A DNA stretch of 64,000 bases from Pseudomonadota bacterium (GTDB lineage Bacteria; Pseudomonadota; Gammaproteobacteria; Burkholderiales; SG8-39): NCBI GenBank assembly GCA_947455195.1, contig CANGMI010000009.1, positions 233,113 to 297,112 on the forward strand, in the 5' to 3' direction. The position numbers were made by a program, and so were the translations under genes. Each line of letters starts with the position of its first letter. Within the stretch, counting starts at the first letter, position 1. Shown piece after piece: positions 1 through 64,000 of this stretch. The notes beneath the pieces are model-generated. The model did no database searches, had not been told where the DNA came from, and saw nothing but the letters and a program-made list of their open reading frames with translations.

Positions 1-240
1 CAGATCCTGCGGAATCTCCTGCTCCTGCACGAGGATGGTGGCGCTCGATCGGTAGACAGGCGGCATCAGGAAGGCGGCTGAAGCGGCCAAGGACATGATG
101 CACAGGCCAGCCAGCATCGCCGCACGCCGGCGTCTGACCAGCATCGCCAGGTGGTCGTGCAAGTCACGCGGGGGGGCGTCGGCAAAGCCCTCGTCGGCAT
201 GAACGGATCCTGCATTCCAGGGAACCAGAGCAGCAGTCAT
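1..240 (-). CDS. Polysaccharide chain-length determinant (Wzz/GumC type), N-terminal part
   Basis: The first 80 residues are visible and the gene runs off the left edge. There is a cytoplasmic arm of about 38 residues containing a run of arginines (RRRR), then a membrane segment at about residues 41-60. It is followed by the P-P-V-Y-R-S-S-A-T-I-L-V stretch that begins the periplasmic Wzz domain. Such inner-membrane proteins set the chain length of exported polysaccharide together with a Wza-type channel, which fits the SLBB export protein two genes upstream on the same strand. The ATG at 240 is the natural start. The Q-E-I-P stretch after the membrane segment resembles the XrtA/PEP-CTERM-linked subfamily, but this is inferred from a short fragment. 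Confidence 0.8.
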   Translation of the reverse strand, partial: MTAALVPWNAGSVHADEGFADAPPRDLHDHLAMLVRRRRAAMLAGLCIMSLAASAAFLMPPVYRSSATILVQEQEIPQDL

Positions 241-358
241 GAGCAGGCCTCATCGAGCATTCGTGGCAGGTCGCCCGTGCTTCGCGGGCATCCTTGCAAG
301 GCAACCGGCAATTGATCCGGAAGGGCAGTCATCTTCGGCAATGAGGGCGCGCGCGATG

Positions 359-372
359 TTGACTGGAGTCAA
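359..372. promoter_or_regulatory. 14-bp palindrome in the EPS operon
   Basis: TTGACT-GG-AGTCAA is a perfect inverted repeat with a two-base centre, in the gap between the outer-membrane barrel gene and the chain-length gene. It could be an operator or a small hairpin. Nothing else in the 241-406 gap stands out apart from a G+C hairpin (GCCCG/CGGGC) near 271-287. Confidence 0.25.
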
Positions 373-406
373 CGGCCCACCTCGCCCCGCATCAGCGCGA
401 GGCTCG

Positions 407-1753
407 TCATCGCGACACGGCCACACGGGTGAAGTCGCGTCGAATCTGCATGAAGATCAGATTGGCGTGGGGCGAACCGCCGTAACCGCTGGTGACCGAC
501 TGCGCCCAGGTTGCGCCGGCATCGAGCGACCACCAGGGGTCGATCGTCCAGTGCACCGAAGCCCCCAATGATCGAAATTCGAACCACCCCACGCCTGCGC
601 CGGTGTAACGGCTGGCTGTCTGCGCCGCGCTCAGGGTGCCCGAGAGTTGTGCGCTGAAATCATGGCTGTAGATGGCCTGCAGGTACCGGTTGTCGATCGT
701 GGTTCCAGCCGGGGAAGGCAGCACCTGACGCGTGGCAGAGAACGCCAGGCGGTTACGCTCATTGACGCGCCACTGCAATCCTGTCGCATAGAGCACCGAA
801 TTTCGGGTGGTGTCGGAGGCCGATGCCACCTGCGTGACAGGCACACCCAGTTCCACGCAATCCTGCGTTCGACCGGCAAACACGATCGGGCGGCTGTTGC
901 CATCGAGAAGCGGAACACCACCGGCGCCAAGGAGCGGTATCAGGCACTGGTACTGCGAACCCACATAGGTCTGGGTACGGGTACCACCCAATGTCGCGTT
1001 CCAGGTCAGGCGTTCGTTCATTTCCACCGTCTCGCCCAGCGACACGCTGCTCGACTCACTGTGATTGGGTACGCCCCGGGGCCGATACCAGGCCTCGGAG
1101 GCAGTCACCACGAGGCTGGCACGTTCGCTCTGCTGGAACACGAGTCGGGGAGACAACGACAGGTTGTCGTAATCGACCAGTCCGATCGTGGTGTCCTGGA
1201 ACCGGGCGGCCTGCACGCCTGCGGTCACCCCGAAGGTGAGTCGCTCGTCGATCCGATGCGTGTATGAAGGCAGCAATGACGCGAGCGTGCGCTGTGTGTA
1301 GGCAAACACCTGCCCGGTCTGCACCAACTGACTGGCCTGCCCGTTGGTCGATGCATCGGCGGGCCTGATGGCGAGCGTCGAATCGCGCGTGAACGACGCG
1401 GACAGTTCGACGCCTTCGTTCTCGCTGCTGCGCCGAAAGGTGAGTCCGGCAAAGGCATCGAGGCGGCTCCTGGGCGAGACCGTATCGTTGTGAATGCCGC
1501 CCAGGGAACCGGTCAGGAGAATCCCATCGGACTCGGTCAGGTTCGACAGACGAAAGCCGGGTACCAGACTGACGCTTGATACCCGATCGTCATTGGACCG
1601 GAAATAGCGCAGATTGCTGGTGGAATCCGCGCGGGCACTCACATAGGCTTCTGCCGCATATTCGGCACTGCGCGCGGCACCTGCCGGCAAGCCCGACGCA
1701 ACGAGCAGCGCTGCGAACACCCACGATGGTCTTCCCTGCATGGTCTCTGACAT
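407..1753 (-). CDS. Outer-membrane beta-barrel protein of an exopolysaccharide locus
   Basis: 448 residues. A signal peptide is visible (hydrophobic core at about residues 10-28, cleavage near A-R-S-A-E). The rest is amphipathic strands with alternating aromatic residues, turn-rich and without a cytoplasmic-type domain, as expected of a barrel. It ends in a strand close to the C terminus (R-R-D-F-T-R-V-A-V-S-R). It resembles the large, poorly characterised barrels found in PEP-CTERM/exosortase and EpsL-type polysaccharide loci. Its place between a Wza-like export protein and a Wzz-like protein supports a role in polysaccharide passage or anchoring. The exact function is unknown. Confidence 0.7.
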   Translation of the reverse strand: MSETMQGRPSWVFAALLVASGLPAGAARSAEYAAEAYVSARADSTSNLRYFRSNDDRVSSVSLVPGFRLSNLTESDGILLTGSLGGIHNDTVSPRSRLDAFAGLTFRRSSENEGVELSASFTRDSTLAIRPADASTNGQASQLVQTGQVFAYTQRTLASLLPSYTHRIDERLTFGVTAGVQAARFQDTTIGLVDYDNLSLSPRLVFQQSERASLVVTASEAWYRPRGVPNHSESSSVSLGETVEMNERLTWNATLGGTRTQTYVGSQYQCLIPLLGAGGVPLLDGNSRPIVFAGRTQDCVELGVPVTQVASASDTTRNSVLYATGLQWRVNERNRLAFSATRQVLPSPAGTTIDNRYLQAIYSHDFSAQLSGTLSAAQTASRYTGAGVGWFEFRSLGASVHWTIDPWWSLDAGATWAQSVTSGYGGSPHANLIFMQIRRDFTRVAVSR

Positions 1754-1918
1754 GACCGCCCCCTTCCAGAACAGGTAGTTCGCTCGACGTGCTGGCGTGG
1801 GCAGGCGCCGATCGCGATCGAGGCTCCCACAACGATCCGATCGATGGCCGACCGGCCTGTGTCCACTGTGCTCCGGGTCGTCGATCAGTGGCTGACGCGC
1901 GCTGACCGCTCGAGTCGA

Positions 1919-2587
1919 TCAGGGGACAACAACGACATCGGCAGGGCGGAGCAGGATGTTCTGTTCGAGCCCGTCACCTTTTTCGATCCGTGAGTACTGG
2001 AAAGGCAGGGTCACCTGCTCACCCCCCTCGCGACGCACGATGCGGATGTCGTTGGCAGCCGCAAAGGCAGTGAGCCCCCCGGCCATGGACAGCGCCTGCA
2101 GCACGTCGAGCTGGCGGCCCATCATGAATTCGCCCGGCTTGTTCACCTTGCCGATCACATAGACGCGCTGATAGAGAATCTTCACGAGCGACACCGAGAC
2201 GACCGGATCGGGCAGAAAGCTGCGAAGCCGGGTCGCGAGTTCGTGGCGGACGTCGGCCACCGAGCGACCTGCGACCTGAACCTCCCCGATCAGCGGAAAC
2301 GAGATGCCGCCATCGGGACGCACGAGCACGTCCTTGCGCGACAGGTCGGGTTCCTTCCACACCGCGATATCGAGGATGTCCTCCGGGCCGAGCCGATAGG
2401 CATCGGACGCCACAGCGGGACCCGGAGAAACCGGCGCCGCCACCGCAGGCGTAGCCGACGGACCCGTCGCTGTCGATGCAGGCTGGGATGCACTGGCTGG
2501 TGCCTGCGCCAACGCCGCAGGCACCACGGCAATCGATGCCGTCACCAAGGCGATGGACGCAAAAAGAACGATGCGATCAGGTCTCAC
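1919..2587 (-). CDS. Polysaccharide export protein with SLBB domain (Wza/EpsE-like)
   Basis: 222 residues. A signal peptide (about residues 1-28, ending A-L-A-Q) is followed by an Ala/Pro-rich linker. The Poly_export domain begins near Y-R-L-G-P-E-D-I-L-D-I. An SLBB domain follows (V-Y-V-I-G-K-V-N-K-P-G-E-F). There is no lipobox cysteine, so it is probably not a lipoprotein, unlike E. coli Wza. The start is a GTG at 2587 behind a strong GGGGGAG ribosome site. It is the first gene of the EPS operon, reading toward the barrel and Wzz genes. The 165-base gap downstream (1754-1918) shows no gene. Confidence 0.87.
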   Translation of the reverse strand: MRPDRIVLFASIALVTASIAVVPAALAQAPASASQPASTATGPSATPAVAAPVSPGPAVASDAYRLGPEDILDIAVWKEPDLSRKDVLVRPDGGISFPLIGEVQVAGRSVADVRHELATRLRSFLPDPVVSVSLVKILYQRVYVIGKVNKPGEFMMGRQLDVLQALSMAGGLTAFAAANDIRIVRREGGEQVTLPFQYSRIEKGDGLEQNILLRPADVVVVP

Positions 2588-2648
2588 CGGGCTCCCCCCT
2601 TCGACTCAATTGAGGCGATGGAGAGTAGCGCGGGAAATGGGACGTGAT

Positions 2649-4130
2649 TCAGCCGGGCCCGGGTGTATTGATACCGAGATTGCCCCATATCAAATCGACA
2701 CGGGCGCGAGTTGCAGCATCCATCTCGATCGGCTTGCCCCACGGGCGCGTCGTCTCGCCGGGCCACTTGTTGGTGGCATCGATGCCCATCTTGGCGCCGA
2801 GTCCGGCAACCGGGCTCGCGAAATCAAGACTGTCGATCGGGGTGTTCTCCACGACGAGGGTATCGCGCGCTGCATCGACCCGGGTGCTCATCGCCCAGAT
2901 CACTTCGCTCCAGTTCCGTACATCGATATCCTCGTCAACGACGATGATCATCTTGGTGTACATGAACTGACGCAGAAAGCTCCAGACCCCGAACATGACG
3001 CGCTTCGGGTGACCCGGGAACTGCTTGCGCATGCTCACCACGGCCAGACGATACGAGCACGCCTCGGGGGGCAGATAGAAATCGACGATCTCGGGAAACT
3101 GCCGCGCAAGCAGCGGCACGAACACTTCATTGAGTGCCACGCCGAGCACCGCCGGCTCATCGGGCGGCTTTCCGGTGTAGGTGGAGTGATAGATCGGATC
3201 GCGACGCATGGTGATGCGCTCGATGGTCAGGACCGGATAACGCTCGACCTCGTTGTAGTAGCCGGTGTGATCGCCAAACGGCCCTTCGAGCGCCTCATCG
3301 CCCGGATGAATCGCTCCCTCCAGGACGATCTCGGCGCGGGCTGGCACTCGCAGATCCGACCCGATGCAACGCGCCACCTCGGTACGCCCCCCGCGCAGCA
3401 GACCGGCAAACTGGTACTCCGACAAAGAGTCGGGCACGGGCGTCACCGCCCCCAGAACCGTGGCCGGATCGGCCCCGAGCGCGACGGCGACCGGAAACGG
3501 CTTGCCTGGATGCATCTTGCAGTGGTCAAGGTAGTCGAGCGCGCCGCCCCGATGCGCTAACCAGCGCATGATGACCCGGTTGGGTCCGATCACCTGCTGA
3601 CGATAGATGCCGAGATTCAGGCGCTGGCGTCGGGTGCCGCGGGTGACGGTCAGACCCCAGGTGATGAGCGGGCCGGCGTCGCCGGGCCAGCAGGTCTGCA
3701 CCGGGAGGCGCGACAGATCGACATCAGCGCCTTCCCAGACAATCTCCTGACAGGGCGGAGCCGACACCATTTTCGGCGCCATGTCGAGGACGCGGCGAAA
3801 GAGCGGGATCTTGCTCCACGCGTCCCTCAGACCCCGCGGTGGCTCGGGCTCCTTCAATTGGGCCAGCAGTTCGCCGACCCCGCGCAATGCCGCGACCGAA
3901 TCGGCGCCCATGCCGAGCGCTACACGACGCGGCGTACCGAACAGATTGCCCAGCACCGGCATGTGATGGCCGGTGGGATGCTCGAAGAGGATGGCCGGCC
4001 CCTCGGCACGCAGCACGCGATCACAGATTTCGGTCATCTCCAGGCGAGGTGACACCTCGGTACCCACGCGCACGAGTTCGCCCATCGCCTCGAGGCGGGC
4101 CATGAAGTCGCGCAGATCGCGGTACTGCAT
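2649..4130 (-). CDS. ubiD: UbiD-family decarboxylase (3-octaprenyl-4-hydroxybenzoate carboxy-lyase)
   Basis: 493 residues, close to the 497 of E. coli UbiD. The N terminus (M-Q-Y-R-D-L-R-D-F) and the motif [10 protein letters not shown] at about 283-292 are typical of the family. UbiD removes the ring carboxyl group in ubiquinone synthesis using prenylated FMN made by UbiX, which is not in this window. The gene follows the SDR-like gene by 20 bases and ubiA further upstream, all on one strand, so a ubiquinone role is more likely than an aromatic-acid one. UbiD paralogues acting on other aromatic acids share the fold, leaving some doubt. Confidence 0.88.
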
Positions 4131-4150
4131 GAGAGCCGCTCGCGCCCGTG

Positions 4151-4930
4151 CTAGACGACGAACGGGGCTGATGCACCGTCCATGGTGATGATGGCGCCGT
4201 GGGTATAACTGCCACGCGGCGAGGCAAGAAACAGCACCATGTTGGCGATTTCCTCGGGTTCTCCCAGACGCCCGGCGGGAATCCGCTCGGCGAGGCGACG
4301 CAGGGCCTCATCGGCACTCACGCCCTGCACCTTCGATTCGGCCTTCAATCCCTCAGCCACACGCGAGGTCTGGGTGAGGCCCGGATTGACGCCCACCACA
4401 CGAACGCCACGCGGTGCATAGGTGGCCGCCAGTCCGGCGGTGACCAGCATCAGGGCCGCGTTGGCTGCACCACCGGCAAGGTGCGTCGAGGTCGGCGACT
4501 TGCCCCCATTGCCGATGATGTTCACGATGACGCCGCGGCCCCGTACGCTCATCAACTTCACGACCGGATCGATCACGTTGATGTAGGTGAAGAATTTCGC
4601 GTCCATGGCAGCGCGCCATGCCGCCGGGTCGAGGTCATCGGGGGCCGTACGTCGGGCAGCACCGGCCGAGGTCACGAGAACATCGATCGGGCCGAGCGAG
4701 GACTCGACGGCACGAACCATGGCGGCCGTGGCCCCGGCGTCGGACATGTCGGCGGCAATGGCCAGCACATCGGCCCCCAGAGCCGCTCGTGCGGCATCGA
4801 GGTTGGCCTGATCACGCGAGGTGATCGCCACCCGGGCGCCCTCGTCGATGAACATGCGCGCGCAGGCCAACCCAAGACCCTTGCTGCCACCGGTAATGAG
4901 GACAACCTGCCCCTTCAATCCGAGATCCAT
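4151..4930 (-). CDS. SDR-fold protein lacking the catalytic Ser-Tyr-Lys
   Basis: 259 residues from the ATG at 4930. The open frame extends further upstream but only into ubiA-proximal sequence without SDR homology. The Rossmann cofactor loop T-G-G-S-K-G-L-G (about 14-21) is intact. Where classical SDRs have Y-x-x-x-K, this protein reads G-G-A-A-N, so Tyr and Lys are Gly and Asn. The preceding catalytic Ser region reads I-I-G-N. The N-A-G motif is S-A-G. It may bind NAD(P) without classical oxidoreductase chemistry. It lies between ubiA and ubiD, 20 bases before ubiD, so it is probably co-transcribed. Its role is unknown. Confidence 0.8.
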
Positions 4931-5024
4931 GCTTGTCACGCCTCTTCTGATCGGAACGCCAGACCGGCAACGCACCCGCACCGGGCCAGATCCCCTGTGG
5001 GCGGGGCGAGACGAGGCATGCGGG

Positions 5025-5039
5025 GCGTCCGGAGGACGC
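5025..5039. other. Small G+C hairpin after ubiA
   Basis: GCGTCC-GGA-GGACGC forms a six-base stem with a three-base loop, about 11 bases after the ubiA stop on the minus strand. No T-run follows, so it is not a convincing intrinsic terminator. It may mark a processing point between ubiA and the SDR-like gene. Confidence 0.3.
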
Positions 5040-5049
5040 GCGGAGAATA

Positions 5050-6039
5050 TCACTGCAGCCCGATCACCACCCCGGCAAAGATCGCTGCCCCGACCCAGTT
5101 GTTGTGATTGAAAGCCCGGAAGCATCCCTCGCGACTGCGGCTGCGAATGAGGCGGTAGTGCCAGCCCATCATGAGTGCAGCCACCGCAAGGCCGGCGTAA
5201 TAGCCGACACCTATCCCGCGCGCCTGACCGATCGACGAAAGCAGGCCCAGGGTGATCGCGTACGACACCATCACGGCCAGCACGTCGAAGCGCCCGAAGG
5301 TGATGGCAGAACTGCGGATGCCGATGAGCAGATCGTCGTCTCGATCCACCATCGCATACTCGGTGTCATAGCCGATGGCCCACGTAATGTTGGCCAGCAG
5401 CATCCAGCCGCACTCGGCCGGCAGCATCCCGAGTTGCGCCGCATAGGCCATCGGAATCCCGAAGCCAAAGGCAACGCCCAGATAGGCCTGCGGTATCGGC
5501 AGGATGCGCTTGGTGAGCGGGTAGCTCGCAGCCAGAAAGAGCGCAACAAACGCCAGCGCAATGGCGAGGGCATTGAGGGTCAGCACGAGGCCAAAGGCAA
5601 GGAGCGACAGCACGCCCGCCAGCACCAGTGCTTCGCGCCGCGCCACCTCGCCGGTGGCCAGCGGCCGGTCGCGCGTGCGCTTCACGTGCGGATCGAAACG
5701 CGCGTCGGCAATGTCATTCATCACACATCCGGCCGAGCGCATGAGCAGGGTACCGGCACAGAACACGAAGACCGTCCAGGCGTCGGGACGGCCATCGGCA
5801 GCCAGCCACACTGCCCACAGGGTCGGCCAGAGGAGCAGGAGGGTACCGATCGGACGGTGCAGGCGCGCGAGTCGCCAGTAGAGCGCCCATCGCGACGAGC
5901 GCGCGCTGGCCACTGCACCGGGCAGCGGCAGGGAGGACATGGCACCGGTGGCCATGGCGTCATGGGCCCCGGCGGCGTTGACCACCGGGCTGGACGGCGT
6001 GGGGGCAGACTGCGCAGGCGGAAGGTCTTGGCTCGGCAT
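5050..6039 (-). CDS. ubiA: 4-hydroxybenzoate polyprenyltransferase UbiA
   Basis: 329 residues from the ATG at 6039; the open frame extends to 6120, and the family is usually about 290 residues, so an internal Met is also possible. Both aspartate-rich motifs are present: N-D-I-A-D-A-R-F-D at about 107-115 and D-T-E-Y-A-M-V-D-R-D-D-D at about 223-234. These bind Mg and the prenyl diphosphate. Around eight membrane helices are visible. The enzyme attaches the polyprenyl tail to 4-hydroxybenzoate in the inner membrane, the step before UbiD. It lies downstream of recG on the same strand. In many Burkholderiales oxyR sits between recG and ubiA, but here it is absent. Confidence 0.93.
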   Translation of the reverse strand: MPSQDLPPAQSAPTPSSPVVNAAGAHDAMATGAMSSLPLPGAVASARSSRWALYWRLARLHRPIGTLLLLWPTLWAVWLAADGRPDAWTVFVFCAGTLLMRSAGCVMNDIADARFDPHVKRTRDRPLATGEVARREALVLAGVLSLLAFGLVLTLNALAIALAFVALFLAASYPLTKRILPIPQAYLGVAFGFGIPMAYAAQLGMLPAECGWMLLANITWAIGYDTEYAMVDRDDDLLIGIRSSAITFGRFDVLAVMVSYAITLGLLSSIGQARGIGVGYYAGLAVAALMMGWHYRLIRSRSREGCFRAFNHNNWVGAAIFAGVVIGLQ

Positions 6040-6119
6040 GGCCGTGATGTTACCTGCTGTGCTGCGCCGCATGCGCTGCGGCCTGGCAAGGCGCGGACCG
6101 CCGCAGGGGCTCTTGCCCA

Positions 6120-8216
6120 TCAGGCCTTGAGCAGCGCGCCCGCTTCGGGTGTCCAGCGCTCGACATGGGCACGCGCGCGTGCCGGATCTCGCTCGATCAG
6201 ATACTCGGCTGCCTTGCAGGCGCGCTCGAGCAGTTCGCCATCGAGCGCCAGATCGGCAAAGCGCAGCAGTGGCACACCACTCTGACGCACCCCGAGCAAC
6301 TCGCCCGGGCCGCGCAGTCGCAGGTCCTCTTCAGCAATGCGAAACCCGTCGGTGTTCTCGTACACGATGCGAAGACGGGCACGCGCCGTGGGCGACAGCG
6401 GCCCCTGATAGAGCAGCACGCAACTGGACACCGCAGCGCCTCGCCCCACCCGCCCGCGCAGCTGGTGAATCTGCGCCAGCCCGAATCGCTCGGCATGCTC
6501 GATCACCATCAGCGACGCGTTGGGCACATCAACGCCGACTTCCACGACGGTTGTTGCGACCAGCACATCGATCTGGCGGGCTGAAAAGGCGGCCACGAGC
6601 GCTGCCTTCTCCTCGGCAGGCAGGCGACCATGCAGCAGCCCGAAGCGCACACCGGGCAGGCTGACAGCCAGTTCTTCGGCGGTTTCGGTGGCGTTGCGCA
6701 GGTCGAGGGTCTCCGATTCCTCGATGAGCGGGCAGACCCAATAGGCCTGCGTACCCGCCTCGGCGGCCGCTCGCAGGCGCTCGATCACTTCGCCTCGGCG
6801 AGCACTCGACACCACGCGAGTGCTCACCGGCGTTCGACCGGGTGGCAATTCATCGATGACCGACACATCGAGATCGGCGTAGTGGCTCATCGCGAGCGTG
6901 CGCGGAATGGGCGTTGCACTCATCATCAGCAGGTGCGGCTCGGACGATCCATCGCTCGATCCCTTGTCGCGCAAGGCAAGGCGCTGACGCACCCCGAAGC
7001 GATGCTGCTCATCGACGATGACAAGACCCAGATGCCGGAACTGAACCTCTCCCTGGAAAAGGGCGTGCGTGCCGACCGCGACCGCACTCTGCCCGCTGGC
7101 GAGCCGCGCCAGGGCTGCAACGCGCTCGCGCTTTTTCTGCGCGCCTGCCACCCATTCGATCTCGATGCCCAATGGCCGCAGCCATTCGCCGAACTTTCGC
7201 ACATGCTGCTCGGCCAGAATTTCGGTGGGTGCCATGATGACTGCCTGAAAGCCACTGGCAACCGCACGCAGCGCAGCGAGGGCAGCCACGATGGTCTTGC
7301 CACTGCCTACATCGCCCTGGAGCAGCCGGTTCATCGGATGCGCCTGCGAAAGCTCGACTTCGATTTCAGCCCACACGCGGGCCTGGGCCGCGGTGAGTGC
7401 AAAAGGCAGGCTCGCCAGCAACCGGTCGGTAAGCCCCCCGCGTGCGCCGAGCGACGGCGCATGGCGGCCGCGGCGCGCCAGCTTGTGCCGTCGCATCGAG
7501 ATCTGCTGAGCAAGCAGTTCATCGAACTTGATGCGCTGCCAGGCCGGATGGGTGCGCTCGGCGAGGGCCGCCTGGTCGCTACCCGGTGGCGGTGCATGCA
7601 GCAACCGTACCGCAGCGTCGAACGACGGAAAGGCCAGCCTCTCGAGCCATCGAGACGGCAGCGTGTCCTCGAAAGCGCCCTGGGCAAGCGCGTTGCGTGC
7701 CAGGCGCCGCAAGACCGACTGCCCGACCCCCGCCACCGTCGGATAGACCGGTGTGAGCGCCGTGGCGAGGGGCTCCTCACCGCGCAGCACGCGAACCCGC
7801 GGATGAAACATCTCGATGCCGTACAGGCCCGAGCGCAGTTCACCGAAGGCCCGCACGCGTGCCCCGGCCACGAGCGAGCGCTGCAGGCTCGGGTAGAAGG
7901 TGAAGAAGCGCAAGTCGACCTCGTGCCCATCGGCCGCCAGACGCACCACGAGTTGCCGCCGAGGCCGTGATCGGACCTCGCATGAGACAACCGTCGCCTC
8001 GATGAGCACCGGGCCGCTCGCGTGCACCTCGCCCAGCGCAGTCAGTCGGGTCTCGTCCTCATAGCGCAAGGGAAGATGCAGCAAGGCATCGCCGGGCGCG
8101 TGAATGCCGAGCCTCGCCAGCAAGCCGGCCATGGCGGGCGGCAACGCCCCGGAGGCTGACGCGAGGCCTGCACCTGTCTCGGGCGGGCGGGCAGCGACCT
8201 GGCGCCATTCAGGCAT
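6120..8216 (-). CDS. recG: ATP-dependent DNA helicase RecG
   Basis: 698 residues, the usual RecG length. An N-terminal wedge/OB domain (about 30-190) precedes two helicase lobes. Walker A G-D-V-G-S-G-K-T lies at about 300-307 and the DExH box D-E-Q-H-R-F-G-V near 398. The motif-VI region Q-L-R-G-R-V-G-R-G is also present. RecG remodels stalled replication forks and Holliday junctions. The ATG at 8216 has the expected N-terminal extension, and only 62 bases separate it from the divergent gene at 8279, so the two promoters must overlap or lie very close. Confidence 0.96.
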   Translation of the reverse strand: MPEWRQVAARPPETGAGLASASGALPPAMAGLLARLGIHAPGDALLHLPLRYEDETRLTALGEVHASGPVLIEATVVSCEVRSRPRRQLVVRLAADGHEVDLRFFTFYPSLQRSLVAGARVRAFGELRSGLYGIEMFHPRVRVLRGEEPLATALTPVYPTVAGVGQSVLRRLARNALAQGAFEDTLPSRWLERLAFPSFDAAVRLLHAPPPGSDQAALAERTHPAWQRIKFDELLAQQISMRRHKLARRGRHAPSLGARGGLTDRLLASLPFALTAAQARVWAEIEVELSQAHPMNRLLQGDVGSGKTIVAALAALRAVASGFQAVIMAPTEILAEQHVRKFGEWLRPLGIEIEWVAGAQKKRERVAALARLASGQSAVAVGTHALFQGEVQFRHLGLVIVDEQHRFGVRQRLALRDKGSSDGSSEPHLLMMSATPIPRTLAMSHYADLDVSVIDELPPGRTPVSTRVVSSARRGEVIERLRAAAEAGTQAYWVCPLIEESETLDLRNATETAEELAVSLPGVRFGLLHGRLPAEEKAALVAAFSARQIDVLVATTVVEVGVDVPNASLMVIEHAERFGLAQIHQLRGRVGRGAAVSSCVLLYQGPLSPTARARLRIVYENTDGFRIAEEDLRLRGPGELLGVRQSGVPLLRFADLALDGELLERACKAAEYLIERDPARARAHVERWTPEAGALLKA

Positions 8217-8278
8217 GATGCCCCGGCCGAGCGCACCCGCCGGCTTCGCTCAGCACTGCAGATCGATTCTCGAACCCC

Positions 8279-10339
8279 ATGCCCTTTGCTCTCACGATTC
8301 TCATCAGCGCCTGCCTGCTCTTCCAGGTTCAGCCCCTCATTGCGCGGGCCATCCTGCCATGGTTTGGCGGTTCGGCGGCAGTATGGACTGCCTGCATGCT
8401 GTTCTTCCAGGTGTTCCTCGTGGGCGGCTATCTGTACGCCTGGTGGCTTGCGCGTCTGGCGCCCCGCCAGCAGGCCACCATCCATATCACGCTGCTGGCA
8501 GCAAGCCTCCTCGCGCTGCCGGTGCTGCCTGGCGAATCGTGGAAGCCGCTGACGCCCGAGAACCCGACCGGGCACATCCTGCTGCTGCTGGCGGCAACCG
8601 CAGGACTGCCCTATCTGCTCCTCACCACGACCAACCCGCTGGTGCAGAGCTGGTTTGCCCGCGCCCGGCCGGGTGCGTCGCCCTACCGGCTTTTTGCGCT
8701 GTCGAACCTCGGTTCACTGGCCGGGCTGATCCTGTACCCGGTGGCCATCGAACCCTGGCTGCCCGTGCGCTGGCAGAGCGCTGGCTGGTCGGCCGCGTAC
8801 GCCCTCTACACGCTGCTCGCGATGCGCCTGGCCTACCTGGCGCGCACGCTTCCGGCCACCACCGCATCACACGGAGCGTTGAGGACATCTGCCGCAGGGC
8901 ACCTCGCCACGACCCTGACATGGCTTGCCCTGCCCGCCTGCGCATCGGTGCTGCTCCTTGCGTTCACGACCCACATCACCCAGAACATCGCACCGATACC
9001 GTTCCTGTGGATCGTGCCGCTCACGCTCTACCTCACGAGCTTCATCCTGTGCTTCGATCACCCGCGCTGGTACGACCGACGACTCTGGCTGCCACTCCTC
9101 GCAGTCGAGTTCGGCGCCATCTGCCTCACCCTGCTGCCGGCCCAGGCGCATCCGGGCATCGAAGTGCTCCTCCCCCTGTACGCAACCAGCCTCTTCGCCG
9201 CCTGCATGGTCTGCCATGGCGAGCTGGCCCGGCTGAAACCGCACCCCGGCGACCTCACCCGCTATTACCTGATGATCGCGATCGGCGGGGCGATCGGGGG
9301 AATGCTGGTGGGCATCCTCGCGCCCACCCTCTTCAACGATCTCCTTGAACTGCCGATCGGCATGGTGATCACGGTCATCGTCGTCGCTGGCGCACTGCGG
9401 CTGGACCCGTCATTGCCCGCGTGCGAGCAGGCCGGACATGTCGGGCTCATCGCGCCGGGCCTGCGCAGGGCGCTCTGCGCTGCCTGCCTCCTCTACGCCT
9501 GTGGCCTCGGCAGTGCCCTCTGGCTCGTCGGGTCCGACCGAACCCGGGATACGATCGCCGCCATGCGCAACTTCTACGGGGCGCTGCGGGTCGATGAAGA
9601 GGGCACCAGCGAGATGCGGGCACGCCGCCTGACGCACGGCACGATCACGCACGGAAAGCAGTTCCTCGACCCGGCTCGATCGCGCTGGCCCACCACCTAC
9701 TACGCCGCCGATTCGGGCATCGGGCGAGCCATCACGGCCCAGCGCATCCGACGGCCCACGATCAGCCTGGGCATGGTCGGCCTGGGCGCCGGCACGCTGG
9801 CCACGTATGGCCTGACCGGTGACCATATCCGGGTCTACGAGATCAATCCGCTGGTACGCGATGTAGCGACCCGCGACTTCAGCTATCTCGAGGAAAGCGC
9901 CGCGCAGATTTCATTCGTCCCGGGTGATGCACGCCTGTCGATGGAGCGCGAACCGGCGCAGCGCTTCGACGTGCTGGCCGTCGACGCCTTTTCGAGTGAT
10001 TCGATCCCGGTTCACCTGCTCACGGCCGAAGCCTTTGCCACCTGGTTTCGACATCTGGCCCCCGAGGGCATCCTGGCGGTGCACATCTCCAATCGATACC
10101 TCGACCTGGAACCGGTGCTGGCCGCCGCCGCGGCGCATGCCGGTGTGACGGGCCGCGTCATCGAAAGTGATGGCGACAATGCGCGGGCGGTCTACGGCTC
10201 GACCTGGGTGCTCCTCGCGAGGACGCCGAGCGTACTGGATTCGGCCGCCCTGGCCGGTGCCTCCCGGCCGCTCGAGCCCCGGCGCACAGTCAGGCTCTGG
10301 ACCGATGACTACAGCGATCTCGTATCGCTGCTGAAATGA
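8279..10339 (+). CDS. Fused membrane protein / spermidine-synthase-like methyltransferase-fold protein
   Basis: 686 residues. The first 430 or so hold many membrane helices (MFS-like), beginning at once with A-L-T-I-L-I-S-A-C-L-L-F-Q. The C-terminal part has the spermidine-synthase fold: a nucleotide-binding G-L-G-A-G-T-L motif near 500, an acidic E-I-N-P at the next strand, and D-A-F-S-S-D-S-I-P-V-H-L near 567-578. This fused MFS/SpeE architecture is widespread in proteobacteria, but its substrate is not established. It is monocistronic, divergent from recG and convergent with the monooxygenase gene at 10363. Confidence 0.88.
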   Translation: MPFALTILISACLLFQVQPLIARAILPWFGGSAAVWTACMLFFQVFLVGGYLYAWWLARLAPRQQATIHITLLAASLLALPVLPGESWKPLTPENPTGHILLLLAATAGLPYLLLTTTNPLVQSWFARARPGASPYRLFALSNLGSLAGLILYPVAIEPWLPVRWQSAGWSAAYALYTLLAMRLAYLARTLPATTASHGALRTSAAGHLATTLTWLALPACASVLLLAFTTHITQNIAPIPFLWIVPLTLYLTSFILCFDHPRWYDRRLWLPLLAVEFGAICLTLLPAQAHPGIEVLLPLYATSLFAACMVCHGELARLKPHPGDLTRYYLMIAIGGAIGGMLVGILAPTLFNDLLELPIGMVITVIVVAGALRLDPSLPACEQAGHVGLIAPGLRRALCAACLLYACGLGSALWLVGSDRTRDTIAAMRNFYGALRVDEEGTSEMRARRLTHGTITHGKQFLDPARSRWPTTYYAADSGIGRAITAQRIRRPTISLGMVGLGAGTLATYGLTGDHIRVYEINPLVRDVATRDFSYLEESAAQISFVPGDARLSMEREPAQRFDVLAVDAFSSDSIPVHLLTAEAFATWFRHLAPEGILAVHISNRYLDLEPVLAAAAAHAGVTGRVIESDGDNARAVYGSTWVLLARTPSVLDSAALAGASRPLEPRRTVRLWTDDYSDLVSLLK

Positions 10340-10362
10340 CGCAGGCCGGATGCCGCTGAGCC

Positions 10363-11421
10363 TCAGGCCACCGCAACTGCGCGGTGGCCCGCAGACACGG
10401 CCTCGAGGGCAGGCATGACCTCCTGGCGGAACAGTTGCAGCGAGCGCATCTCGTTGGCATGCCCCAGTGAACCGAAGGCAACCTGAAGCACCAGGTAGTC
10501 AAAGCCGACACGCTCGGCCTGGGCGACGAGTTCACGCCGCACCGTGTCGGCACTGCCGACCACCAGCGTGCCGGCCCGACGCGCATCGTCATAATCGGCC
10601 GACACGGCAATCGGCGGGAAGTCGCCCCGACGCACCCACAGCCACGCCAGTGCATCAAACCACTGGCGAAACGCCGGACGCGCCAGACGCTCGGCCGCCT
10701 CATCGGTCTCGCCGATGAACATGACGCGCATCGCCCCGACAATCGGCTCCTTCACCGGGGAACTCAGCCGTTTCGGATCGTCCGCGTAACGCTTCCAGGC
10801 CGCCCGGTAGTTGGCCAGGGTCAGTGCCACCCGGTCAGCCGGCCCGAGGGCCACACCGTTCATCCCATGACGAGCGGGCCGTTCATGACCTTCGGCCGAA
10901 CGCAGCCCGTACCAGAGCGGGGGATACGGTTTCTGCAACGGCCGGAAAGGCAGCGGCACGTCATCGAACCGGTAGTACTTGCCGTGATGGTCAAGCACAT
11001 CGTTCTGCAAGCCCTTCAGCAGGACCTCGAGACCCTCGACGAACATCTCCTCGGATTGCTCGAAAGGAACATCCATCGCCTTGAACTCGTGCGGCGAGAT
11101 GCCACGGCCGACACCGATATCGAGTCGGCCGTGCGTGATGTGATCGAGCACGCAGAGTTCCTCGATGAGCCGCAAGGGGTTGTAGAGCGGTAGCAGGAAG
11201 AGGAGCGCACCGAGACGAATGCGCGTTGTCTCACGCGCCGCGGCCGCAAGCCATACGGTCGGCGATGGCGTGGCAGCGAGCGGTGTCGCATGATGCTCGG
11301 TGACGTGATAGCCGTAGAACCCCATCGCCTCGGCAGCGCGCAGCAAGGCAAGCCGCTCGTCGAAGGTCTTTGCCAGCGGCTCATCACGCCGATCGACGTA
11401 ATCGAAGATGCCGAATTTCAT
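10363..11421 (-). CDS. LLM-class flavin-dependent monooxygenase
   Basis: 352 residues with the luciferase-like TIM barrel. Visible marks are M-K-F-G-I-F-D at the start, V-T-E-H-H near 40, G-R-L-D-I-G-V-G-R-G near 105, and G-S-A-D-T-V-R-R-E-L near 300. Such enzymes use reduced FMN and oxygen to oxygenate small organic compounds and need a separate flavin reductase, which is not seen here. The gene lies 48 bases after livK on the same strand, so it is probably expressed with that receptor. It is one of three LLM enzymes between 10 and 24 kb. The substrate is unknown. Confidence 0.85.
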   Translation of the reverse strand: MKFGIFDYVDRRDEPLAKTFDERLALLRAAEAMGFYGYHVTEHHATPLAATPSPTVWLAAAARETTRIRLGALLFLLPLYNPLRLIEELCVLDHITHGRLDIGVGRGISPHEFKAMDVPFEQSEEMFVEGLEVLLKGLQNDVLDHHGKYYRFDDVPLPFRPLQKPYPPLWYGLRSAEGHERPARHGMNGVALGPADRVALTLANYRAAWKRYADDPKRLSSPVKEPIVGAMRVMFIGETDEAAERLARPAFRQWFDALAWLWVRRGDFPPIAVSADYDDARRAGTLVVGSADTVRRELVAQAERVGFDYLVLQVAFGSLGHANEMRSLQLFRQEVMPALEAVSAGHRAVAVA

Positions 11422-11469
11422 GCGCCCACCCTGCCCGTTGTATCCATGCCGTGCCCCGCCATCGACCGA

Positions 11470-12648
11470 TCAGGGAAATGCCTCGTAAGGATCGCGCACC
11501 TGCGGGATGCGTTCGCCACAGGCATTCTCGAGCGTGCCATCACGACCCTTGCGTACCGTGAGCACGAGGAAATCGGCCACCATGCCCTGGTGCTCGTCAA
11601 AGCTCGTCATGCCCATCGGCCCCTTGGTCTGCACCTTGCGCAGTGCGGCGACGAATGCATCACGATCCTCGGCGCGTCCCTTCACGTCCTTGAGCGCCTG
11701 AATGACCATCCTGGCTGCCATGTAGCCCATGTAGGAATAGGAACCGGGCAAGGCCTTGACGCGCGACTTGAACGCATCGATGAACTGCCGGTTCTCGGGG
11801 GTATCGAGCGTGCCGCAGTAGGTATAGGCACTCAGGACGCCCTCAGACTCTGGCGGCATGTCGCCCAGCAATTCCTCGCTGGTGAATGAGGCAATGCCAA
11901 AGAAGGGCATTCTCTTCGCAAGCCCGTATTCGGCGTACTGGCGCGTGATGCGCGGCGCATCGGCACCCCACATCGCACCCATCACGCCATCGGCCTTGGT
12001 GGGGTCCATCTTCGTGAGGTAAGGCGCATAGTCGGGCGTTCCGACGTTCGGGAACATGGCATCGATCACGTTCTCGGCGCCGAAGACCTTCTTCACCGCC
12101 TCGACCGACTCACGTCCGGGCGGTGCATTCCAGCCGATGTAGTACACCTTCTTCCAGCCGAGTTTCTTCGCCGCCTGGGCCGCGGCCGTCGCGTACTGAT
12201 ACGACGAGGGCACAAAGCGGAAGATGTACGGACTCTTCTGCGCACGGGTCAGGCTCGCCAGTGCCACGGTACTCACCCACGGCACCTTCTGTTCGGCCAC
12301 GTAAGGGGCGATGGCGGCACCCACCGAACTCACCAGTTCGGACACGAGCAGATGAACCTTCTCCCGTTCAACGAGGGCCTTCACCTTGGTGAGACCGGTG
12401 TCGGGCCGACCGGCGCTGTCCTCATAGACGAGTTCGACCTTGCGGCCGGCGATGGTGAAGTTCTCCTCCTCGAAGGCGAGCTTGATCGCCTCGCGCTCGG
12501 GCAAGCCCTGCGCCGCAATCGGGCCGGTAATGGGGAACATGACGCCGATGCGGATCGGCGACTGCGCCTCGACGGTTGTGGTGGCAAGGCCAGCGGCGAG
12601 CATCACCGCAGCCGCAAGCCACCCACCAGTTCGGAATGAACGTTGCAT
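11470..12648 (-). CDS. Branched-chain amino-acid-type ABC transporter substrate-binding protein
   Basis: 392 residues with a signal peptide (about 1-28, cleavage after V-E-A) and the Peripla_BP_6 fold beginning R-I-G-V-M-F-P-I-T-G-P. It is the periplasmic receptor for the LivHMGF importer encoded divergently from 12900. In this family the ligand is often an aromatic or aliphatic acid or amide rather than leucine, and the flanking monooxygenases favour such a ligand. The 251-base gap to livH holds the shared control region. Confidence 0.9.
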   Translation of the reverse strand: MQRSFRTGGWLAAAVMLAAGLATTTVEAQSPIRIGVMFPITGPIAAQGLPEREAIKLAFEEENFTIAGRKVELVYEDSAGRPDTGLTKVKALVEREKVHLLVSELVSSVGAAIAPYVAEQKVPWVSTVALASLTRAQKSPYIFRFVPSSYQYATAAAQAAKKLGWKKVYYIGWNAPPGRESVEAVKKVFGAENVIDAMFPNVGTPDYAPYLTKMDPTKADGVMGAMWGADAPRITRQYAEYGLAKRMPFFGIASFTSEELLGDMPPESEGVLSAYTYCGTLDTPENRQFIDAFKSRVKALPGSYSYMGYMAARMVIQALKDVKGRAEDRDAFVAALRKVQTKGPMGMTSFDEHQGMVADFLVLTVRKGRDGTLENACGERIPQVRDPYEAFP

Positions 12649-12767
12649 GTTGTCTCCTCGTTCGGCACGGTCGATACGACCTCGCCCTCAGCGCCATCGA
12701 TGTGACGTCTGCGCGCAGATTACAGCATCAAAAGCACGCGTCGCAATTCACCCGAGGCGCGATCACG

Positions 12768-12786
12768 ATGCACCGCAATCGTGCAT
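12768..12786. promoter_or_regulatory. Inverted repeat in the livK-livH divergent control region
   Basis: ATGCAC-N7-GTGCAT is a perfect dyad with six-base arms. It overlaps a second nested dyad, CACGAT-N8-ATCGTG (12764-12783). It sits about midway between the divergent livK and livH genes and upstream of a plausible livH promoter, as expected for a repressor or activator site. The cognate regulator is not encoded in the window. Confidence 0.45.
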
Positions 12787-12821
12787 GCCCGAGCGGCCAC
12801 GATCGACCGGTCCCGATTTCG

Positions 12822-12851
12822 TTGCCGTTGATCGTTGGCCGATGCTACTCT
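12822..12851 (+). promoter_or_regulatory. Possible sigma-70 promoter of the liv operon
   Basis: TTGCCG at 12822-12827 and TACTCT at 12846-12851 are separated by 18 bases. The -10 element ends about 49 bases before the livH ATG. The match is moderate, but its position just downstream of the dyad at 12768-12786 is sensible. Confidence 0.35.
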
Positions 12852-12899
12852 CGTCGCCGCAACGACAATTTCAACGAGACAAGTGCGGGTCAACGCGCC

Positions 12900-13754
12900 A
12901 TGAACTTCTGGGCCATCCAGACGCTGAACGGCATTTCCTTCGGGATGCTGCTCTTCCTGCTTGCCGCCGGGCTGTCGCTCATCTACGGCCTGATGAGGAT
13001 TCTCAATCTGACCCACGGCTCGTACTACATGCTGGGTGGCTACATCGGGCTTGCCGCAATGCGCGCAAGCGGCAGTTTCGTCATCGCACTGCTTGCCGGC
13101 AGCGCCGCCGTAGCAGTCCTCGGCGTGCTGATGGAGCGGTTCTTCCTGCGTCGATTCCACCTGCAGGAACTGCCCCAGACGATGCTCACCTTCGGGTTCC
13201 TGTTCATCTTCGCCGACCTCGCCCTGTGGCTCTGGGGAGGCAACCCGCAGACGATGGCCAAGCCGCCGATGCTCGCCGGTGCCACGACCCTGGGCTCGCT
13301 CACCTACCCCACCTATCGCCTCTTCATCATCGCCTCTGGCCTGGCGGTTGCCCTGATGCTGTGGCTGTTTCAGGAACGCACACGCGTTGGCGCGATGCTG
13401 CGGGCCGGGGTCGACGACGAGGAGATCGCGCGGGCACTGGGCATCAACGTGTCGTTGCTCTTCTCGCTCGTCTTCGCGATGGGGGCGTTTCTCGCTGCGC
13501 TGGGCGGCGTGCTGGCTGGGCCGATCATGGGCGTCTATCCGGGTGCCGATTTCGAGGTGCTGCTTCTGGCCTTCGTGGTGGTCATCATCGGTGGCCTGGG
13601 CAGCCTGAAGGGGGCACTCATCGGCGGGCTCCTGGTAGGCCTCCTCGACAACTTCGGCAAGGTGTTCTTTCCGGAATTTGCCCTGTTCACCATCTTCCTG
13701 CCGATGGCACTGATTCTGGCCGTGCGGCCGACTGGCCTCTTCGGGCGGGAGTAG
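12900..13754 (+). CDS. livH: ABC transporter permease LivH-type
   Basis: 284 residues from the ATG at 12900; the open frame upstream is not membrane-like. About eight hydrophobic helices are seen, with the family stretches G-L-M-R-I-L-N-L-T-H-G near the N terminus and G-G-L-G-S-L-K-G-A near the C terminus. It forms one half of the inner-membrane pore with LivM. It heads a tightly packed nine-gene operon, with four bases to the next gene. Confidence 0.9.
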   Translation: MNFWAIQTLNGISFGMLLFLLAAGLSLIYGLMRILNLTHGSYYMLGGYIGLAAMRASGSFVIALLAGSAAVAVLGVLMERFFLRRFHLQELPQTMLTFGFLFIFADLALWLWGGNPQTMAKPPMLAGATTLGSLTYPTYRLFIIASGLAVALMLWLFQERTRVGAMLRAGVDDEEIARALGINVSLLFSLVFAMGAFLAALGGVLAGPIMGVYPGADFEVLLLAFVVVIIGGLGSLKGALIGGLLVGLLDNFGKVFFPEFALFTIFLPMALILAVRPTGLFGRE

Positions 13755-13758
13755 CGGC

Positions 13759-14712
13759 ATGATGAACGACAACCGCGTGACGATCTTCGCCAGCATCGCC
13801 GGCCTGGCCTTGCTGATCACCCTGCCCGCAATCTTCGGTTCGTACTACCTGGGCCTCGCGACGAAGATGATCATCTTCGGGCTATTCGCGATGAGCCTCG
13901 ACCTGCTGATCGGCTACACCGGCCTTGCCTCCCTGGGTCATGCGGCCTATTTCGGCGTTGCTTCATACGCCACCGGACTCCTTGCCCTGCGACTGGGGTG
14001 GAGCGTCTGGTGGGCGTTGCCGGCCGGGGTTCTGGTGGCCGGTCTCACGGCTGCACTCTTCGGACTTCTCGCACTGCGCGCACGAGGCAGCTACTTCCTC
14101 ATGATCACCCTGGCCCTGTCGCAGGTGCTCTGGGGCATCGCCTTTGGCTGGCGCAGCCTGACCGGTGGCGATGATGGTCTGCCCGAAGTGCCACGCCCCG
14201 ATCTGGGCCTGCCATGGTCGCTCGCCGACAACACGCCGTTCTACTACTTCACGCTGGTGATCGCGGCAATCGCCACGCTGCTGCTCCTGCGCGTGGTGAG
14301 TTCGCCGTTCGGCCAGTCGCTGCGCGGCATCCGGGAGAGCGAGACGCGGATGCTGGCGCTGGGTTATGACACCTGGCGCTACAAGTTCATCGCTTTCATC
14401 CTGGCGGGGCTCTTCGCCGGACTGGCCGGGGTGCTGTACGTCTACTACAACCGGTTCGTGAGCCCCGACTACATCCACGTGGCCCGATCGGCCGAAGTGC
14501 TTCTGATGGTGATCCTGGGCGGTGCCGGGAGCCTCTTCGGACCCGCCCTGGGCGCAGCCGTGATCGTGCTGCTCGAAAACATCGTGAGTGGCTACACCGA
14601 GCGATGGCTGATGGTGCTGGGCGTGGTGTACGTCCTCGTGACGCTCTTCGCCCCGGATGGCATCACCGGCGTCGTGCGTCGATTGCGACAGCGTCAGGGA
14701 GGCCGGGCATGA
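13759..14712 (+). CDS. livM: ABC transporter permease LivM-type
   Basis: 317 residues, multi-spanning, with the LivM signature G-Y-T-G-L-A-S-L-G-H-A-A-Y-F-G near 50-65 and R-E-S-E-T-R-M-L-A-L-G-Y in the coupling loop near 195. It is the second pore subunit. It overlaps livG by four bases (ATGA), indicating translational coupling. Confidence 0.9.
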   Translation: MMNDNRVTIFASIAGLALLITLPAIFGSYYLGLATKMIIFGLFAMSLDLLIGYTGLASLGHAAYFGVASYATGLLALRLGWSVWWALPAGVLVAGLTAALFGLLALRARGSYFLMITLALSQVLWGIAFGWRSLTGGDDGLPEVPRPDLGLPWSLADNTPFYYFTLVIAAIATLLLLRVVSSPFGQSLRGIRESETRMLALGYDTWRYKFIAFILAGLFAGLAGVLYVYYNRFVSPDYIHVARSAEVLLMVILGGAGSLFGPALGAAVIVLLENIVSGYTERWLMVLGVVYVLVTLFAPDGITGVVRRLRQRQGGRA

Positions 14713-15449
14713 GCGCGCTCGTCATCGAGGGCCTTTCACGGAACTTCGGCGGATTGCGTGCGCTGTCCGATGTCTCCTTTTCGATCGAGGCGGGCGAACG
14801 GCGGCTGATCATCGGGCCGAATGGTGCCGGCAAGACCACGCTCTTCAACATGCTCTCGGGCGTCTTCAGGGCATCCTCCGGCCACATCAGCCTGTTCGGG
14901 CGTGACATCACCGGTCTGTCGATGCATGAGCGAGCCCGAATGGGTCTTGCGCGCACGTTCCAGATCACCAACCTCTTTCCGCGCCTGTCGGTGACCGAGA
15001 ACCTTCTGATCGCGCTGCAGGCTGCTGCCCCCGGGGCCTTCTCGCTCTCGCGTCGCATGCGCGACCAGACGGCGCTGCACGAACGGGCCCGCACGCTGCT
15101 CGCCGAGTGGAACCTCGACGCGATCGCGCAGCGGCCCGCCCGCGAGATCTCCTACGGCGAGCAGCGGCAAGTCGATCTCATTCTGGCAATGGCGGTTCAA
15201 CCGCGGGTTCTGCTGCTCGACGAACCCATGGCCGGCCTGTCAGCGGCCGAGGTTGTTCGGGTAACCGGCATGATTCGCAGCCTGCCGCGCGAGATCACCA
15301 TTCTTCTCATCGAGCACGACATGGATGTCGCCTTCGAACTGGCCGACCGCATCGCCGTCCTGCATCAGGGCTGCCTCATTGCCGAAGGCGATGGTCCGAC
15401 GATACGCGCCCACCCGCAGGTGAGCGAGATCTACCTGGGCGTCGAATGA
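14709..15449 (+). CDS. livG: ABC transporter ATP-binding protein LivG-type
   Basis: 246 residues from the ATG at 14709, inside the livM stop. Walker A G-P-N-G-A-G-K-T-T is at about 36-44, the Walker B region L-L-L-D-E-P near 168, and the family stretch R-T-F-Q-I-T-N-L-F near 82. The signature motif is the somewhat unusual I-S-Y-G-E-Q. It pairs with LivF to power import and overlaps livF by four bases. Confidence 0.9.
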   Translation: MSALVIEGLSRNFGGLRALSDVSFSIEAGERRLIIGPNGAGKTTLFNMLSGVFRASSGHISLFGRDITGLSMHERARMGLARTFQITNLFPRLSVTENLLIALQAAAPGAFSLSRRMRDQTALHERARTLLAEWNLDAIAQRPAREISYGEQRQVDLILAMAVQPRVLLLDEPMAGLSAAEVVRVTGMIRSLPREITILLIEHDMDVAFELADRIAVLHQGCLIAEGDGPTIRAHPQVSEIYLGVE

Positions 15450-16141
15450 CCATGCTGACCATCGATGACGTTCACACCTACTACGGCGACAGCTATGTGC
15501 TGCAAGGGGTATCGCTCGAACTCGAGCCGGGTACCGTGGTGGCCCTTCTCGGCCGCAACGGCGTCGGCAAGACCACCCTCGTGCGCTCGATCATGGGGCT
15601 CACCCCGGCAGCGAGAGGCCGCATCACGTTCAAGGGCACCGACATCACCCGCATGCCGACCTGGCGCATCGCACGCTCGGGCATCGGTCTGGTCCCTCAG
15701 GGACGGCGTGTCTTTCGCTCGCTCACCGTCCGCGAGCATCTGCAGGTCACGGCGCGCGGCAGCGGCGGCTGGACATTCGATCGAATCGTCAATCTCTTTC
15801 CCAATCTGGGGAATCGCATGCGAAGTCAGGGTGGCAAGCTGAGCGGTGGCGAGCAGCAGATGCTCGCAGCCGCGCGCGCGCTGGTGGGCAACCCCGATCT
15901 CCTGCTCATGGATGAACCGACCGAGGGGCTCGCGCCCCTCATGGTGCGCGACCTCGGCCAGGCGATCGCCTCGCTCAAGGCGGCAGGCACCTCGATCCTG
16001 CTGGTGGAGCAGCAACTTGCCTTCGCCCTGCGTTATGCCGATCTGGTCTACATCATGAGCAAGGGGCGCATCGTGCACCAGTGCACGCCCGCCGAACTGG
16101 CCGCCGACCCCGAAACGAAATCGCGCTATCTGGGCGTATAG
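15446..16141 (+). CDS. livF: ABC transporter ATP-binding protein LivF-type
   Basis: 231 residues from the ATG at 15446; a second ATG at 15452 is equally possible. Walker A G-R-N-G-V-G-K-T-T is at about 35-43, the signature L-S-G-G-E-Q near 133, and Walker B L-L-L-M-D-E-P-T-E-G-L near 153. It has the short LivF form lacking the LivG insertions. It completes the importer; the catabolic genes follow after 65 bases. Confidence 0.9.
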   Translation: MTMLTIDDVHTYYGDSYVLQGVSLELEPGTVVALLGRNGVGKTTLVRSIMGLTPAARGRITFKGTDITRMPTWRIARSGIGLVPQGRRVFRSLTVREHLQVTARGSGGWTFDRIVNLFPNLGNRMRSQGGKLSGGEQQMLAAARALVGNPDLLLMDEPTEGLAPLMVRDLGQAIASLKAAGTSILLVEQQLAFALRYADLVYIMSKGRIVHQCTPAELAADPETKSRYLGV

Positions 16142-16206
16142 CGCTGCAGCGCGCCGTGGCACCGGGGCCGTTCGATGCACCGGGCTTGCAAAACCAGGAG
16201 ACAGCA

Positions 16207-17007
16207 GTGGGAACACTTGATTCGAAGGTGGCAATCGTCACCGGCGCAGCCGGTGGGCTCGGACGCGCCATGACCGAGGGTCTCGTTGGCGCCGGGGCCC
16301 GTGTGGTGGGGGTCGACCTCGCAGCCGCCGCCGAAGGACTCGCCGCCATGGCCGATCGCCTCGGCACATCGTTCATGCCTTGCGTCGCCGACATCACGGA
16401 AGACGCAGGCGCCCAAGCCGCGCTCGCCTGCGCGCTCGAGCAGGCAGGGGCCCTTCATGTGCTCGTGAACAATGCAGGGGTCGGCATGCAGCGCATCAAC
16501 CCGCGGTTTGCCTCGAACCCAACCCGGTTCTGGCAACTGACGCCCGCGCAATGGCATTCGGTGATCGAGACCAATGTCACCTCGCAATTCCTGATGGCGC
16601 GCGCCTGCGCACCGCACCTGATGCAGCAAGGCTGGGGGCGCATCATCAACGTGACCACCAGCTACTTCACGATGCAGTTGCCCGGTTTCTGCCCCTACGG
16701 TCCGTCCAAGGCAGCCTGCGAAGCCAATACCGTGATCATGTCGCAGGACATGGCCGGAACCGGCGTCACGGCGAACGTGCTCATCCCGGGTGGCCCGGCG
16801 GACACGGCCATGGTGACCGACGACCAGATGTGGCCCGATCGCAGCAAGCTCGTGCAGCCCCGGAAGATGGTGGCGCCACTGCTCTGGCTGGCCTCTGAAC
16901 AATCGAACGGCGTGAGCGCGCGTCGTTTCATCGCCCAGTTGTGGGACGAGTCGATCGATCCCGGTGCGGCCGCAACACTCGCCGGTGCCGCCGCCGGATT
17001 CTGCTGA
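16207..17007 (+). CDS. SDR-family oxidoreductase
   Basis: 266 residues. The best start is a GTG at 16207 behind a CAGGAG ribosome site; no ATG lies nearby in frame. Cofactor loop T-G-A-A-G-G-L-G is at about 10-17, N-N-A-G near 92, and the catalytic Y-G-P-S-K near 164-168, all intact, in contrast to the SDR-like protein at 4151. It probably oxidises or reduces an alcohol/ketone intermediate in the pathway fed by the upstream importer. The C-terminal tail R-R-F-I-A-Q-L-W-D is distinctive. The substrate is unknown. Confidence 0.87.
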   Translation: MGTLDSKVAIVTGAAGGLGRAMTEGLVGAGARVVGVDLAAAAEGLAAMADRLGTSFMPCVADITEDAGAQAALACALEQAGALHVLVNNAGVGMQRINPRFASNPTRFWQLTPAQWHSVIETNVTSQFLMARACAPHLMQQGWGRIINVTTSYFTMQLPGFCPYGPSKAACEANTVIMSQDMAGTGVTANVLIPGGPADTAMVTDDQMWPDRSKLVQPRKMVAPLLWLASEQSNGVSARRFIAQLWDESIDPGAAATLAGAAAGFC

Positions 17008-17054
17008 TCGGCCTGCGGCACACGCCCACCCGGATGTACACAGGACGCCACGCC

Positions 17055-17870
17055 ATGCAGATCACCGAGAGCATCATCGAACTGGAGAACGGGTCGCTGC
17101 GCATCCGCCGGCAAGGCGCGGGCACACCCCTTGTCTTCCTGCACGGAGCGCACGGCATCAACACCTGGCCACGCTATCTCGAACTGCTGGCAGCACGGCA
17201 TGAGGTCATCGTGCCCGACCTGCCCGGATTCGGTCGCTCGACTGCCTCGAAGACCACCACACGCGTGCACGACATGGCCCGGGTGATGCTCGACATGATC
17301 GACACGCTCAGCCCGGACGCGGCGGTCGATCTGGCAGGGCACTGCCTCGGTGGCTGGGTGGCCCTCGAAATGGCCGTCCGAGGGGCACCGCTGCGCTCGC
17401 TCACACTCCTCGATTCGGCAGGCATCCATGTCGATGGCATCCGCAAAGGGGACTTCTTCATCGTCTCCCCCGGCGAACTGCCTGCGCTCCTCTTTGCCGA
17501 CCCGCAGGTCGGCGAAGACTGGCTGCAGGCCGAAACCACCAGCGAGTTCGAATCGGCCGTATTCCAGAACCGGCAGATGGCAGCACGCCTCGCCTGGAGT
17601 CCGCGCCTCTTCGACCCCGAGCTCACCCGGTGGCTGCGGCGCGTCTCGGTTCCAACCCGGGTGATCTGGGGTGAGCACAATCAGATCCTGCCCCTCGCCA
17701 TGGGTGAGGCCCTCGCGCAACGCACCGGTGCGTCCCTGCAGGTCATCGCGGCAGCCGGTCACCTTGCCTTCATCGAGCAGGCCGACGCCTGCGCCGAGGC
17801 CACGCTTGCACACCTCGTCGAGGTCAGCGCGCGCAGGACTCCCGCACCGAACGCGTCCCTGGGGATCTGA
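17055..17870 (+). CDS. Alpha/beta-hydrolase with a cysteine at the nucleophile position
   Basis: 271 residues from the ATG at 17055; an ATG at 17034 is also in frame. The oxyanion motif H-G-A-H-G is near 29-33. The nucleophile elbow reads G-H-C-L-G-G at about 95-100, so Cys97 replaces the usual Ser. The catalytic His lies in A-A-G-H-L-A-F. The acid position, usually Asp before x-x-P, reads W-G-E-H-N-Q-I-L-P with Asn. A Cys nucleophile is known in dienelactone hydrolase, but this protein is otherwise closer to the meta-cleavage-type hydrolases. Two bases separate it from the monooxygenase gene. Confidence 0.83.
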   Translation: MQITESIIELENGSLRIRRQGAGTPLVFLHGAHGINTWPRYLELLAARHEVIVPDLPGFGRSTASKTTTRVHDMARVMLDMIDTLSPDAAVDLAGHCLGGWVALEMAVRGAPLRSLTLLDSAGIHVDGIRKGDFFIVSPGELPALLFADPQVGEDWLQAETTSEFESAVFQNRQMAARLAWSPRLFDPELTRWLRRVSVPTRVIWGEHNQILPLAMGEALAQRTGASLQVIAAAGHLAFIEQADACAEATLAHLVEVSARRTPAPNASLGI

Positions 17871-17872
17871 CC

Positions 17873-19072
17873 ATGCAAGTCTTCATGTTTCACCTGATGC
17901 CCTACACCGCCATGGACATGGACTACGGCCGCAAGTGGCGCTCGTCCTGGGTGGTGATGCCCAACACCGAATTCGATCCGGCGATCGGGCACGAGTTGTA
18001 CAACCGCTATCTCGACGAGCTCGAACTCGCCGCAGAGCTCGGTCTCGATGGCGTTGCCGTCAACGAGCATCACCAGACCGCCTACGGCCTGATGCCATCG
18101 CCCGTGGTCACGGCAGCAGCGCTCTCCCGGCGGATCAGGAAGGCAAAGATCGGCATTCTGGGCAACGCCTTCTGTCTGCGCGAGCATCCGCTCACGCTCG
18201 CCGAAGAGCACGCGATGATCGACAACATCACCGGCGGCCGACTCATCACCGGGATGGTGCGCGGCATCGGCGCCGAATATCACTCGATGGGCGCCAACCC
18301 TGCCCTCTCGCGCGAACGCTTCCTCGAAGCGCACGATCTGGTCATCCAGGCCTGGACCCGGCCCGGGCCCTTCGACTTCCACGGCGAGCACTATCACTTC
18401 GAGTACGTGAACCCGTGGCCGCGCCCCTTCCAGCGACCGCACCCACCCATCTGGTGCCCCTCCACCGGCAGCATCGAGACCATCGAGTGGGCGGCCCATC
18501 CCGATCGGAAGTACACCTACCTGCAGACCTACAGTCCGGTGAAGTCGGTGGCGACCTTTCTCAACCAGTACCGTCAGACCGCAGAGCGCAAGTACGGCTA
18601 TACCGCCGAGTCGACAAAGATCGGCTGGGCGGCACCGATCTTCATCGCCGACACCGACGAGCAGGCACTGGCGATTGCCAAGCCGCACATCGAATCGCTC
18701 TTCAACAAGTTTCTCAATCTCACCTTCGAGATGCTGTTTCCGCCGGGCTACCTCTCACCCGAGACGGCACGACGCATGGCCATCCACAAGCGCGATCAGC
18801 TGAAGGGCGACAACGTGACGGCAGAGCATCTGGTGCGCGAAGGCATCGCGATCATCGGCTCGCCCGACACCGTGCGGCGAAAGCTCCAGGACGCCCATCG
18901 CCTCATCGGATTCCAGAACTTCCTCGCACTGCTGCAATTCGGCACGCTGTCGCGCGAAGATACCGAGCGGAACATCCGCCGCTTCTGTACCGAAGTGGCA
19001 CCCGCCTTGCAACAACTGACCGATCGCGAATACGCAGGGTGGTCAGGAAACTCCGGAGAAGCAGCAGCATGA
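17873..19072 (+). CDS. LLM-class flavin-dependent monooxygenase
   Basis: 399 residues with the luciferase-like barrel: V-N-E-H-H near 63-67, G-R-L-I-T-G-M-V-R-G near 122-131, and G-S-P-D-T-V-R-R-K-L near 328. It is longer than the LLM enzymes at 10363 and 22392 and not a simple duplicate of either. It is the likely oxygen-inserting step of the operon. Its stop overlaps the start of the next gene (ATGA). Confidence 0.87.
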   Translation: MQVFMFHLMPYTAMDMDYGRKWRSSWVVMPNTEFDPAIGHELYNRYLDELELAAELGLDGVAVNEHHQTAYGLMPSPVVTAAALSRRIRKAKIGILGNAFCLREHPLTLAEEHAMIDNITGGRLITGMVRGIGAEYHSMGANPALSRERFLEAHDLVIQAWTRPGPFDFHGEHYHFEYVNPWPRPFQRPHPPIWCPSTGSIETIEWAAHPDRKYTYLQTYSPVKSVATFLNQYRQTAERKYGYTAESTKIGWAAPIFIADTDEQALAIAKPHIESLFNKFLNLTFEMLFPPGYLSPETARRMAIHKRDQLKGDNVTAEHLVREGIAIIGSPDTVRRKLQDAHRLIGFQNFLALLQFGTLSREDTERNIRRFCTEVAPALQQLTDREYAGWSGNSGEAAA

Positions 19073-20169
19073 ACATGATGCGCGCAGCACGCCTGCACAC
19101 ATTCGGCGAACCCCTGCGGGTCGACACGATTCCGGTACCCCAGGTGCGTCGCCACGATGTGATCGTGAAGGTGCGAGCCTGCGGGGTCATCCCCAACATG
19201 AACCGCATCTTCAGCGGCATATCGCACCATGACATGCCGCCACTGCCAGCCAGTGTCGGCCTGGATGCGGCCGGCGAGATCACCGAGGTAGGCGAAGACG
19301 TCTTCGACTTCAGGGTCGGCGACCGGGTCTACATCAACCCGCTCCTCACCTGCGGCTCATGCCACTACTGCTCGAGTGGGCGCCCCACCATCTGCTCGTA
19401 TGGCGCCTTCCGCGGCTACTTTGCGTTCTCGCCGCAGGCGGTACGCATGCTGACCGACTACCCCCACGGCGGCTTTGCCGAGTACACCCGCGCCCCGGCA
19501 CGCGACCTTGTCCGCCTGCCCGATGAAATCACCTTCGAGCAGGCGGCGCGTTTCGGTTATCTCGGCACGGCCTACGCCGCGCTCCAGCGCGGCGACGTGA
19601 AGCCAGGCAGCTGGCTGGTCATCAACGGCGTCACCGGAACGCTCGGTGTCGGGGCAACGCACTGGGCCCTGGCGATGGGTGCCACGCGCATCCTCGGGCT
19701 CGGGCGCAATCGCGAGGTGATGCAGCAACTGGAAGCTCTGGCCCCACGGCGCGTGCATACCCTGGCGCTCGGCGATCGACCGATCGGAGACTGGATTCGC
19801 GAGCACACCGATGGCGTGGGCGCCGATGTCCTGCTCGATTGCACCGGACGCGGCAGCGCCATGTCGACCACGATCGATGCCATCGAAGCCCTGAAGGAAG
19901 GTGGCATCACCGTGAACGTGAGTGCCCTCCTCGATCCGCTGCCGATCAAGCCGGCAAAATTCATGGACACCCAGTTGCAGTACCGGGGCTCGAACTGGTT
20001 CAGCGTGGCCCAGGGTCACGAGATGGCCGAGCTCGTACGGGCGGGCGTGGTCGACCTGTCGACCATCAAGCCGCAGATCTACCCGCTCGCGCAGGTCAAT
20101 GACGCGCTCGAGGCGGTCAAATCGCGCCCGGGTGGCTTCACCAACATCGTGGTTGCTCCCGATCAGTGA
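19069..20169 (+). CDS. MDR-family (zinc alcohol dehydrogenase-like) protein without the catalytic zinc site
   Basis: 366 residues from the ATG at 19069; the long open frame upstream belongs to another frame of the monooxygenase. The structural-zinc cysteines are all present (Cys95, 98, 101, 109). The catalytic zinc ligands are not: the first ligand position is Ile41 in A-C-G-V-I-P-N and the G-H-E motif reads G-L-D with Leu65. The cofactor region reads G-V-T-G-T-L-G-V-G. It may be a zinc-independent reductase of the quinone/enoyl-reductase type. It is co-transcribed with the preceding monooxygenase. Confidence 0.84.
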   Translation: MNMMRAARLHTFGEPLRVDTIPVPQVRRHDVIVKVRACGVIPNMNRIFSGISHHDMPPLPASVGLDAAGEITEVGEDVFDFRVGDRVYINPLLTCGSCHYCSSGRPTICSYGAFRGYFAFSPQAVRMLTDYPHGGFAEYTRAPARDLVRLPDEITFEQAARFGYLGTAYAALQRGDVKPGSWLVINGVTGTLGVGATHWALAMGATRILGLGRNREVMQQLEALAPRRVHTLALGDRPIGDWIREHTDGVGADVLLDCTGRGSAMSTTIDAIEALKEGGITVNVSALLDPLPIKPAKFMDTQLQYRGSNWFSVAQGHEMAELVRAGVVDLSTIKPQIYPLAQVNDALEAVKSRPGGFTNIVVAPDQ

Positions 20170-20183
20170 GAAGGAGTCGCGCA

Positions 20184-21236
20184 ATGTCCGCCCTGTCCTG
20201 CCAGCAGTCGCGATCGACCGGGAGCATGCGGCGAGGTGCCGCCCTCGGTCGCATCCTGGGTGGCGTCATCAGCGTCGCCATGGGCACCTCCCTGCTCGCG
20301 CCCTCGACAGCGGGTGCCCAGGAGTACCCGGCCAAACCGGTACGACTGCTGATCGGTGCGGCTCAGGGCGGCCCGCAGGACGCCCTGCTGCGCGGCACGG
20401 CTCTGCTGCTCACGCAGGCCCTGGGGCAGACCTTCATGGTCGAGAACCGGGTGGGCGCCGACGGCATCATCGCCGGCGAGGCGTGCGCGCGAGCCGCCCC
20501 CGATGGCTACACGCTGTGCTCGAACGACAATTGGGCCATCTCGCTCAACCCGCTCCTGCACCTGAAGATGCCCTACGATCCGCTGCGCGATCTCATTCCC
20601 GTGGTGCACTTTGGCTACCTGGCCGCCGCCATCGTGGCGAGCCCGTCGCTGCAGGTGCGATCAATGGCCGATCTGCTCGAGCTCGCACGCAGGAAGCCCG
20701 GTGCGGTGAGCTGGGGTTCCTATGGCACATCGAGCGCGAGCAACCTCTACATCGAGTGGTTGGGCAAGTCACGCGGCGTCGACTTCCTCAACGTGCCCTA
20801 CAAGTCGGCAGCGCTCGCCTACACCGCCATGCTGGGGGGCGAAGTGCAGGTGGCCTACATTGCCGCCGGGATCGGCGCCTCGGCCCTGCGGGCCGGGAAG
20901 TTCGTCGGCATGGCCATGGTGGGGCCGGACACACGCTCGGGCCTGATGCCCGAGGTTCCGACCTGGAAGGAAGCCGGGCTCGATTTCAATATCGGCACCT
21001 GGTTCGGCCTCTTTGCCCCGGCAGGTACGCCGCGCGCCGTCGTCGATCGCCTCAACGCCACGATTGCGCGCGAACTCATCAGCAACCCCACGGCGCGTGA
21101 TCGCTATCTGGCCTCGGTCGGCGTTGCCGCCGAGGCCCCCGCAGGCGGCCCCCCCGAGGCCTTTGCTGCCCTGATCCAGCGCGAGAACGAAAAGCTGGCA
21201 GCGCTGGTGAAAACCATCGGGATCAAGGCCGAGTAG
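20184..21236 (+). CDS. Bug-family tripartite tricarboxylate receptor (TctC-like)
   Basis: 350 residues from the ATG at 20184 (ribosome site AAGGAG at 20171). It has a signal peptide with an A-G-A-Q-E cleavage region near 45, then the Bug fold with Y-P-A-K-P-V-R-L-L-I-G, A-A-P-D-G-Y-T-L and V-P-Y-K-S. Bug proteins bind carboxylates or other small organics in the periplasm. No TctA or TctB membrane partner is nearby. As the ninth gene of the liv operon it may serve sensing or a second uptake route for the same compound. Confidence 0.9.
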   Translation: MSALSCQQSRSTGSMRRGAALGRILGGVISVAMGTSLLAPSTAGAQEYPAKPVRLLIGAAQGGPQDALLRGTALLLTQALGQTFMVENRVGADGIIAGEACARAAPDGYTLCSNDNWAISLNPLLHLKMPYDPLRDLIPVVHFGYLAAAIVASPSLQVRSMADLLELARRKPGAVSWGSYGTSSASNLYIEWLGKSRGVDFLNVPYKSAALAYTAMLGGEVQVAYIAAGIGASALRAGKFVGMAMVGPDTRSGLMPEVPTWKEAGLDFNIGTWFGLFAPAGTPRAVVDRLNATIARELISNPTARDRYLASVGVAAEAPAGGPPEAFAALIQRENEKLAALVKTIGIKAE

Positions 21237-21250
21237 CGCGCGACGCGGCC

Positions 21251-22240
21251 TCACCGCACCTCGTCCACTCCGGGCACATCCGGCCGAACCCGCGCCTCGC
21301 GCGCGGACACCGCACGCCAGCGCAGGTACAGGTTGTTGGCCACGAGCGACAGGATGACGAGCGCAGCTCCGGCCAGTTCCACCGGCTCGACAGGATGCCC
21401 CTGGATCGCACGCACCGAGAAGGCAACCACCGGCATGAAGTTCACCAGGAGCGCCGCATTGAGCGGCCCGATGCGCTGGGTGCCGTAGATCCAGGCCAGC
21501 ATCGACAGGAATACCCCGCCGAGCGCCAGATAGAGCAGATGCCATCGAACGCTCTCTACCGCCTCCCATGAGGGGGTAACACTCAGGCCCGCGATCACCA
21601 TCCCGGTAGTGAAGAGGGCCGTACCGAGGGCGCCTGGAATCAGTGTGAGCGCAGTGACGCGCAGTGCCGACCAACCGGCAAGGCGCGAGATGCTCATCGT
21701 GTAAAACACCCAGCAGGCAGCCCCTCCCAGCGCGAGCAGATCACCCATCAGTTCACGCCCGGTTTCGGACATGGCGAGTTGCCCGCGTGTCACCACCAGC
21801 ACCACGCCAGTGAAGGCCACGCCGATGCAGGCGAGGGTGAAACGCGCCGGCCGGCGTCCGTTGATGAACCACTGGGCAATCACGGTGATCATCGGCTGCA
21901 AGGTCACGATGACCACCGTATGCTCGGCGCGCGAGAGCGACATGCCGATGAAGGTGAGGATCGGCGAGATGCACATTCCGACCAGGCCGATGACCCCGGT
22001 CTGCAGTCCGCGTCCGTTGTAGCGAAGTGCCGCGAATCCTTCACTGAGGGCAAGGGCGACGAGGAGCATCAGCGCTCCGACCGCATACCGGATCAGGGTG
22101 ACGTGATACGCGTCGATGGCCGCAAAGGCATCCTTGCCGATCGGCAGTTGCACGCCCCACAGGGTCACGCCGATCACGGCTGCAAGAAAACCGGCGCCCT
22201 GCTGTCGGCTCCTGCTGCCGGGGCTGTCTGGGATGTCCAA
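21251..22240 (-). CDS. DMT-superfamily transporter (EamA domains)
   Basis: 329 residues, about ten membrane helices in two EamA repeats (first near 15-145, second near 165-300), with V-T-L-W-G-V-Q-L-P in helix 1. The start is a TTG at 22240, chosen because AAGGAG stands five bases before it. Such proteins usually export metabolites or amino acids. It is convergent with the Bug gene and 151 bases downstream of the LLM gene at 22392, with which it may be expressed. Confidence 0.85.
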   Translation of the reverse strand: MDIPDSPGSRSRQQGAGFLAAVIGVTLWGVQLPIGKDAFAAIDAYHVTLIRYAVGALMLLVALALSEGFAALRYNGRGLQTGVIGLVGMCISPILTFIGMSLSRAEHTVVIVTLQPMITVIAQWFINGRRPARFTLACIGVAFTGVVLVVTRGQLAMSETGRELMGDLLALGGAACWVFYTMSISRLAGWSALRVTALTLIPGALGTALFTTGMVIAGLSVTPSWEAVESVRWHLLYLALGGVFLSMLAWIYGTQRIGPLNAALLVNFMPVVAFSVRAIQGHPVEPVELAGAALVILSLVANNLYLRWRAVSAREARVRPDVPGVDEVR

Positions 22241-22391
22241 CGGGCTCCTTCAATCGGTACGGGCCGGATCGACCCGATGCGACGCAACGGTACGCAATAC
22301 CTCATTATCGCCGACGGAACCTGCAGCGCCTCCCCCGGAAGGGCTCTGCCGCGAAGACGGAGCCGCCACAGACCCCGCCGGACCGCCTCGG

Positions 22392-23471
22392 TCAGGCCAC
22401 CTGCACAGCGCCCAGCTCAGCGCGCACGACCGGCATCACGTCGCGCGAAAACTGCTCGACACTATCGAGAACCGCCGACCCGGCGATGCCACCGCAATCG
22501 ACCAGGCACAGCAGGCGGTCGATCCCCCCCAGATCGGCATCGGCACGCAGCACCCGCTCGGTGATCTCCTCGGGCGAACCGCAGAAGTCGGGCTCGCGGT
22601 TGGCAAAGCCTGCCGCCCCGATCTGCTCGTAGAGCGCCTGGATGCCGCGGGTGAGCACCTTCGATTCCTTCAGCACCGCGGTAAACGCACGGTAATTGTC
22701 ACGGTAGGGATGCCAGAAGCGGCGCGCAGCGTCGCCATCGGACTTCACATGCACGTAGGCCAGTGCTGCCACGCTCATCCCCTCGGGCGGGTGTCCGGCA
22801 CGCTGGTAGGCCTCGCGATAGATGTCAGCCAGCGGCCGCATGTCGGCATAACGCCCTGCCACCGTCATCAGCATCAGGCGATGACCATGACGACCGGCGT
22901 GTTCGGCCGTTTCGCGGGATGACGCTGTGGCCCGGTTGATGGGAATCGCGCCACCGCGAAGCGTGCGTGGCTGCAGACGCGATTCGCGGATCGGGCTGCG
23001 ATGCACTCCCGTCCAGTTGATGTCCCCGGTGCTGTTCCACAGATGCTCGAGCAGTTCGAGGTGCTCGGCCCCGATCTCGGCACTGCGCGCCGAGTCCTTG
23101 CCGAAGAGGGCGAAGGTGTGTTCGGTGAACCCCGAGCCGAAGCTGATTTCGGCGCGCCCCTCGCTCAGCAGATCGAGCGTGGCAAAGTCCTCGGCGAGAC
23201 GCACCGGATCGTTGGTGGGCAACAGGCTCACCGCCGTGCCGAGGGTAATGCGCCGGGTGCGACTGGCAATCGCCGAGAGAACCATCTGCGGCGAGGACAC
23301 GATGTAATCACTGCAGTGGTGCTCGCCGATCCAGAAGGCGTCGTAACCGAGCGCCTCGGCCTTCACGCCCAGCTCGACCCAGAAGCGATAGCGCCCTGCC
23401 TGGCTCTCGTGGTACTGCCGGGTATGTGGATCGGGCAGATGATCACCCAGGGAAAGCACGTCGAATTTCAT
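22392..23471 (-). CDS. LLM-class flavin-dependent monooxygenase
   Basis: 359 residues with W-I-G-E-H-H near 46-51, G-R-A-E-I-S-F-G-S-G near 109-118, and G-S-P-E-E-I-T-E-R near 300. It is the third LLM enzyme in 13 kb. A 251-base gap separates it from the divergent VOC gene. The substrate is unknown. Confidence 0.87.
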   Translation of the reverse strand: MKFDVLSLGDHLPDPHTRQYHESQAGRYRFWVELGVKAEALGYDAFWIGEHHCSDYIVSSPQMVLSAIASRTRRITLGTAVSLLPTNDPVRLAEDFATLDLLSEGRAEISFGSGFTEHTFALFGKDSARSAEIGAEHLELLEHLWNSTGDINWTGVHRSPIRESRLQPRTLRGGAIPINRATASSRETAEHAGRHGHRLMLMTVAGRYADMRPLADIYREAYQRAGHPPEGMSVAALAYVHVKSDGDAARRFWHPYRDNYRAFTAVLKESKVLTRGIQALYEQIGAAGFANREPDFCGSPEEITERVLRADADLGGIDRLLCLVDCGGIAGSAVLDSVEQFSRDVMPVVRAELGAVQVA

Positions 23472-23656
23472 GGTGTTGCCCCTTTTCTGGCATCAGGGTG
23501 TCGGATCTGGCGGCTGGCGCGCGCTCCGGTCAGTTGCCGGCCGGACGCTGCGCACGTGTCTCGGCGTGCAGGATAACCCGAATGCCGGCGCGCCAGCCAC
23601 GCGAGCACGCCTGCACCGCGAGGCGCGCCACCGGAAACCGGATCGGGGGCACCGCT

Positions 23657-23685
23657 TTGACACCGATTCGAGGTGATGGCAGTCT
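23657..23685 (+). promoter_or_regulatory. Possible promoter of the VOC gene
   Basis: A perfect -35 hexamer TTGACA at 23657-23662 is followed after 17 bases by a weak CAGTCT. It lies about 38 bases before the VOC start codon. The poor -10 makes this tentative. Confidence 0.28.
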
Positions 23686-23722
23686 GACCGGAACAGGGCA
23701 CCAAGGCCTCGAGGAGACAGCC

Positions 23723-24301
23723 ATGAGCACGAGCACGTCCTTTGACGTGATGGGTCTGCATCACTTCGCCTGGAAGTGCAAGGATCCGGTGAAGACCCGG
23801 TGGTTCTACGAGGAACTGCTCGGGATGCCCCTCGAGCACACCGTGCGTGCCACGCATCGACCGACCACCGGCGGTGAGCCAGTCCACTTCCTGCACATGT
23901 TCTTCCGGATGACCAACGGGGGTTACATCGCCTTCTTCGACCTGGGCGATGACGAGGCATCGCTGCCCTCGCCCAACACGGATGCCTGGATCAATCACAT
24001 TGCGCTGGAAGTGGCCGACGAAGCCGCCCTGGCGCGAGCGCGCGATCGCCTGGAAGCCAACGGATATCCGGTGGTGGGGCCGCTCAACCACGGATTCGTG
24101 AAGTCGATCTACTTCTTCGACCCCAATGGCATCCGCATGGAATTCACGATTCGCACCCCCGGCGTGAGCATCGCAGGCGACGGACACAAGTCAGATGCCG
24201 ATGCCCGCGCCGAATTTGATCTGTGGCTGCAGGAGCGCAAGCGCGCACCCGAGTTCGCGAAAAGCTGGGAACTGCATCCGGTGTACGAAGAAGCCTCCTG
24301 A
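23723..24301 (+). CDS. VOC-family (glyoxalase/dioxygenase fold) protein
   Basis: 192 residues from the ATG at 23723 behind GAGGAG. Metal-ligand candidates typical of the fold are visible: His13/14 in G-L-H-H-F, His near 92 in I-N-H-I-A-L, and Glu near 139 in R-M-E-F. A single betaalphabetabetabeta pair of modules fills residues 8-145. The charged tail after 150 is extra. It could be an extradiol-type dioxygenase or an isomerase in the same catabolic region. It is convergent with the FAH-family gene. Confidence 0.82.
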   Translation: MSTSTSFDVMGLHHFAWKCKDPVKTRWFYEELLGMPLEHTVRATHRPTTGGEPVHFLHMFFRMTNGGYIAFFDLGDDEASLPSPNTDAWINHIALEVADEAALARARDRLEANGYPVVGPLNHGFVKSIYFFDPNGIRMEFTIRTPGVSIAGDGHKSDADARAEFDLWLQERKRAPEFAKSWELHPVYEEAS

Positions 24302-24371
24302 GCCATGCACGGCAGGAGGTCGCCGACCACCGACGCGGCACGCTGCGTCAGTGGCAACCCGGGCGCTCGGG

Positions 24372-25151
24372 TCAGTCGCCCAGCACGACAGGATTCTCCA
24401 GCACGCCCAGCCCCGTGATCTCGATGGAAATGGTGTCACCAACGGCCATCGCCACATTGCCATCGGAACCCATCCAGAGCACGTCACCGGGTCGCAAGGT
24501 GATGTAGCGGCAGGTTGCCACGATGTAGTCGAGCACATCGAAGATCATGTCGCCAGTCGCAAACTCGGTGGCCAGTTGTCCGTTGCGGTAGACCCGGGTC
24601 AGGGACTTCATCGGGTCGATGTCGGTCTCGATCCAGGGACCCATCGGCTTGAAGGTATCGCTGTTCTTGCTGCGCCAGAAGGTCCGGTCGGCATACTGCC
24701 AGGCACGTGCGCTCACGTCATTGCCGATCGTCCAGCCGAAGATGCCCGCCGCGGCCTCCTCGCGCGAGCAACGGCGCAGATCCCGACCGATCACCGCAAC
24801 CAGTTCCGGTTCGGCCTCGAATCGGCCCTCGAGATCGGCGGGCTTCACGATGGCCTCGCGATGGCCGATGAGCGCACTGTTGGCGCGGTAGCCAATTTCG
24901 GCGCGTTCGGGAATCTTCGCGCTTGGCGACCCGTGCCGCTGCGCCTCGAGAATGTGGGCCTTGTAGTTGACACCGGCCGCATAGAACGTGGGCGGGATGA
25001 CAGGCGGCAGGAGCCGCACCGCGGAGAGCGGCCGTACGTCGGTGGTTTCACGGTGCTCACCGAGCATCGTTCCCTCGAAACGGATCACCTCATCGCCACG
25101 CACCTGACCCAGCGCAGCACCACCCTCTGTGGCAAATCGACACCACTTCAT
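24372..25151 (-). CDS. Fumarylacetoacetate hydrolase-family protein
   Basis: 259 residues from the ATG at 25151, which follows a GGAGG ribosome site. The open frame extends further but without family homology. Metal-binding residues are visible: Glu114 and Glu116 in E-A-E-P-E-L and Asp145 in G-N-D-V-S-A-R. These enzymes cleave or decarboxylate 2-oxo acids late in aromatic degradation. Its start codon lies within the divergent Bug gene's 5' region, so both share a very compact promoter zone. Confidence 0.88.
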   Translation of the reverse strand: MKWCRFATEGGAALGQVRGDEVIRFEGTMLGEHRETTDVRPLSAVRLLPPVIPPTFYAAGVNYKAHILEAQRHGSPSAKIPERAEIGYRANSALIGHREAIVKPADLEGRFEAEPELVAVIGRDLRRCSREEAAAGIFGWTIGNDVSARAWQYADRTFWRSKNSDTFKPMGPWIETDIDPMKSLTRVYRNGQLATEFATGDMIFDVLDYIVATCRYITLRPGDVLWMGSDGNVAMAVGDTISIEITGLGVLENPVVLGD

Positions 25152-25185
25152 GTACAAGCCTCCGTTGAATTCAGATCCGGCAGCG

Positions 25186-26244
25186 ATGATGCAGACTGCA
25201 GCCCGTTCGGACAAGCAGCCGAAAACCGTACCCGCCAGCGCGGCGAGGGGCGCCGGGCTACACCAGCCCCTGCCGGCCCGCTTCGCCCTCCTGCTTGCCC
25301 TCCTGCTTGCCGTGTGCGGCCAGGCGGAAGCGGCAGGCACCCCATTCCCGGCAAGGCCGGTGCGCGTGATCGTCGGGTTTGCCACCGGTGGCGCCAATGA
25401 CCTTTTCATTCGCGCCATGGCACCCGAGTGGGGCACTCGACTGGGTCAACCGGTAATCATCGAAAATCGTCCCGGTGCAGCAGGGCAAATCGCCAACGAA
25501 ACGGTGATGCGTGCAGCGCCTGATGGATACACGCTGCTCCTCGGCAGTTCGTCAGCGTTCACCATCCTGCCCGCCGTCCAGCGCAACCTTCCCTACGACC
25601 CGAGCAGGGACTACACGCCGATCGGCACGTTTGCGCGCGCCTCGCATGTGCTCGTCGCCAACACGGCTGTGGGTGTCCGGTCGGTTGCCGAACTCAGCGA
25701 GCGCGCACGCGCACAGCCAGGTGCGCTCAACTTCGGCTCTGCCGGCAACGGCAGCATCCTCCACCTCGAGATGGAACTCTTCATGGCCATGGCGGGGCTG
25801 CGCATGACGCATGTGCCCTACAAGGGATCGGAACCCGCCCTGGCTGATCTTCTGGCCAACCGGGTGCAACTGCTCTGGGCCACCGAGTCGCAGGTGCTCC
25901 CACAGGTGCGTCTGGGCCAGTTGCGTGCACTGGCCATCAGCAGCAGTGACTCGAGTTCGGCGCGCTACCCGGGCGTGCCCACCATGGATGCGGCTGGCGT
26001 CAAGGGCTATGACGTCTACAACTGGTTCGGTCTGTTCGCACCCGCGGGCACACCGCCCGAGGTCGTGATGACCCTCAACGGCACGCTCAACCGGGCGCTC
26101 CGCGAGGAGCGCACCATCGCACGGCTCGACCTGGCAGGTGCGCAACCCTTCCCCGGATCGCCCGAAAATCTGGCGCACCTGCTGGCAACGGAAACCGCCA
26201 GGTTCCGCGCGCTCGTGCGCACCGCGGGCATCACGGCGGAGTGA
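25186..26244 (+). CDS. Bug-family tripartite tricarboxylate receptor (TctC-like)
   Basis: 352 residues from the ATG at 25186. Upstream in-frame ATGs at 25150 and 25129 overlap the divergent gene's start. Its signal peptide is rich in Leu/Ala and ends near G-Q-A-E-A-A-G (about 47-53 from 25186). The Bug motifs F-P-A-R-P-V-R-V-I-V-G-F, A-A-P-D-G-Y-T-L-L and V-P-Y-K-G-S are clear. It has no membrane partners nearby. Pairing with the divergent FAH hydrolase suggests an organic-acid ligand. Confidence 0.88.
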   Translation: MMQTAARSDKQPKTVPASAARGAGLHQPLPARFALLLALLLAVCGQAEAAGTPFPARPVRVIVGFATGGANDLFIRAMAPEWGTRLGQPVIIENRPGAAGQIANETVMRAAPDGYTLLLGSSSAFTILPAVQRNLPYDPSRDYTPIGTFARASHVLVANTAVGVRSVAELSERARAQPGALNFGSAGNGSILHLEMELFMAMAGLRMTHVPYKGSEPALADLLANRVQLLWATESQVLPQVRLGQLRALAISSSDSSSARYPGVPTMDAAGVKGYDVYNWFGLFAPAGTPPEVVMTLNGTLNRALREERTIARLDLAGAQPFPGSPENLAHLLATETARFRALVRTAGITAE

Positions 26245-26247
26245 ACC

Positions 26248-26267
26248 CCTGCGGCGCCCGTCGCAGG
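26248..26267. terminator. Hairpin between convergent Bug and cynS genes
   Basis: CCTGCG-N8-CGCAGG forms a six-base stem just after the Bug stop and just before the cynS stop read from the other strand. Its placement suits a bidirectional terminator, although neither side has a T-run. Confidence 0.4.
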
Positions 26268-26275
26268 CGAGTGTC

Positions 26276-26719
26276 CTAGTAGGTCTTGTAGGGCAGGAAC
26301 TTGCCCGACAGCACCACGTTGACGCGATCTCCCTTGGGATCGGGCTCACGGGTGATGTCCATGCTGAAGTCGATGGCGCTCATGATGCCGTCACCGAACT
26401 CCTCATGAATCAGTTCCTTGATGGTCGTGCCATAGACGTTCACGATCTCGTACCAGCGATAGATGAGCGGATCGGTCGGCACGGCCGTCGGCAGCGAGCC
26501 CTTGTAGGGCACCACCTGGAGCCACTTCTGCTCCTCCGGGGTGAGGCCGAAGATACGTCCGAGCGTCTTCGCCTGCTCGGCCGTGGCGGTCATCTGCCCC
26601 AGGCACAGGGCGGTCGTCCACTCCTTGGACTGCTTCACCTTGGCAGCGATGTCCTCCCACTTCAGGCCCTTGGCCACCTTGATGCCGATGATCTTCTCGG
26701 TTACGTCATTGCGGTTCAT
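26276..26719 (-). CDS. cynS: Cyanate hydratase (cyanase)
   Basis: 147 residues from the ATG at 26719, behind GGGAG; the E. coli enzyme has 156. The active-site residues are present with the correct spacing: Arg88, Glu91 (Y-R-W-Y-E-I-V) and Ser114 (I-M-S-A-I), equivalent to E. coli R96, E99 and S122. It converts cyanate and bicarbonate to carbamate and CO2, which yields ammonia. It is the last gene of a four-gene operon with an ABC transporter, so cyanate is the likely transported substrate, used as a nitrogen source. Confidence 0.96.
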   Translation of the reverse strand: MNRNDVTEKIIGIKVAKGLKWEDIAAKVKQSKEWTTALCLGQMTATAEQAKTLGRIFGLTPEEQKWLQVVPYKGSLPTAVPTDPLIYRWYEIVNVYGTTIKELIHEEFGDGIMSAIDFSMDITREPDPKGDRVNVVLSGKFLPYKTY

Positions 26720-26820
26720 TGGAACTCCCTTGTCGAACGATGAGTGTTTGAACAACACGAGGAAAAACGCCACCACGGCGATTTCAGGGCACCCTCGCCA
26801 GAGCGCACCCCGGCCGACTG

Positions 26821-27615
26821 TCAGGCGGCCCGGGCACGCGCGACCAGAAAGTCGACGATGCGGTTCCTGAACGGGTAATAGCCCTCGAGGTGATGCAGCG
26901 TGGCGCGGGTGCGCGTTCCTGGCAGAGGGTTGTCGACAACCTCGGCGATGCGCCCCGCACGATAACCCGCGGCGGTCTCGTTGCCGTTGCTCATCAGCAG
27001 AATGCGATCGGCCAGCAGAATGGCCTCATCGACATCGTGCGTGATCATGAAGACGGTCTGTCCGGTTTCGCGCACGATGGTCATGAGCTCATCCTGGATC
27101 GTGCCGCGCGTCAGTGCATCGAGCGCACCGAAGGGCTCATCGAGCAGCAGCAATCTCGGCTGGATCGCGAAAGCGCGCGCGATGCCCACCCGCTGCTTCA
27201 TGCCCCCGGACAATTCGGCTGGCATCCGGTCGATCGCATGCGACAGGCCCACCATCGCGACAAAGCGTTCGACATGCTGGCGTACCTCTTCACGCCCCCA
27301 CTCGGGCCAGCGCGAGCGCACGGCAAAAGCGATGTTCTTGCGCACCGAGAACCAGGGCATCAGTGCATGACTCTGGAACACCACACCCCGATCGAGACTG
27401 GGGCCTGAGACCTCGCGGTTGTCCATGAACACATAGCCCGAACTGGCCGCATCGAGGCCCGCGAGGATGTTGAGTACCGTGGTCTTGCCGCATCCGGAAT
27501 GGCCTATGATGCAGACGAACTCGCCGCGCCCGATATCGAACGACACCTCGTCAAAGACAGGCTTGCCGGGTACATAGACCCTGGAGAGCCGTTCGACCCG
27601 CAGGAAGGTGCTCAT
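26821..27615 (-). CDS. Cyanate/nitrate-type ABC transporter ATP-binding protein
   Basis: 264 residues. The start at 27615 is preferred because GGGGA lies eight bases before it; ATGs at 27621 and 27636 are alternatives. Walker A is G-H-S-G-C-G-K-T-T (about 38-46), the signature L-S-G-G-M-K-Q-R and Walker B L-L-L-L-D-E-P-F-G-A-L-D. The sequence is of the NrtD/CynD/TauB type. It drives import with the permease at 27640 and the receptor at 28508. The 101-base gap to cynS holds no gene. Confidence 0.9.
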   Translation of the reverse strand: MSTFLRVERLSRVYVPGKPVFDEVSFDIGRGEFVCIIGHSGCGKTTVLNILAGLDAASSGYVFMDNREVSGPSLDRGVVFQSHALMPWFSVRKNIAFAVRSRWPEWGREEVRQHVERFVAMVGLSHAIDRMPAELSGGMKQRVGIARAFAIQPRLLLLDEPFGALDALTRGTIQDELMTIVRETGQTVFMITHDVDEAILLADRILLMSNGNETAAGYRAGRIAEVVDNPLPGTRTRATLHHLEGYYPFRNRIVDFLVARARAA

Positions 27616-27639
27616 GCGCATCGTCCCCTGAGGCATGCA

Positions 27640-28506
27640 TCATTCGACATAGGTGACCGCCCGCTGCAAGCGACCAAAGGCCATGTCAAGCAGCATCCCG
27701 ACAACGCCAATCAGCAGTACTGCAAAGATGACGTTGGTGAGCGAGAGATTGTTCCACTCGTTCCACACGAAGTAACCGATGCCGGTGCCACCCACCAGCA
27801 TCTCGGCCGCCACGATCACGAGCCAGGCGATGCCCATGCTGATGCGCATGCCGGTGAGGATGGTGGGCGCTGCGGCCGGCAGGATCACCAGGAATGCCTT
27901 GCGCATCGCCGACACCTCGAGCGTGCGCGCGACATTGAGCCATTCACGCTTGACCGAGGCGACACCAAAGGCGGTATTCACCAGCATCGGCCAGACCGAG
28001 CAGATGAAGATCACGAAGATGCCCGAGGCCGAGGAATCCTTGATCGTGTAGAGGGCAAGAGGCATCCAGGCGAGCGGACTGATGGGCTTGAGCACCTGGA
28101 TGAACGGGTCGAGCGCACGACGCATGAGAGGAGACATTCCGATCAGGAAACCGAGCGGGATGGCCACGAGGCATGCCAGAGCGAAACCAAGCCCCACGCG
28201 CGCAAGCGAATGGCCGAGCTGGATTCCGATGCCCTTGTCATTCGGACCCTTGTCGTAGAAGGGGTCCGCAAGGTGTCCGACGATGGTTGCAGCCACCTGA
28301 CCCGGGGTGGGAAAGCCGCTCGCCTTCTGCGCGCCCGGATCCTTGCCCATCATCCGGGCGTACTCGATCTGCTCGGGCGTGAGCGCAGCCCCGACCGCGC
28401 TCCCGCCCACCGGCGTGGTCGCGACCTGCCACGCCCCCAGGAAAAGGGCGAAGAGCAGAACCGACACCAGGGCCGCCTTGAGCGCGAGGCCTCGTATTGC
28501 GGTCAC
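27640..28506 (-). CDS. Cyanate/nitrate-type ABC transporter permease
   Basis: 288 residues starting at a GTG (28506), one base after the receptor's stop. Six or so membrane helices are seen, with one at the N terminus (about 8-30), then a periplasmic stretch, and the BPD transport core with the E-A-A-like coupling loop near S-A-M-R-K-A-F-L-V-I-L-P-A-A-A-P. The NrtB/CynB/TauC family is evident. It pairs with the ATPase next door. Confidence 0.9.
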   Translation of the reverse strand: MTAIRGLALKAALVSVLLFALFLGAWQVATTPVGGSAVGAALTPEQIEYARMMGKDPGAQKASGFPTPGQVAATIVGHLADPFYDKGPNDKGIGIQLGHSLARVGLGFALACLVAIPLGFLIGMSPLMRRALDPFIQVLKPISPLAWMPLALYTIKDSSASGIFVIFICSVWPMLVNTAFGVASVKREWLNVARTLEVSAMRKAFLVILPAAAPTILTGMRISMGIAWLVIVAAEMLVGGTGIGYFVWNEWNNLSLTNVIFAVLLIGVVGMLLDMAFGRLQRAVTYVE

Positions 28507-28507
28507 C

Positions 28508-29923
28508 TCATATCGCCTTTCGAATGGGGAAACTGGCCGCGTAAGCTGCTGCCTTGGCCGGGTCGAACTCGCGCCCCATGATGCGCAGCTTCGGGTAAGC
28601 GCCGTCGGGCACCTTCTGCTCGAGCGCCTTCATCTGCTTTTTCGCATCGGTGAGGAGGAAGACCCGCTCGGCAATCTCGCGATAGTTGACGTCGCCCTTG
28701 ACATAGCCCCACCGCTGCATCTGGGTGAGCATCCAGACCGCCATGCTCTGCCACGGTATCGGGTCGAAGTCGATCCGTTCCGGGACATTCTTCACTCCAC
28801 CCAGCCCGTCGGCAAAGCGGCCGGTGAGCACTTGCGAGAGCACTGTCTCCGGCTGGTTGAGATAGTTCTGGGGGGCAATCACTTTCGCAATCAATTCGCG
28901 GTTGGCCGGGTCGCGTGCCATCGCAGCCGAGGTGAGCACCGCCCGGTAGAGCGCGGCAAAGGTGTTGGGGTTCTTCTGGATGAACTCGGTGCTGGTGCCA
29001 AAGGCGCAGCACGGGTGTCCATCCCAGAGTTCGCGGGTAAGCAGGTGGATGAAACCCACCTCTTCAAAGACCGCTCGCTGATTGAAGGGGTCGGGTCCGA
29101 GAAAGCCGTCGATGTTGCCGGCGCGCAGATTGGCGACCATTTCCGCGGGGGGCACGACCCGGATCTGTACGTCGGTATCCGGGTTGAGCCCCGCCTCGGC
29201 GAGGTAGTAGCGCAAGAGAAAGTTGTGCATGCTGTATTCGAAGGGCACGGCAAACTTGAAGCCCTTCCACCCTGCCGGGTTGCGATTGCCCTTGTGACGC
29301 AAGGACAACGTGATGGCCTGACCATTCACGTTCTGGATCGTGGCGACGTTCATCGGCACCGGATTCGACCCGAGCCCCATCGAGATCGCGAGCGGCATCG
29401 GGCTGAGAAAATGGGTCGCGTCGTATTCACGATTGATCATCTTGTCGCGAATGAGCGCCCAGCCGGCGGTCTTGACCACTTCGACATCCAGGCCCTGCTT
29501 GCGATAGAAGCCGAGCGGATGCGCCATGATGAGGGGCGTTGCGCAGGTGATCGGGATGAAACCGATCTTCAGTTCCTTCTTTTCGAGGTTGACACCGCCC
29601 TTGCCCGCCTCCTGTGCCATCGCCTGCAGGCTCGCGATCGGCAGAACGCTGGAGATGGCTGCCATGGCGGTGCCCTGCCCGACCGCGCGCAGGAAACGGC
29701 GCCGCAGCGCGTCCTGGGGGAAGAGCGCCTTCACCAGACTCGCTTCAACGAAGGCATTGCTGTACGCCTCGAACTCCGCCGTCTCGCTTCGCGCGCGCAG
29801 CACCGTGGCAGCGCGTTCGCCCTCGAGCGACTGAGCGTGGTCGGCGGTGTCGTGATCGCGCCCGCACGAACAACGGGCGAACAGCGGGCGACTGGGGTCA
29901 TACGGCAGGAAAGGTCCGGACAT
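28508..29923 (-). CDS. CmpA/NrtA-family substrate-binding protein, probably for cyanate
   Basis: 471 residues from the ATG at 29923 behind GAGGTG. The mature receptor domain starts near residue 112 (L-K-I-G-F-I-P-I-T-C-A-T-P). A Tat-type signal R-R-R-F-L-R is at 74-79, followed by a hydrophobic stretch. It is preceded by an unusual 73-residue N-terminal segment containing C-S-C-G-R-D-H. It is the first gene of the cyanate operon. Nitrate or bicarbonate are alternative ligands for this family, but cynS in the same operon points to cyanate. Confidence 0.88.
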   Translation of the reverse strand: MSGPFLPYDPSRPLFARCSCGRDHDTADHAQSLEGERAATVLRARSETAEFEAYSNAFVEASLVKALFPQDALRRRFLRAVGQGTAMAAISSVLPIASLQAMAQEAGKGGVNLEKKELKIGFIPITCATPLIMAHPLGFYRKQGLDVEVVKTAGWALIRDKMINREYDATHFLSPMPLAISMGLGSNPVPMNVATIQNVNGQAITLSLRHKGNRNPAGWKGFKFAVPFEYSMHNFLLRYYLAEAGLNPDTDVQIRVVPPAEMVANLRAGNIDGFLGPDPFNQRAVFEEVGFIHLLTRELWDGHPCCAFGTSTEFIQKNPNTFAALYRAVLTSAAMARDPANRELIAKVIAPQNYLNQPETVLSQVLTGRFADGLGGVKNVPERIDFDPIPWQSMAVWMLTQMQRWGYVKGDVNYREIAERVFLLTDAKKQMKALEQKVPDGAYPKLRIMGREFDPAKAAAYAASFPIRKAI

Positions 29924-30025
29924 GAGGCACCTCGGGTCATCGATATCCGCAGGGACGCAAATCACGGGCCAGCCTGCCGATCGGCCCCTTCCCCCTTCGT
30001 CGATTCCCGTGCTCGCTCAGCAAGC

Positions 30026-30042
30026 AGGCAATGTTGGCGCCG
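30026..30042 (-). promoter_or_regulatory. Probable sigma-54 promoter of the cyanate operon
   Basis: On the minus strand the sequence reads CGGCGC-N5-ATTGC: the essential GG and GC are ten bases apart, and TTGC is an exact -12 element. GG lies at 30041-30040 and GC at 30029-30028, placing transcription start near 30016, about 90 bases before the receptor ATG. An NtrC-like dyad lies just upstream (30051-30078), which strongly supports the call. Confidence 0.6.
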
Positions 30043-30050
30043 AGCCAGTT

Positions 30051-30078
30051 CTGAATGCACCGGTTTGGTGCGATTCAG
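30051..30078. promoter_or_regulatory. NtrC-like binding site upstream of the cyanate operon
   Basis: The core TGCACC-GGTTT-GGTGCG matches the enterobacterial NtrC consensus TGCACY-A-N3-T-GGTGCA at 12 of its 14 specified bases. It is flanked by CTGAA and ATTCAG, giving a longer near-perfect dyad with one bulged base. It is centred about 49 bases upstream of the predicted sigma-54 start, nearer than usual NtrC enhancers. Nitrogen control suits a cyanate-to-ammonia pathway. Confidence 0.6.
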
Positions 30079-30117
30079 ATCAATCCAGCGCCTTCGGTGT
30101 CCGCATGACGCCGCGGA

Positions 30118-31428
30118 TCAACGTTGCGGCATGTCTTTCGCCGAGTAGCCCAGACTCACCTTTGCATCGGCCGGAATGGCGGGCATGGTTGCGTTCCAGG
30201 TCTCCCAGGCTTCGCGCATCGCCGCCAGACGCACCGGATCGCGCCCACCGAGGTTTGCCCGCTCACGCTCGTCGGCCTCGAGATCGAACAGGTAGTCGTG
30301 GCCATCGACGCGCAGATACTTCCAGCGTCCGAAGCGACAGGCGCGCTGTCCGCGATGGTTCATCCGCCAGAAGAGCGGCCGCTCGAATATCTTCCCCGGA
30401 TTGCGCAGCACCGGCAGGAGTGACACCCCGTCGAGGGGCCAGGCCGGATCGGCATCGACACCCCCTGCGGCGAGCATCGTGGCCGACCAGTCCATCGTCA
30501 GACAGTGCTGATCGCTGACCGTGTCGGGCGGAATCACCGCCGGCCAGTGCGCGATCCATGGCACACGAATGCCCCCCTCGGTCAGATCCATCTTGCCGCC
30601 CACCAGCGGCCAGTTGTCGGAAAAACGCTCGCCACCGTTGTCACTGGTGAATACCACCAGCGTATTGTTCAGGCGCCCGTGGCGCTCGAGGGCATCGACC
30701 ACCTGGCCGATCCCTTCATCCATGTGCTCGATCATCCGCCGATACGTGTGAATGTTGCCGCCATGAAGATGAAAGAGGTTGTCACGAACCTCGGCCGAGC
30801 GGACCTCGTCGTCACGCGTTTCCCAGGGCCAGTGCGGCGCGGTGTAATGCAGACTCAGCAGGAACGGGGCCTCGTCGGCCGCCACTTCCTCGATCCAGGC
30901 GGTGGCGCGCTGCGACAGGAGATCGGTGAGGTACCCGCGCTCGGCGCGTCGCTCATGGCCATCCCAGAGGTCGTGGATGCCGTTGCCGTCGCGATGGCTG
31001 AAGTAATCGACACCGCCGGCCATCGGTCCGAAGTAACGCTCGTAGCCCGAATGCAGAGGGCCAAACTCGGGCGGGTAACCGAGGTGCCACTTGCCGATGA
31101 GGGCCGTGCGATAGCCGGCGCCCTTGAGCAGTGAGGGCAGCGTCGGGTGAGCAGGCGAGAGCCCGAGGCGCTTGTCATCACGACTGCGACTGCTGATCGG
31201 CTCCTCGGCAGCGCCGCGCAAACGGTACTGGTACCGACCGGTGATCATGGCGAAGCGGGTCGGCGAGCAGACCGGCGAGTTGGCATAGCCCTGCGTGAAC
31301 CGGACACCGCGTGCCGCCAGACGATCAAGCACTGGCGAGATCGGCACGCGCCCTCCGTAACAACCCAGGTCGGCGTAACCCAGGTCATCGGCGACGATGA
31401 ATACGAAACTGGGGCGGCTATCGGTCAT
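30118..31428 (-). CDS. Arylsulfatase-type sulfatase
   Basis: 436 residues. The sulfatase signature C-S-P-T-R spans Cys54-Arg58, where Cys54 is the residue converted to formylglycine. Metal-binding D-D at 14-15 and the distal S-D-N-G-G are also present. No signal peptide is seen, so it probably acts in the cytoplasm on a sulfate ester. No formylglycine-generating enzyme is in the window. It is 152 bases upstream of the cyanate control region on the same strand and 54 bases downstream of a Bug receptor gene, with which it may be transcribed. Confidence 0.9.
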   Translation of the reverse strand: MTDSRPSFVFIVADDLGYADLGCYGGRVPISPVLDRLAARGVRFTQGYANSPVCSPTRFAMITGRYQYRLRGAAEEPISSRSRDDKRLGLSPAHPTLPSLLKGAGYRTALIGKWHLGYPPEFGPLHSGYERYFGPMAGGVDYFSHRDGNGIHDLWDGHERRAERGYLTDLLSQRATAWIEEVAADEAPFLLSLHYTAPHWPWETRDDEVRSAEVRDNLFHLHGGNIHTYRRMIEHMDEGIGQVVDALERHGRLNNTLVVFTSDNGGERFSDNWPLVGGKMDLTEGGIRVPWIAHWPAVIPPDTVSDQHCLTMDWSATMLAAGGVDADPAWPLDGVSLLPVLRNPGKIFERPLFWRMNHRGQRACRFGRWKYLRVDGHDYLFDLEADERERANLGGRDPVRLAAMREAWETWNATMPAIPADAKVSLGYSAKDMPQR

Positions 31429-31482
31429 GGAAGTCGAGGGCTCCTTGCTGGGGCGGGGCTCCTGGCGCGAGCCCCGGGCTTT

Positions 31483-32463
31483 CTAATCGGCCTTCATGCC
31501 GCTGCGGCGAATGAGGAGCCGGTATCGCTCACGCTGACGCTCGAGGCGCCGCGACGCCTCAGGGTCTGCCTGGGTTTCAATCACGAGATCCAGTTGCGCC
31601 AGACGCAATCTCACCTCGGCCGGCGCGAGCGACTCGCTCATCAGGGTGCGGAGTCCGTCCACGATGGTCTGGGGTGTCGCTGTCGGCACCATGGCGACGT
31701 AAAGCACTTCAAGCACCATCCCGGGCAACCCGACCTCGGCGGTTGTGGGAATGCCCGGCAGCAGCCCCGAGCGGCGGTTGCCGGTGACCGCGAGCGGCAC
31801 AACCCGCCCGCTGCGGACGAAGGGCAGCAAACCGGGCGTCGCCAGAATACCGGCGTCGACCTCCGCTGCCACGACCGCCGTAACCGCCGGGGTATTGCCC
31901 CGGTAGGGGATATGCGTTGCATGTACGCCCGAGGCTTCGAGGAGCATCGACACGGCGAGGTGCCCCGGACTTCCGTTGCCCCCTGAACTGAAGGTGAGGC
32001 CCGACTGGCGACCGCGATTCAGAAGATCATCGAAGGTGCGCACACCGGTCGATGGGTGAACGCCCACCAGAAGGCCCGAAGACGCAAGCACCATCACCGG
32101 GCGCAGATCCTCGAGACGAAACGGCAGGCTCGGATAGATTGCCGGGTTGATCGTGAAGGTCGTGTCGATGCCGATCAGGACCGTACAACCGTCGGGTGCA
32201 CTGCGCGCCACCCACTCGGCACCCAGATTCCCGCCTGCCCCGGAACGGTTTTCGACCGCAACACTCTGATGAAGGGTGGCCTGCACGGTATCGGCGAATC
32301 CGCGCGCCAGAAGGTCGGAGGGTCCGCCAGGGGGAAACGGGTTGATGACACGCAGCGTGCGTCCGGCGCAGGGTGCATCCGCATGCACATCGGGAGCGAC
32401 CATACTGCCCAGCGCCATCAGGATGCAGACGATCAGCGGCCGCAAGGCGCCATGCCCGCGCAA
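31483..32463 (-). CDS. Bug-family tripartite tricarboxylate receptor (TctC-like)
   Basis: About 326 residues if started at the TTG at 32463, which leaves a normal signal peptide (L-R-P-L-I-V-C-I-L-M-A-L-G-S, cleavage after V-H-A). The open frame runs on to 32757 through the divergent gene, and no ATG is well placed, so the start is uncertain. Bug motifs V-I-N-P-F-P-P-G-G-P-S-D and S-A-P-D-G-C-T-V-L are visible. Two cysteines (D-A-P-C-A-G and D-G-C-T) could form a disulfide. It probably provides the receptor partner to the sulfatase's substrate uptake, which is inference. Confidence 0.82.
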   Translation of the reverse strand: MRGHGALRPLIVCILMALGSMVAPDVHADAPCAGRTLRVINPFPPGGPSDLLARGFADTVQATLHQSVAVENRSGAGGNLGAEWVARSAPDGCTVLIGIDTTFTINPAIYPSLPFRLEDLRPVMVLASSGLLVGVHPSTGVRTFDDLLNRGRQSGLTFSSGGNGSPGHLAVSMLLEASGVHATHIPYRGNTPAVTAVVAAEVDAGILATPGLLPFVRSGRVVPLAVTGNRRSGLLPGIPTTAEVGLPGMVLEVLYVAMVPTATPQTIVDGLRTLMSESLAPAEVRLRLAQLDLVIETQADPEASRRLERQRERYRLLIRRSGMKAD

Positions 32464-32527
32464 CCGGATGCCTGCGCCCTGCGCCTGCCGGGCGGCACCG
32501 GGGCTGGGGCATAATCGGTCACCTACC

Positions 32528-33505
32528 TTGCAAAGTACCGCGCGCTTGTTCAAGACACTCCTCCTCTTCGCGGCCATCTTCGCTTGTCCGGCCTGCATCG
32601 CGCAACCGGCCTTTCCCGACCACCCCATCCGACTGATCATCGGTTTTCCGGCCGGTAGCGCCACCGACATCGGATCACGCATCCTTGCCCAGCGACTGGC
32701 GCAGTTGCTGGGGCAGGCGGTGCTGGTCGACAACCGGCCCGGAGCAAGCACCGGCATCGCGGCGGGCCTTGCAGCGCGTGCCGCACCCGACGGTTACACG
32801 CTCTTCATGGCCGGCAATTCAAACGCCGTGATGCCAGCCCTGCAGCGCGATGTGGGCTACGATTTCTTCCGCGACTTCAGCCCGGTGGCCCTCGCCATCA
32901 CGGTGCCGAGCATTCTGGTCGTCCATCCGGCGCTGGGCATCTCCGACGTGACGCAACTCGTCGAACGCGTGCGGGCGGCGCCCGAGCGCGTCTTCTTTGC
33001 CTCATCGGGCAACGGCACCATGTCACATCTGGCCGGAGAACTCCTCGGCTACTCGGTGGGCTCCCGCCTGACCCACGTGCCCTACAAGGGCAGTTCCCTC
33101 GCCCTCACCGACCTTCTGTCGGGAGCGGTACCCGTGATGTTCGCACCGGCATCGACCGTCCTGCCCTACATCCAGGACGGGCGCCTGCTCGCCCTGGCGA
33201 CCACCGGTGCGGAGCGTTCGCGCCTCGTACCCGATCTGCCCACGATCGCCGAACGGGGCGTACCCGACTACGACACCCGGATCTGGTTCGGTGTCGTGGC
33301 ACCGGGGCACACCTCACCCGGCATCATCGAGCGATTGTCTGACGCCATCGGGCGCGCACTCGATTCGCCACAGACCCGCGATGCGCTTCTCGCCCAGGGG
33401 ATGGAACCCTTTCGAGGCAGTGCGCGGCAGTTTGGGGACCACATGCGCCGCGAAATGACCCGCTGGTCAACACTCATCCGCAGCCGCGGCATCACCGCCG
33501 GCTGA
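32528..33505 (+). CDS. Bug-family tripartite tricarboxylate receptor (TctC-like)
   Basis: About 325 residues from a TTG at 32528; TTG at 32546 and ATG at 32468 are alternatives, and none has a good ribosome site. Signal peptide F-K-T-L-L-L-F-A-A-I-F-A-C-P-A-C-I-A is followed by the Bug domain with P-I-R-L-I-I-G-F-P-A-G, A-A-P-D-G-Y-T-L and V-P-Y-K-G-S. It is divergent from the Bug gene at 31483 with almost no gap, and 17 bases before a PEP-mutase-family gene, probably in one operon. Confidence 0.84.
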   Translation: MQSTARLFKTLLLFAAIFACPACIAQPAFPDHPIRLIIGFPAGSATDIGSRILAQRLAQLLGQAVLVDNRPGASTGIAAGLAARAAPDGYTLFMAGNSNAVMPALQRDVGYDFFRDFSPVALAITVPSILVVHPALGISDVTQLVERVRAAPERVFFASSGNGTMSHLAGELLGYSVGSRLTHVPYKGSSLALTDLLSGAVPVMFAPASTVLPYIQDGRLLALATTGAERSRLVPDLPTIAERGVPDYDTRIWFGVVAPGHTSPGIIERLSDAIGRALDSPQTRDALLAQGMEPFRGSARQFGDHMRREMTRWSTLIRSRGITAG

Positions 33506-33522
33506 TCACCCCGAAGGCTCCC

Positions 33523-34383
33523 ATGACCTCTCTTCGCACACTTGTCGATGGCCCCGAACTGGTGGTGGCACCGCTCGTACTCAACCCCATCATGGCCCGC
33601 CTGGCTGAAGATACTGGCTTCAAGGCCGGCTATGTGAGCGGAGGGTCACTCGGGTGGTTGAAATGCGTCACCGAGGCCAATCTGACCCTGCCCGAAATGG
33701 CTGATGTGGCGCTCGACATGCGTGCTGCCTCGCGTCTCGAACTGGTGCTGGACGCCGGCGGCGGTTGGGGCGACCCGGTGCACATGCACCGCACCATGGC
33801 GCTCGCCGAGTCGGCGGGCTTCGCTGCACTCGAAGTCGAAGACCAGTTTCTGCCACGACGGGTCCATCACCATATCGGGGTGGAACGGCTGATCGAACCC
33901 GGGCACATGGTGCAGAAGATTCGCGAGCTGGTGGCCGCACGGCGCAACCCCGATACGCTCATCATCGGCCGCACCAACGCCCTGCGCCTCGCCGGCATGG
34001 ATGATGCCCTGCGTCGCGCCGAGCAGTACAAGGCAGCGGGCGCCGACATGATCTTCGTCCACACCCGCAACCCGGACGAGATTCGCACGCTGGGCGAGCG
34101 ACTGCCGGCCCCCCTCATGATCTTCGCGCCCGGCGACGGATTTGGCGAGTTCGCCCTGTCACGGACCGATCTGTACCAACTGGGGTTTCGCCTCGCCGCC
34201 TCCTCGGGCTCGGCCTTTGCCGCCCTGTACAAGGCCATCAGGCAGTCATACGCCTGCCTCGCGAACGACGAACTCGACCCGTTTCTGGGTCGAGGCGGTG
34301 TCGGACGGGAGCTCAGGGCCGCGCATCAGACCTGCGGCCTGGACCAACTCCTCGAGATCGAACGAAAGACCACCGGGGCCTGA
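33523..34383 (+). CDS. Isocitrate lyase / PEP mutase-family enzyme
   Basis: 286 residues, the length of oxaloacetate decarboxylases, methylisocitrate lyases and PEP mutases. The barrel motifs G-Y-V-S-G-G-S-L near 37-44, D-A-G-G-G-W-G-D near 81-88 and L-E-V-E-D-Q near 105-110 are seen. The cysteine-containing K-K-C-G-H of true isocitrate lyases is absent. It probably cleaves or decarboxylates a C4-C6 oxo- or hydroxy-acid brought in with the help of the preceding Bug receptor. Confidence 0.84.
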   Translation: MTSLRTLVDGPELVVAPLVLNPIMARLAEDTGFKAGYVSGGSLGWLKCVTEANLTLPEMADVALDMRAASRLELVLDAGGGWGDPVHMHRTMALAESAGFAALEVEDQFLPRRVHHHIGVERLIEPGHMVQKIRELVAARRNPDTLIIGRTNALRLAGMDDALRRAEQYKAAGADMIFVHTRNPDEIRTLGERLPAPLMIFAPGDGFGEFALSRTDLYQLGFRLAASSGSAFAALYKAIRQSYACLANDELDPFLGRGGVGRELRAAHQTCGLDQLLEIERKTTGA

Positions 34384-34394
34384 ACCCCGGACGG

Positions 34395-35075
34395 TCAGAT
34401 CTTGGCCAGCGCCGATCGCGCTACCGAGTCGATCGACTCCTTCTCGGCAAGCACCTTGCCGACGTAACGGTCGATCTCTTCCTGGCTCGTCCCGCCGAGA
34501 TAACAGCCCAGGCCCGCCTCGACCGAACCGCCCCGCAGGCGGATGCAGTCCTGCAGAATCTCGATGCCCACCTTGAAGTTGACGATGGGGTCGAACATCA
34601 ACTGGTCGCCGCCATACTTCCTGAAGCGCGATGCGTGCACCGGCCGCATGATCTGCATGATGCCCTGCGCACCCGCTTCGCTCTGGGCAAACGGACTGAA
34701 ATTGGATTCGACTGCGGCCAGCGCCAGCATCAGGCTCGGGTTGATCTTGTGACCGCGCGACAGGTCGCGCGCCTCGATGATGAGCGCTGCGATGGGCTCG
34801 GCACCCACCCGATACTTGCGGCTCAACCAGGTTGCAACCGCCCGTTCGTCCGAATGCAAGCGGTTGAAATGCGAGACATGCCGACGGTCAGTCCTCGGCG
34901 CGTCCGATTCCTCGATCTCGAGCAGACTTGCATCGTCCTCGACGCTGGCGAGGAGAACTTCGGCGACATCCTCGCGCAACTGCGACGAGCAGAAAAGGGC
35001 GGTGAGCGTTGCCAGGGCGAGCCCCCCGGCAACGACGAAACAGCCCAGGACTACTCTCGTGAAACTGACTGGCAT
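34395..35075 (-). CDS. Membrane-anchored lytic transglycosylase (SLT domain)
   Basis: 226 residues from the ATG at 35075, which has an AAGGAGGG ribosome site seven bases before it; the longer frame is not supported. An N-terminal membrane segment (about 8-29) is followed by a charged linker. The SLT domain is at 108-220, with catalytic Glu123 in A-V-E-S-N-F and the G-A-Q-G-I-M-Q-I-M motif. It cleaves peptidoglycan glycan strands. It is convergent with the gene at 33523, with 11 bases between. It is not in the T6SS cluster. Confidence 0.88.
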   Translation of the reverse strand: MPVSFTRVVLGCFVVAGGLALATLTALFCSSQLREDVAEVLLASVEDDASLLEIEESDAPRTDRRHVSHFNRLHSDERAVATWLSRKYRVGAEPIAALIIEARDLSRGHKINPSLMLALAAVESNFSPFAQSEAGAQGIMQIMRPVHASRFRKYGGDQLMFDPIVNFKVGIEILQDCIRLRGGSVEAGLGCYLGGTSQEEIDRYVGKVLAEKESIDSVARSALAKI

Positions 35076-35166
35076 GTTGCCCTCCTTCGAGAGACGTTCA
35101 GGGGTCATGCCAGAGCGACAAGACCGCCTGCAGACACCACCCCGATCACGCAATCGAACCCACCCA

Positions 35167-36579
35167 TCAGCGCAGAGCGGGGTAATCGCGCTCGAGAAAC
35201 TGCGCCAGCTTGCGCGCACTCACACGGTAACCGGCCGGATTCAGGTGAATGAGATCACGCGCCATCAGGCCGGGCCTTGCATGAAACCAGCGATAGGCCC
35301 CGCCCGGGCCGCCCATCGCCTCCTGCCAATTCCAGAATCCGCAGCCATAGCCACGACCCACCCGTTGCTGCACCGAAGAAATCGCCTGATGCACCCGCGA
35401 GAACTTCAGCAGGTCGGCAGGCGGCACCCTGGTGATGCCCTTGCGCCCTGGCTTTGTACGCCGCACCAGCACACCCCGGTCGGTCGGCCCGATCAGCACA
35501 CACGCTGTGTCGGGGTACACGGCCCGAAAGACATCGAGCCCTGCGCGCAGTTCGACCTCGTAGGCACCCGCGTCGAACGAGGCATCGCTTCCTTCGTTGG
35601 TCCCGTATTCGAGCAGGATGAGATCGTATCGACGACTGGCAGCACGGGCGCGGAGATAAGTCTCATCGACACCACGCCAGACCCGGAATCGGGCCCCCGG
35701 AATCCCGAACGTGTCGATCGTGACCCTTCCCGGGTTCGCATAATGAGGCTCGACCCCCTCAAATGCAACTGTCCCGGCCACCAAACGGAATTTCACCATG
35801 CGGATCGGGCGATCGGGCTGAATGGTGACAACGCCATCCGGATGCTCATCGAGCACGATGATCCGCTCGGGCCCCTCATCGACCGAAAGCGCCAGTATGG
35901 CCCGATCATCCGGCTCGCCGGGGCGAAACAGGAGCGCGAGCGACGCGAGTTCCTGACCGGATGGCACAAGACCAAAATCGATCCACACATAACTGCCAGA
36001 GGTACTGCTGCTCATTGTCATGAGGCCCCGAGCAAAGGGCATGCGCCCGTTACGCGCGGCGTTGGCCTGCTGGTGTGTCCAGCCTTTGTCGCTGCACGAT
36101 CGACGTACGGGCAAGCGTACGCCGGGAATGCCCAGCGACGCCGGAATGAAGGAAGATCGCGCATCATCATCGGCATAGCCGATGGCTTCCAGCAGCGCAT
36201 CAGACAGGAACCGCGCGGCGGCATGACTGTCGCCCCAAAGCGCGATCGCGAGCGCAGGCGCCAGGACACGGCCCGCCAGAGGAGGCTCCGCCGTGGGGGT
36301 TTCGATGCCATCGAGCGACAAGTCGGTCAGCGTCTCGGGCTCAGGCGGCACCAGTTCGAGAGTACCGGGCGCACGCGCGGGCCCTTTCGGGGTTCGATGG
36401 ACAGTCGGGCACACCAACTCGACCAGACGAACGCCCGCCTTGACCTCGAGGACCTCAGCCCGAAGGCATCCGACCTGGACACCCAGCGCGAGAGCAACGA
36501 GGCTGCAGGCGATGCGCCGCCGTTGACAGGCGGCCGACACCGCCCTGGCACCTCCCCACGACAAGGCGCTCCGGATCAT
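35167..36579 (-). CDS. SGNH/GDSL-type hydrolase or acetyl-transfer partner
   Basis: 470 residues. An N-terminal hydrophobic segment (about 22-40) suggests export. Block I G-D-S-H is near 115, an internal beta-rich region spans about 200-330, and block V D-L-I-H-L-N-P-A-G-Y near 440-449 supplies the Asp-His pair. It overlaps the acyltransferase gene by four bases (ATGA). The pair resembles two-component systems that O-acetylate cell-surface polysaccharides or peptidoglycan. The exact target is unknown. Confidence 0.78.
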   Translation of the reverse strand: MIRSALSWGGARAVSAACQRRRIACSLVALALGVQVGCLRAEVLEVKAGVRLVELVCPTVHRTPKGPARAPGTLELVPPEPETLTDLSLDGIETPTAEPPLAGRVLAPALAIALWGDSHAAARFLSDALLEAIGYADDDARSSFIPASLGIPGVRLPVRRSCSDKGWTHQQANAARNGRMPFARGLMTMSSSTSGSYVWIDFGLVPSGQELASLALLFRPGEPDDRAILALSVDEGPERIIVLDEHPDGVVTIQPDRPIRMVKFRLVAGTVAFEGVEPHYANPGRVTIDTFGIPGARFRVWRGVDETYLRARAASRRYDLILLEYGTNEGSDASFDAGAYEVELRAGLDVFRAVYPDTACVLIGPTDRGVLVRRTKPGRKGITRVPPADLLKFSRVHQAISSVQQRVGRGYGCGFWNWQEAMGGPGGAYRWFHARPGLMARDLIHLNPAGYRVSARKLAQFLERDYPALR

Positions 36580-38633
36580 GGTTCGTCCCGCGGCGCTGCG
36601 TCGCCCGATGGAGCCCCATGCGGTGCCATGGCAGCGCCACCCTGCCCCGCAGCAGCCGGCATCAACACCCGATCTGACGTTGAGTCGGGTTGTACCGGAT
36701 CGGGGTCGCGCTCGCTGGCGACCGACGCAGCCGACACCGGACGGCCGGTCAGACGCTGCCCCCCGGCCGGCCGCGACACTGCCCGCGCACTCGGCCTGGG
36801 CGGCGGCGCAGGTCGAGCGACAGGATCGACGACAGCCAGCGGCAAGACAACAACCCCGCGCATCAACTCGGCAAACGCCACAATGCCTCGTCCTGTCAGG
36901 TGAATGCCATCGGGCACGAAGTACTCAGGGTGGGCCTGACCGATACGGGCCCAGTTGACCAGGGTCACGTTGGGGTAATCGGGGACGACCCGTGCAATCA
37001 GCGCATTGTTCTCGGCGATCCAGCGGCGCCGGGCATGCACATTGAACAGCACGACCTGGCGCCGATCGGCAAGCGCTTCGAGCAACTCGCGCAGATGCCG
37101 CTCGCCCAGATAGCCGTTGGTGCCCAGATGCAGGGCAACAGCCGGCGCAAGTTCACCCGAGGCGCGCAGGGCATTGACCCGCAGGAGCCCCTGGCTCCCC
37201 TGGCGGCCGACGGCCGCATCCACATGAACACCCTGATACGTGTGTTCGAGATGGTCCTTCATGCCCAGCATGACCGAATCACCAATCGCAGTGAGAACTG
37301 CCCCCCCCGGGCCGAACACGACGCGTGGCGCCTCAGGGGGTGGCACGACAATCGCAGGCCAATGGAGGGGCACCAGCACGAAGGCAACCGCCAGGCAGGC
37401 GGCCATGCCGCGAATCGGCACCGCGCGCCACCAGCCTCCCACAGGCACCTGCCGCAACGGGACCTCGACCCAGCGCCAGGAAGCCTCGGCCAGCAGCGAG
37501 GTCGCCCCCATCCGGATGACGAGCCCCAGAATCGGCATGTCAGGCAGTTCGTGCCCGGGGCGCAGAAGGAGAAAGACCGGCCAGTGCCACACATAAAGGC
37601 TGTACGAGCGCAAGCCGCACCAGCGCAGGAGCGGACTGGAGAGCAGACTGGCAACGGCCGAGTCGCGCACGCCGGTGGCGAAGATGAGGAGCGCCGTCGC
37701 GATCGAGACGAGCAGGAACCCGCCCCGATAGAGCCAGCCTTGCGACTCATGGCCGATATCGAAGGAGAGGACGATGGCCACAAGCGCGAGAAACCCGAGG
37801 ACTCCCGGCCAGTGTTCCGCCCCCCAGGTGCGCACCCGCGGTGGAAGACGCTCGACAATCGGCGCCAGGCGAACGGTCGACAGTGGCCGAGGGAGGGACA
37901 CCGACACACAGCCTGCTCCGACGCGCCAGATACTCGCAAGGAAGGCTCCCGAAAAGAGACCCATCGCATGCGTGTCGGTACCCAGGTAGACCCGACTCGG
38001 ATCAGCCTCGTCGGGATACCCATGACTGACCGACAACCATGCCATCCAGGCCATCGAAGCGCACGCCCCCGCCAGCGACAGCGCGGCAAGCCCACCACGC
38101 CCGCGCAGACGCAATGCGACAGCCAGCACCAGGGGCCACACGAGATAGAAATGCCACTCGATGGCAAGCGACCACAGGTGCTGCAGCAGGGCCTGACGCT
38201 CGGCACTCTCGAAGTAGGACTGCTTCGAGATCAGTTGCCAGACATTGGACAGGGCCAGAAGGCCAGCCGGTATGTCTTCAACCAGGCGTACGAGCGTCGA
38301 GGGTGCAACGAGGGGGCAGACCACGAGCAGGACGCAGAAGAGCGCGACCAGCGTCGGCATCAGGCGCCTCACCCGCCTCACCAGAAACTCGCGGTAGTCG
38401 GACAGCACCCTGGACACCGACACGGCGGTGCCCTGACGTTCGACACGCTCGATCAGTTGCCCCGTGATCAGGAACCCGGACACGACGAAAAACACGTCGA
38501 CACCGAGGAATCCGCTCGCCTCGAGCCACCCGATATCGCAGTGATAAAGCATCACCGCAACGACGGCGACAGCGCGAATGCCATCAATGGCAGAAAGCCT
38601 GCCTGAGGCAGGACGGGAGGGGAGTGCGCTCAT
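36576..38633 (-). CDS. OafA/YrhL-type membrane acyltransferase with C-terminal SGNH domain
   Basis: 685 residues. About ten membrane helices span residues 15-410, with the acyltransferase-3 signatures I-D-G-I-R-A-V-A-V near 16-24, Y-H-C-D, and F-F-V-V-S-G-F-L-I-T-G near 48-58. A periplasmic SGNH domain follows, with G-D-S-V-M near 453 and D-G-I-H-L-T near 582-587. The last 85 residues are Pro/Ala/Arg-rich and probably disordered. Such enzymes move acetyl groups across the membrane to surface glycans. It is co-transcribed with the SGNH gene that follows. Confidence 0.87.
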   Translation of the reverse strand: MSALPSRPASGRLSAIDGIRAVAVVAVMLYHCDIGWLEASGFLGVDVFFVVSGFLITGQLIERVERQGTAVSVSRVLSDYREFLVRRVRRLMPTLVALFCVLLVVCPLVAPSTLVRLVEDIPAGLLALSNVWQLISKQSYFESAERQALLQHLWSLAIEWHFYLVWPLVLAVALRLRGRGGLAALSLAGACASMAWMAWLSVSHGYPDEADPSRVYLGTDTHAMGLFSGAFLASIWRVGAGCVSVSLPRPLSTVRLAPIVERLPPRVRTWGAEHWPGVLGFLALVAIVLSFDIGHESQGWLYRGGFLLVSIATALLIFATGVRDSAVASLLSSPLLRWCGLRSYSLYVWHWPVFLLLRPGHELPDMPILGLVIRMGATSLLAEASWRWVEVPLRQVPVGGWWRAVPIRGMAACLAVAFVLVPLHWPAIVVPPPEAPRVVFGPGGAVLTAIGDSVMLGMKDHLEHTYQGVHVDAAVGRQGSQGLLRVNALRASGELAPAVALHLGTNGYLGERHLRELLEALADRRQVVLFNVHARRRWIAENNALIARVVPDYPNVTLVNWARIGQAHPEYFVPDGIHLTGRGIVAFAELMRGVVVLPLAVVDPVARPAPPPRPSARAVSRPAGGQRLTGRPVSAASVASERDPDPVQPDSTSDRVLMPAAAGQGGAAMAPHGAPSGDAAPRDEP

Positions 38634-38711
38634 GACGACCGAAGGATGGGTGGCTCAGGCCCGATGCCGACCGAGCCCGCCATTATCCCGCAGCCAGCCG
38701 TCGACGTCCCT

Positions 38712-40379
38712 CTAATCAACCATTTCAGGCCGGGCGAGCCACTCGCGCCCCTTGAGCATCGCCTGCCAGTACAGGGGCGGCAGTACCCGCTCCTTGAGAT
38801 ACCAGGCCAGACGCGACGGCCGGGTGCCATCGATGAGCCAGCGCGGGAAACTCGGCGCCACCTTGCCCCCGTAGAGGAATTCGGCGAGCACGATGCGCCC
38901 CCGCTCCACCGTGAGTGGGCACGAGCCGTAACCGTCATAGCGGGCGTCGGCCGGCAGATCGCCCCGCGTGGCCAGTACATTGTGAGCGACCACCGGCGCC
39001 TGCTTGCGAGCAGCCGCAGCTGTCTTCGCGTTGGTGGTGTTGGTGACATCGCCAAGGGCGAACACATTGACCCAGGTCTTGTGGCGCAAGGTTGCCGGAT
39101 CGACATCGACCCAACCCGCCGAATCGGCAAGCGGGCTGACACGCACGAAATCGGGCGCCTTCTGGGGCGGTACGACATGAATCATGTCGAACGGGCGAGT
39201 CACCTGCGTCTTCGTCCCGTCAGGGCCGTTGGCGGTGAAGACGGCCGTCTTCGCGGCACCATCGATCGACACCAGGTTCTCGCCAAACTGCAGGTGAATG
39301 CCATAGGCCTTCACGTACTCCATCAGGGCCGGCACGTAGGCCGGCACCGAGAAAAGCGCAGCGCCTGCATTGCAAAAGCGGATGTCGATGTCCTTCAACA
39401 CGCCCTGGCTGCGCCAGTGGTCGGCCGAGAGGTACATCGCCTTCTGCGGCGCCCCGGCACACTTGATCGGCATTGGCGGCTGCGTGAACACGGCATGCCC
39501 ACCACGCAACGATTGCGCGAGTTGCCAGGTGTAGGGCGCGAGGTCATATCGGTAATTGGAGGTGACGCCATTTCGCCCCAGCGTTTCGGGGAGTCCTTCG
39601 ATGGCAGCCCAGTCAAGCTTGAGCCCGGGGCAGACCACCAGTTGGCCGTAGCGCACCACGCGACAACCATCGAGCACAACCGCATCACGCTGCGGCTCGA
39701 AGGCGGCAACGGCCGCCTTGATCCAGTGCACGCCCTGCGGAATGACCGACCCCATCGTGCGGGCGGTGCCTGCGGCATCGAAGATACCCGCACCGACCAG
39801 GGTCCACCCCGGCTGGTAGTAATGCACATCGGCCGGATCGATGATGGCCACATCCAGACCGGGCTTGCGCGCCAGCAGGCTGGCCGCCACGGCGATGCCC
39901 GCTGCACCACCACCGATGATGACCACATCGTGTGTTGCGTCAGCCACCTCGACAGGTGTCTTGCCACCATTGGCCAGGCGCCGGACAAGTCCGGTCATGT
40001 CGTAGCCTGCCCGGGTCGCACGCTCGAGGATGAAGGGCAAGGGTGCGTGCGCCGCCTGCGACAACGCCCACATCGTCGTGGAGCGGGTGCCGGTTCTGCA
40101 GTAGGCGAGCACCGGGCGCGGCAATGCCTCGAGCAACCGTCCGAACGCTGCGCCCTGCTCGTCAGTGACCTTGCCGGATTCGGCCGGGAGGTTGCGAAAT
40201 GCGAGCCCGGCTGCAAGCGCCGCCGCTTCGATTTCGACAGCTCCCGGTTGGTCGGGGGATTCGCCATCGGGCCGATTGCAGATCAGCGAACGAAAGCCGG
40301 CGGCAACAATGGCGTCGATATCCGACGCGTGAACCTGCGCGGTGACCGACAGCGATTCGGTCAATGCCTTGATGTCCAT
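38712..40379 (-). CDS. Phosphatase-like (DUF442) domain fused to a sulfide:quinone reductase-like flavoprotein
   Basis: 555 residues from the ATG at 40379 with AGGGAGGGG before it. Residues 1-110 form a tyrosine-phosphatase/rhodanese-like domain with the loop C-R-T-G-T-R-S (Cys94-Ser100). From about 151 an FAD domain begins (V-V-I-I-G-G-G-A-A-G). A second dinucleotide region and F-A-L-G-D-V-T-N near 470 follow, as in sulfide:quinone oxidoreductases. This domain pair is found in other proteobacteria and suggests handling of sulfide/persulfide. It is not in an obvious operon with neighbours. Confidence 0.85.
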   Translation of the reverse strand: MDIKALTESLSVTAQVHASDIDAIVAAGFRSLICNRPDGESPDQPGAVEIEAAALAAGLAFRNLPAESGKVTDEQGAAFGRLLEALPRPVLAYCRTGTRSTTMWALSQAAHAPLPFILERATRAGYDMTGLVRRLANGGKTPVEVADATHDVVIIGGGAAGIAVAASLLARKPGLDVAIIDPADVHYYQPGWTLVGAGIFDAAGTARTMGSVIPQGVHWIKAAVAAFEPQRDAVVLDGCRVVRYGQLVVCPGLKLDWAAIEGLPETLGRNGVTSNYRYDLAPYTWQLAQSLRGGHAVFTQPPMPIKCAGAPQKAMYLSADHWRSQGVLKDIDIRFCNAGAALFSVPAYVPALMEYVKAYGIHLQFGENLVSIDGAAKTAVFTANGPDGTKTQVTRPFDMIHVVPPQKAPDFVRVSPLADSAGWVDVDPATLRHKTWVNVFALGDVTNTTNAKTAAAARKQAPVVAHNVLATRGDLPADARYDGYGSCPLTVERGRIVLAEFLYGGKVAPSFPRWLIDGTRPSRLAWYLKERVLPPLYWQAMLKGREWLARPEMVD

Positions 40380-40400
40380 GCCGACGCCCCTCCCTGTTCT

Positions 40401-40417
40401 CGCCGGGTCACCCGGCG
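40401..40417. other. Perfect hairpin after the T6SS cluster
   Basis: CGCCGGG-TCA-CCCGGCG gives a seven-base G+C stem, 80 bases after the tssA stop and 22 bases before the flavoprotein ATG, all on the minus strand. It could end T6SS transcription or sit in the leader of the flavoprotein mRNA. No T-run follows. Confidence 0.4.
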
Positions 40418-40431
40418 TGTGGTGTTGCGCC

Positions 40432-40437
40432 AATATA
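40432..40437 (-). promoter_or_regulatory. Weak -10-like element before the flavoprotein gene
   Basis: TATATT on the minus strand stands out in a GC-rich gap, about 53 bases before the ATG at 40379. No good -35 is seen 17 bases upstream. Confidence 0.25.
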
Positions 40438-40496
40438 CGCCGGTCGCCTGGATGCACCGCGAATGACACGCGCGATGCCGGTGAGCAACCGCCGAC

Positions 40497-41606
40497 TTAG
40501 CGGGGTTGCAGACCGAGCAGATTGATCATGCGGTTCAAGTCTCCCTCTTCACGAACCACCTCGGCCATCAGTTCCGGCAGCGACATGCGACCCCAGTTGA
40601 CCGCCCGACGCACCAGGTAGGGTGTCGGGCTGTGCGGCTCGATGCTGGCAAGATAGTCGGCAATGCTCTCGAGCGCGAGATACGCCTGATCACGATTCTG
40701 CCACCCACCGGTGGTGAACTGGGTCATCCCGGTTGCATCGCCTGCCCCGGCATGACTGTCGGCGTCGTCCTGCGGTCCGTGACCACGGCCAGGCATGCTC
40801 CCCCCTGCGTCCGACTGTGATTGGAGGTCGGGGCCTCGGTCGGGGGCAAACTGGGTGAGCAGGCGCTCGATCTCCTCGAGCGTCTTGGCCGCCTGGGCAA
40901 GACTGGGGGCATCGGCAGGTCGCCGCTCCTTGAGCAACCGGTCGAGGTCTCGCAATTCGAGCAGGCAGGATCGCGCCAGATCGCGGCGTGCGGAGACCTG
41001 GCCGTACATCTCGACGGCGCGCGCCTTGACGACCGATCGGGTGAGTGCGGGGGTCTGCGGCCCCTGCCCGGCATACCTCGGTTCCTCCGGCAGCAGTTCG
41101 GCAGCCGTCATGCGCTCCCAGTCGGCCAGCGTGGTGCGAAACGGCGCCGCCTCGGAACCCTCGACAAGCGTCACATGCACCTTGAATGCGAGGCCAAGAA
41201 ACTGGTTCACCCACTCGAGCGATGCGAAACGGGCATCCGCGTCGTCGTCCTCGCCGATCAGCGGATGGACCGAATCCCAGTATCGTTCGAGCAACAGTCG
41301 CACCAGGCGCAGGCCGCGCAGCACCCCAGGCAACTGGTCGCGTCGCATCCACGCTTCGAGAAGCCAGGCTGCAATCTGCAGGTCCTTCGACCGCTCGACC
41401 AGAATGCCCTTGCAGCGGGTTTCGATAAGCGCCCAGTCAGCGCGCTTGAGCGGTCGTTCCCACTCACCCATGGGCAGATCAGGATCGTCTTCCTCGCGCT
41501 CGAGTCGCACCTCCATGAAGGCCGGGTCGTAGCGCATTGAAGGGCCGCACGGCGACTCTGCCGACAACGGCACGAGCAATGCTTCGAGAATGATGTCGGT
41601 CGTCAT
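40497..41606 (-). CDS. tssA: T6SS cap/baseplate protein TssA
   Basis: 369 residues from the ATG at 41606. The ImpA N-terminal domain spans about 5-130 (P-L-S-A-E-S-P-C-G, with the W-x-L-I-E-T-R-C-K stretch). The C-terminal region carries R-D-Q-A-Y-L-A-L-E-S-I-A-D-Y-L and P-Y-L-V-R-R-A-V-N-W-G, typical of the VasJ/TssA class. TssA starts sheath polymerisation and links baseplate and tail. It is the last gene of the T6SS cluster, 40 bases after tssM. Confidence 0.92.
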   Translation of the reverse strand: MTTDIILEALLVPLSAESPCGPSMRYDPAFMEVRLEREEDDPDLPMGEWERPLKRADWALIETRCKGILVERSKDLQIAAWLLEAWMRRDQLPGVLRGLRLVRLLLERYWDSVHPLIGEDDDADARFASLEWVNQFLGLAFKVHVTLVEGSEAAPFRTTLADWERMTAAELLPEEPRYAGQGPQTPALTRSVVKARAVEMYGQVSARRDLARSCLLELRDLDRLLKERRPADAPSLAQAAKTLEEIERLLTQFAPDRGPDLQSQSDAGGSMPGRGHGPQDDADSHAGAGDATGMTQFTTGGWQNRDQAYLALESIADYLASIEPHSPTPYLVRRAVNWGRMSLPELMAEVVREEGDLNRMINLLGLQPR

Positions 41607-41646
41607 GATCACCACGGCCCCCTCTGTCTGAATATCATCATCGGGA

Positions 41647-44600
41647 TCACTGGGCGTCCCAGGTGGGCGCGGAGGCAGGGAAGGTTCCGGGCCAGACGAG
41701 GGGCGAACGCTTGCCAGCCGGGCTGATGCCCAGTCGGACATAGACTCTCGCAGACGACTCAACAGAGGGAAGCTTGGGATTTTCATTGATGGTCGAGATC
41801 GGGAACTCGAACTTGAGCAGTTGTGTGCGCTGATCGCCACGAGGCGACCCATCCGTGTCCCGATGCACTTGCAGCATGCTCAGAAGCGACCAGAGGTCGG
41901 AGAAGCGGTAATTCACGGTGCGGTCGTCGACCGTCATCCAGGCTTGCGCGGCGTCCGGTTGCGGAACGGCCCTTCCATTGCGCGCAAAGCGCAGGGAGAG
42001 GGTCACTGGCATGCCGGGTTCCCAGCGCAAGGCGCGCGCGGGGTCGCGCTGCCGCAGCGTCTGGCTGCCGACGACGAGGGCCCACTCGATGATCTGATTG
42101 CCGTCGACTTCATTGTCAGCATTGGCCCGGAAGTCGACCGATAGATCATAGCCGGCGGGTACGTTTTCATCAGCCGGATACAGGGGGGCAAGAAACGCGC
42201 GCACCCGCTCCATCTGCTCGTCGAACCTGCGTATCGCGATCATCGGCTGGCGAGACACACCCGCATCGATCGACCGATCGAGAAGCGTCTTGTGAGCACG
42301 CTCGAAGAGGCGCAGTACGGGCAGGATCTCTTCGGGATCAGCACTCGGCCCTGCTGCACCGGACCGCATGCCCGGGCTTCGGCTCTGCCCGCCGGCACTC
42401 GCGGTCAGGGACGCAAACGGCATCACGAACGGCGAGCGTCCGGCAAGATCTCGATTGAACGCGCTTGCGAGCGCATCCCAGAGCATCTGCCGCTCGCCAC
42501 TGACGATCTCCTGACAGCGCTGAACCAGCCCGTCGCGCAGGAGTTTCAGGCGCTCGCTGAAAATATCGGGCGCGCGGCGCATCGAGACACGCGCCACCAG
42601 TTTTTCGCTGCAATTCGCACCGTCGATCTCGGCCCCGTCTGCCAGCACGAACTGCTCGAGCGCCAGCAGATTGCTGCTCGGACTGCGTGCCTTGTAACGG
42701 GCGATATCGGTCACGATCGCCTGCCAGCGCTGGGCGAGAAACCCGCTGCGTCGCTCTGCGCCCAGGGAGGGCAGCAGCACTTCCGCCTCGCGGGCGAGCT
42801 TTTCGATGCGCGAAAACTGCTCGGAGGCGTACGAGGCCAGCGCCAGGGGATCGTTGACGGCAAAAGCCTGCAGGAGCGGCGCACGGGCGCCGGTCCAGCT
42901 GCGAAAGTCGCGCTCGCGTGGCAAGTAGAACTCCCCTTGCACCAGCGCCTCGTCGATGAGCCTCAATCGCGCGTTGGCATCACCCGCGATCATGTCGCCA
43001 AGCCTTTCGGCGGCCGCCCTGCCACCGAATTCGAGCAAAAGCGCCTGCAGGCGTACCAGACGGGTCCTCTCCGGCTCCCCCACGGCCGGTGGCAGTCCGC
43101 CCACCATCGATCCGGATTGCATCGCAGTCGTGATCATCTCGATGAGCGTATCGGTGAGCACGGCATTTGCAACACCCTCAAGGGCAGAACGTTGCCCGCG
43201 AGGTACCCGTGGAAGGACGTCGGATCTGAATCGGGTACGGGCCTCTTCGAGCGCAAGTGCCTGGTCAAGTCGGGCTCTGTCCCAACCGACAGCTGCCTGC
43301 AGCGTCTCTGCCGGGAAGGTACTGCGCCGATTGGACGTCATGAAGGACTGCGCCATCAGTGCGGTAATCGCACCCTGGAGGGCGATCCTGTCCTGCGACA
43401 GAGACCAGGTCTTCTCCTTGGCCTGCCAGACCAGCCCGCCACCGCCGCCCGGATCACCCAGACCAGCCGCATTCCAGTCGTCCTGAAAGCGTGCGAAGGA
43501 TGCCTCGGCACGTCGACGTGCCTCGGCAACCGGCGCTGTCCCGAGCACGCCCAACGCAGCGGCGCGCTGCATCATCGACTCCCAGGCCTGGCCGATATCC
43601 AGTGTGCCCCTCGCCATCCACTCACCTGCGCCCGGCTTGAAGAGCTTCTGCATGCCATCGAGTTGGGCAAGCAGCGTACGCAGACTTTCCAGTGCCTGGT
43701 CGGCGTCCTGGCGAGCCAGCGCGCCCGATGACAATTGCGCGAGTTGCTCAGCCAGTTGGCGCTCGGCTGCGACGAGGGGGTTGTTGTCGAACAGCCGCTG
43801 ATCGAGTGCGTCATGCGCAAGAAGAAACGAGCAGGCCAGTGCGCTCTGGATGGCCTCGGTCTGCGGACGCGGCTGACCCTGGGAGAATCGCCTGAAGAGC
43901 ACGGCCGTACGTTCAGCATTGCCTTTCAATTCACTGCCCAGAACGACTCGCACGAGCGTGCGCATGTCGGCGGCCTGTGGCGAATCGCTCCCTTCTGCCA
44001 GCCTCGTCTCGGCGCGCAGTGCCTGATCGAGCCGCTCGGCAGCGGCGAGGTACTGCAGGGTCGCCACGAACTCGGGCAGGCTCTCCGGCGAGAGGGATCC
44101 GGCCGCAACGGGCCTCGCCTCGACCGGCCAACCCGCCGGCAGACTGCACTGAGCCCCCTTGATCGGCACCAGCGTGCCAGGATCCCGCACCGTGCCGGTC
44201 AACTCGACGGCAACGTGGTACAGGCTGTCACGCATCGGCGCGAAGTCGTTCTGCGCGAAACGACGCTCCATGCGCCGCTCGACCCGCTCCTGAATGGCAT
44301 CGAACCAGGGGAGCGATCCAGGCATGAACACCGATCCCAGCGATGCCGTATCCACCTCGGCCAGCAGCGCGAGCGCATCGACGGCGCGCGCCTGAACCTC
44401 CTCACGACTTTCTCGCCCCGCAGCGCGCGACTCGGTTGCCTGCGCACTGTGGCGATCAAGACGCTGGATCACATCGAACAAGGCACCGAAGTCATGAGAC
44501 AGCCTGACCGTGGAAAAGACCAGTCCGATCGTCCAGCCACCCAGCAGTCCGGCAGCAACCCAGCCCAGGGTCCGGGTCAGCACCGGGCGCTGCATGCGCT

Positions 44601-45792
44601 GTGCCGAGGTCGGTCGTACCAGCCCTGCTTCGGCAAAGATCTTGCGCTCGAAGATGTCGCGCAGAAATGCCGGATGCAGCGCAAGCCGAGCACCACGGCG
44701 CCGATCATCGGCAACGGGCGCTGCCGCGAGCCAGGGGGCATCGATGGTCGGATCCGGCCTGTCCTCGCTACCACTGGCGAGGAGTTCGGCCGCCTCGCTG
44801 CAGTCACCGGTGAGATAGAACCCGCGCAGCACGAACGGCTCGTGATATGCGCTGGGCCGCATCAGTTCGTCGGAAAACAGACGCAATCCGGAACGCAGGC
44901 GCTCCACATGGGCGGGCAGCAGGAAGTAGTCGGTACCATCCCGGCCCGGCAACTCCAGGGCGCACATCTCGGCGCAGCCGTCGGACAAACCACCCACCAT
45001 GGCATTGACCGCCATGTCGACCCACTGGGCCTGGTAAGGCGCTGCCAGGTCATAGGGCGTCGACCATCCCAGCATCGTGCTGCGCAGTTCTTCGGGGAGG
45101 GCCGCGGCAAAGCGGGCAAACCCGGGAATCTCCTCACACCCTGCGACGACGATATAGATCGGGAAGCGCAGGGCAAACCGGTTCTGGGCGAGCCACAGGC
45201 GCCGATGAATCGACTTGGCGCGCGCAGTGACTTCGAGCATCGACTGCGGGTCATCGCGCAGCAGCAGCGATGCCGGCAGCGACACCACGACCGAATCGAA
45301 AGGTCGATCGGGGCGATAGTCACGGCACAGGCCGAGAAACTCATCCCAGGTACGGTTATCCGAAGATTCATCATCGGCCGGACCGAGATAATCGCCCTGC
45401 AACTGCACGGCAATGCCACGATCGAAGAAGTTCCAGTTGATGCCCTGTGCGGCCGCTGACAGCGATACATCGGTGCTCAGCGCACTCTGGATTCCCGCCT
45501 GCACCAGCGGCAACTCGGTCGAACCGGACTTCTCGTTGATGACGAGCACCCACGGAATGCTGTAACGCTCCGATCGGGCCACGATGTTGGACTCGATCAA
45601 CTCCACCGCGCGGCGAAAGGATTGCTTGAGCGAGTCCAGGTTCATCCGCTGCGGTGCCGCGCCTGCGGCCGAGGGCGTATCGCCCTTGTGCCTGAGCGAT
45701 GCCCAGAGCACCAGCGCAAGCAAAAGCAGAGCAACCACCGTGAGACACAGAAGCGTCACGATCGTCAGGTTGTCCTGAAGGAAATTCAGCAC
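41647..45792 (-). CDS. tssM: T6SS membrane-complex protein TssM (IcmF-like)
   Basis: 1381 residues, long for TssM. Membrane segments are seen at about 10-33 and about 408-432; the rest of the C-terminal part is periplasmic. The position of the Walker A motif reads V-I-N-E-K-S-G-S-T-E-L (about 83-93), so the G-K-T nucleotide loop is absent. Other IcmF features (P-I-Y-I-V-V-A-G-C-E-E-I-P-G-F) are kept. TssM spans the envelope between TssL and TssJ. It overlaps tssL by seven bases. Confidence 0.94.
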   Translation of the reverse strand: MLNFLQDNLTIVTLLCLTVVALLLLALVLWASLRHKGDTPSAAGAAPQRMNLDSLKQSFRRAVELIESNIVARSERYSIPWVLVINEKSGSTELPLVQAGIQSALSTDVSLSAAAQGINWNFFDRGIAVQLQGDYLGPADDESSDNRTWDEFLGLCRDYRPDRPFDSVVVSLPASLLLRDDPQSMLEVTARAKSIHRRLWLAQNRFALRFPIYIVVAGCEEIPGFARFAAALPEELRSTMLGWSTPYDLAAPYQAQWVDMAVNAMVGGLSDGCAEMCALELPGRDGTDYFLLPAHVERLRSGLRLFSDELMRPSAYHEPFVLRGFYLTGDCSEAAELLASGSEDRPDPTIDAPWLAAAPVADDRRRGARLALHPAFLRDIFERKIFAEAGLVRPTSAQRMQRPVLTRTLGWVAAGLLGGWTIGLVFSTVRLSHDFGALFDVIQRLDRHSAQATESRAAGRESREEVQARAVDALALLAEVDTASLGSVFMPGSLPWFDAIQERVERRMERRFAQNDFAPMRDSLYHVAVELTGTVRDPGTLVPIKGAQCSLPAGWPVEARPVAAGSLSPESLPEFVATLQYLAAAERLDQALRAETRLAEGSDSPQAADMRTLVRVVLGSELKGNAERTAVLFRRFSQGQPRPQTEAIQSALACSFLLAHDALDQRLFDNNPLVAAERQLAEQLAQLSSGALARQDADQALESLRTLLAQLDGMQKLFKPGAGEWMARGTLDIGQAWESMMQRAAALGVLGTAPVAEARRRAEASFARFQDDWNAAGLGDPGGGGGLVWQAKEKTWSLSQDRIALQGAITALMAQSFMTSNRRSTFPAETLQAAVGWDRARLDQALALEEARTRFRSDVLPRVPRGQRSALEGVANAVLTDTLIEMITTAMQSGSMVGGLPPAVGEPERTRLVRLQALLLEFGGRAAAERLGDMIAGDANARLRLIDEALVQGEFYLPRERDFRSWTGARAPLLQAFAVNDPLALASYASEQFSRIEKLAREAEVLLPSLGAERRSGFLAQRWQAIVTDIARYKARSPSSNLLALEQFVLADGAEIDGANCSEKLVARVSMRRAPDIFSERLKLLRDGLVQRCQEIVSGERQMLWDALASAFNRDLAGRSPFVMPFASLTASAGGQSRSPGMRSGAAGPSADPEEILPVLRLFERAHKTLLDRSIDAGVSRQPMIAIRRFDEQMERVRAFLAPLYPADENVPAGYDLSVDFRANADNEVDGNQIIEWALVVGSQTLRQRDPARALRWEPGMPVTLSLRFARNGRAVPQPDAAQAWMTVDDRTVNYRFSDLWSLLSMLQVHRDTDGSPRGDQRTQLLKFEFPISTINENPKLPSVESSARVYVRLGISPAGKRSPLVWPGTFPASAPTWDAQ

Positions 45793-46628
45793 GGCAGCAT
45801 TCCCCCCGGAAACATGTCCGTCATCACGGTGACGGGCCGATGAAGGGCAACCCCCGAGTCAATGAGCGTGCGAACCGGCCAGGACTGCCAGAGCCAGAGC
45901 AGTTCGGACACCCCCAGAAGAAGGAGCACGGCCAGCACGAACAGCACGCGCCAGCGATTCAACCGCGGGATGCGACGCGCAGCCAGATGGGACAAGGTGC
46001 TCGAGTAGGCTTGCTCGGACAGCACTCGCTCGTGACCGCGCAGATCGGCCTGGCGCTGGTAGACGAACTGGAAGAGCTCGAGCCGATAGGCTGCCAGCGC
46101 ATCTTCGCGATCGGTGCCCCGGTAACGTCCCTTGAACCCGAGGGACAGGGCATGAAGGTAGAGCTGAGCGCCGGGTCGTTCGGATGCTTCTCGGGTCGAC
46201 AGGATGCGATCGATCTCGTCGAAGACCTTGTCGCCTGCCAGGCTGGTCCGAAAGAGCATGGTCTCGAGCAGCACATGGCGCCAGCTCGCCCGCCCGGCCC
46301 AATCAAGGTGCAGCATGATCTCGTCGGCAAGTGCAGCCTTCAGGAATCGCGCCTGGGCTTCGAGGTCGGCGCCTGAACGACCTGCGGAACGGCGCGATTC
46401 GAGGCTCTGCAATTCGATCAGTTGGGCCAGTTCGCGACTCAGGCTGCGCGCCACGGCGTCAGCCTCGGCTTCGCTGGCACGCAGCGCGGTCTCGCGCGCC
46501 TTTACCAGTTCGGCGTAGAACGCACGAAACTGCGCGGTGCCCAGATCACCGCCGCCATCCCCCGAGGAAGAGCGCCCCGGCATCGCGGCAGCGGCATTGG
46601 CCCCTCCCCCATCGAAAAATGTGTTCAT
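45786..46628 (-). CDS. tssL: T6SS membrane-complex protein TssL (DotU-like)
   Basis: 280 residues. A Gly/Ala-rich start precedes the cytoplasmic DotU domain (about 30-210), with A-L-A-D-E-I-M-L-H-L-D-W near 100-111 and Y-L-H-A-L-S-L-G-F-K-G-R-Y near 157-169. A single membrane segment lies at about 228-248. No peptidoglycan-binding OmpA domain is attached. It connects the baseplate to TssM. It is six bases downstream of tssK. Confidence 0.94.
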   Translation of the reverse strand: MNTFFDGGGANAAAAMPGRSSSGDGGGDLGTAQFRAFYAELVKARETALRASEAEADAVARSLSRELAQLIELQSLESRRSAGRSGADLEAQARFLKAALADEIMLHLDWAGRASWRHVLLETMLFRTSLAGDKVFDEIDRILSTREASERPGAQLYLHALSLGFKGRYRGTDREDALAAYRLELFQFVYQRQADLRGHERVLSEQAYSSTLSHLAARRIPRLNRWRVLFVLAVLLLLGVSELLWLWQSWPVRTLIDSGVALHRPVTVMTDMFPGGMLPC

Positions 46629-46634
46629 CGGTGA

Positions 46635-47963
46635 TCAGCCTTTGGTGAAGAGCACGATTTCCTGAGGACGCAGTGCAGCGTTGGACTCGTTGACATTGCT
46701 GACGACCAGGGGCTGATCGGCAACGATGTGCTCGGAGGTCACCGCGATGCTGAAGAGCGTGTAGCCGGAGCCCGACCGCAACCCGAGGTCAGGAGCCTCC
46801 TGAACGGGCGTGCGCGCAGCCCCGAGCACGCGTCGGTCGTTGAGCGACGTCCATACCGTACGCGAGCCGATGACGGCCCCGCCCATCCACGCCACGAGTT
46901 CACGTTCGGGTTGTCCGCGCAGACCGAGGACCAGTCGCTGCCCGATCCAGTCAGGCTGCATTTCGATCGAGAACGCGCCGTTGTCGAAGTGAAAGACGTG
47001 GGTTCTCCAGTCCTCGCTCACCTCGCCGGCAACAGTCTCCAGATAGTCCAGCAGAGGCCCAAGTGCGCTCATCGGATCGTCGTGACGCCAGGCTGGGGGC
47101 TGCATGGGCACCGCGCCGGGCCGCAACATGGCGAGGCTGCCCACCTGCGCGCACAGCGCGATGTAGAGTGCCTGAGGCGCGATACCCGGCAGACGCAGCG
47201 CCGCCTCGAGCATCGGCAACATCAGGGACAGATGCGACAGGCGCTCTCGTTGCTCGAGCAACGCAACCCGATCCTCGAGGCGTGATGATGTCACCGCCGT
47301 GCGCCGCGCAAGAAACGCTGCCTTGCTGCGCATCTGCGTCGCGAGGGCGCTTGCCCTTTCGTGAACCACGCTGCCAGGCGGCACTTCGAGCATCGCTGCC
47401 ACGAACTGACCGCGCCTGAAGACCTCGTTGTGCTTCTGGATCGACAGCAGACGAAGACTGGTCACCTGCGCTGGAGGTACCACACCGGCAACCAGAGTCA
47501 GGGCCGGGCGCATCCGGGGAATATCGACTGGCAACGCTTCCGAAATCTCGTCCTCGGTGCTGACCGCCCCAGCATCCCTGAACCGGGGTGGCTGTTCGAG
47601 GGTGCGCATCGAACGATTGCGCCCCACCGTGAGGTGAATGGTGATCTCGTCGTGTGCCATCTGCTCTGCAAGCGGCAGCAGATCGAGTTCGAGCCCACCC
47701 ACGCCTGCCTCGCGCTCCTTGTAGACAACGGCCATGCCGTCCGGCATCACCGCTTCGAGGGCCAGAACCCGCAGAACGCCCGTCGCCAGAAGACCCTCAT
47801 CGATTTCGAGAAGGCGCACGCCCCAAGCCAGACGACTGGCTGCGAGCGCATGCCAGGCGACCAGCGCGTCGACACGAGCGCTCTCCTGCTGAAAGTGCTG
47901 GGGGCTGAGCAGCATGCCTTCGTGCCACTGTATGCGCTCGGGTAACAGGTCGATGTCCGACAT
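46635..47963 (-). CDS. tssK: T6SS baseplate protein TssK
   Basis: 442 residues, the usual length. The N terminus D-L-L-P-E-R-I-Q-W-H-E-G-M-L-L-S-P-Q-H-F-Q is the family hallmark. The shoulder and helical domains follow, and the C-terminal head ends Q-E-I-V-L-F. TssK trimers tie the wedge (TssF/TssG/TssE) to the TssL/TssM membrane complex. Confidence 0.95.
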   Translation of the reverse strand: MSDIDLLPERIQWHEGMLLSPQHFQQESARVDALVAWHALAASRLAWGVRLLEIDEGLLATGVLRVLALEAVMPDGMAVVYKEREAGVGGLELDLLPLAEQMAHDEITIHLTVGRNRSMRTLEQPPRFRDAGAVSTEDEISEALPVDIPRMRPALTLVAGVVPPAQVTSLRLLSIQKHNEVFRRGQFVAAMLEVPPGSVVHERASALATQMRSKAAFLARRTAVTSSRLEDRVALLEQRERLSHLSLMLPMLEAALRLPGIAPQALYIALCAQVGSLAMLRPGAVPMQPPAWRHDDPMSALGPLLDYLETVAGEVSEDWRTHVFHFDNGAFSIEMQPDWIGQRLVLGLRGQPERELVAWMGGAVIGSRTVWTSLNDRRVLGAARTPVQEAPDLGLRSGSGYTLFSIAVTSEHIVADQPLVVSNVNESNAALRPQEIVLFTKG

Positions 47964-47989
47964 GGAATGTGTGCCGTCCGAATGAGAGG

Positions 47990-48538
47990 TCAGTCAGTCT
48001 TCGCTGCGGTGGCCTTGAATCCACGCGCACCGAGTTGGATGAGGTAACCCCGTGCGTCGAGCATGAGCCGCTCGCGCTGCTCACCCGAGACGGGGTAATC
48101 GGCAAAGACAAAGGCTGCGAGCACCTTCGAGGCGGCAAACGTCTCGGGCGTGAGTCGCATCGACTGGCCGGGCACGAGTTCCATCCGTGTGACTGCAAGT
48201 CCCTGGGGAAAGGACCGCTCGATGTCACCCCTCGAGGCAAACCACCGGCTGGCCGGCATCGCCTGCACCGCATCCACCACAGCCTGCTCACGAGCCAGCA
48301 CGAGATCGACGGCAATCGGGCTGTTCTGGTTGACCTGATCATCCGCCAGGAAGACCAGGGACTTCCAGTCAGGCGTCACTGGACGCGGGCCGCTGCCGAA
48401 CACGGCTGAGTAGGCGCCGCTCACGACACTGCAACCGCTCAGTACCGGCATCAGGAGAGCGAGGAAAAAGGCACCGAAGCACGGGTACGCGCTGCGCGCG
48501 CGTGCACGGGCAGGCTGCAAGAGGGGCGCCGCGTTCAT
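47990..48538 (-). CDS. tssJ: T6SS outer-membrane lipoprotein TssJ
   Basis: 182 residues from the ATG at 48538. The signal peptide has a lipobox L-S-G-C with Cys36 as the lipidated residue. The beta-sandwich follows, with N-Q-N-S-P-I-A-V-D-L-V near 70-80. It anchors TssM to the outer membrane. Its start overlaps the stop of the small upstream gene by four bases (ATGA). The arginine-rich N-terminal stretch is longer than usual. Confidence 0.92.
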   Translation of the reverse strand: MNAAPLLQPARARARSAYPCFGAFFLALLMPVLSGCSVVSGAYSAVFGSGPRPVTPDWKSLVFLADDQVNQNSPIAVDLVLAREQAVVDAVQAMPASRWFASRGDIERSFPQGLAVTRMELVPGQSMRLTPETFAASKVLAAFVFADYPVSGEQRERLMLDARGYLIQLGARGFKATAAKTD

Positions 48539-48807
48539 CGCTTCGCCTCTTGAGCGGCTGGCGCCTGTTGACCGACCGTCTCGACGGGCGCTACCCCGCC
48601 AGCCACCGAACGCGGACGCCCGGCGTCGGCCTGTGTTGCCGGGACATTCGATAGGGGCTGACTGCCCGAGACCTGTGCGTGCGGGCCGGACAAGGCCATG
48701 ACCCGACCAATGTTCTCGCCGAGCAGAAACATCAGCACCATCAGCGCAATGAGGCACAGCAATGCAAGCGCCACCAGGCGCGGCGTCATGCTGAATCGAT
48801 ATTCCAT
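48535..48807 (-). CDS. Small single-span membrane protein in the T6SS cluster
   Basis: 90 residues with one hydrophobic helix at about 11-30 and a Gln/Ala/Pro-rich, probably periplasmic tail. I do not recognise the family. It overlaps tssJ by four bases and lies 27 bases after the PAAR-like gene, so it is translated with the core genes. It could be an accessory to the TssJLM complex or a remnant immunity protein. Confidence 0.72.
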   Translation of the reverse strand: MEYRFSMTPRLVALALLCLIALMVLMFLLGENIGRVMALSGPHAQVSGSQPLSNVPATQADAGRPRSVAGGVAPVETVGQQAPAAQEAKR

Positions 48808-48834
48808 GGCGTATCTCCTTGATCGGGCTGTGCA

Positions 48835-49221
48835 TCAGGGGGCTTGCACGGTGAACTGGCCGGCCATCTGGATACCGACGACCCCACCCCAGGCACACAT
48901 GAGCTTCGCGGCGTTGTCGAGGGCCGGCATGTTGCCGATCAACACGGTAGGCGCACCGGGCAACCAGGGAGCCACCGTGACCGGAATGCAGGGCATCGGC
49001 ACGAGCGCCCCCATCGCGGCTGCGGTGGCCGCTGCCACCATCGGATTGGCCATCGACTGACACATCGCGAACGGCAAGATGTTCGCCATCGGCTTGCTGT
49101 CCATGATGTTGGCATCCGGAATGTTGGTGAGCACTCGATTGAGCGGCAACACCATGAGTGCACCCGGGGCAATGCCAAAGGTGCATTTCAAGAGGGCGCC
49201 CATGCAGACCTGCTGTCCCAT
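48835..49221 (-). CDS. PAAR-like DUF4280 spike-tip protein
   Basis: 128 residues with the pattern V-C-M-G-A-L-L-K-C at the start, M-C-Q-S-M-A-N-P, P-M-P-C-I-P-V-T-V-A-P-W and L-M-C-A-W-G-G near the end. The spaced Cys residues and Pro/Gly turns are typical of DUF4280, a PAAR-like family that caps VgrG. No toxin domain is attached. The ATG follows the MORN gene's stop codon directly. It is the only PAAR-type gene in the window. Confidence 0.85.
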   Translation of the reverse strand: MGQQVCMGALLKCTFGIAPGALMVLPLNRVLTNIPDANIMDSKPMANILPFAMCQSMANPMVAAATAAAMGALVPMPCIPVTVAPWLPGAPTVLIGNMPALDNAAKLMCAWGGVVGIQMAGQFTVQAP

Positions 49222-49896
49222 TCAGTCACCTCGCACGAGTTGTCGGAGGCGCTCGAGAATGCTCTCGCTCGCCTGCTCGTTGTCCACCAGCTCGCCCTTC
49301 GCGTCATACCGACGCGGGGGTGCGATGGGCTTGCCCTGTTCGTAGACCAGTTCCTCCATGAGAGTCCCGTCGGGCCAGTAGCGTCGCAGGGGCCCATGAA
49401 GCACATTCTTTCGATAGGTACACAGCTGCACGATCGCGCCTTGCATGTCCAGATCGACCGACTCGCCTTCGAGCAGGCCCTGACGGTAGACCGAGCGACG
49501 CACCTCGACCCCCTCGTGGTAGAAGCGGGCCTCGCCATCGATCTGCCCCGCCTTGTAAGTCATGAGCGAGCTGAGGTTTCCGGCCGGGTCGAAGGAGCGG
49601 GATGGCCCGGTCTGCTCGCCATGCACCCAGGTCTGCTCCGCGATGCATCGCGCGTTTGCATGAATGCGCAGCAATCCGTGCGGCACACCCTCGTGGTAGC
49701 CGGCCTCCTGAATGAGCTCGCCCGAGTCCGTGTAGAGCGCGAGCGGTCCATGCAGATTGCCATCCTTGAAGAAGGCTCGCATCGTCAATTGCCCCTGCGG
49801 GCTGAACCGCTCCATGAGCCCCTGCAGGAGCCCGTCCTCGAGCTGACACCGCATGGTCACGCGTCCATCGTCATCGGTTTCCTCGAACAGACTCAT
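49222..49896 (-). CDS. MORN-repeat protein between vgrG and the PAAR-like gene
   Basis: 224 residues from the ATG at 49896; an upstream start at 49929 would overlap vgrG. It consists of about nine degenerate repeats of some 20-24 residues built on the pattern G-x-L-x-G-P-x-x-x-Y-x-x-x-G-x-L, as in MORN_2/YwqK-type proteins. No signal peptide. In other T6SS clusters such proteins lie beside spikes and may be chaperones, adaptors or immunity proteins; which applies here is unknown. Confidence 0.8.
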   Translation of the reverse strand: MSLFEETDDDGRVTMRCQLEDGLLQGLMERFSPQGQLTMRAFFKDGNLHGPLALYTDSGELIQEAGYHEGVPHGLLRIHANARCIAEQTWVHGEQTGPSRSFDPAGNLSSLMTYKAGQIDGEARFYHEGVEVRRSVYRQGLLEGESVDLDMQGAIVQLCTYRKNVLHGPLRRYWPDGTLMEELVYEQGKPIAPPRRYDAKGELVDNEQASESILERLRQLVRGD

Positions 49897-49906
49897 GGGC
49901 GCCGCA

Positions 49907-51874
49907 TCAGTTGATCTTCGCCAGTGCACCCTTGAGAGTGAGCAATGCGCCCGCCTCCACCGTGTGCATCGCGCTGGCCTTGCTGGTGATCATGGCGCCC
50001 TTGTTGTTCATCTGGACGCCGGCCTGATTGGTCAGGTTGACCCCGGCCTTGTTGGTCAGATTGGTACCGGCCTGATTGACCAGGTTTGTCCCCGCCTTGT
50101 TGGTGAGCGAAGTGCCAGCAGACATCGAAACCGCGCCACTCGAGGAGAAGGTGATGCCGCCACTGGCCGAGATGGTGAGCTTGCCGTTGACCTTCAATGC
50201 ATAGTCACCCGTCACCGTATGCGTGTACTTGGCCGAATTGGTCACCGTCTCGTTGCCGGTGACCTTCTTCGTTCGCGTGCCGGCTACCGTCAGCGAGTCA
50301 TTGCCTTTTTTAAGGGCAACCGTCCGGTTGCCTTTCGTGAGCGTGACCGTTTCATCGGCGGTGGTGATGGTCGTGGTGAGCGCGTTCTCTATCGCGATAA
50401 CCATGTCCTTTTGCGCATGCATGTAGAACTGCTCCGAGCCCTTCTTGTCCTCGAAGCGCAGTTCGTTGCCCGCCGTACCCGACTTGGATGAACGGGTCTT
50501 GAAACTGGACTGGGTCTGACTGGCCGGCAGGGTCACCGGCGGGCTGTTCTCTCCGTTGTACACCGCCCCCGTCACGATCGGCCTGTCCGGATCGCCATTG
50601 AGATACGAGACGACCACTTCCTGGCCTACTCGAGGCAGAAACAAGGCGCCAAACCCCTTGCCCGCCACGGGTTGCGCCACCCGGATCCAGGTGGAACTCG
50701 TATCGGTCTTCTTGCCGTCACGATCCCAGTAGAACTGCACCTTGATCCGGCCGTACTTGTCGGTCCATATCTCCTCTCCCTTGGAGCCGACGACCAGGGC
50801 CGTTTCGCTGCCGATTGCACGTGGCCTTGGCGTGGTGCGTTGAGCCCTGAACGGCACCGTGGCCGGAAACGCCTCGAACGAATTGCTGTAGAGGTTGTCG
50901 CGCGCGGTGTGGTGAACACGACGCAGGACAAAGGACGTATTGAGTGCCGTGACGAAGTGACCGCTCAAGGTGAACTTGGTGCCCGCCGAAAAAGCATAGG
51001 CAAAACTGTCGCCGCGCAAGGTCTGGGCAGCCACCTGATTGGCCTGTACCCGGATCTTCGCCAGGTTGGTACCCGCGCTGGCGGTCAGGTGTCCGGCCGG
51101 ATATTCGAAGTCGGTGCCAGACCCGAGCGTGCCAGCACTCGTGGCCAGCAGCGATGTGCTCGGATTCAGGTAGTCGTGGTCCGACAGTGTGGCCGTCTTG
51201 AGCACGAGTCGGTACTCATGCTCGAAGCGCGACACCGTATCGATCGGACTCATGTCATCGACCTGCGGCACGAATCGGATCTTGTCAGCCCCGGTACACG
51301 CCACATGAGCCGACGTGGCGTCAGCCAGAACCATCGTGTGGGTACCATTGGCAAACGTGAAGAAGTAGAAGATCCCCGCACTCTCCATCAGACGCGATAT
51401 GAAGTCGAAGTCGGTCTCGTCGTACTGCACGCAGTAGTCAAGCGCGGTGTACGTGCCGGTGGTCTTCGCGGAAAAGGTGACACCGGCAGCGCCCAGCACT
51501 GCCTTCACGATATCGATGACCGACTTCGCCTGATAGATCTTCCGGTTTCGGGAAAGCGTCAGAAGCCAGAGCTTGGGAACCACCTCAGCCTGATAGAGCG
51601 CGAAGTCGACGTTCTGCCCGGTCTGAACGAACCGGTTGACGATCCCGTTGAAGTACCGGGTTGGCCCGCCAGTAACGCCCATGGTGATGGTGACCGGTTG
51701 ACCGATGATGGTTTTCGCCGCGAGCGATGTGCTCTGCGATCGCATGTGCAACAGGAACTTGAAGGGTTCCGACAGGCCCTCGCTGCCATCCATCGCGTCG
51801 AGCAGCAGATCATTGGGCCCGAAGGGCGACTTGATCTTAAGGAAGGCGGTGGACTGTGTGTAGCCTGATCTCAC
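49907..51874 (-). CDS. vgrG: T6SS spike protein VgrG (TssI)
   Basis: 655 residues. The gp27-like N-terminal part is followed by the gp5 OB domain (K-Y-G-R-I-K-V-Q-F-Y-W-D-R-D-G-K near 375-390, then P-R-V-G-Q-E-V-V-V-S-Y-L-N-G-D-P-D-R-P). A repetitive beta-helix needle with octapeptide repeats ends the protein; no toxin domain is fused. The start is a GTG at 51874 overlapping the clpV stop. It forms the trimeric tip carrying the PAAR-like protein. Confidence 0.95.
   Translation of the reverse strand: MRSGYTQSTAFLKIKSPFGPNDLLLDAMDGSEGLSEPFKFLLHMRSQSTSLAAKTIIGQPVTITMGVTGGPTRYFNGIVNRFVQTGQNVDFALYQAEVVPKLWLLTLSRNRKIYQAKSVIDIVKAVLGAAGVTFSAKTTGTYTALDYCVQYDETDFDFISRLMESAGIFYFFTFANGTHTMVLADATSAHVACTGADKIRFVPQVDDMSPIDTVSRFEHEYRLVLKTATLSDHDYLNPSTSLLATSAGTLGSGTDFEYPAGHLTASAGTNLAKIRVQANQVAAQTLRGDSFAYAFSAGTKFTLSGHFVTALNTSFVLRRVHHTARDNLYSNSFEAFPATVPFRAQRTTPRPRAIGSETALVVGSKGEEIWTDKYGRIKVQFYWDRDGKKTDTSSTWIRVAQPVAGKGFGALFLPRVGQEVVVSYLNGDPDRPIVTGAVYNGENSPPVTLPASQTQSSFKTRSSKSGTAGNELRFEDKKGSEQFYMHAQKDMVIAIENALTTTITTADETVTLTKGNRTVALKKGNDSLTVAGTRTKKVTGNETVTNSAKYTHTVTGDYALKVNGKLTISASGGITFSSSGAVSMSAGTSLTNKAGTNLVNQAGTNLTNKAGVNLTNQAGVQMNNKGAMITSKASAMHTVEAGALLTLKGALAKIN
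50000..50119 (-). repeat. Octapeptide repeats in the VgrG needle
   Basis: Five consecutive 24-base units encode A-G-(T/V)-(S/N/Q)-(L/M)-(T/V/N)-N-(K/Q). The spacing of one turn per eight residues suits the triple-stranded beta-helix at the end of gp5-like spikes. Confidence 0.8.
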
Positions 51875-54588
51875 CGCACGGCCCCCGGCGGCACGTCAGT
51901 GAAGTGATACTCGAAACAGTCGGCCGCGTCGGCCCCGACATGGACCGCCGAGAAAGGCCGTGACATCGATATGCGCTCGAGCACGCGCGTCGACAGTTCG
52001 GGCAACACGGTCTGCGTGAGGATGAAGTCGATATTCCGCGCCCCGCTGTCGACCTCGGTACAGCGCGCCGTGATCAGCTCGACCACCTCGTCATCCCAGG
52101 TAAAGGCAGCACGGTGATTCTGGAGGAAACGCTCGGCAAGCCGTCCGAGCTTCAGCTCGACAATGCCGCGAATCTGGGAATCACCGAGCGGGTAGTAGGG
52201 AACGATGACAAGGCGCCCGAGAAAGGCCGGACTGAACTGCCTCAGCAGAACCGGCCTCAACTGCTCGACGAGCGTTGTCGGATCGGGACGCCGCCCACCT
52301 TCGCAAGCCTGGGTGATCACATCCTGGGCCGCATTGGAGGTGAGCAGGATGAGGGTATTGGTGAAGTCGATGCTGACGCCTTCGCCATCATCCATCGACC
52401 CCTTGTCGAACACCTGGAAGAAGAGTTCGAGCACATCGGGGTGCGCCTTCTCCATCTCGTCGAGGAGCACCACGGAGTACGGGCGGCGACGCACGGCTTC
52501 AGTGAGAACGCCACCCTTGCCGTAACCCACATAGCCCGGTGGCGCACCCTTGAGGCTCGAGACCGAATGGGCTTCCTGAAATTCCGACATGTTGATGGTG
52601 ATCATGTTGCGCTCACCCCCGTACAGCATGTCAGCCAGCGCACAGGCTGTCTCGGTCTTGCCAACACCGCTCGGGCCGACCAGCAGGAAAACGCCGACGG
52701 GCTTGCCCGGGTCATCGAGGTCTGCACTGAACGTACGCACCCGTCGGGCGATCGCATCGAGCGCCTGATCCTGGCCCTTCACCCGTTCGCAAAGCCTCTC
52801 GCGCAGATGCAGCACCGTGTGAATCTCGTCGATCATCATGCGGCCCACCGGGATGCCGGTCCAACTCGAGATGACCTGCGCAACCGTCCCCGAATCGACG
52901 CAGACCGGCACCATCGGGTCATCATCCTGGATAGCCTCGAGCCCTTTCTCAAGGCGCATCAACTGGGCTGCCAGCGACTCCCTTTCTTCGGCCCCGCTCT
53001 CATCGAACTGATCGATGCTCTGGCTGATCCGGCGCCGCAATTCGAGAATTTCCTCGACGGCGTGCCGCTCATTGCCGAGTTTTCGTCGCAGATGGTCTTC
53101 GCGGGTGCCAAGGCTCGCAATGCGCGCGAGCAGCGCCTCCATGTCGGTGCGGGCCTCACTGCCGGTTGCCTGCGAGTGGCGCAGGAGGCGCAATCGCCCC
53201 TGGGCTGCAACGATCTCGCGCTGGATCGACTCGATTTCTTCGGGTGTCCCGGACTGCCCGACCGCGACCCGTGCACACGCGGTATCGAGCACGCTGATGG
53301 CCTTGTCGGGCAACTGCCTCCCGCTGATATATCGATGCGACAGACGCACCGCATCACACACGGCCGAGTCGAGAATCTCGACACCATGATGACGCTCGAG
53401 CGTGGTCACCATGCCTCGCAGCATCTCGATTGCCACATCAGGTGCCGGCTCCTCCACCTTCACCACCTGGAATCGGCGCGCCAGGGCAGGGTCACGCTCG
53501 ACGTACTTCTTGTACTCGGCCCAGGTAGTGGCAGCAATGGTGCGAAGTTCACCGCGCGCCAGCGCAGGCTTCAGCAGATTGGCTGCATCCCCCTGCCCTT
53601 CCGACCCCCCGGCACCAATCAGCTGGTGGGCCTCGTCAATGAAGAGGATGACGGGTGAAGGGGACGCACGTACCTCGGCAATGACCGACTTCAGCCGATT
53701 CTCGAACTCACCCTTGATGCCCGCGCCCGCCTGCAACAGTGCGAGATCGAGCGATCGGACCGAGACACTCTGGAGCGCAGGGGGCACATCGCCATCGACC
53801 ACACGCTGTGCAAACCCCTCGACAACCGCCGTCTTGCCGACGCCGGCTTCGCCGGTCAGGATGGGATTGTTCTGACGGCGTCTCAGAAGCACATCAACGA
53901 TCTGGCGGATCTCGGCATCGCGCCCCTTGATCGGATCGATCTTGCCCTCGCGCGCGAGGGCAGTGATATCCACCGTGAACTGATCGAGCGAGGGTGTCGC
54001 GCCCGGTTTTCGGCTGGCACTGGGCATCGCTGCATGTCCAGCCGGGACCTCGGCGCCCATCGCGGGCAGATCCGCGGATGCACTGCCTCGAGCACGGGCT
54101 GCGCCTCCGGCATCTTCGCTCGACGCGGCCAGGAGATCAGCCAGAGAGCCACGCAGCGTCTCTCTGGGTATCCGCAGGAGCGTCGGCGCCATCTCGATCA
54201 GCAGGCCGCGAAGGCTATCGACTTCGAGAAGAGCAAGCAGCACCGTACCGGAACGGATCTGCTGCTCACCGAGCAGCATCGAGCTGAGCAGCCAGGCCTC
54301 CTGGAAGAGCGGCGCGAGGTGAGTCGAGAGGGCGGGGGTGCGTCCGTTGCCGCGCTTGAAGCGATCCATGCTCTGCTGCAACTGGGTCATGACCAGTTGC
54401 ACATCGATCTGGAACTGGCCAAGCAGGATCTCGAGGTCGGGTGACGTCTCCTCCAGCAGTCTCGTCAGCAGGTGCTCGATTTCCACGCTGTAGTGGGTCT
54501 GGCGCACGCACAACTCGGCGCTCTGCGTCATGGCTCGCTTGCATTCCGGATTGAGCCTGGCAAGGAGCGTCCTGATATCAATTTCCAT
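51871..54588 (-). CDS. clpV: T6SS sheath-recycling AAA+ ATPase ClpV (TssH)
   Basis: 905 residues. An N-terminal Clp-repeat domain that binds TssC (about 1-160) is followed by two AAA+ modules: G-E-A-G-V-G-K-T near 245 with L-F-I-D-E-A-H-Q-L, and G-P-S-G-V-G-K-T near 638 with the pore loop G-Y-V-G-Y-G. A coiled-coil middle domain (about 450-570) lies between. ClpV disassembles contracted TssB/TssC sheath. It overlaps tssG by 11 bases. Confidence 0.95.
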   Translation of the reverse strand: MEIDIRTLLARLNPECKRAMTQSAELCVRQTHYSVEIEHLLTRLLEETSPDLEILLGQFQIDVQLVMTQLQQSMDRFKRGNGRTPALSTHLAPLFQEAWLLSSMLLGEQQIRSGTVLLALLEVDSLRGLLIEMAPTLLRIPRETLRGSLADLLAASSEDAGGAARARGSASADLPAMGAEVPAGHAAMPSASRKPGATPSLDQFTVDITALAREGKIDPIKGRDAEIRQIVDVLLRRRQNNPILTGEAGVGKTAVVEGFAQRVVDGDVPPALQSVSVRSLDLALLQAGAGIKGEFENRLKSVIAEVRASPSPVILFIDEAHQLIGAGGSEGQGDAANLLKPALARGELRTIAATTWAEYKKYVERDPALARRFQVVKVEEPAPDVAIEMLRGMVTTLERHHGVEILDSAVCDAVRLSHRYISGRQLPDKAISVLDTACARVAVGQSGTPEEIESIQREIVAAQGRLRLLRHSQATGSEARTDMEALLARIASLGTREDHLRRKLGNERHAVEEILELRRRISQSIDQFDESGAEERESLAAQLMRLEKGLEAIQDDDPMVPVCVDSGTVAQVISSWTGIPVGRMMIDEIHTVLHLRERLCERVKGQDQALDAIARRVRTFSADLDDPGKPVGVFLLVGPSGVGKTETACALADMLYGGERNMITINMSEFQEAHSVSSLKGAPPGYVGYGKGGVLTEAVRRRPYSVVLLDEMEKAHPDVLELFFQVFDKGSMDDGEGVSIDFTNTLILLTSNAAQDVITQACEGGRRPDPTTLVEQLRPVLLRQFSPAFLGRLVIVPYYPLGDSQIRGIVELKLGRLAERFLQNHRAAFTWDDEVVELITARCTEVDSGARNIDFILTQTVLPELSTRVLERISMSRPFSAVHVGADAADCFEYHFTDVPPGAVR

Positions 54589-55660
54589 TCAGCGATGTCT
54601 CCTTGGCGCGAAGCGCGGCAACCCCATGGCGCGGGGCACGGACCCGAACCACCGGGGTAGCCAGCACAGGCTTGTTCATTCCAGCCACTCGCGCGGTCGT
54701 GAGCCAACTGGTATGCCCGAGGCTGGGTGGGTGAGTGCCGCCGAGAACGGCAGCGCCCGGTTCATCCGGATGCAAGGCGAGACGCAATCGCACCTCCACA
54801 TCGCTTTGCAGGTGGCATCGCACGGTCCAGCCGAGCAGTGCATGCGATCGGTCATCAGGCAGGAACGGGCGGATCTGGGGCAATCGAAGCGGCGCGCTCC
54901 GCAGCTCGATCGCGCTCGCCTGATCCCAGACGCGGCTGCCCAGGATGCCATTCACGCCCAGACGAGTGCCGCCGTCGGCACCGCCCAGCAGTGCTCTCTC
55001 GCCGCGATCGACCGGATGCCAGCCACCGATGAATTGCCGTCCGGTGAATCTCTGACCGAATCGGTCAGCCAGCAACGCGAGCAAGGACGTCATGGATCGC
55101 GGCGCGGCTCCCTGCAAGCCGGCATGACGGACCCACGCGTTCTCGCCATCGGGTCCGGCGGCACCCTGCGCCAACTGGAGGCCAGATAACGCATCGATCA
55201 CCCGGACGACCGGCATGCGAGTGATGCCATCGGCGCCCAGCGCGGGATTGTGCTTGCGACGAGCCCGGTAGAGGAAAGCCAGCATGCGCTGACTGAAGAT
55301 GTCCAGAAACTCCAGCCCGGCGCCGTCACGTTGACGGGCACGCTCGAGCAGCAGCTCGGTAAAGACCAGCGGCAGTGGCCCGTGCGCACCAGCCATCGAC
55401 ATCACGGTCGACATCAGCGTGAGGGGTGGGCCAGCGCGCTTGCTCGGTCCGACGGCCTGGATGTCGCTCGGAGGAAAGGCCAGACTCACGGCAGCCGACA
55501 GACGCACCGCCTCATCAAGCCCGACCGACGTACCGATCGGCGCCCGCGCAGGCTCGCTCCGCTCGAGCAGGCTCAGCGCCTGGAAGAGGTCGAAGCCGTA
55601 AGGCGCAGCACGCAGTTGAGCGATCAGATCACGCATTGGCGCCCGCTCAACGGCGGCCAT
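54578..55660 (-). CDS. tssG: T6SS baseplate protein TssG
   Basis: 360 residues from the ATG at 55660; an ATG at 55636 is also possible. The family marks F-D-L-F-Q-A-L-S-L-L-E near 23-33 and M-A-G-A-H-G-P-L-P-L-V-F-T-E-L near 88-102 are present. It is part of the baseplate wedge with TssF and TssE. The chosen start lies within the last 37 bases of tssF, so translation is probably coupled. Confidence 0.93.
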   Translation of the reverse strand: MAAVERAPMRDLIAQLRAAPYGFDLFQALSLLERSEPARAPIGTSVGLDEAVRLSAAVSLAFPPSDIQAVGPSKRAGPPLTLMSTVMSMAGAHGPLPLVFTELLLERARQRDGAGLEFLDIFSQRMLAFLYRARRKHNPALGADGITRMPVVRVIDALSGLQLAQGAAGPDGENAWVRHAGLQGAAPRSMTSLLALLADRFGQRFTGRQFIGGWHPVDRGERALLGGADGGTRLGVNGILGSRVWDQASAIELRSAPLRLPQIRPFLPDDRSHALLGWTVRCHLQSDVEVRLRLALHPDEPGAAVLGGTHPPSLGHTSWLTTARVAGMNKPVLATPVVRVRAPRHGVAALRAKETSLNGN

Positions 55661-57378
55661 CGCATCCAGGGTTCCCCGTTGCGCTCGACACACAACCGGA
55701 CGAAGGAGTTGACCGTTGTGTACAGGGCAAGAAATCGCGCGAGTACAGCCGCCATCAACAACGGAGAGCTGCCGGCAAATTCTGCCGGATCGAACTCGAG
55801 GGTGACTTCCGTACCCCGGCAGTGGCCACGCCAGGCTGCATTGCCGATTCGAGCCGTGGCAGGGCGAGAGCGCACCGAGACGAGACCTCGGATCTGCGAC
55901 TGGTCCCTGGGACTGTCGCCGGCAAAGAGCTGCAACATTTCACGAAGCCGGGTAACCCCTGCCGGTCCGTCGACGAGGGAACTGTGATTCAGCCGCAAGA
56001 GCGAAGCCAGCGTCCAGAGTGCCGAACTTGCCATCACCGGGTCGCGCTGGGCACTGGGTTCATAGAGTGACCGGATCACGAGCGATTCGGACAACCCCAC
56101 CCCGGTCAACCGTGCGCCGCGCGGCAATTGCTCGCCCAGTCCTCGATTGGTACAGAGGACCTCGGCGTAGATGACCGGCTGCTCGGGCACCTGACGGACA
56201 TCGGCGCGGTCGACAAACGAGAGGAAGGTCTCGGTGCCCGTGATGTCGCGCTTCGTGTGCGCCTCCCGCCGAGACGTCCAGTACAGACCGCCACCGCCCG
56301 CGCCCGTATCGTTCGCAGCGTGAATGTTCGGGATGGACTCGGGGCGCTCGGCCAGCGGGTCCGATGCGATCACCGCCAGAATCGAATGGATCTCGGTCGA
56401 GGCTTCCCGCTGACGATCCGCCACCAGGCGATACTCGGTCTGCCGCCGATCCATGACGATCGGCTCGGTGGTGGCATGAAAGAGATTCACGACAGGAACG
56501 CAACCAAGCCGGAAGGTTTCAGCGTCAACCGCCGACAAGCTCTTCGCCGCGTAGGCGAAAACCAGTCGTACGGCGAAGCCGGCGCCTGAGCCAAGGCGAT
56601 GCCTCAATCCGCCAAGTTCGAAGAACTGGAACTTGCGCGGGAATACGAAGTACTCGCGCAGCAGGCTGTATGCCGGATGGGCGTGGGCGGGGACCGGCAG
56701 CACCTCCTGCCCTTCGTCGAATCCGAACTCGCGCAATGCCGCGGGACCCAGGTGGTGATCGCGCCCATCGGCCTCGATCACGACATCGACCAGCGCGCTC
56801 ACCAGCATCTCGTGCAATGGCATCGTCGCCATGAGATCGCCGGCCAGGTGAAACCGCAAGGTATCCACCTCAATCTCCGAAACATCGGTGCCTGGCACGG
56901 CGTCGAACACAAGTCGCAGGTTCCGGCTGTCGACAAGGCGCGCACCCGACACCGTGAGTGGCCACAACGTGGTATCCCAGGCGGTTTGAAACCGGCACAG
57001 CTGCCCATCTGCCGTTGTCGCCTGGAGCATTGCGCCCTTGGCGATCGGCAGTCCGGATGTCACCTTGCCTTGCGCCTCATCAAGGATCATCTGGACGATG
57101 CTGATCGAGGGCACCGGCTGAGCGAGTGTGGGGCAGACATTGTCGAGCACTGCCGACGCAATCCGAGGAAACTCGCGGTCCAGTTCGCGGTGCACCCGCG
57201 CTCCGAGGAACGCCACCGATTCGATCAGCCGTTCGGTATGCGGGTCGGCAGACTCTTCCCCGGACAAGACGAGCCGCTGCGCCACCTTGGGATGGCGATC
57301 GGCAAAATCCTGACCCTGCGCCCGGAGATAGGCCATCTCGCGCCGGTAATACTCAAGAATGTCGTCGCTACCATCCAC
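55624..57378 (-). CDS. tssF: T6SS baseplate protein TssF
   Basis: 584 residues from a GTG at 57378. The family start I-L-E-Y-Y-R-R-E-M-A-Y-L-R and the D-P-H-T-E-R-L-I-E-S-V-A-F-L motif near 45-58 are clear. It forms the wedge with TssG, joining TssE and TssK around the VgrG hub. It is 35 bases downstream of tssE. Confidence 0.94.
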   Translation of the reverse strand: MDGSDDILEYYRREMAYLRAQGQDFADRHPKVAQRLVLSGEESADPHTERLIESVAFLGARVHRELDREFPRIASAVLDNVCPTLAQPVPSISIVQMILDEAQGKVTSGLPIAKGAMLQATTADGQLCRFQTAWDTTLWPLTVSGARLVDSRNLRLVFDAVPGTDVSEIEVDTLRFHLAGDLMATMPLHEMLVSALVDVVIEADGRDHHLGPAALREFGFDEGQEVLPVPAHAHPAYSLLREYFVFPRKFQFFELGGLRHRLGSGAGFAVRLVFAYAAKSLSAVDAETFRLGCVPVVNLFHATTEPIVMDRRQTEYRLVADRQREASTEIHSILAVIASDPLAERPESIPNIHAANDTGAGGGGLYWTSRREAHTKRDITGTETFLSFVDRADVRQVPEQPVIYAEVLCTNRGLGEQLPRGARLTGVGLSESLVIRSLYEPSAQRDPVMASSALWTLASLLRLNHSSLVDGPAGVTRLREMLQLFAGDSPRDQSQIRGLVSVRSRPATARIGNAAWRGHCRGTEVTLEFDPAEFAGSSPLLMAAVLARFLALYTTVNSFVRLCVERNGEPWMRWPPLSGRQCVI

Positions 57379-57413
57379 TGCGTCGCAGCCCGGGTCAGTC
57401 GTGCATTAAGAGG

Positions 57414-57860
57414 TCACGTGGCGCCGAGCGTGGTGGCAGCCCCAGGCATGATCTCCAGATTGAAGTCGACTCGGCACAGCTGGTTACCAAGCCTCACTGC
57501 CGCTTCGATGGCCACTCGGGCGCGGTAGGACAACCCCTCGACGAGGTCGACCATCACCTGTACGAGCGCAAGACGCGGCTCGAAGGCAGCTATGGCTTTA
57601 CCGATCGCCGCTCCCATGATTTCCCGATCCGGGTACGACTGCGGGCTGAGCCCTCGGAAGTCGGGAAGCCCGTAATCAAGTACCGTCAGTTCGAGGTCGA
57701 GAAAATCGTCGATCGCCAGACGAGACGTGCTGTTGAAGAGTCGCTGCAGATCCAGAGCAAGCGAATGCCTCAAACCAGCCGCATCCAGCAGAACGCCGTC
57801 TTCATACCCGATGAGCCGGTCAAGCAGAGGCGCGAGGGATCCCCGCATCAGCGCCGACAT
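57414..57860 (-). CDS. tssE: T6SS baseplate protein TssE (gp25-like)
   Basis: 148 residues. The family features L-N-S-T/F-N-S-T near the middle, Y-G-L-P-D-F near 63-68 and I-x-x-F-E-P-R-L near 90-97 are present. TssE is the gp25-like protein that starts sheath assembly at the baseplate. It is 47 bases after hcp. Confidence 0.92.
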   Translation of the reverse strand: MSALMRGSLAPLLDRLIGYEDGVLLDAAGLRHSLALDLQRLFNSTSRLAIDDFLDLELTVLDYGLPDFRGLSPQSYPDREIMGAAIGKAIAAFEPRLALVQVMVDLVEGLSYRARVAIEAAVRLGNQLCRVDFNLEIMPGAATTLGAT

Positions 57861-57907
57861 CGCGTCGCCCCTACCTGACTCTCACCGCGGCCCGGGGTCA
57901 GACAGAA

Positions 57908-58396
57908 TCAACTCGCTTTCAGCGTGCTCTTGTCGTAGCTGTACGCAGAGACGCCCTTCTTGGCACCGGTGGCCAACTGCTGGGCATATTCCTTGGTGAT
58001 CGCCGAGAAGTTGATCGAGAAGCTGTCCGATGGCATTCCACCTCCGCCAGACTGCTGATAGCTCGAGATGAGGACGTTGGTGAACGTGACCTTCATCATT
58101 TCCATGTAGGTGCCTGTGGTGCCTTCGATCCGGCCGACGTAGAGAATGGCCGTCGGGATCGGTGTTCCCATCAGGTGATAGCTCTCGATGTCCGTTGACG
58201 AAATGTCAGACATCTTGGTGAAGTTCCAGTCGGAGATCACCGGACGACCGGTGGTGCGCTCGCTGTTCGCCGTGTCCACCTGCAGCGGCATCGTGGATCC
58301 GGCGGAAAAACTGTCGACGAGGATCTTGCCGGCGTAGCCGGTGACCGTGCAGTTCCCGGCAATCTTGCCGAGGTCGAGAATCATGATATCGGACAT
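57908..58396 (-). CDS. hcp: T6SS tube protein Hcp (TssD)
   Basis: 162 residues, typical of Hcp. The start D-I-M-I-L-D-L-G-K-I, the central I-S-D-W-N-F-T-K and the F-S-I-N-F-S-A-I stretch near the end are characteristic. Hexameric rings of Hcp form the inner tube and may carry effectors. No C-terminal toxin is fused. A strong hairpin lies just upstream (58420-58440), separating it from tssC. Confidence 0.95.
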   Translation of the reverse strand: MSDIMILDLGKIAGNCTVTGYAGKILVDSFSAGSTMPLQVDTANSERTTGRPVISDWNFTKMSDISSTDIESYHLMGTPIPTAILYVGRIEGTTGTYMEMMKVTFTNVLISSYQQSGGGGMPSDSFSINFSAITKEYAQQLATGAKKGVSAYSYDKSTLKAS

Positions 58397-58419
58397 CTTG
58401 AAGCCTCCAAGTCAGGGTG

Positions 58420-58440
58420 CCCCCGTCCGCTGGACGGGGG
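58420..58440. other. Strong hairpin between tssC and hcp
   Basis: CCCCCGTCC-GCT-GGACGGGGG forms a perfect nine-base G+C stem with a three-base loop, 24 bases before the hcp ATG. On the minus strand no T-run follows it, so it is more likely a 5' stabilising or processing hairpin for the hcp message, or an attenuator, than a full terminator. Confidence 0.65.
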
Positions 58441-58475
58441 ACTTTCATTTGCAATCAGTAGGGCGGAAATCGGCC

Positions 58476-59972
58476 TCAGGCAGCCGCTGCAGGCAACTCG
58501 GCGACCAGTCGGATGGACGCAGTGAGTTCTTCCATCTGGAAGTGGGGCTTCAGGAACACCGTCGCCTGATAAGCACCAGGCTTGCCTGCCACTTCGACCA
58601 CGTCGACCCGCCCTTCCGAGAGCGGCAGACGAGCCTTGATGTCCTGCCCCGCATTCGTGCTGAGGAGAACGAAACCGGCCAGCCAGTTGTTCAGGTAATC
58701 GGCCACGGCCTCTTTCGTCTGGAAGCTGCCCACCTTGTCACGCATCATCACCTTCAGATAGTGAGCAAAGCGTGAAGCGGCGAGAATGTAGGGCAGACGC
58801 GACGACAGGGCCGCGTTGGCGTTGGCCGAGTCGAGGTTGTAGACCTTCGGTTTGTTGGTCGTCTGACCACCGAAGAACGCCGCGTAGTTGGAACCCTTGG
58901 CATTCACCGCCGCGATGAATCCGAGGTCGTTCAGTTCCTTTTCGCGCCGATCGGTGATCGTGACTTCGGTCGGGCACTTGAGCATGACCTCGCCTTCCTC
59001 GGTCTTGAACGTATGCGCGGTCAGGCCCGTGACCTTCCCACCGCCTTCCACGCCGCGAATGGCCGTGGTCCATCCATAGGTCGCAAAGGCGCTCGTGATG
59101 CGCAGCCCCAGTTGGTAAGCCGAGTTGGCCCAGAGGTACTTCGAGTGATCGGTACCGTCAACGTCCTCCTCGAAGCCGAACGAATCAACGGGTGAGGTGG
59201 CGGCACCATAAGGCAGACGTGCCGCGTAGCTCGGCAGTACCAGAGCCACGTAACGCGAGTCTTCCGATTCGCGGAATGCCCGCCAACTGGCGAGTTCGGC
59301 ACTCTCGAAGATCTTTGCCAGATCTCGGGGAACACCAAGTTCCGTGAATGAGCGCATGTCGAACAGGCCAGGCGCAGCGGCCGCGATGAAGGGCGCGTGC
59401 GCAGCGGCCGCAACCTTCGAAACGCGCTCGAGGAGAGCGATGTCTTGCGGGTGACGGCCAAACGAATAATCGCCGATCAGCAGGGAATACGGACTGCCGC
59501 CAAACGTGCCGTACTCTTCCTCGTAGATCTTCTTGAACAGCGTGCTCATGTCGTGGTCGACGGCCGTCTCGAGATCCTTGAGCAGCTCGCCCTTGGTCAC
59601 GTTCATGAGGCGAAGCTTCAGACGCGTGCTCGTCTCGGTGCCGAAAACCATGTCGTGCAGGCCACGCCAGGACGCCTCAAGCTTCTGGAACGCCGCGTCA
59701 TGGAGGATGGCATTCAGCTGGTCGGAGATGATGCGATCAATCTCGGCGACCCGCTCGTTGATCGTCGCAACCACACCCTTGTCGGGTGCCGTCTTCATGC
59801 CCTCGTCGAGGATCTGGGTGGCGAACTGGCCGAGCAACTTCTTCGCGTAATCGCGTTGCGACGGCTCGACGGCCATCTTGCCTTCCTGAACGATCCGGTC
59901 GAGGAGGCTCAGTTCCTGGGATACGGCGCCGGCTGCGCCGCCTTCTGCTGCTGCTTCTGAATTCGTTGCCAT
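58476..59972 (-). CDS. tssC: T6SS sheath protein TssC
   Basis: 498 residues from the ATG at 59972; a TTG at 59981 is also in frame. Family features include Q-K-L-E-A-S-W-R-G-L, L-I-G-D-Y-S-F-G-R-H-P-Q-D near 171-183 and L-P-Y-I-L-A-A-S-R-F-A-H-Y near 403-415. With TssB it forms the contractile sheath. Fifty bases separate it from tssB. Confidence 0.96.
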   Translation of the reverse strand: MATNSEAAAEGGAAGAVSQELSLLDRIVQEGKMAVEPSQRDYAKKLLGQFATQILDEGMKTAPDKGVVATINERVAEIDRIISDQLNAILHDAAFQKLEASWRGLHDMVFGTETSTRLKLRLMNVTKGELLKDLETAVDHDMSTLFKKIYEEEYGTFGGSPYSLLIGDYSFGRHPQDIALLERVSKVAAAAHAPFIAAAAPGLFDMRSFTELGVPRDLAKIFESAELASWRAFRESEDSRYVALVLPSYAARLPYGAATSPVDSFGFEEDVDGTDHSKYLWANSAYQLGLRITSAFATYGWTTAIRGVEGGGKVTGLTAHTFKTEEGEVMLKCPTEVTITDRREKELNDLGFIAAVNAKGSNYAAFFGGQTTNKPKVYNLDSANANAALSSRLPYILAASRFAHYLKVMMRDKVGSFQTKEAVADYLNNWLAGFVLLSTNAGQDIKARLPLSEGRVDVVEVAGKPGAYQATVFLKPHFQMEELTASIRLVAELPAAAA

Positions 59973-60022
59973 GTGATTCAACCTGTCAAATGAGGAGGTT
60001 ATCGTCGGGCGCGCTGCGCGAG

Positions 60023-60520
60023 TCAGGCCGCAGCGCCGTCGGTGCCCTTGAGCGCCTTGAGTTCTTCACTGTTCTGCAGGATGTTCTCGAGCAGGGCATC
60101 GAGTTCATCGTTCCCGTCCAGCTTGCCCAGCAGATCGCGCAACTGTTGACGCGCCTCGAGCAGCTTTGTCAGACGGGGAATCTGGGCAACGATCGCCTCC
60201 GGATGGAAGTGATCGTATTCGGTGAAATTGAGTTCCACCTTGAGATTGCCTTCGCCCTTCAAGGTGTCAGGCACGGAGAGATCAAGCCGCGGCGCGATCT
60301 TGCCCAGGACATCATTGAAGTTGTCGCGATCGATTTCCACGAAGCGACGGTCCTTGAACTTGGGAAGCGGATTGAGCGGTTGCCCCGACAGATCAGCCAT
60401 CAGGCCGACGACGAACGGGAGTTCCTTCTTTTCCACCGCATTGCCGATCTCCACGTCATAGGTGATCTGAACCCGCGGGGGGCGGTTGCGACCGACCCAC
60501 TTCTGCAAACTGTTGGACAT
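60023..60520 (-). CDS. tssB: T6SS sheath protein TssB
   Basis: 165 residues. It begins S-N-S-L-Q-K-W-V-G-R-N-R-P-P-R-V-Q-I-T-Y-D and contains L-P-F-V-V-G-L-M-A-D-L-S-G near 34-46 and F-K-D-R-R-F-V-E-I-D near 55-64. It is the first gene of the T6SS operon; AAGAGG precedes the ATG. The 296-base gap upstream is the likely main promoter region. Confidence 0.96.
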   Translation of the reverse strand: MSNSLQKWVGRNRPPRVQITYDVEIGNAVEKKELPFVVGLMADLSGQPLNPLPKFKDRRFVEIDRDNFNDVLGKIAPRLDLSVPDTLKGEGNLKVELNFTEYDHFHPEAIVAQIPRLTKLLEARQQLRDLLGKLDGNDELDALLENILQNSEELKALKGTDGAAA

Positions 60521-60646
60521 CGGTGACCTCTTGAATGATGGATTGATACTGTTCGACTCAAGCGACTTCGCGTGTACCCGCCGTCGTTTTGTCCATGTGC
60601 AACGTCAAGGGAGATGCTCCCAAGCACGCTGCAGAACATACAGGGA

Positions 60647-60661
60647 CATATGGACGATATG
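60647..60661. promoter_or_regulatory. Small dyad in the tssB divergent control region
   Basis: CATAT-GGACG-ATATG is an inverted repeat with five-base arms in a locally A+T-richer part of the gap between tssB and the divergent unknown gene. It could be an operator; support is limited to symmetry and position. Confidence 0.25.
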
Positions 60662-60726
60662 AGGGCCGCAAGTCGATCAGCAATAACAATTAATGAATCG
60701 CACGCAACCCGTTTGCGACCGGCCAT

Positions 60727-60740
60727 GCACACTCGCTGCC
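60727..60740 (-). promoter_or_regulatory. Weak sigma-54-like element upstream of tssB
   Basis: On the minus strand GG-CAGCGAGTGT-GC has the required ten-base spacing and GGCA at -24, but the -12 half is only GTGC. T6SS operons are sometimes sigma-54 dependent. A GG-N10-GC pair is expected by chance in a gap this long, so the call is tentative. Confidence 0.25.
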
Positions 60741-60816
60741 CAGCCTGCGTGATGTCCAGCGCATACGCGTTGCCAGGCAGGACCTTGCATTCCTTCGCGG
60801 CGCCCGATCAGACCTG

Positions 60817-61464
60817 ATGCTGCATCCACTCGTCAGCTTGTGGCGACACAACTGTCGCGCCACCTTCTACGAAGGCGGGGCCCTTCCGGCTGACGCTTTC
60901 CGGAGCCAGACGCCCGGCGCAAGCATTCCGATACCCAGCGGCCTCAGACGTCGGTTCGGCTCCTTCGAGGAGGCGCTGCACTATGTGAGGTTCTGGCTGG
61001 GCGATCGATCGGCACAGTCGGAACTGCGCTGGATGCTCAGTCGAACCACTGGCTCCGGGTCGAGTGCTCAGCGTCCACTTGCCGACTGGATGAATGCACT
61101 CGCCAGAGGGCTGGCCACGGGGACCCTCGTCGTGGTCGAAGAGTCGAGTCGGCTCGCTGGCCCGAGTCAGATCTTCGCGCCCAAGAAGTCCAAGACTTCG
61201 GCACTGAGCAAGTTGCCGACACTGGCCAGCATGCCAACGGTGCCCAAACTCGCGGCCCTGCTGCCCTCGCTCCAGGCGGTGCAGATCGAGGGGGCCGAAG
61301 TGATGCCCGAGATCGAGCAGACACTTGCGCAGACCCGGGCATCGATCGCTGCCGTTCAGGGCGCGTCGGCGTCGCTCACGCCCGCGCCAGCAAACATCGC
61401 CGACATACAGGGGGCGATGAATGCCGCCTCTGCAAGGACGTCGGCGCAGATGGCTTCGGCATAG
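60817..61464 (+). CDS. Unrecognised T6SS-adjacent protein, 215 residues
   Basis: It has two parts. Residues 1-125 look globular, with F-E-E-A-L-H-Y-V-R-F-W-L near 50-61 and W-M-N-A-L-A-R-G-L-A-T-G-T-L-V-V-V-E-E near 91-109. Residues 140-215 are Ala/Ser-rich and helical (P-E-I-E-Q-T-L-A-Q-T-R-A-S-I-A-A-V-Q), resembling the start of the next protein. No signal peptide or catalytic motif is seen. It is divergent from tssB and 49 bases before the 699-residue gene, probably in one operon. It could be an adaptor for the following protein; this is inference. Confidence 0.75.
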   Translation: MLHPLVSLWRHNCRATFYEGGALPADAFRSQTPGASIPIPSGLRRRFGSFEEALHYVRFWLGDRSAQSELRWMLSRTTGSGSSAQRPLADWMNALARGLATGTLVVVEESSRLAGPSQIFAPKKSKTSALSKLPTLASMPTVPKLAALLPSLQAVQIEGAEVMPEIEQTLAQTRASIAAVQGASASLTPAPANIADIQGAMNAASARTSAQMASA

Positions 61465-61513
61465 ACCACGACCACCATACCCAGCCTCGATACCGATTGA
61501 TATCGCCACCCGC

Positions 61514-63613
61514 ATGAACCTCGTCAACCAAGCCGCAGAAGCACTGAAATCGGGGGCCGCACGCATTGCTGCGGCGCTCGCCTCAGCCTCGGCTGGGGTC
61601 GCAACCTCGATGCAGGACATGCCCGCACGAATCGCTGCTGCGGCATCAGCAACAACCGCCAACCTGCAGGCGCTCAACACCGCAGTGGCTGCAGTGCCAC
61701 CGCTGGTCGAGCCCCCCGTCATCGTTGGAGACCTGCTCCAGACCGTCAAGCCGGCTCTGGCGACGCTCAAGGAACACACGACAACAGCGGCACAGGTGCC
61801 AGCAACGATGGCGACACAGGGGGCCGATCTGACGCCCCTGCTGGCAGAGGTGAATACACTGGTCGCCGGAGCCCCAGCCATCGCAGCGCAACTGGGCAGC
61901 CTCGTGCCCAACCTGGAGGCGCCCCTTGCGGTCAAGAAAGGGCATCGTGCCGACCTGCGTGCCATCGCCGCTGATGCAACCACAGCCATTGCGCGTATCG
62001 AGGCTTACGGCGCGCAACTGCGCACCGCGGCAGTCGCAAGCGCTGATGTTGCCACGCTCGTCGCCATGCGGGACGGCGCGAGCGCGGACATCAGCGCAAC
62101 CCGACAGAGAACCAGCTCAAGTCTGGCGGAAGCTCGCTCGAAGTTCCTTGCCGCGAGCGACGAGATCGCCGCTGCGCTGGCACAGGCCCTCGCCGCCATC
62201 GATCCGCAACTGGCCCAGTCGATAGCGCCGCTCCAGGAGATCGCCGCCAAGCTGCAAGCGGCCCAGACCAATCTGGCCGCACAATCGAAGTCCACGAGCG
62301 AGCAATTCAACGCGTCAGCTTCAGCCGTCGATGCTGCGGCGAAGGCCGCTGCCCCCCCCGTCCTTGCAGCCGAAAGTCGCCTCGCAGCCACTTCGGCGAA
62401 GATCGACGCAGCAGCCGTGCAGATCGAGGCACTCGGCAAGAAGGCGCTGGCACCCATTGATGAGGTCGATGCAAGCGCGAAGGCCTGTGTCGCTGCCATC
62501 AACAACGCGCTCGGCTCCGTCAAGGCGGAATTCGACAAGGTCACGGAGTCGCTCGCCGGCATTGACGCGCAGGCCAATGCGGCAAAAGCTTCGCTGACGG
62601 CGCTGCCCGACAACTTTGCCTCGGTAGGCACACAGATCGAGGCAGCCAAGGCAGCGATCGCAGCCATCCAGGCCGGGATTCCCGCCTTTGTCACTCAATC
62701 CACGAACGCGCTCACTCAAGCCAGTGCAGAACTCGATCAGGCCAGTGTCCTTTGCGACAATGCGATCGCGATCTGCACGAAGTACATGATGCAGGCGCCG
62801 CTCCTGATTCCCGCCCGGTTATTGTTCCTGGGCGTGAAAACCATGATCCCGGGCATCAAGATCCTCATCAAGGGTGCCGGCACTGCGGTAACGGCCGCCG
62901 GCAAGGCGGCCGATGCCTGCCTCACGACGGCGATCGGTGCCGTCGGCGCCCTGCAACCCGTCATGCTCAAGGTCATCGATGCGATCAAGAGCGCGATTGC
63001 CCCCCTGATAGCGCTGATCACAGGCTTTCAGCAGACTCTGGCAGCGGGGATCACCCAACTGAAAGCGGTCGTCGACAAACTGGTCACATCGGTAGCTGCT
63101 ACGCATGCTCCCCTCGACGCACTGATCGTGCGACTCAAGACGACGGCCAGCACGCACATGACGAAGGTACCCCCACAGACCGTGCTCGACACGACTCGCC
63201 AGAAGCTTGCCGCAGTGGATACAGGAACCATCCAGCCGCTGAAGAATCTGACCTCACCGGGAGATGGCACTGTCACCGAATCGATCAATGAGTCTCGCGA
63301 TGGCATCGCAAAGGCAGCAGAGGAACTCGGTGCGACGTTGACTGCGCTATCCGCCCGAGTCAGCGGCATTACGACCGTCGCCACACAGTCAGCTGACGCA
63401 CTCAAGGGTCTCCTGACACAAGCGCAAGGCATGCAGTCGAGCTTGAAAGCGCAAGGGGAAGCTCAAGGCCAGACCCTCGCAGGGCACATCACGGCACTGC
63501 TCGACGGCGCTGACGCGCAAGTCATTGCGCTCTTCGAGGCCGCCAGGTCCACCATCGGTGGTGACGCAGCAGCAAGCGCTTCTGCGTCTGACGGAGCTGC
63601 CAGTGGCAACTGA
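61514..63613 (+). CDS. Large alanine-rich helical protein with a central hydrophobic segment, 699 residues
   Basis: I do not recognise a family. Residues 1-425 are almost entirely Ala/Ser/Gln/Leu-rich helix with heptad-like spacing. Residues about 428-520 are hydrophobic and glycine-spaced (L-L-I-P-A-R-L-L-F-L-G, G-I-K-I-L-I-K-G-A-G, I-A-P-L-I-A-L-I-T-G). Residues 520-690 return to polar helix. There is no signal peptide. The start at 61514 lacks a clear ribosome site. This helix-hydrophobic-helix plan recalls ClyA/Hbl-type alpha-helical pore formers, and the position beside tssB suggests a secreted cargo; both are hypotheses. A structural or tape-measure-like role is an alternative. Confidence 0.78.
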   Translation: MNLVNQAAEALKSGAARIAAALASASAGVATSMQDMPARIAAAASATTANLQALNTAVAAVPPLVEPPVIVGDLLQTVKPALATLKEHTTTAAQVPATMATQGADLTPLLAEVNTLVAGAPAIAAQLGSLVPNLEAPLAVKKGHRADLRAIAADATTAIARIEAYGAQLRTAAVASADVATLVAMRDGASADISATRQRTSSSLAEARSKFLAASDEIAAALAQALAAIDPQLAQSIAPLQEIAAKLQAAQTNLAAQSKSTSEQFNASASAVDAAAKAAAPPVLAAESRLAATSAKIDAAAVQIEALGKKALAPIDEVDASAKACVAAINNALGSVKAEFDKVTESLAGIDAQANAAKASLTALPDNFASVGTQIEAAKAAIAAIQAGIPAFVTQSTNALTQASAELDQASVLCDNAIAICTKYMMQAPLLIPARLLFLGVKTMIPGIKILIKGAGTAVTAAGKAADACLTTAIGAVGALQPVMLKVIDAIKSAIAPLIALITGFQQTLAAGITQLKAVVDKLVTSVAATHAPLDALIVRLKTTASTHMTKVPPQTVLDTTRQKLAAVDTGTIQPLKNLTSPGDGTVTESINESRDGIAKAAEELGATLTALSARVSGITTVATQSADALKGLLTQAQGMQSSLKAQGEAQGQTLAGHITALLDGADAQVIALFEAARSTIGGDAAASASASDGAASGN

Positions 63614-64000
63614 GGCGCTTGATGCAAACCTTCAGGCGGCAAGCAGCAGCCTCTCCAGCCTCGGGCTTCCGCTCGGGAGTACTCTCGACGAATCGCTGGG
63701 CACCATTCAGTCCGACGCAGACAGCCTCTCGACGCTGCTGACCGGCAAGTCCGCGGCCCCTGCCGCAGCCGCACCGGAAGCGGCAGCCGATGGTGCCGCC
63801 ACCGAAGGCGAATCGACAGCAGACCCGGAATCCGGGAGTGCGCCCTCGGATGAGGCGGCAGCCGAGGAATCGGCCACGGATGATGCCGGTGCGGATGAGG
63901 CAGCGGCCGAGGAATCGGCCACGGACGATGCCAGTCCGGATGAGGCAGCGGCCGAGGAATCGGCCACGGACGATGCCAGTCCGGATGAGGCAGCGGCCGA
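63603..64000 (+). CDS. Acidic repeat protein, N-terminal part
   Basis: It starts at a GTG (63603) six bases after GGAG, overlapping the previous gene by 11 bases; a GTG at 63558 is an alternative. A short helical section (A-T-E-A-L-D-A-N-L-Q-A-A-S-S-S-L) is followed by an Ala/Pro stretch and then tandem 15-residue acidic repeats rich in Glu, Asp and Ala. It is open to the right edge, so its C terminus and function are unseen. Close coupling to the 699-residue gene suggests a shared role. Confidence 0.68.
   Translation, partial: MATEALDANLQAASSSLSSLGLPLGSTLDESLGTIQSDADSLSTLLTGKSAAPAAAAPEAAADGAATEGESTADPESGSAPSDEAAAEESATDDAGADEAAAEESATDDASPDEAAAEESATDDASPDEAAA
63849..64000 (+). repeat. 45-base tandem repeats encoding acidic 15-residue units
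   Basis: Three complete units (63849-63893, 63894-63938, 63939-63983) and the first 17 bases of a fourth are visible; the second and third are identical. Each encodes D-E-A-A-A-E-E-S-A-T-D-D-A-x-x, with G-A or S-P at the end. The array continues beyond the window. Exact copies suggest recent expansion and possible length variation. Confidence 0.92.

Follow-up and report, generated by a model that had tools for sequence, protein, structure and literature searches.

The type VI secretion system (T6SS) is usually described as a set of core parts together with variable effectors. Particular T6SS classes additionally carry the accessory protein TagJ/HsiE1 (ImpE), which has been described as co-evolved with the sheath proteins and ClpV (PMC4239648), and DUF4123 proteins have been reported to load effectors onto VgrG (PMC5471719). 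Here we analyse a small gene, g1, followed by a gene for a large, predicted helical protein, g2, beside a T6SS cluster; we found no description of these genes in open-access papers. Like TagJ, g1-g2 would be an accessory that goes with a particular T6SS lineage, a parallel in kind. TagJ is not known to be a giant helical protein, whereas g2 is giant and predicted to be helical, and neither g1 nor g2 shows sequence kinship to ImpE, with PF07024 absent among the Pfam matches of g1, g2 and the adjoining g3 up to an E-value of 10.

The window locus and its T6SS cluster

The window, by which we mean the whole 64-kb stretch analysed, forms the end of a contig of 297,112 bases, so that the locus lies at the contig end and the window end alike. 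An earlier note on this DNA had described three plus-strand genes, the second and third overlapping by 11 bases (63603-63613), in divergent orientation to tssB. The genes and their overlap are real, and tssB does lie on the opposite strand, 296 bases off:

40497..59981, minus strand: remaining T6SS cluster, with tssC, hcp, tssE, tssF, tssG, tssH, vgrG, MORN, DUF4280, a 90-aa single-helix protein, a TssJ-like lipoprotein, tssK, tssL, tssM and tssA
60023..60520, minus strand: tssB, first gene of the divergent T6SS cluster (PF05591, E 1e-55)
60521..60816: intergenic stretch of 296 bases, divergent tssB to g1
60817..61464, plus strand: g1, 215 aa; predicted small alpha/beta N-domain (~1-110), linker and two C-terminal helices with an EGAEVLPE-type motif
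61514..63613, plus strand: g2, 699 aa; Ala-rich, predicted all-helical rod, most conserved at residues 401-460, the predicted hairpin turn
63603..64000, plus strand, cut by the contig end: g3, Ala/Asp/Glu-rich repeat protein, counterpart of the g2 C-terminal tail in relatives
63847..64000: 45-bp tandem repeat, 3.4 copies, encoding the acidic repeats of g3; the contig ends inside it

The ATG start of g1 is common to its homologues and g3 starts with GTG at 63603. Only the start of g3 is visible because the contig breaks off inside the 45-bp repeat. Comparison of g1 and g2 with those of a congener (G001) revealed purifying selection on both (dN/dS 0.20 and 0.15, respectively).

The T6SS genes were identified by Pfam, except TssJ, which has no Pfam match and was called by its position and a lipobox-like Cys. 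The cluster had been described as a complete T6SS, and its completeness hinges on this TssJ call. Between vgrG and tssK (47990-49896) lie the genes for the MORN protein, the DUF4280 protein (which we take to be PAAR-like), the 90-aa single-helix protein and the TssJ-like lipoprotein. Many T6SS loci from the TssC clade of the window likewise contain MORN homologues. Hcp of the window (57908-58396) is merely 53% identical to that of G001 (L008:5858-6337), with a dN/dS of 0.33, whereas ten other genes compared between the two share 76-95% identity, which suggests a fast-changing or replaced tube protein.

The absence of a recognisable family, claimed from the sequence alone, was confirmed by Pfam and NCBIfam: neither g1 nor the visible part of g3 had a match above cut-off, and those of g2 were generic helical ones of low-complexity or coiled-coil type, the best barely exceeding its cut-off (Baculo_PEP_C, 38.5 versus 38 bits). 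No PAAR, VgrG, Rhs, MIX or recognisable toxin or delivery domain was found by these two databases in g1, g2 or the visible part of g3. Among 5.8 billion proteins, g1 returned 12 rows, itself counted, and g2 at least two. A profile of 29 g1 sequences reached at least 59 clusters (query included), none with a Pfam domain among those listed, and their names were hypothetical or none was given. There was no match in viral contigs (g1 profile), phages (P0002) or plasmids (P0001 and P0002). We also considered whether g1 had arisen by duplication of a portion of g2 and rejected this, as the two showed no similarity (hhalign probability 1.3%).

Homologues and their T6SS lineage

A scan of a contig collection with the g1 profile yielded 29 loci, and genome searches added G115, G117, G013 and G001, the last being the same contig as L011. 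The g1 profile matched at least 3 of 399 genomes in an order sample, with up to seven best candidates scored per genome; a match in G085 with internal stops (E 9.8e-4) and a weak one to the g1 N-domain in G001 (C76) were left uncounted. The g2 profile matched 51 of 398 genomes of the phylum, only G000 and G115 exceeding 41 bits among the two or fewer best candidates per genome, and the other 49 matches were treated as helical noise. Alignment of g1 in L028-L031 was limited to the C-terminal third.

In all 29 loci with a called g2, g1 directly precedes this gene, and both lie on one strand, separated by -1 to 50 bases. The three-gene view gives way at this point, as genes 2 and 3 correspond to a single ORF in relatives. 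Homologues of g2 uncut by a sequence end (L028 left out of the range for a frame change) are encoded by one ORF of 1,170-1,993 aa, comprising a helical core and a low-complexity, Ala-rich and mostly acidic tail, and their length varies mostly in the tail rather than the core. Of the 29 g2 proteins called, a set that includes the window and G001, 21 have a motif like AEVVKHGGE at residue 874-952. Where such a protein is uncut, the 288-1,036 residues beyond the motif abound in A, S, G, P and T and contain 8-20% D/E and 2-10% K/R, a composition that points to a disordered tail. The conserved split was seen only in the window and G001, where the helical part, 699 aa long, and the acidic part are encoded by two overlapping genes; both contigs end inside g3. 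Separate starts are the simpler reading of the sequence, rather than a programmed frameshift, because GGAG lies six bases 5' of the window GTG and an ATG in G001 yields a 17-base overlap. The split may represent gene fission in the window genus, the two genes being kept together by the start/stop overlap. Given the single ORF of relatives, g1-g2 is a two-protein module, consisting of a small protein and a giant predicted rod.

Three arrangements link the module to T6SS genes: upstream of tssB and co-directional (Oxalobacteraceae and Ramlibacter albus), divergent from tssB (window, G001, Limnohabitans and kin) and at the tssA end (L033, L035 and G117). In Oxalobacteraceae, the T6SS loci have varied uncharacterised genes ahead of g1, large or unusual and possibly effectors (L021:7894-9456, L012:5530-7269 and L013:8874-9767). 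A tandem g1 duplication precedes g2 in G473 (L036:9932-11266), and P0020 and P0021 resemble fused doubles of the g1 N-domain.

Homologues found mostly away from T6SS loci, or in a housekeeping family, were the outcomes that the earlier note had set against its proposal; instead, T6SS genes lay within the fetched DNA at 21 of the 29 scanned loci, and TssC was present in all 32 carrier genomes besides the window. In two further loci (L021 and L026), the contig stops on the flank that holds the T6SS in relatives. Seven loci (L027, L032, L034, L036, L037, L038 and, in G013, L009) had no T6SS gene in the fetched DNA, where their neighbours were ordinary chromosomal genes such as cinA, pgpA and a sensor kinase; in L037 and L009, g2 runs into the contig end and that side is unseen. 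TssC scored above cut-off in 94 of 399 genomes of the order sample and in 14 of 101 relatives, both samples holding a few carriers.

Nearly all carriers share one TssC lineage. In a tree of 96 rows, built by a quick method and including 48 non-carrier rows (some picked for carrier-like scores), TssC of 31 carriers (window counted) fell into one 40-row clade with an SH-aLRT of 100, to which carrier G458 was assigned afterwards by 89% identity. Overall, 32 of 33 carriers (window counted) have this lineage, including the seven without a T6SS gene near g1-g2; the exception is G476, whose single TssC lies outside the clade. Extra carrier copies were placed in part: 15 additional TssCs (14 rows OTHER and L089) all fell outside the clade, as did two extra G458 copies by best match, while L122 and L123 within it are carriers' own clade copies. 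In G476, a MAG titled Longimicrobiales, g1-g2 lies beside a divergent tssH with 53% identity to that of the window (L039/L153), and either a different phylum or a misbinned contig would account for it.

The module is not obligatory for this lineage, because only 3 of 10 clade members in the order sample carry it. The g2 profile found nothing in eight non-carriers inside the clade, one of which (G030) is 71% complete, and the congener G002 lacks a clade TssC as well as g1 and g2. When 10 loci (seven from clade non-carriers and three from carriers with an unlinked module) were screened with a crude composition filter, used without a positive control, the outer side of tssB showed no Ala-rich gene that could replace the module.

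Distances of g2 and TssC were correlated across 31 genomes (rho = 0.58; as high in 0 of 2000 permutations), and also across 11 genomes in which the two genes came from separately fetched loci (rho = 0.62; 20 of 2000 permutations). The two trees share their main groups, unlinked loci included, with some long g2 branches flagged by the tree tool. The correlation fits common vertical inheritance, and by itself is no proof of interaction, as shared species history alone can produce it.

With high confidence, we regard g1-g2 as tied to the T6SS, the linkage being strong. Were the pair functionally unrelated to the T6SS, it might serve cell organisation or surface coating as a helical pair inherited in the same bacteria by chance, which would suit the ordinary neighbours of the seven unlinked loci and the apolipoprotein-type amphipathic helix matches. 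We consider this very unlikely, as not one of the 32 carriers lacks TssC and the linkage is repeated in three arrangements.

Predicted structures and g1 paralogues

An AlphaFold2 model of g2 from 27 sequences (mean pLDDT 76.7, pTM 0.37) contains a helix at 179-424, a turn and a helix at 431-551, and the information content of g2 peaks at 401-460, around the predicted turn. The protein is thus predicted to be a long helical hairpin of ~37 nm (246 residues at 1.5 A), with an overall fold that is uncertain in the model. Structure searches with this model returned ClyA, chemoreceptors and designed bundles at equal scores. The predicted long antiparallel helices and distinct turn region recall alpha-pore-forming toxins (ClyA, XaxB, AhlB and MakA). 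The g2 scores with these equal those of unrelated helical proteins, and the position of its most hydrophobic 19-residue stretch differs among the 32 members compared. The g1 model (pLDDT 78.6, pTM 0.48) has a small alpha/beta domain and two helices, and no convincing structural relative was found for it.

A small gene ahead of a giant helical gene near a contractile, tail-like machine is also the layout of phage tape-measure and tail-chaperone genes. By analogy, g2 might be a tape-measure-like rod in the Hcp tube or sheath that limits or guides growth, with g1 as its assembly chaperone. Of three g2 proteins scanned with PHROGs tape-measure models, that of L032 gave matches (best E 1.4e-12), on generic helical stretches, and those of P0002 and L012 gave none; the proteins searched against phages and plasmids had no match there. 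Length variation concentrated in the g2 tail rather than the core also speaks against a ruler, and T6SS sheath length in Vibrio cholerae has been described as bounded by cell size and seemingly unregulated, unlike that of tape-measure tails (PMC5511345). We give this explanation only a slim chance.

The best clue for g1 as an adaptor-type protein comes from its paralogues. Searching 30 genomes with the g1 N-domain revealed a second copy apart from g2 in four (G115, G451, G453 and G456), each with a DUF4123-type gene directly downstream; the N-domain was unrecognised in G467. The DUF4123 assignment is by Pfam match in G115 (E 4.6e-26) and by 60-62% identity in the other three. These pairs form a two-gene unit off the T6SS cluster (L151:7760-9144 in G115, L186, L187 and L188), and the G115 paralogue shares the N-domain with g1 but differs in its C-terminal part, where two GTPFCEICE motifs occur. 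The likeness to DUF4123 (Tap-1/TEC) cassettes is limited in that neither g1 nor g2 matched PF13503 in Pfam and the gene downstream of g1 in the window module is g2.

A proposed role within one T6SS lineage

The earlier proposal of a new T6SS cargo module or accessory structure holds in part, as to the T6SS link. Between cargo and accessory part, we favour an accessory part because the module is inherited with one T6SS lineage and g2 has no recognised toxin domain. On this tentative reading, for which we would claim somewhat less than even confidence, g1-g2 is a two-protein accessory scaffold or adaptor module of that lineage. Starting from the observed gene order, co-occurrence, parallel trees and sequence conservation, we infer every mechanistic step beyond co-occurrence: g2, with g3 as its tail, would be an accessory scaffold in the form of a long helical hairpin rod; g1 would act as the adaptor coupling this rod to the T6SS; the turn region of g2 (401-460) may offer a docking surface on a T6SS component; and the low-complexity tail could serve as a disordered spacer or recruiting arm.

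Alternatively, g2 (or g2 with g3) might itself be a rod-like cargo of this T6SS, and g1 its stand-alone delivery partner or chaperone. Such a role retains a substantial minority share of the probability because g1 paralogues sit beside DUF4123-type genes, and is made less probable by the two points that favour the scaffold or adaptor module, inheritance with one lineage and a g2 in which no toxin domain is recognised.

A bolder possibility, which we rate as rather unlikely, is that one T6SS lineage has its own giant hairpin rod of ~37 nm that bears a mostly acidic tail of low complexity and is placed in or on the machine by a small dedicated adaptor, either as a counterpart of tape measure and chaperone or as a new rod-shaped class of delivered protein. 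Carriers include named isolates of Noviherbaspirillum, Duganella, Rugamonas and Massilia, so the role is directly testable. A giant, vertically inherited rod protein outside known families that accompanies one T6SS lineage would constitute a further class of T6SS part, and the module also ties a family of g1-like proteins annotated as hypothetical, with at least 59 clusters (query included), to the T6SS.
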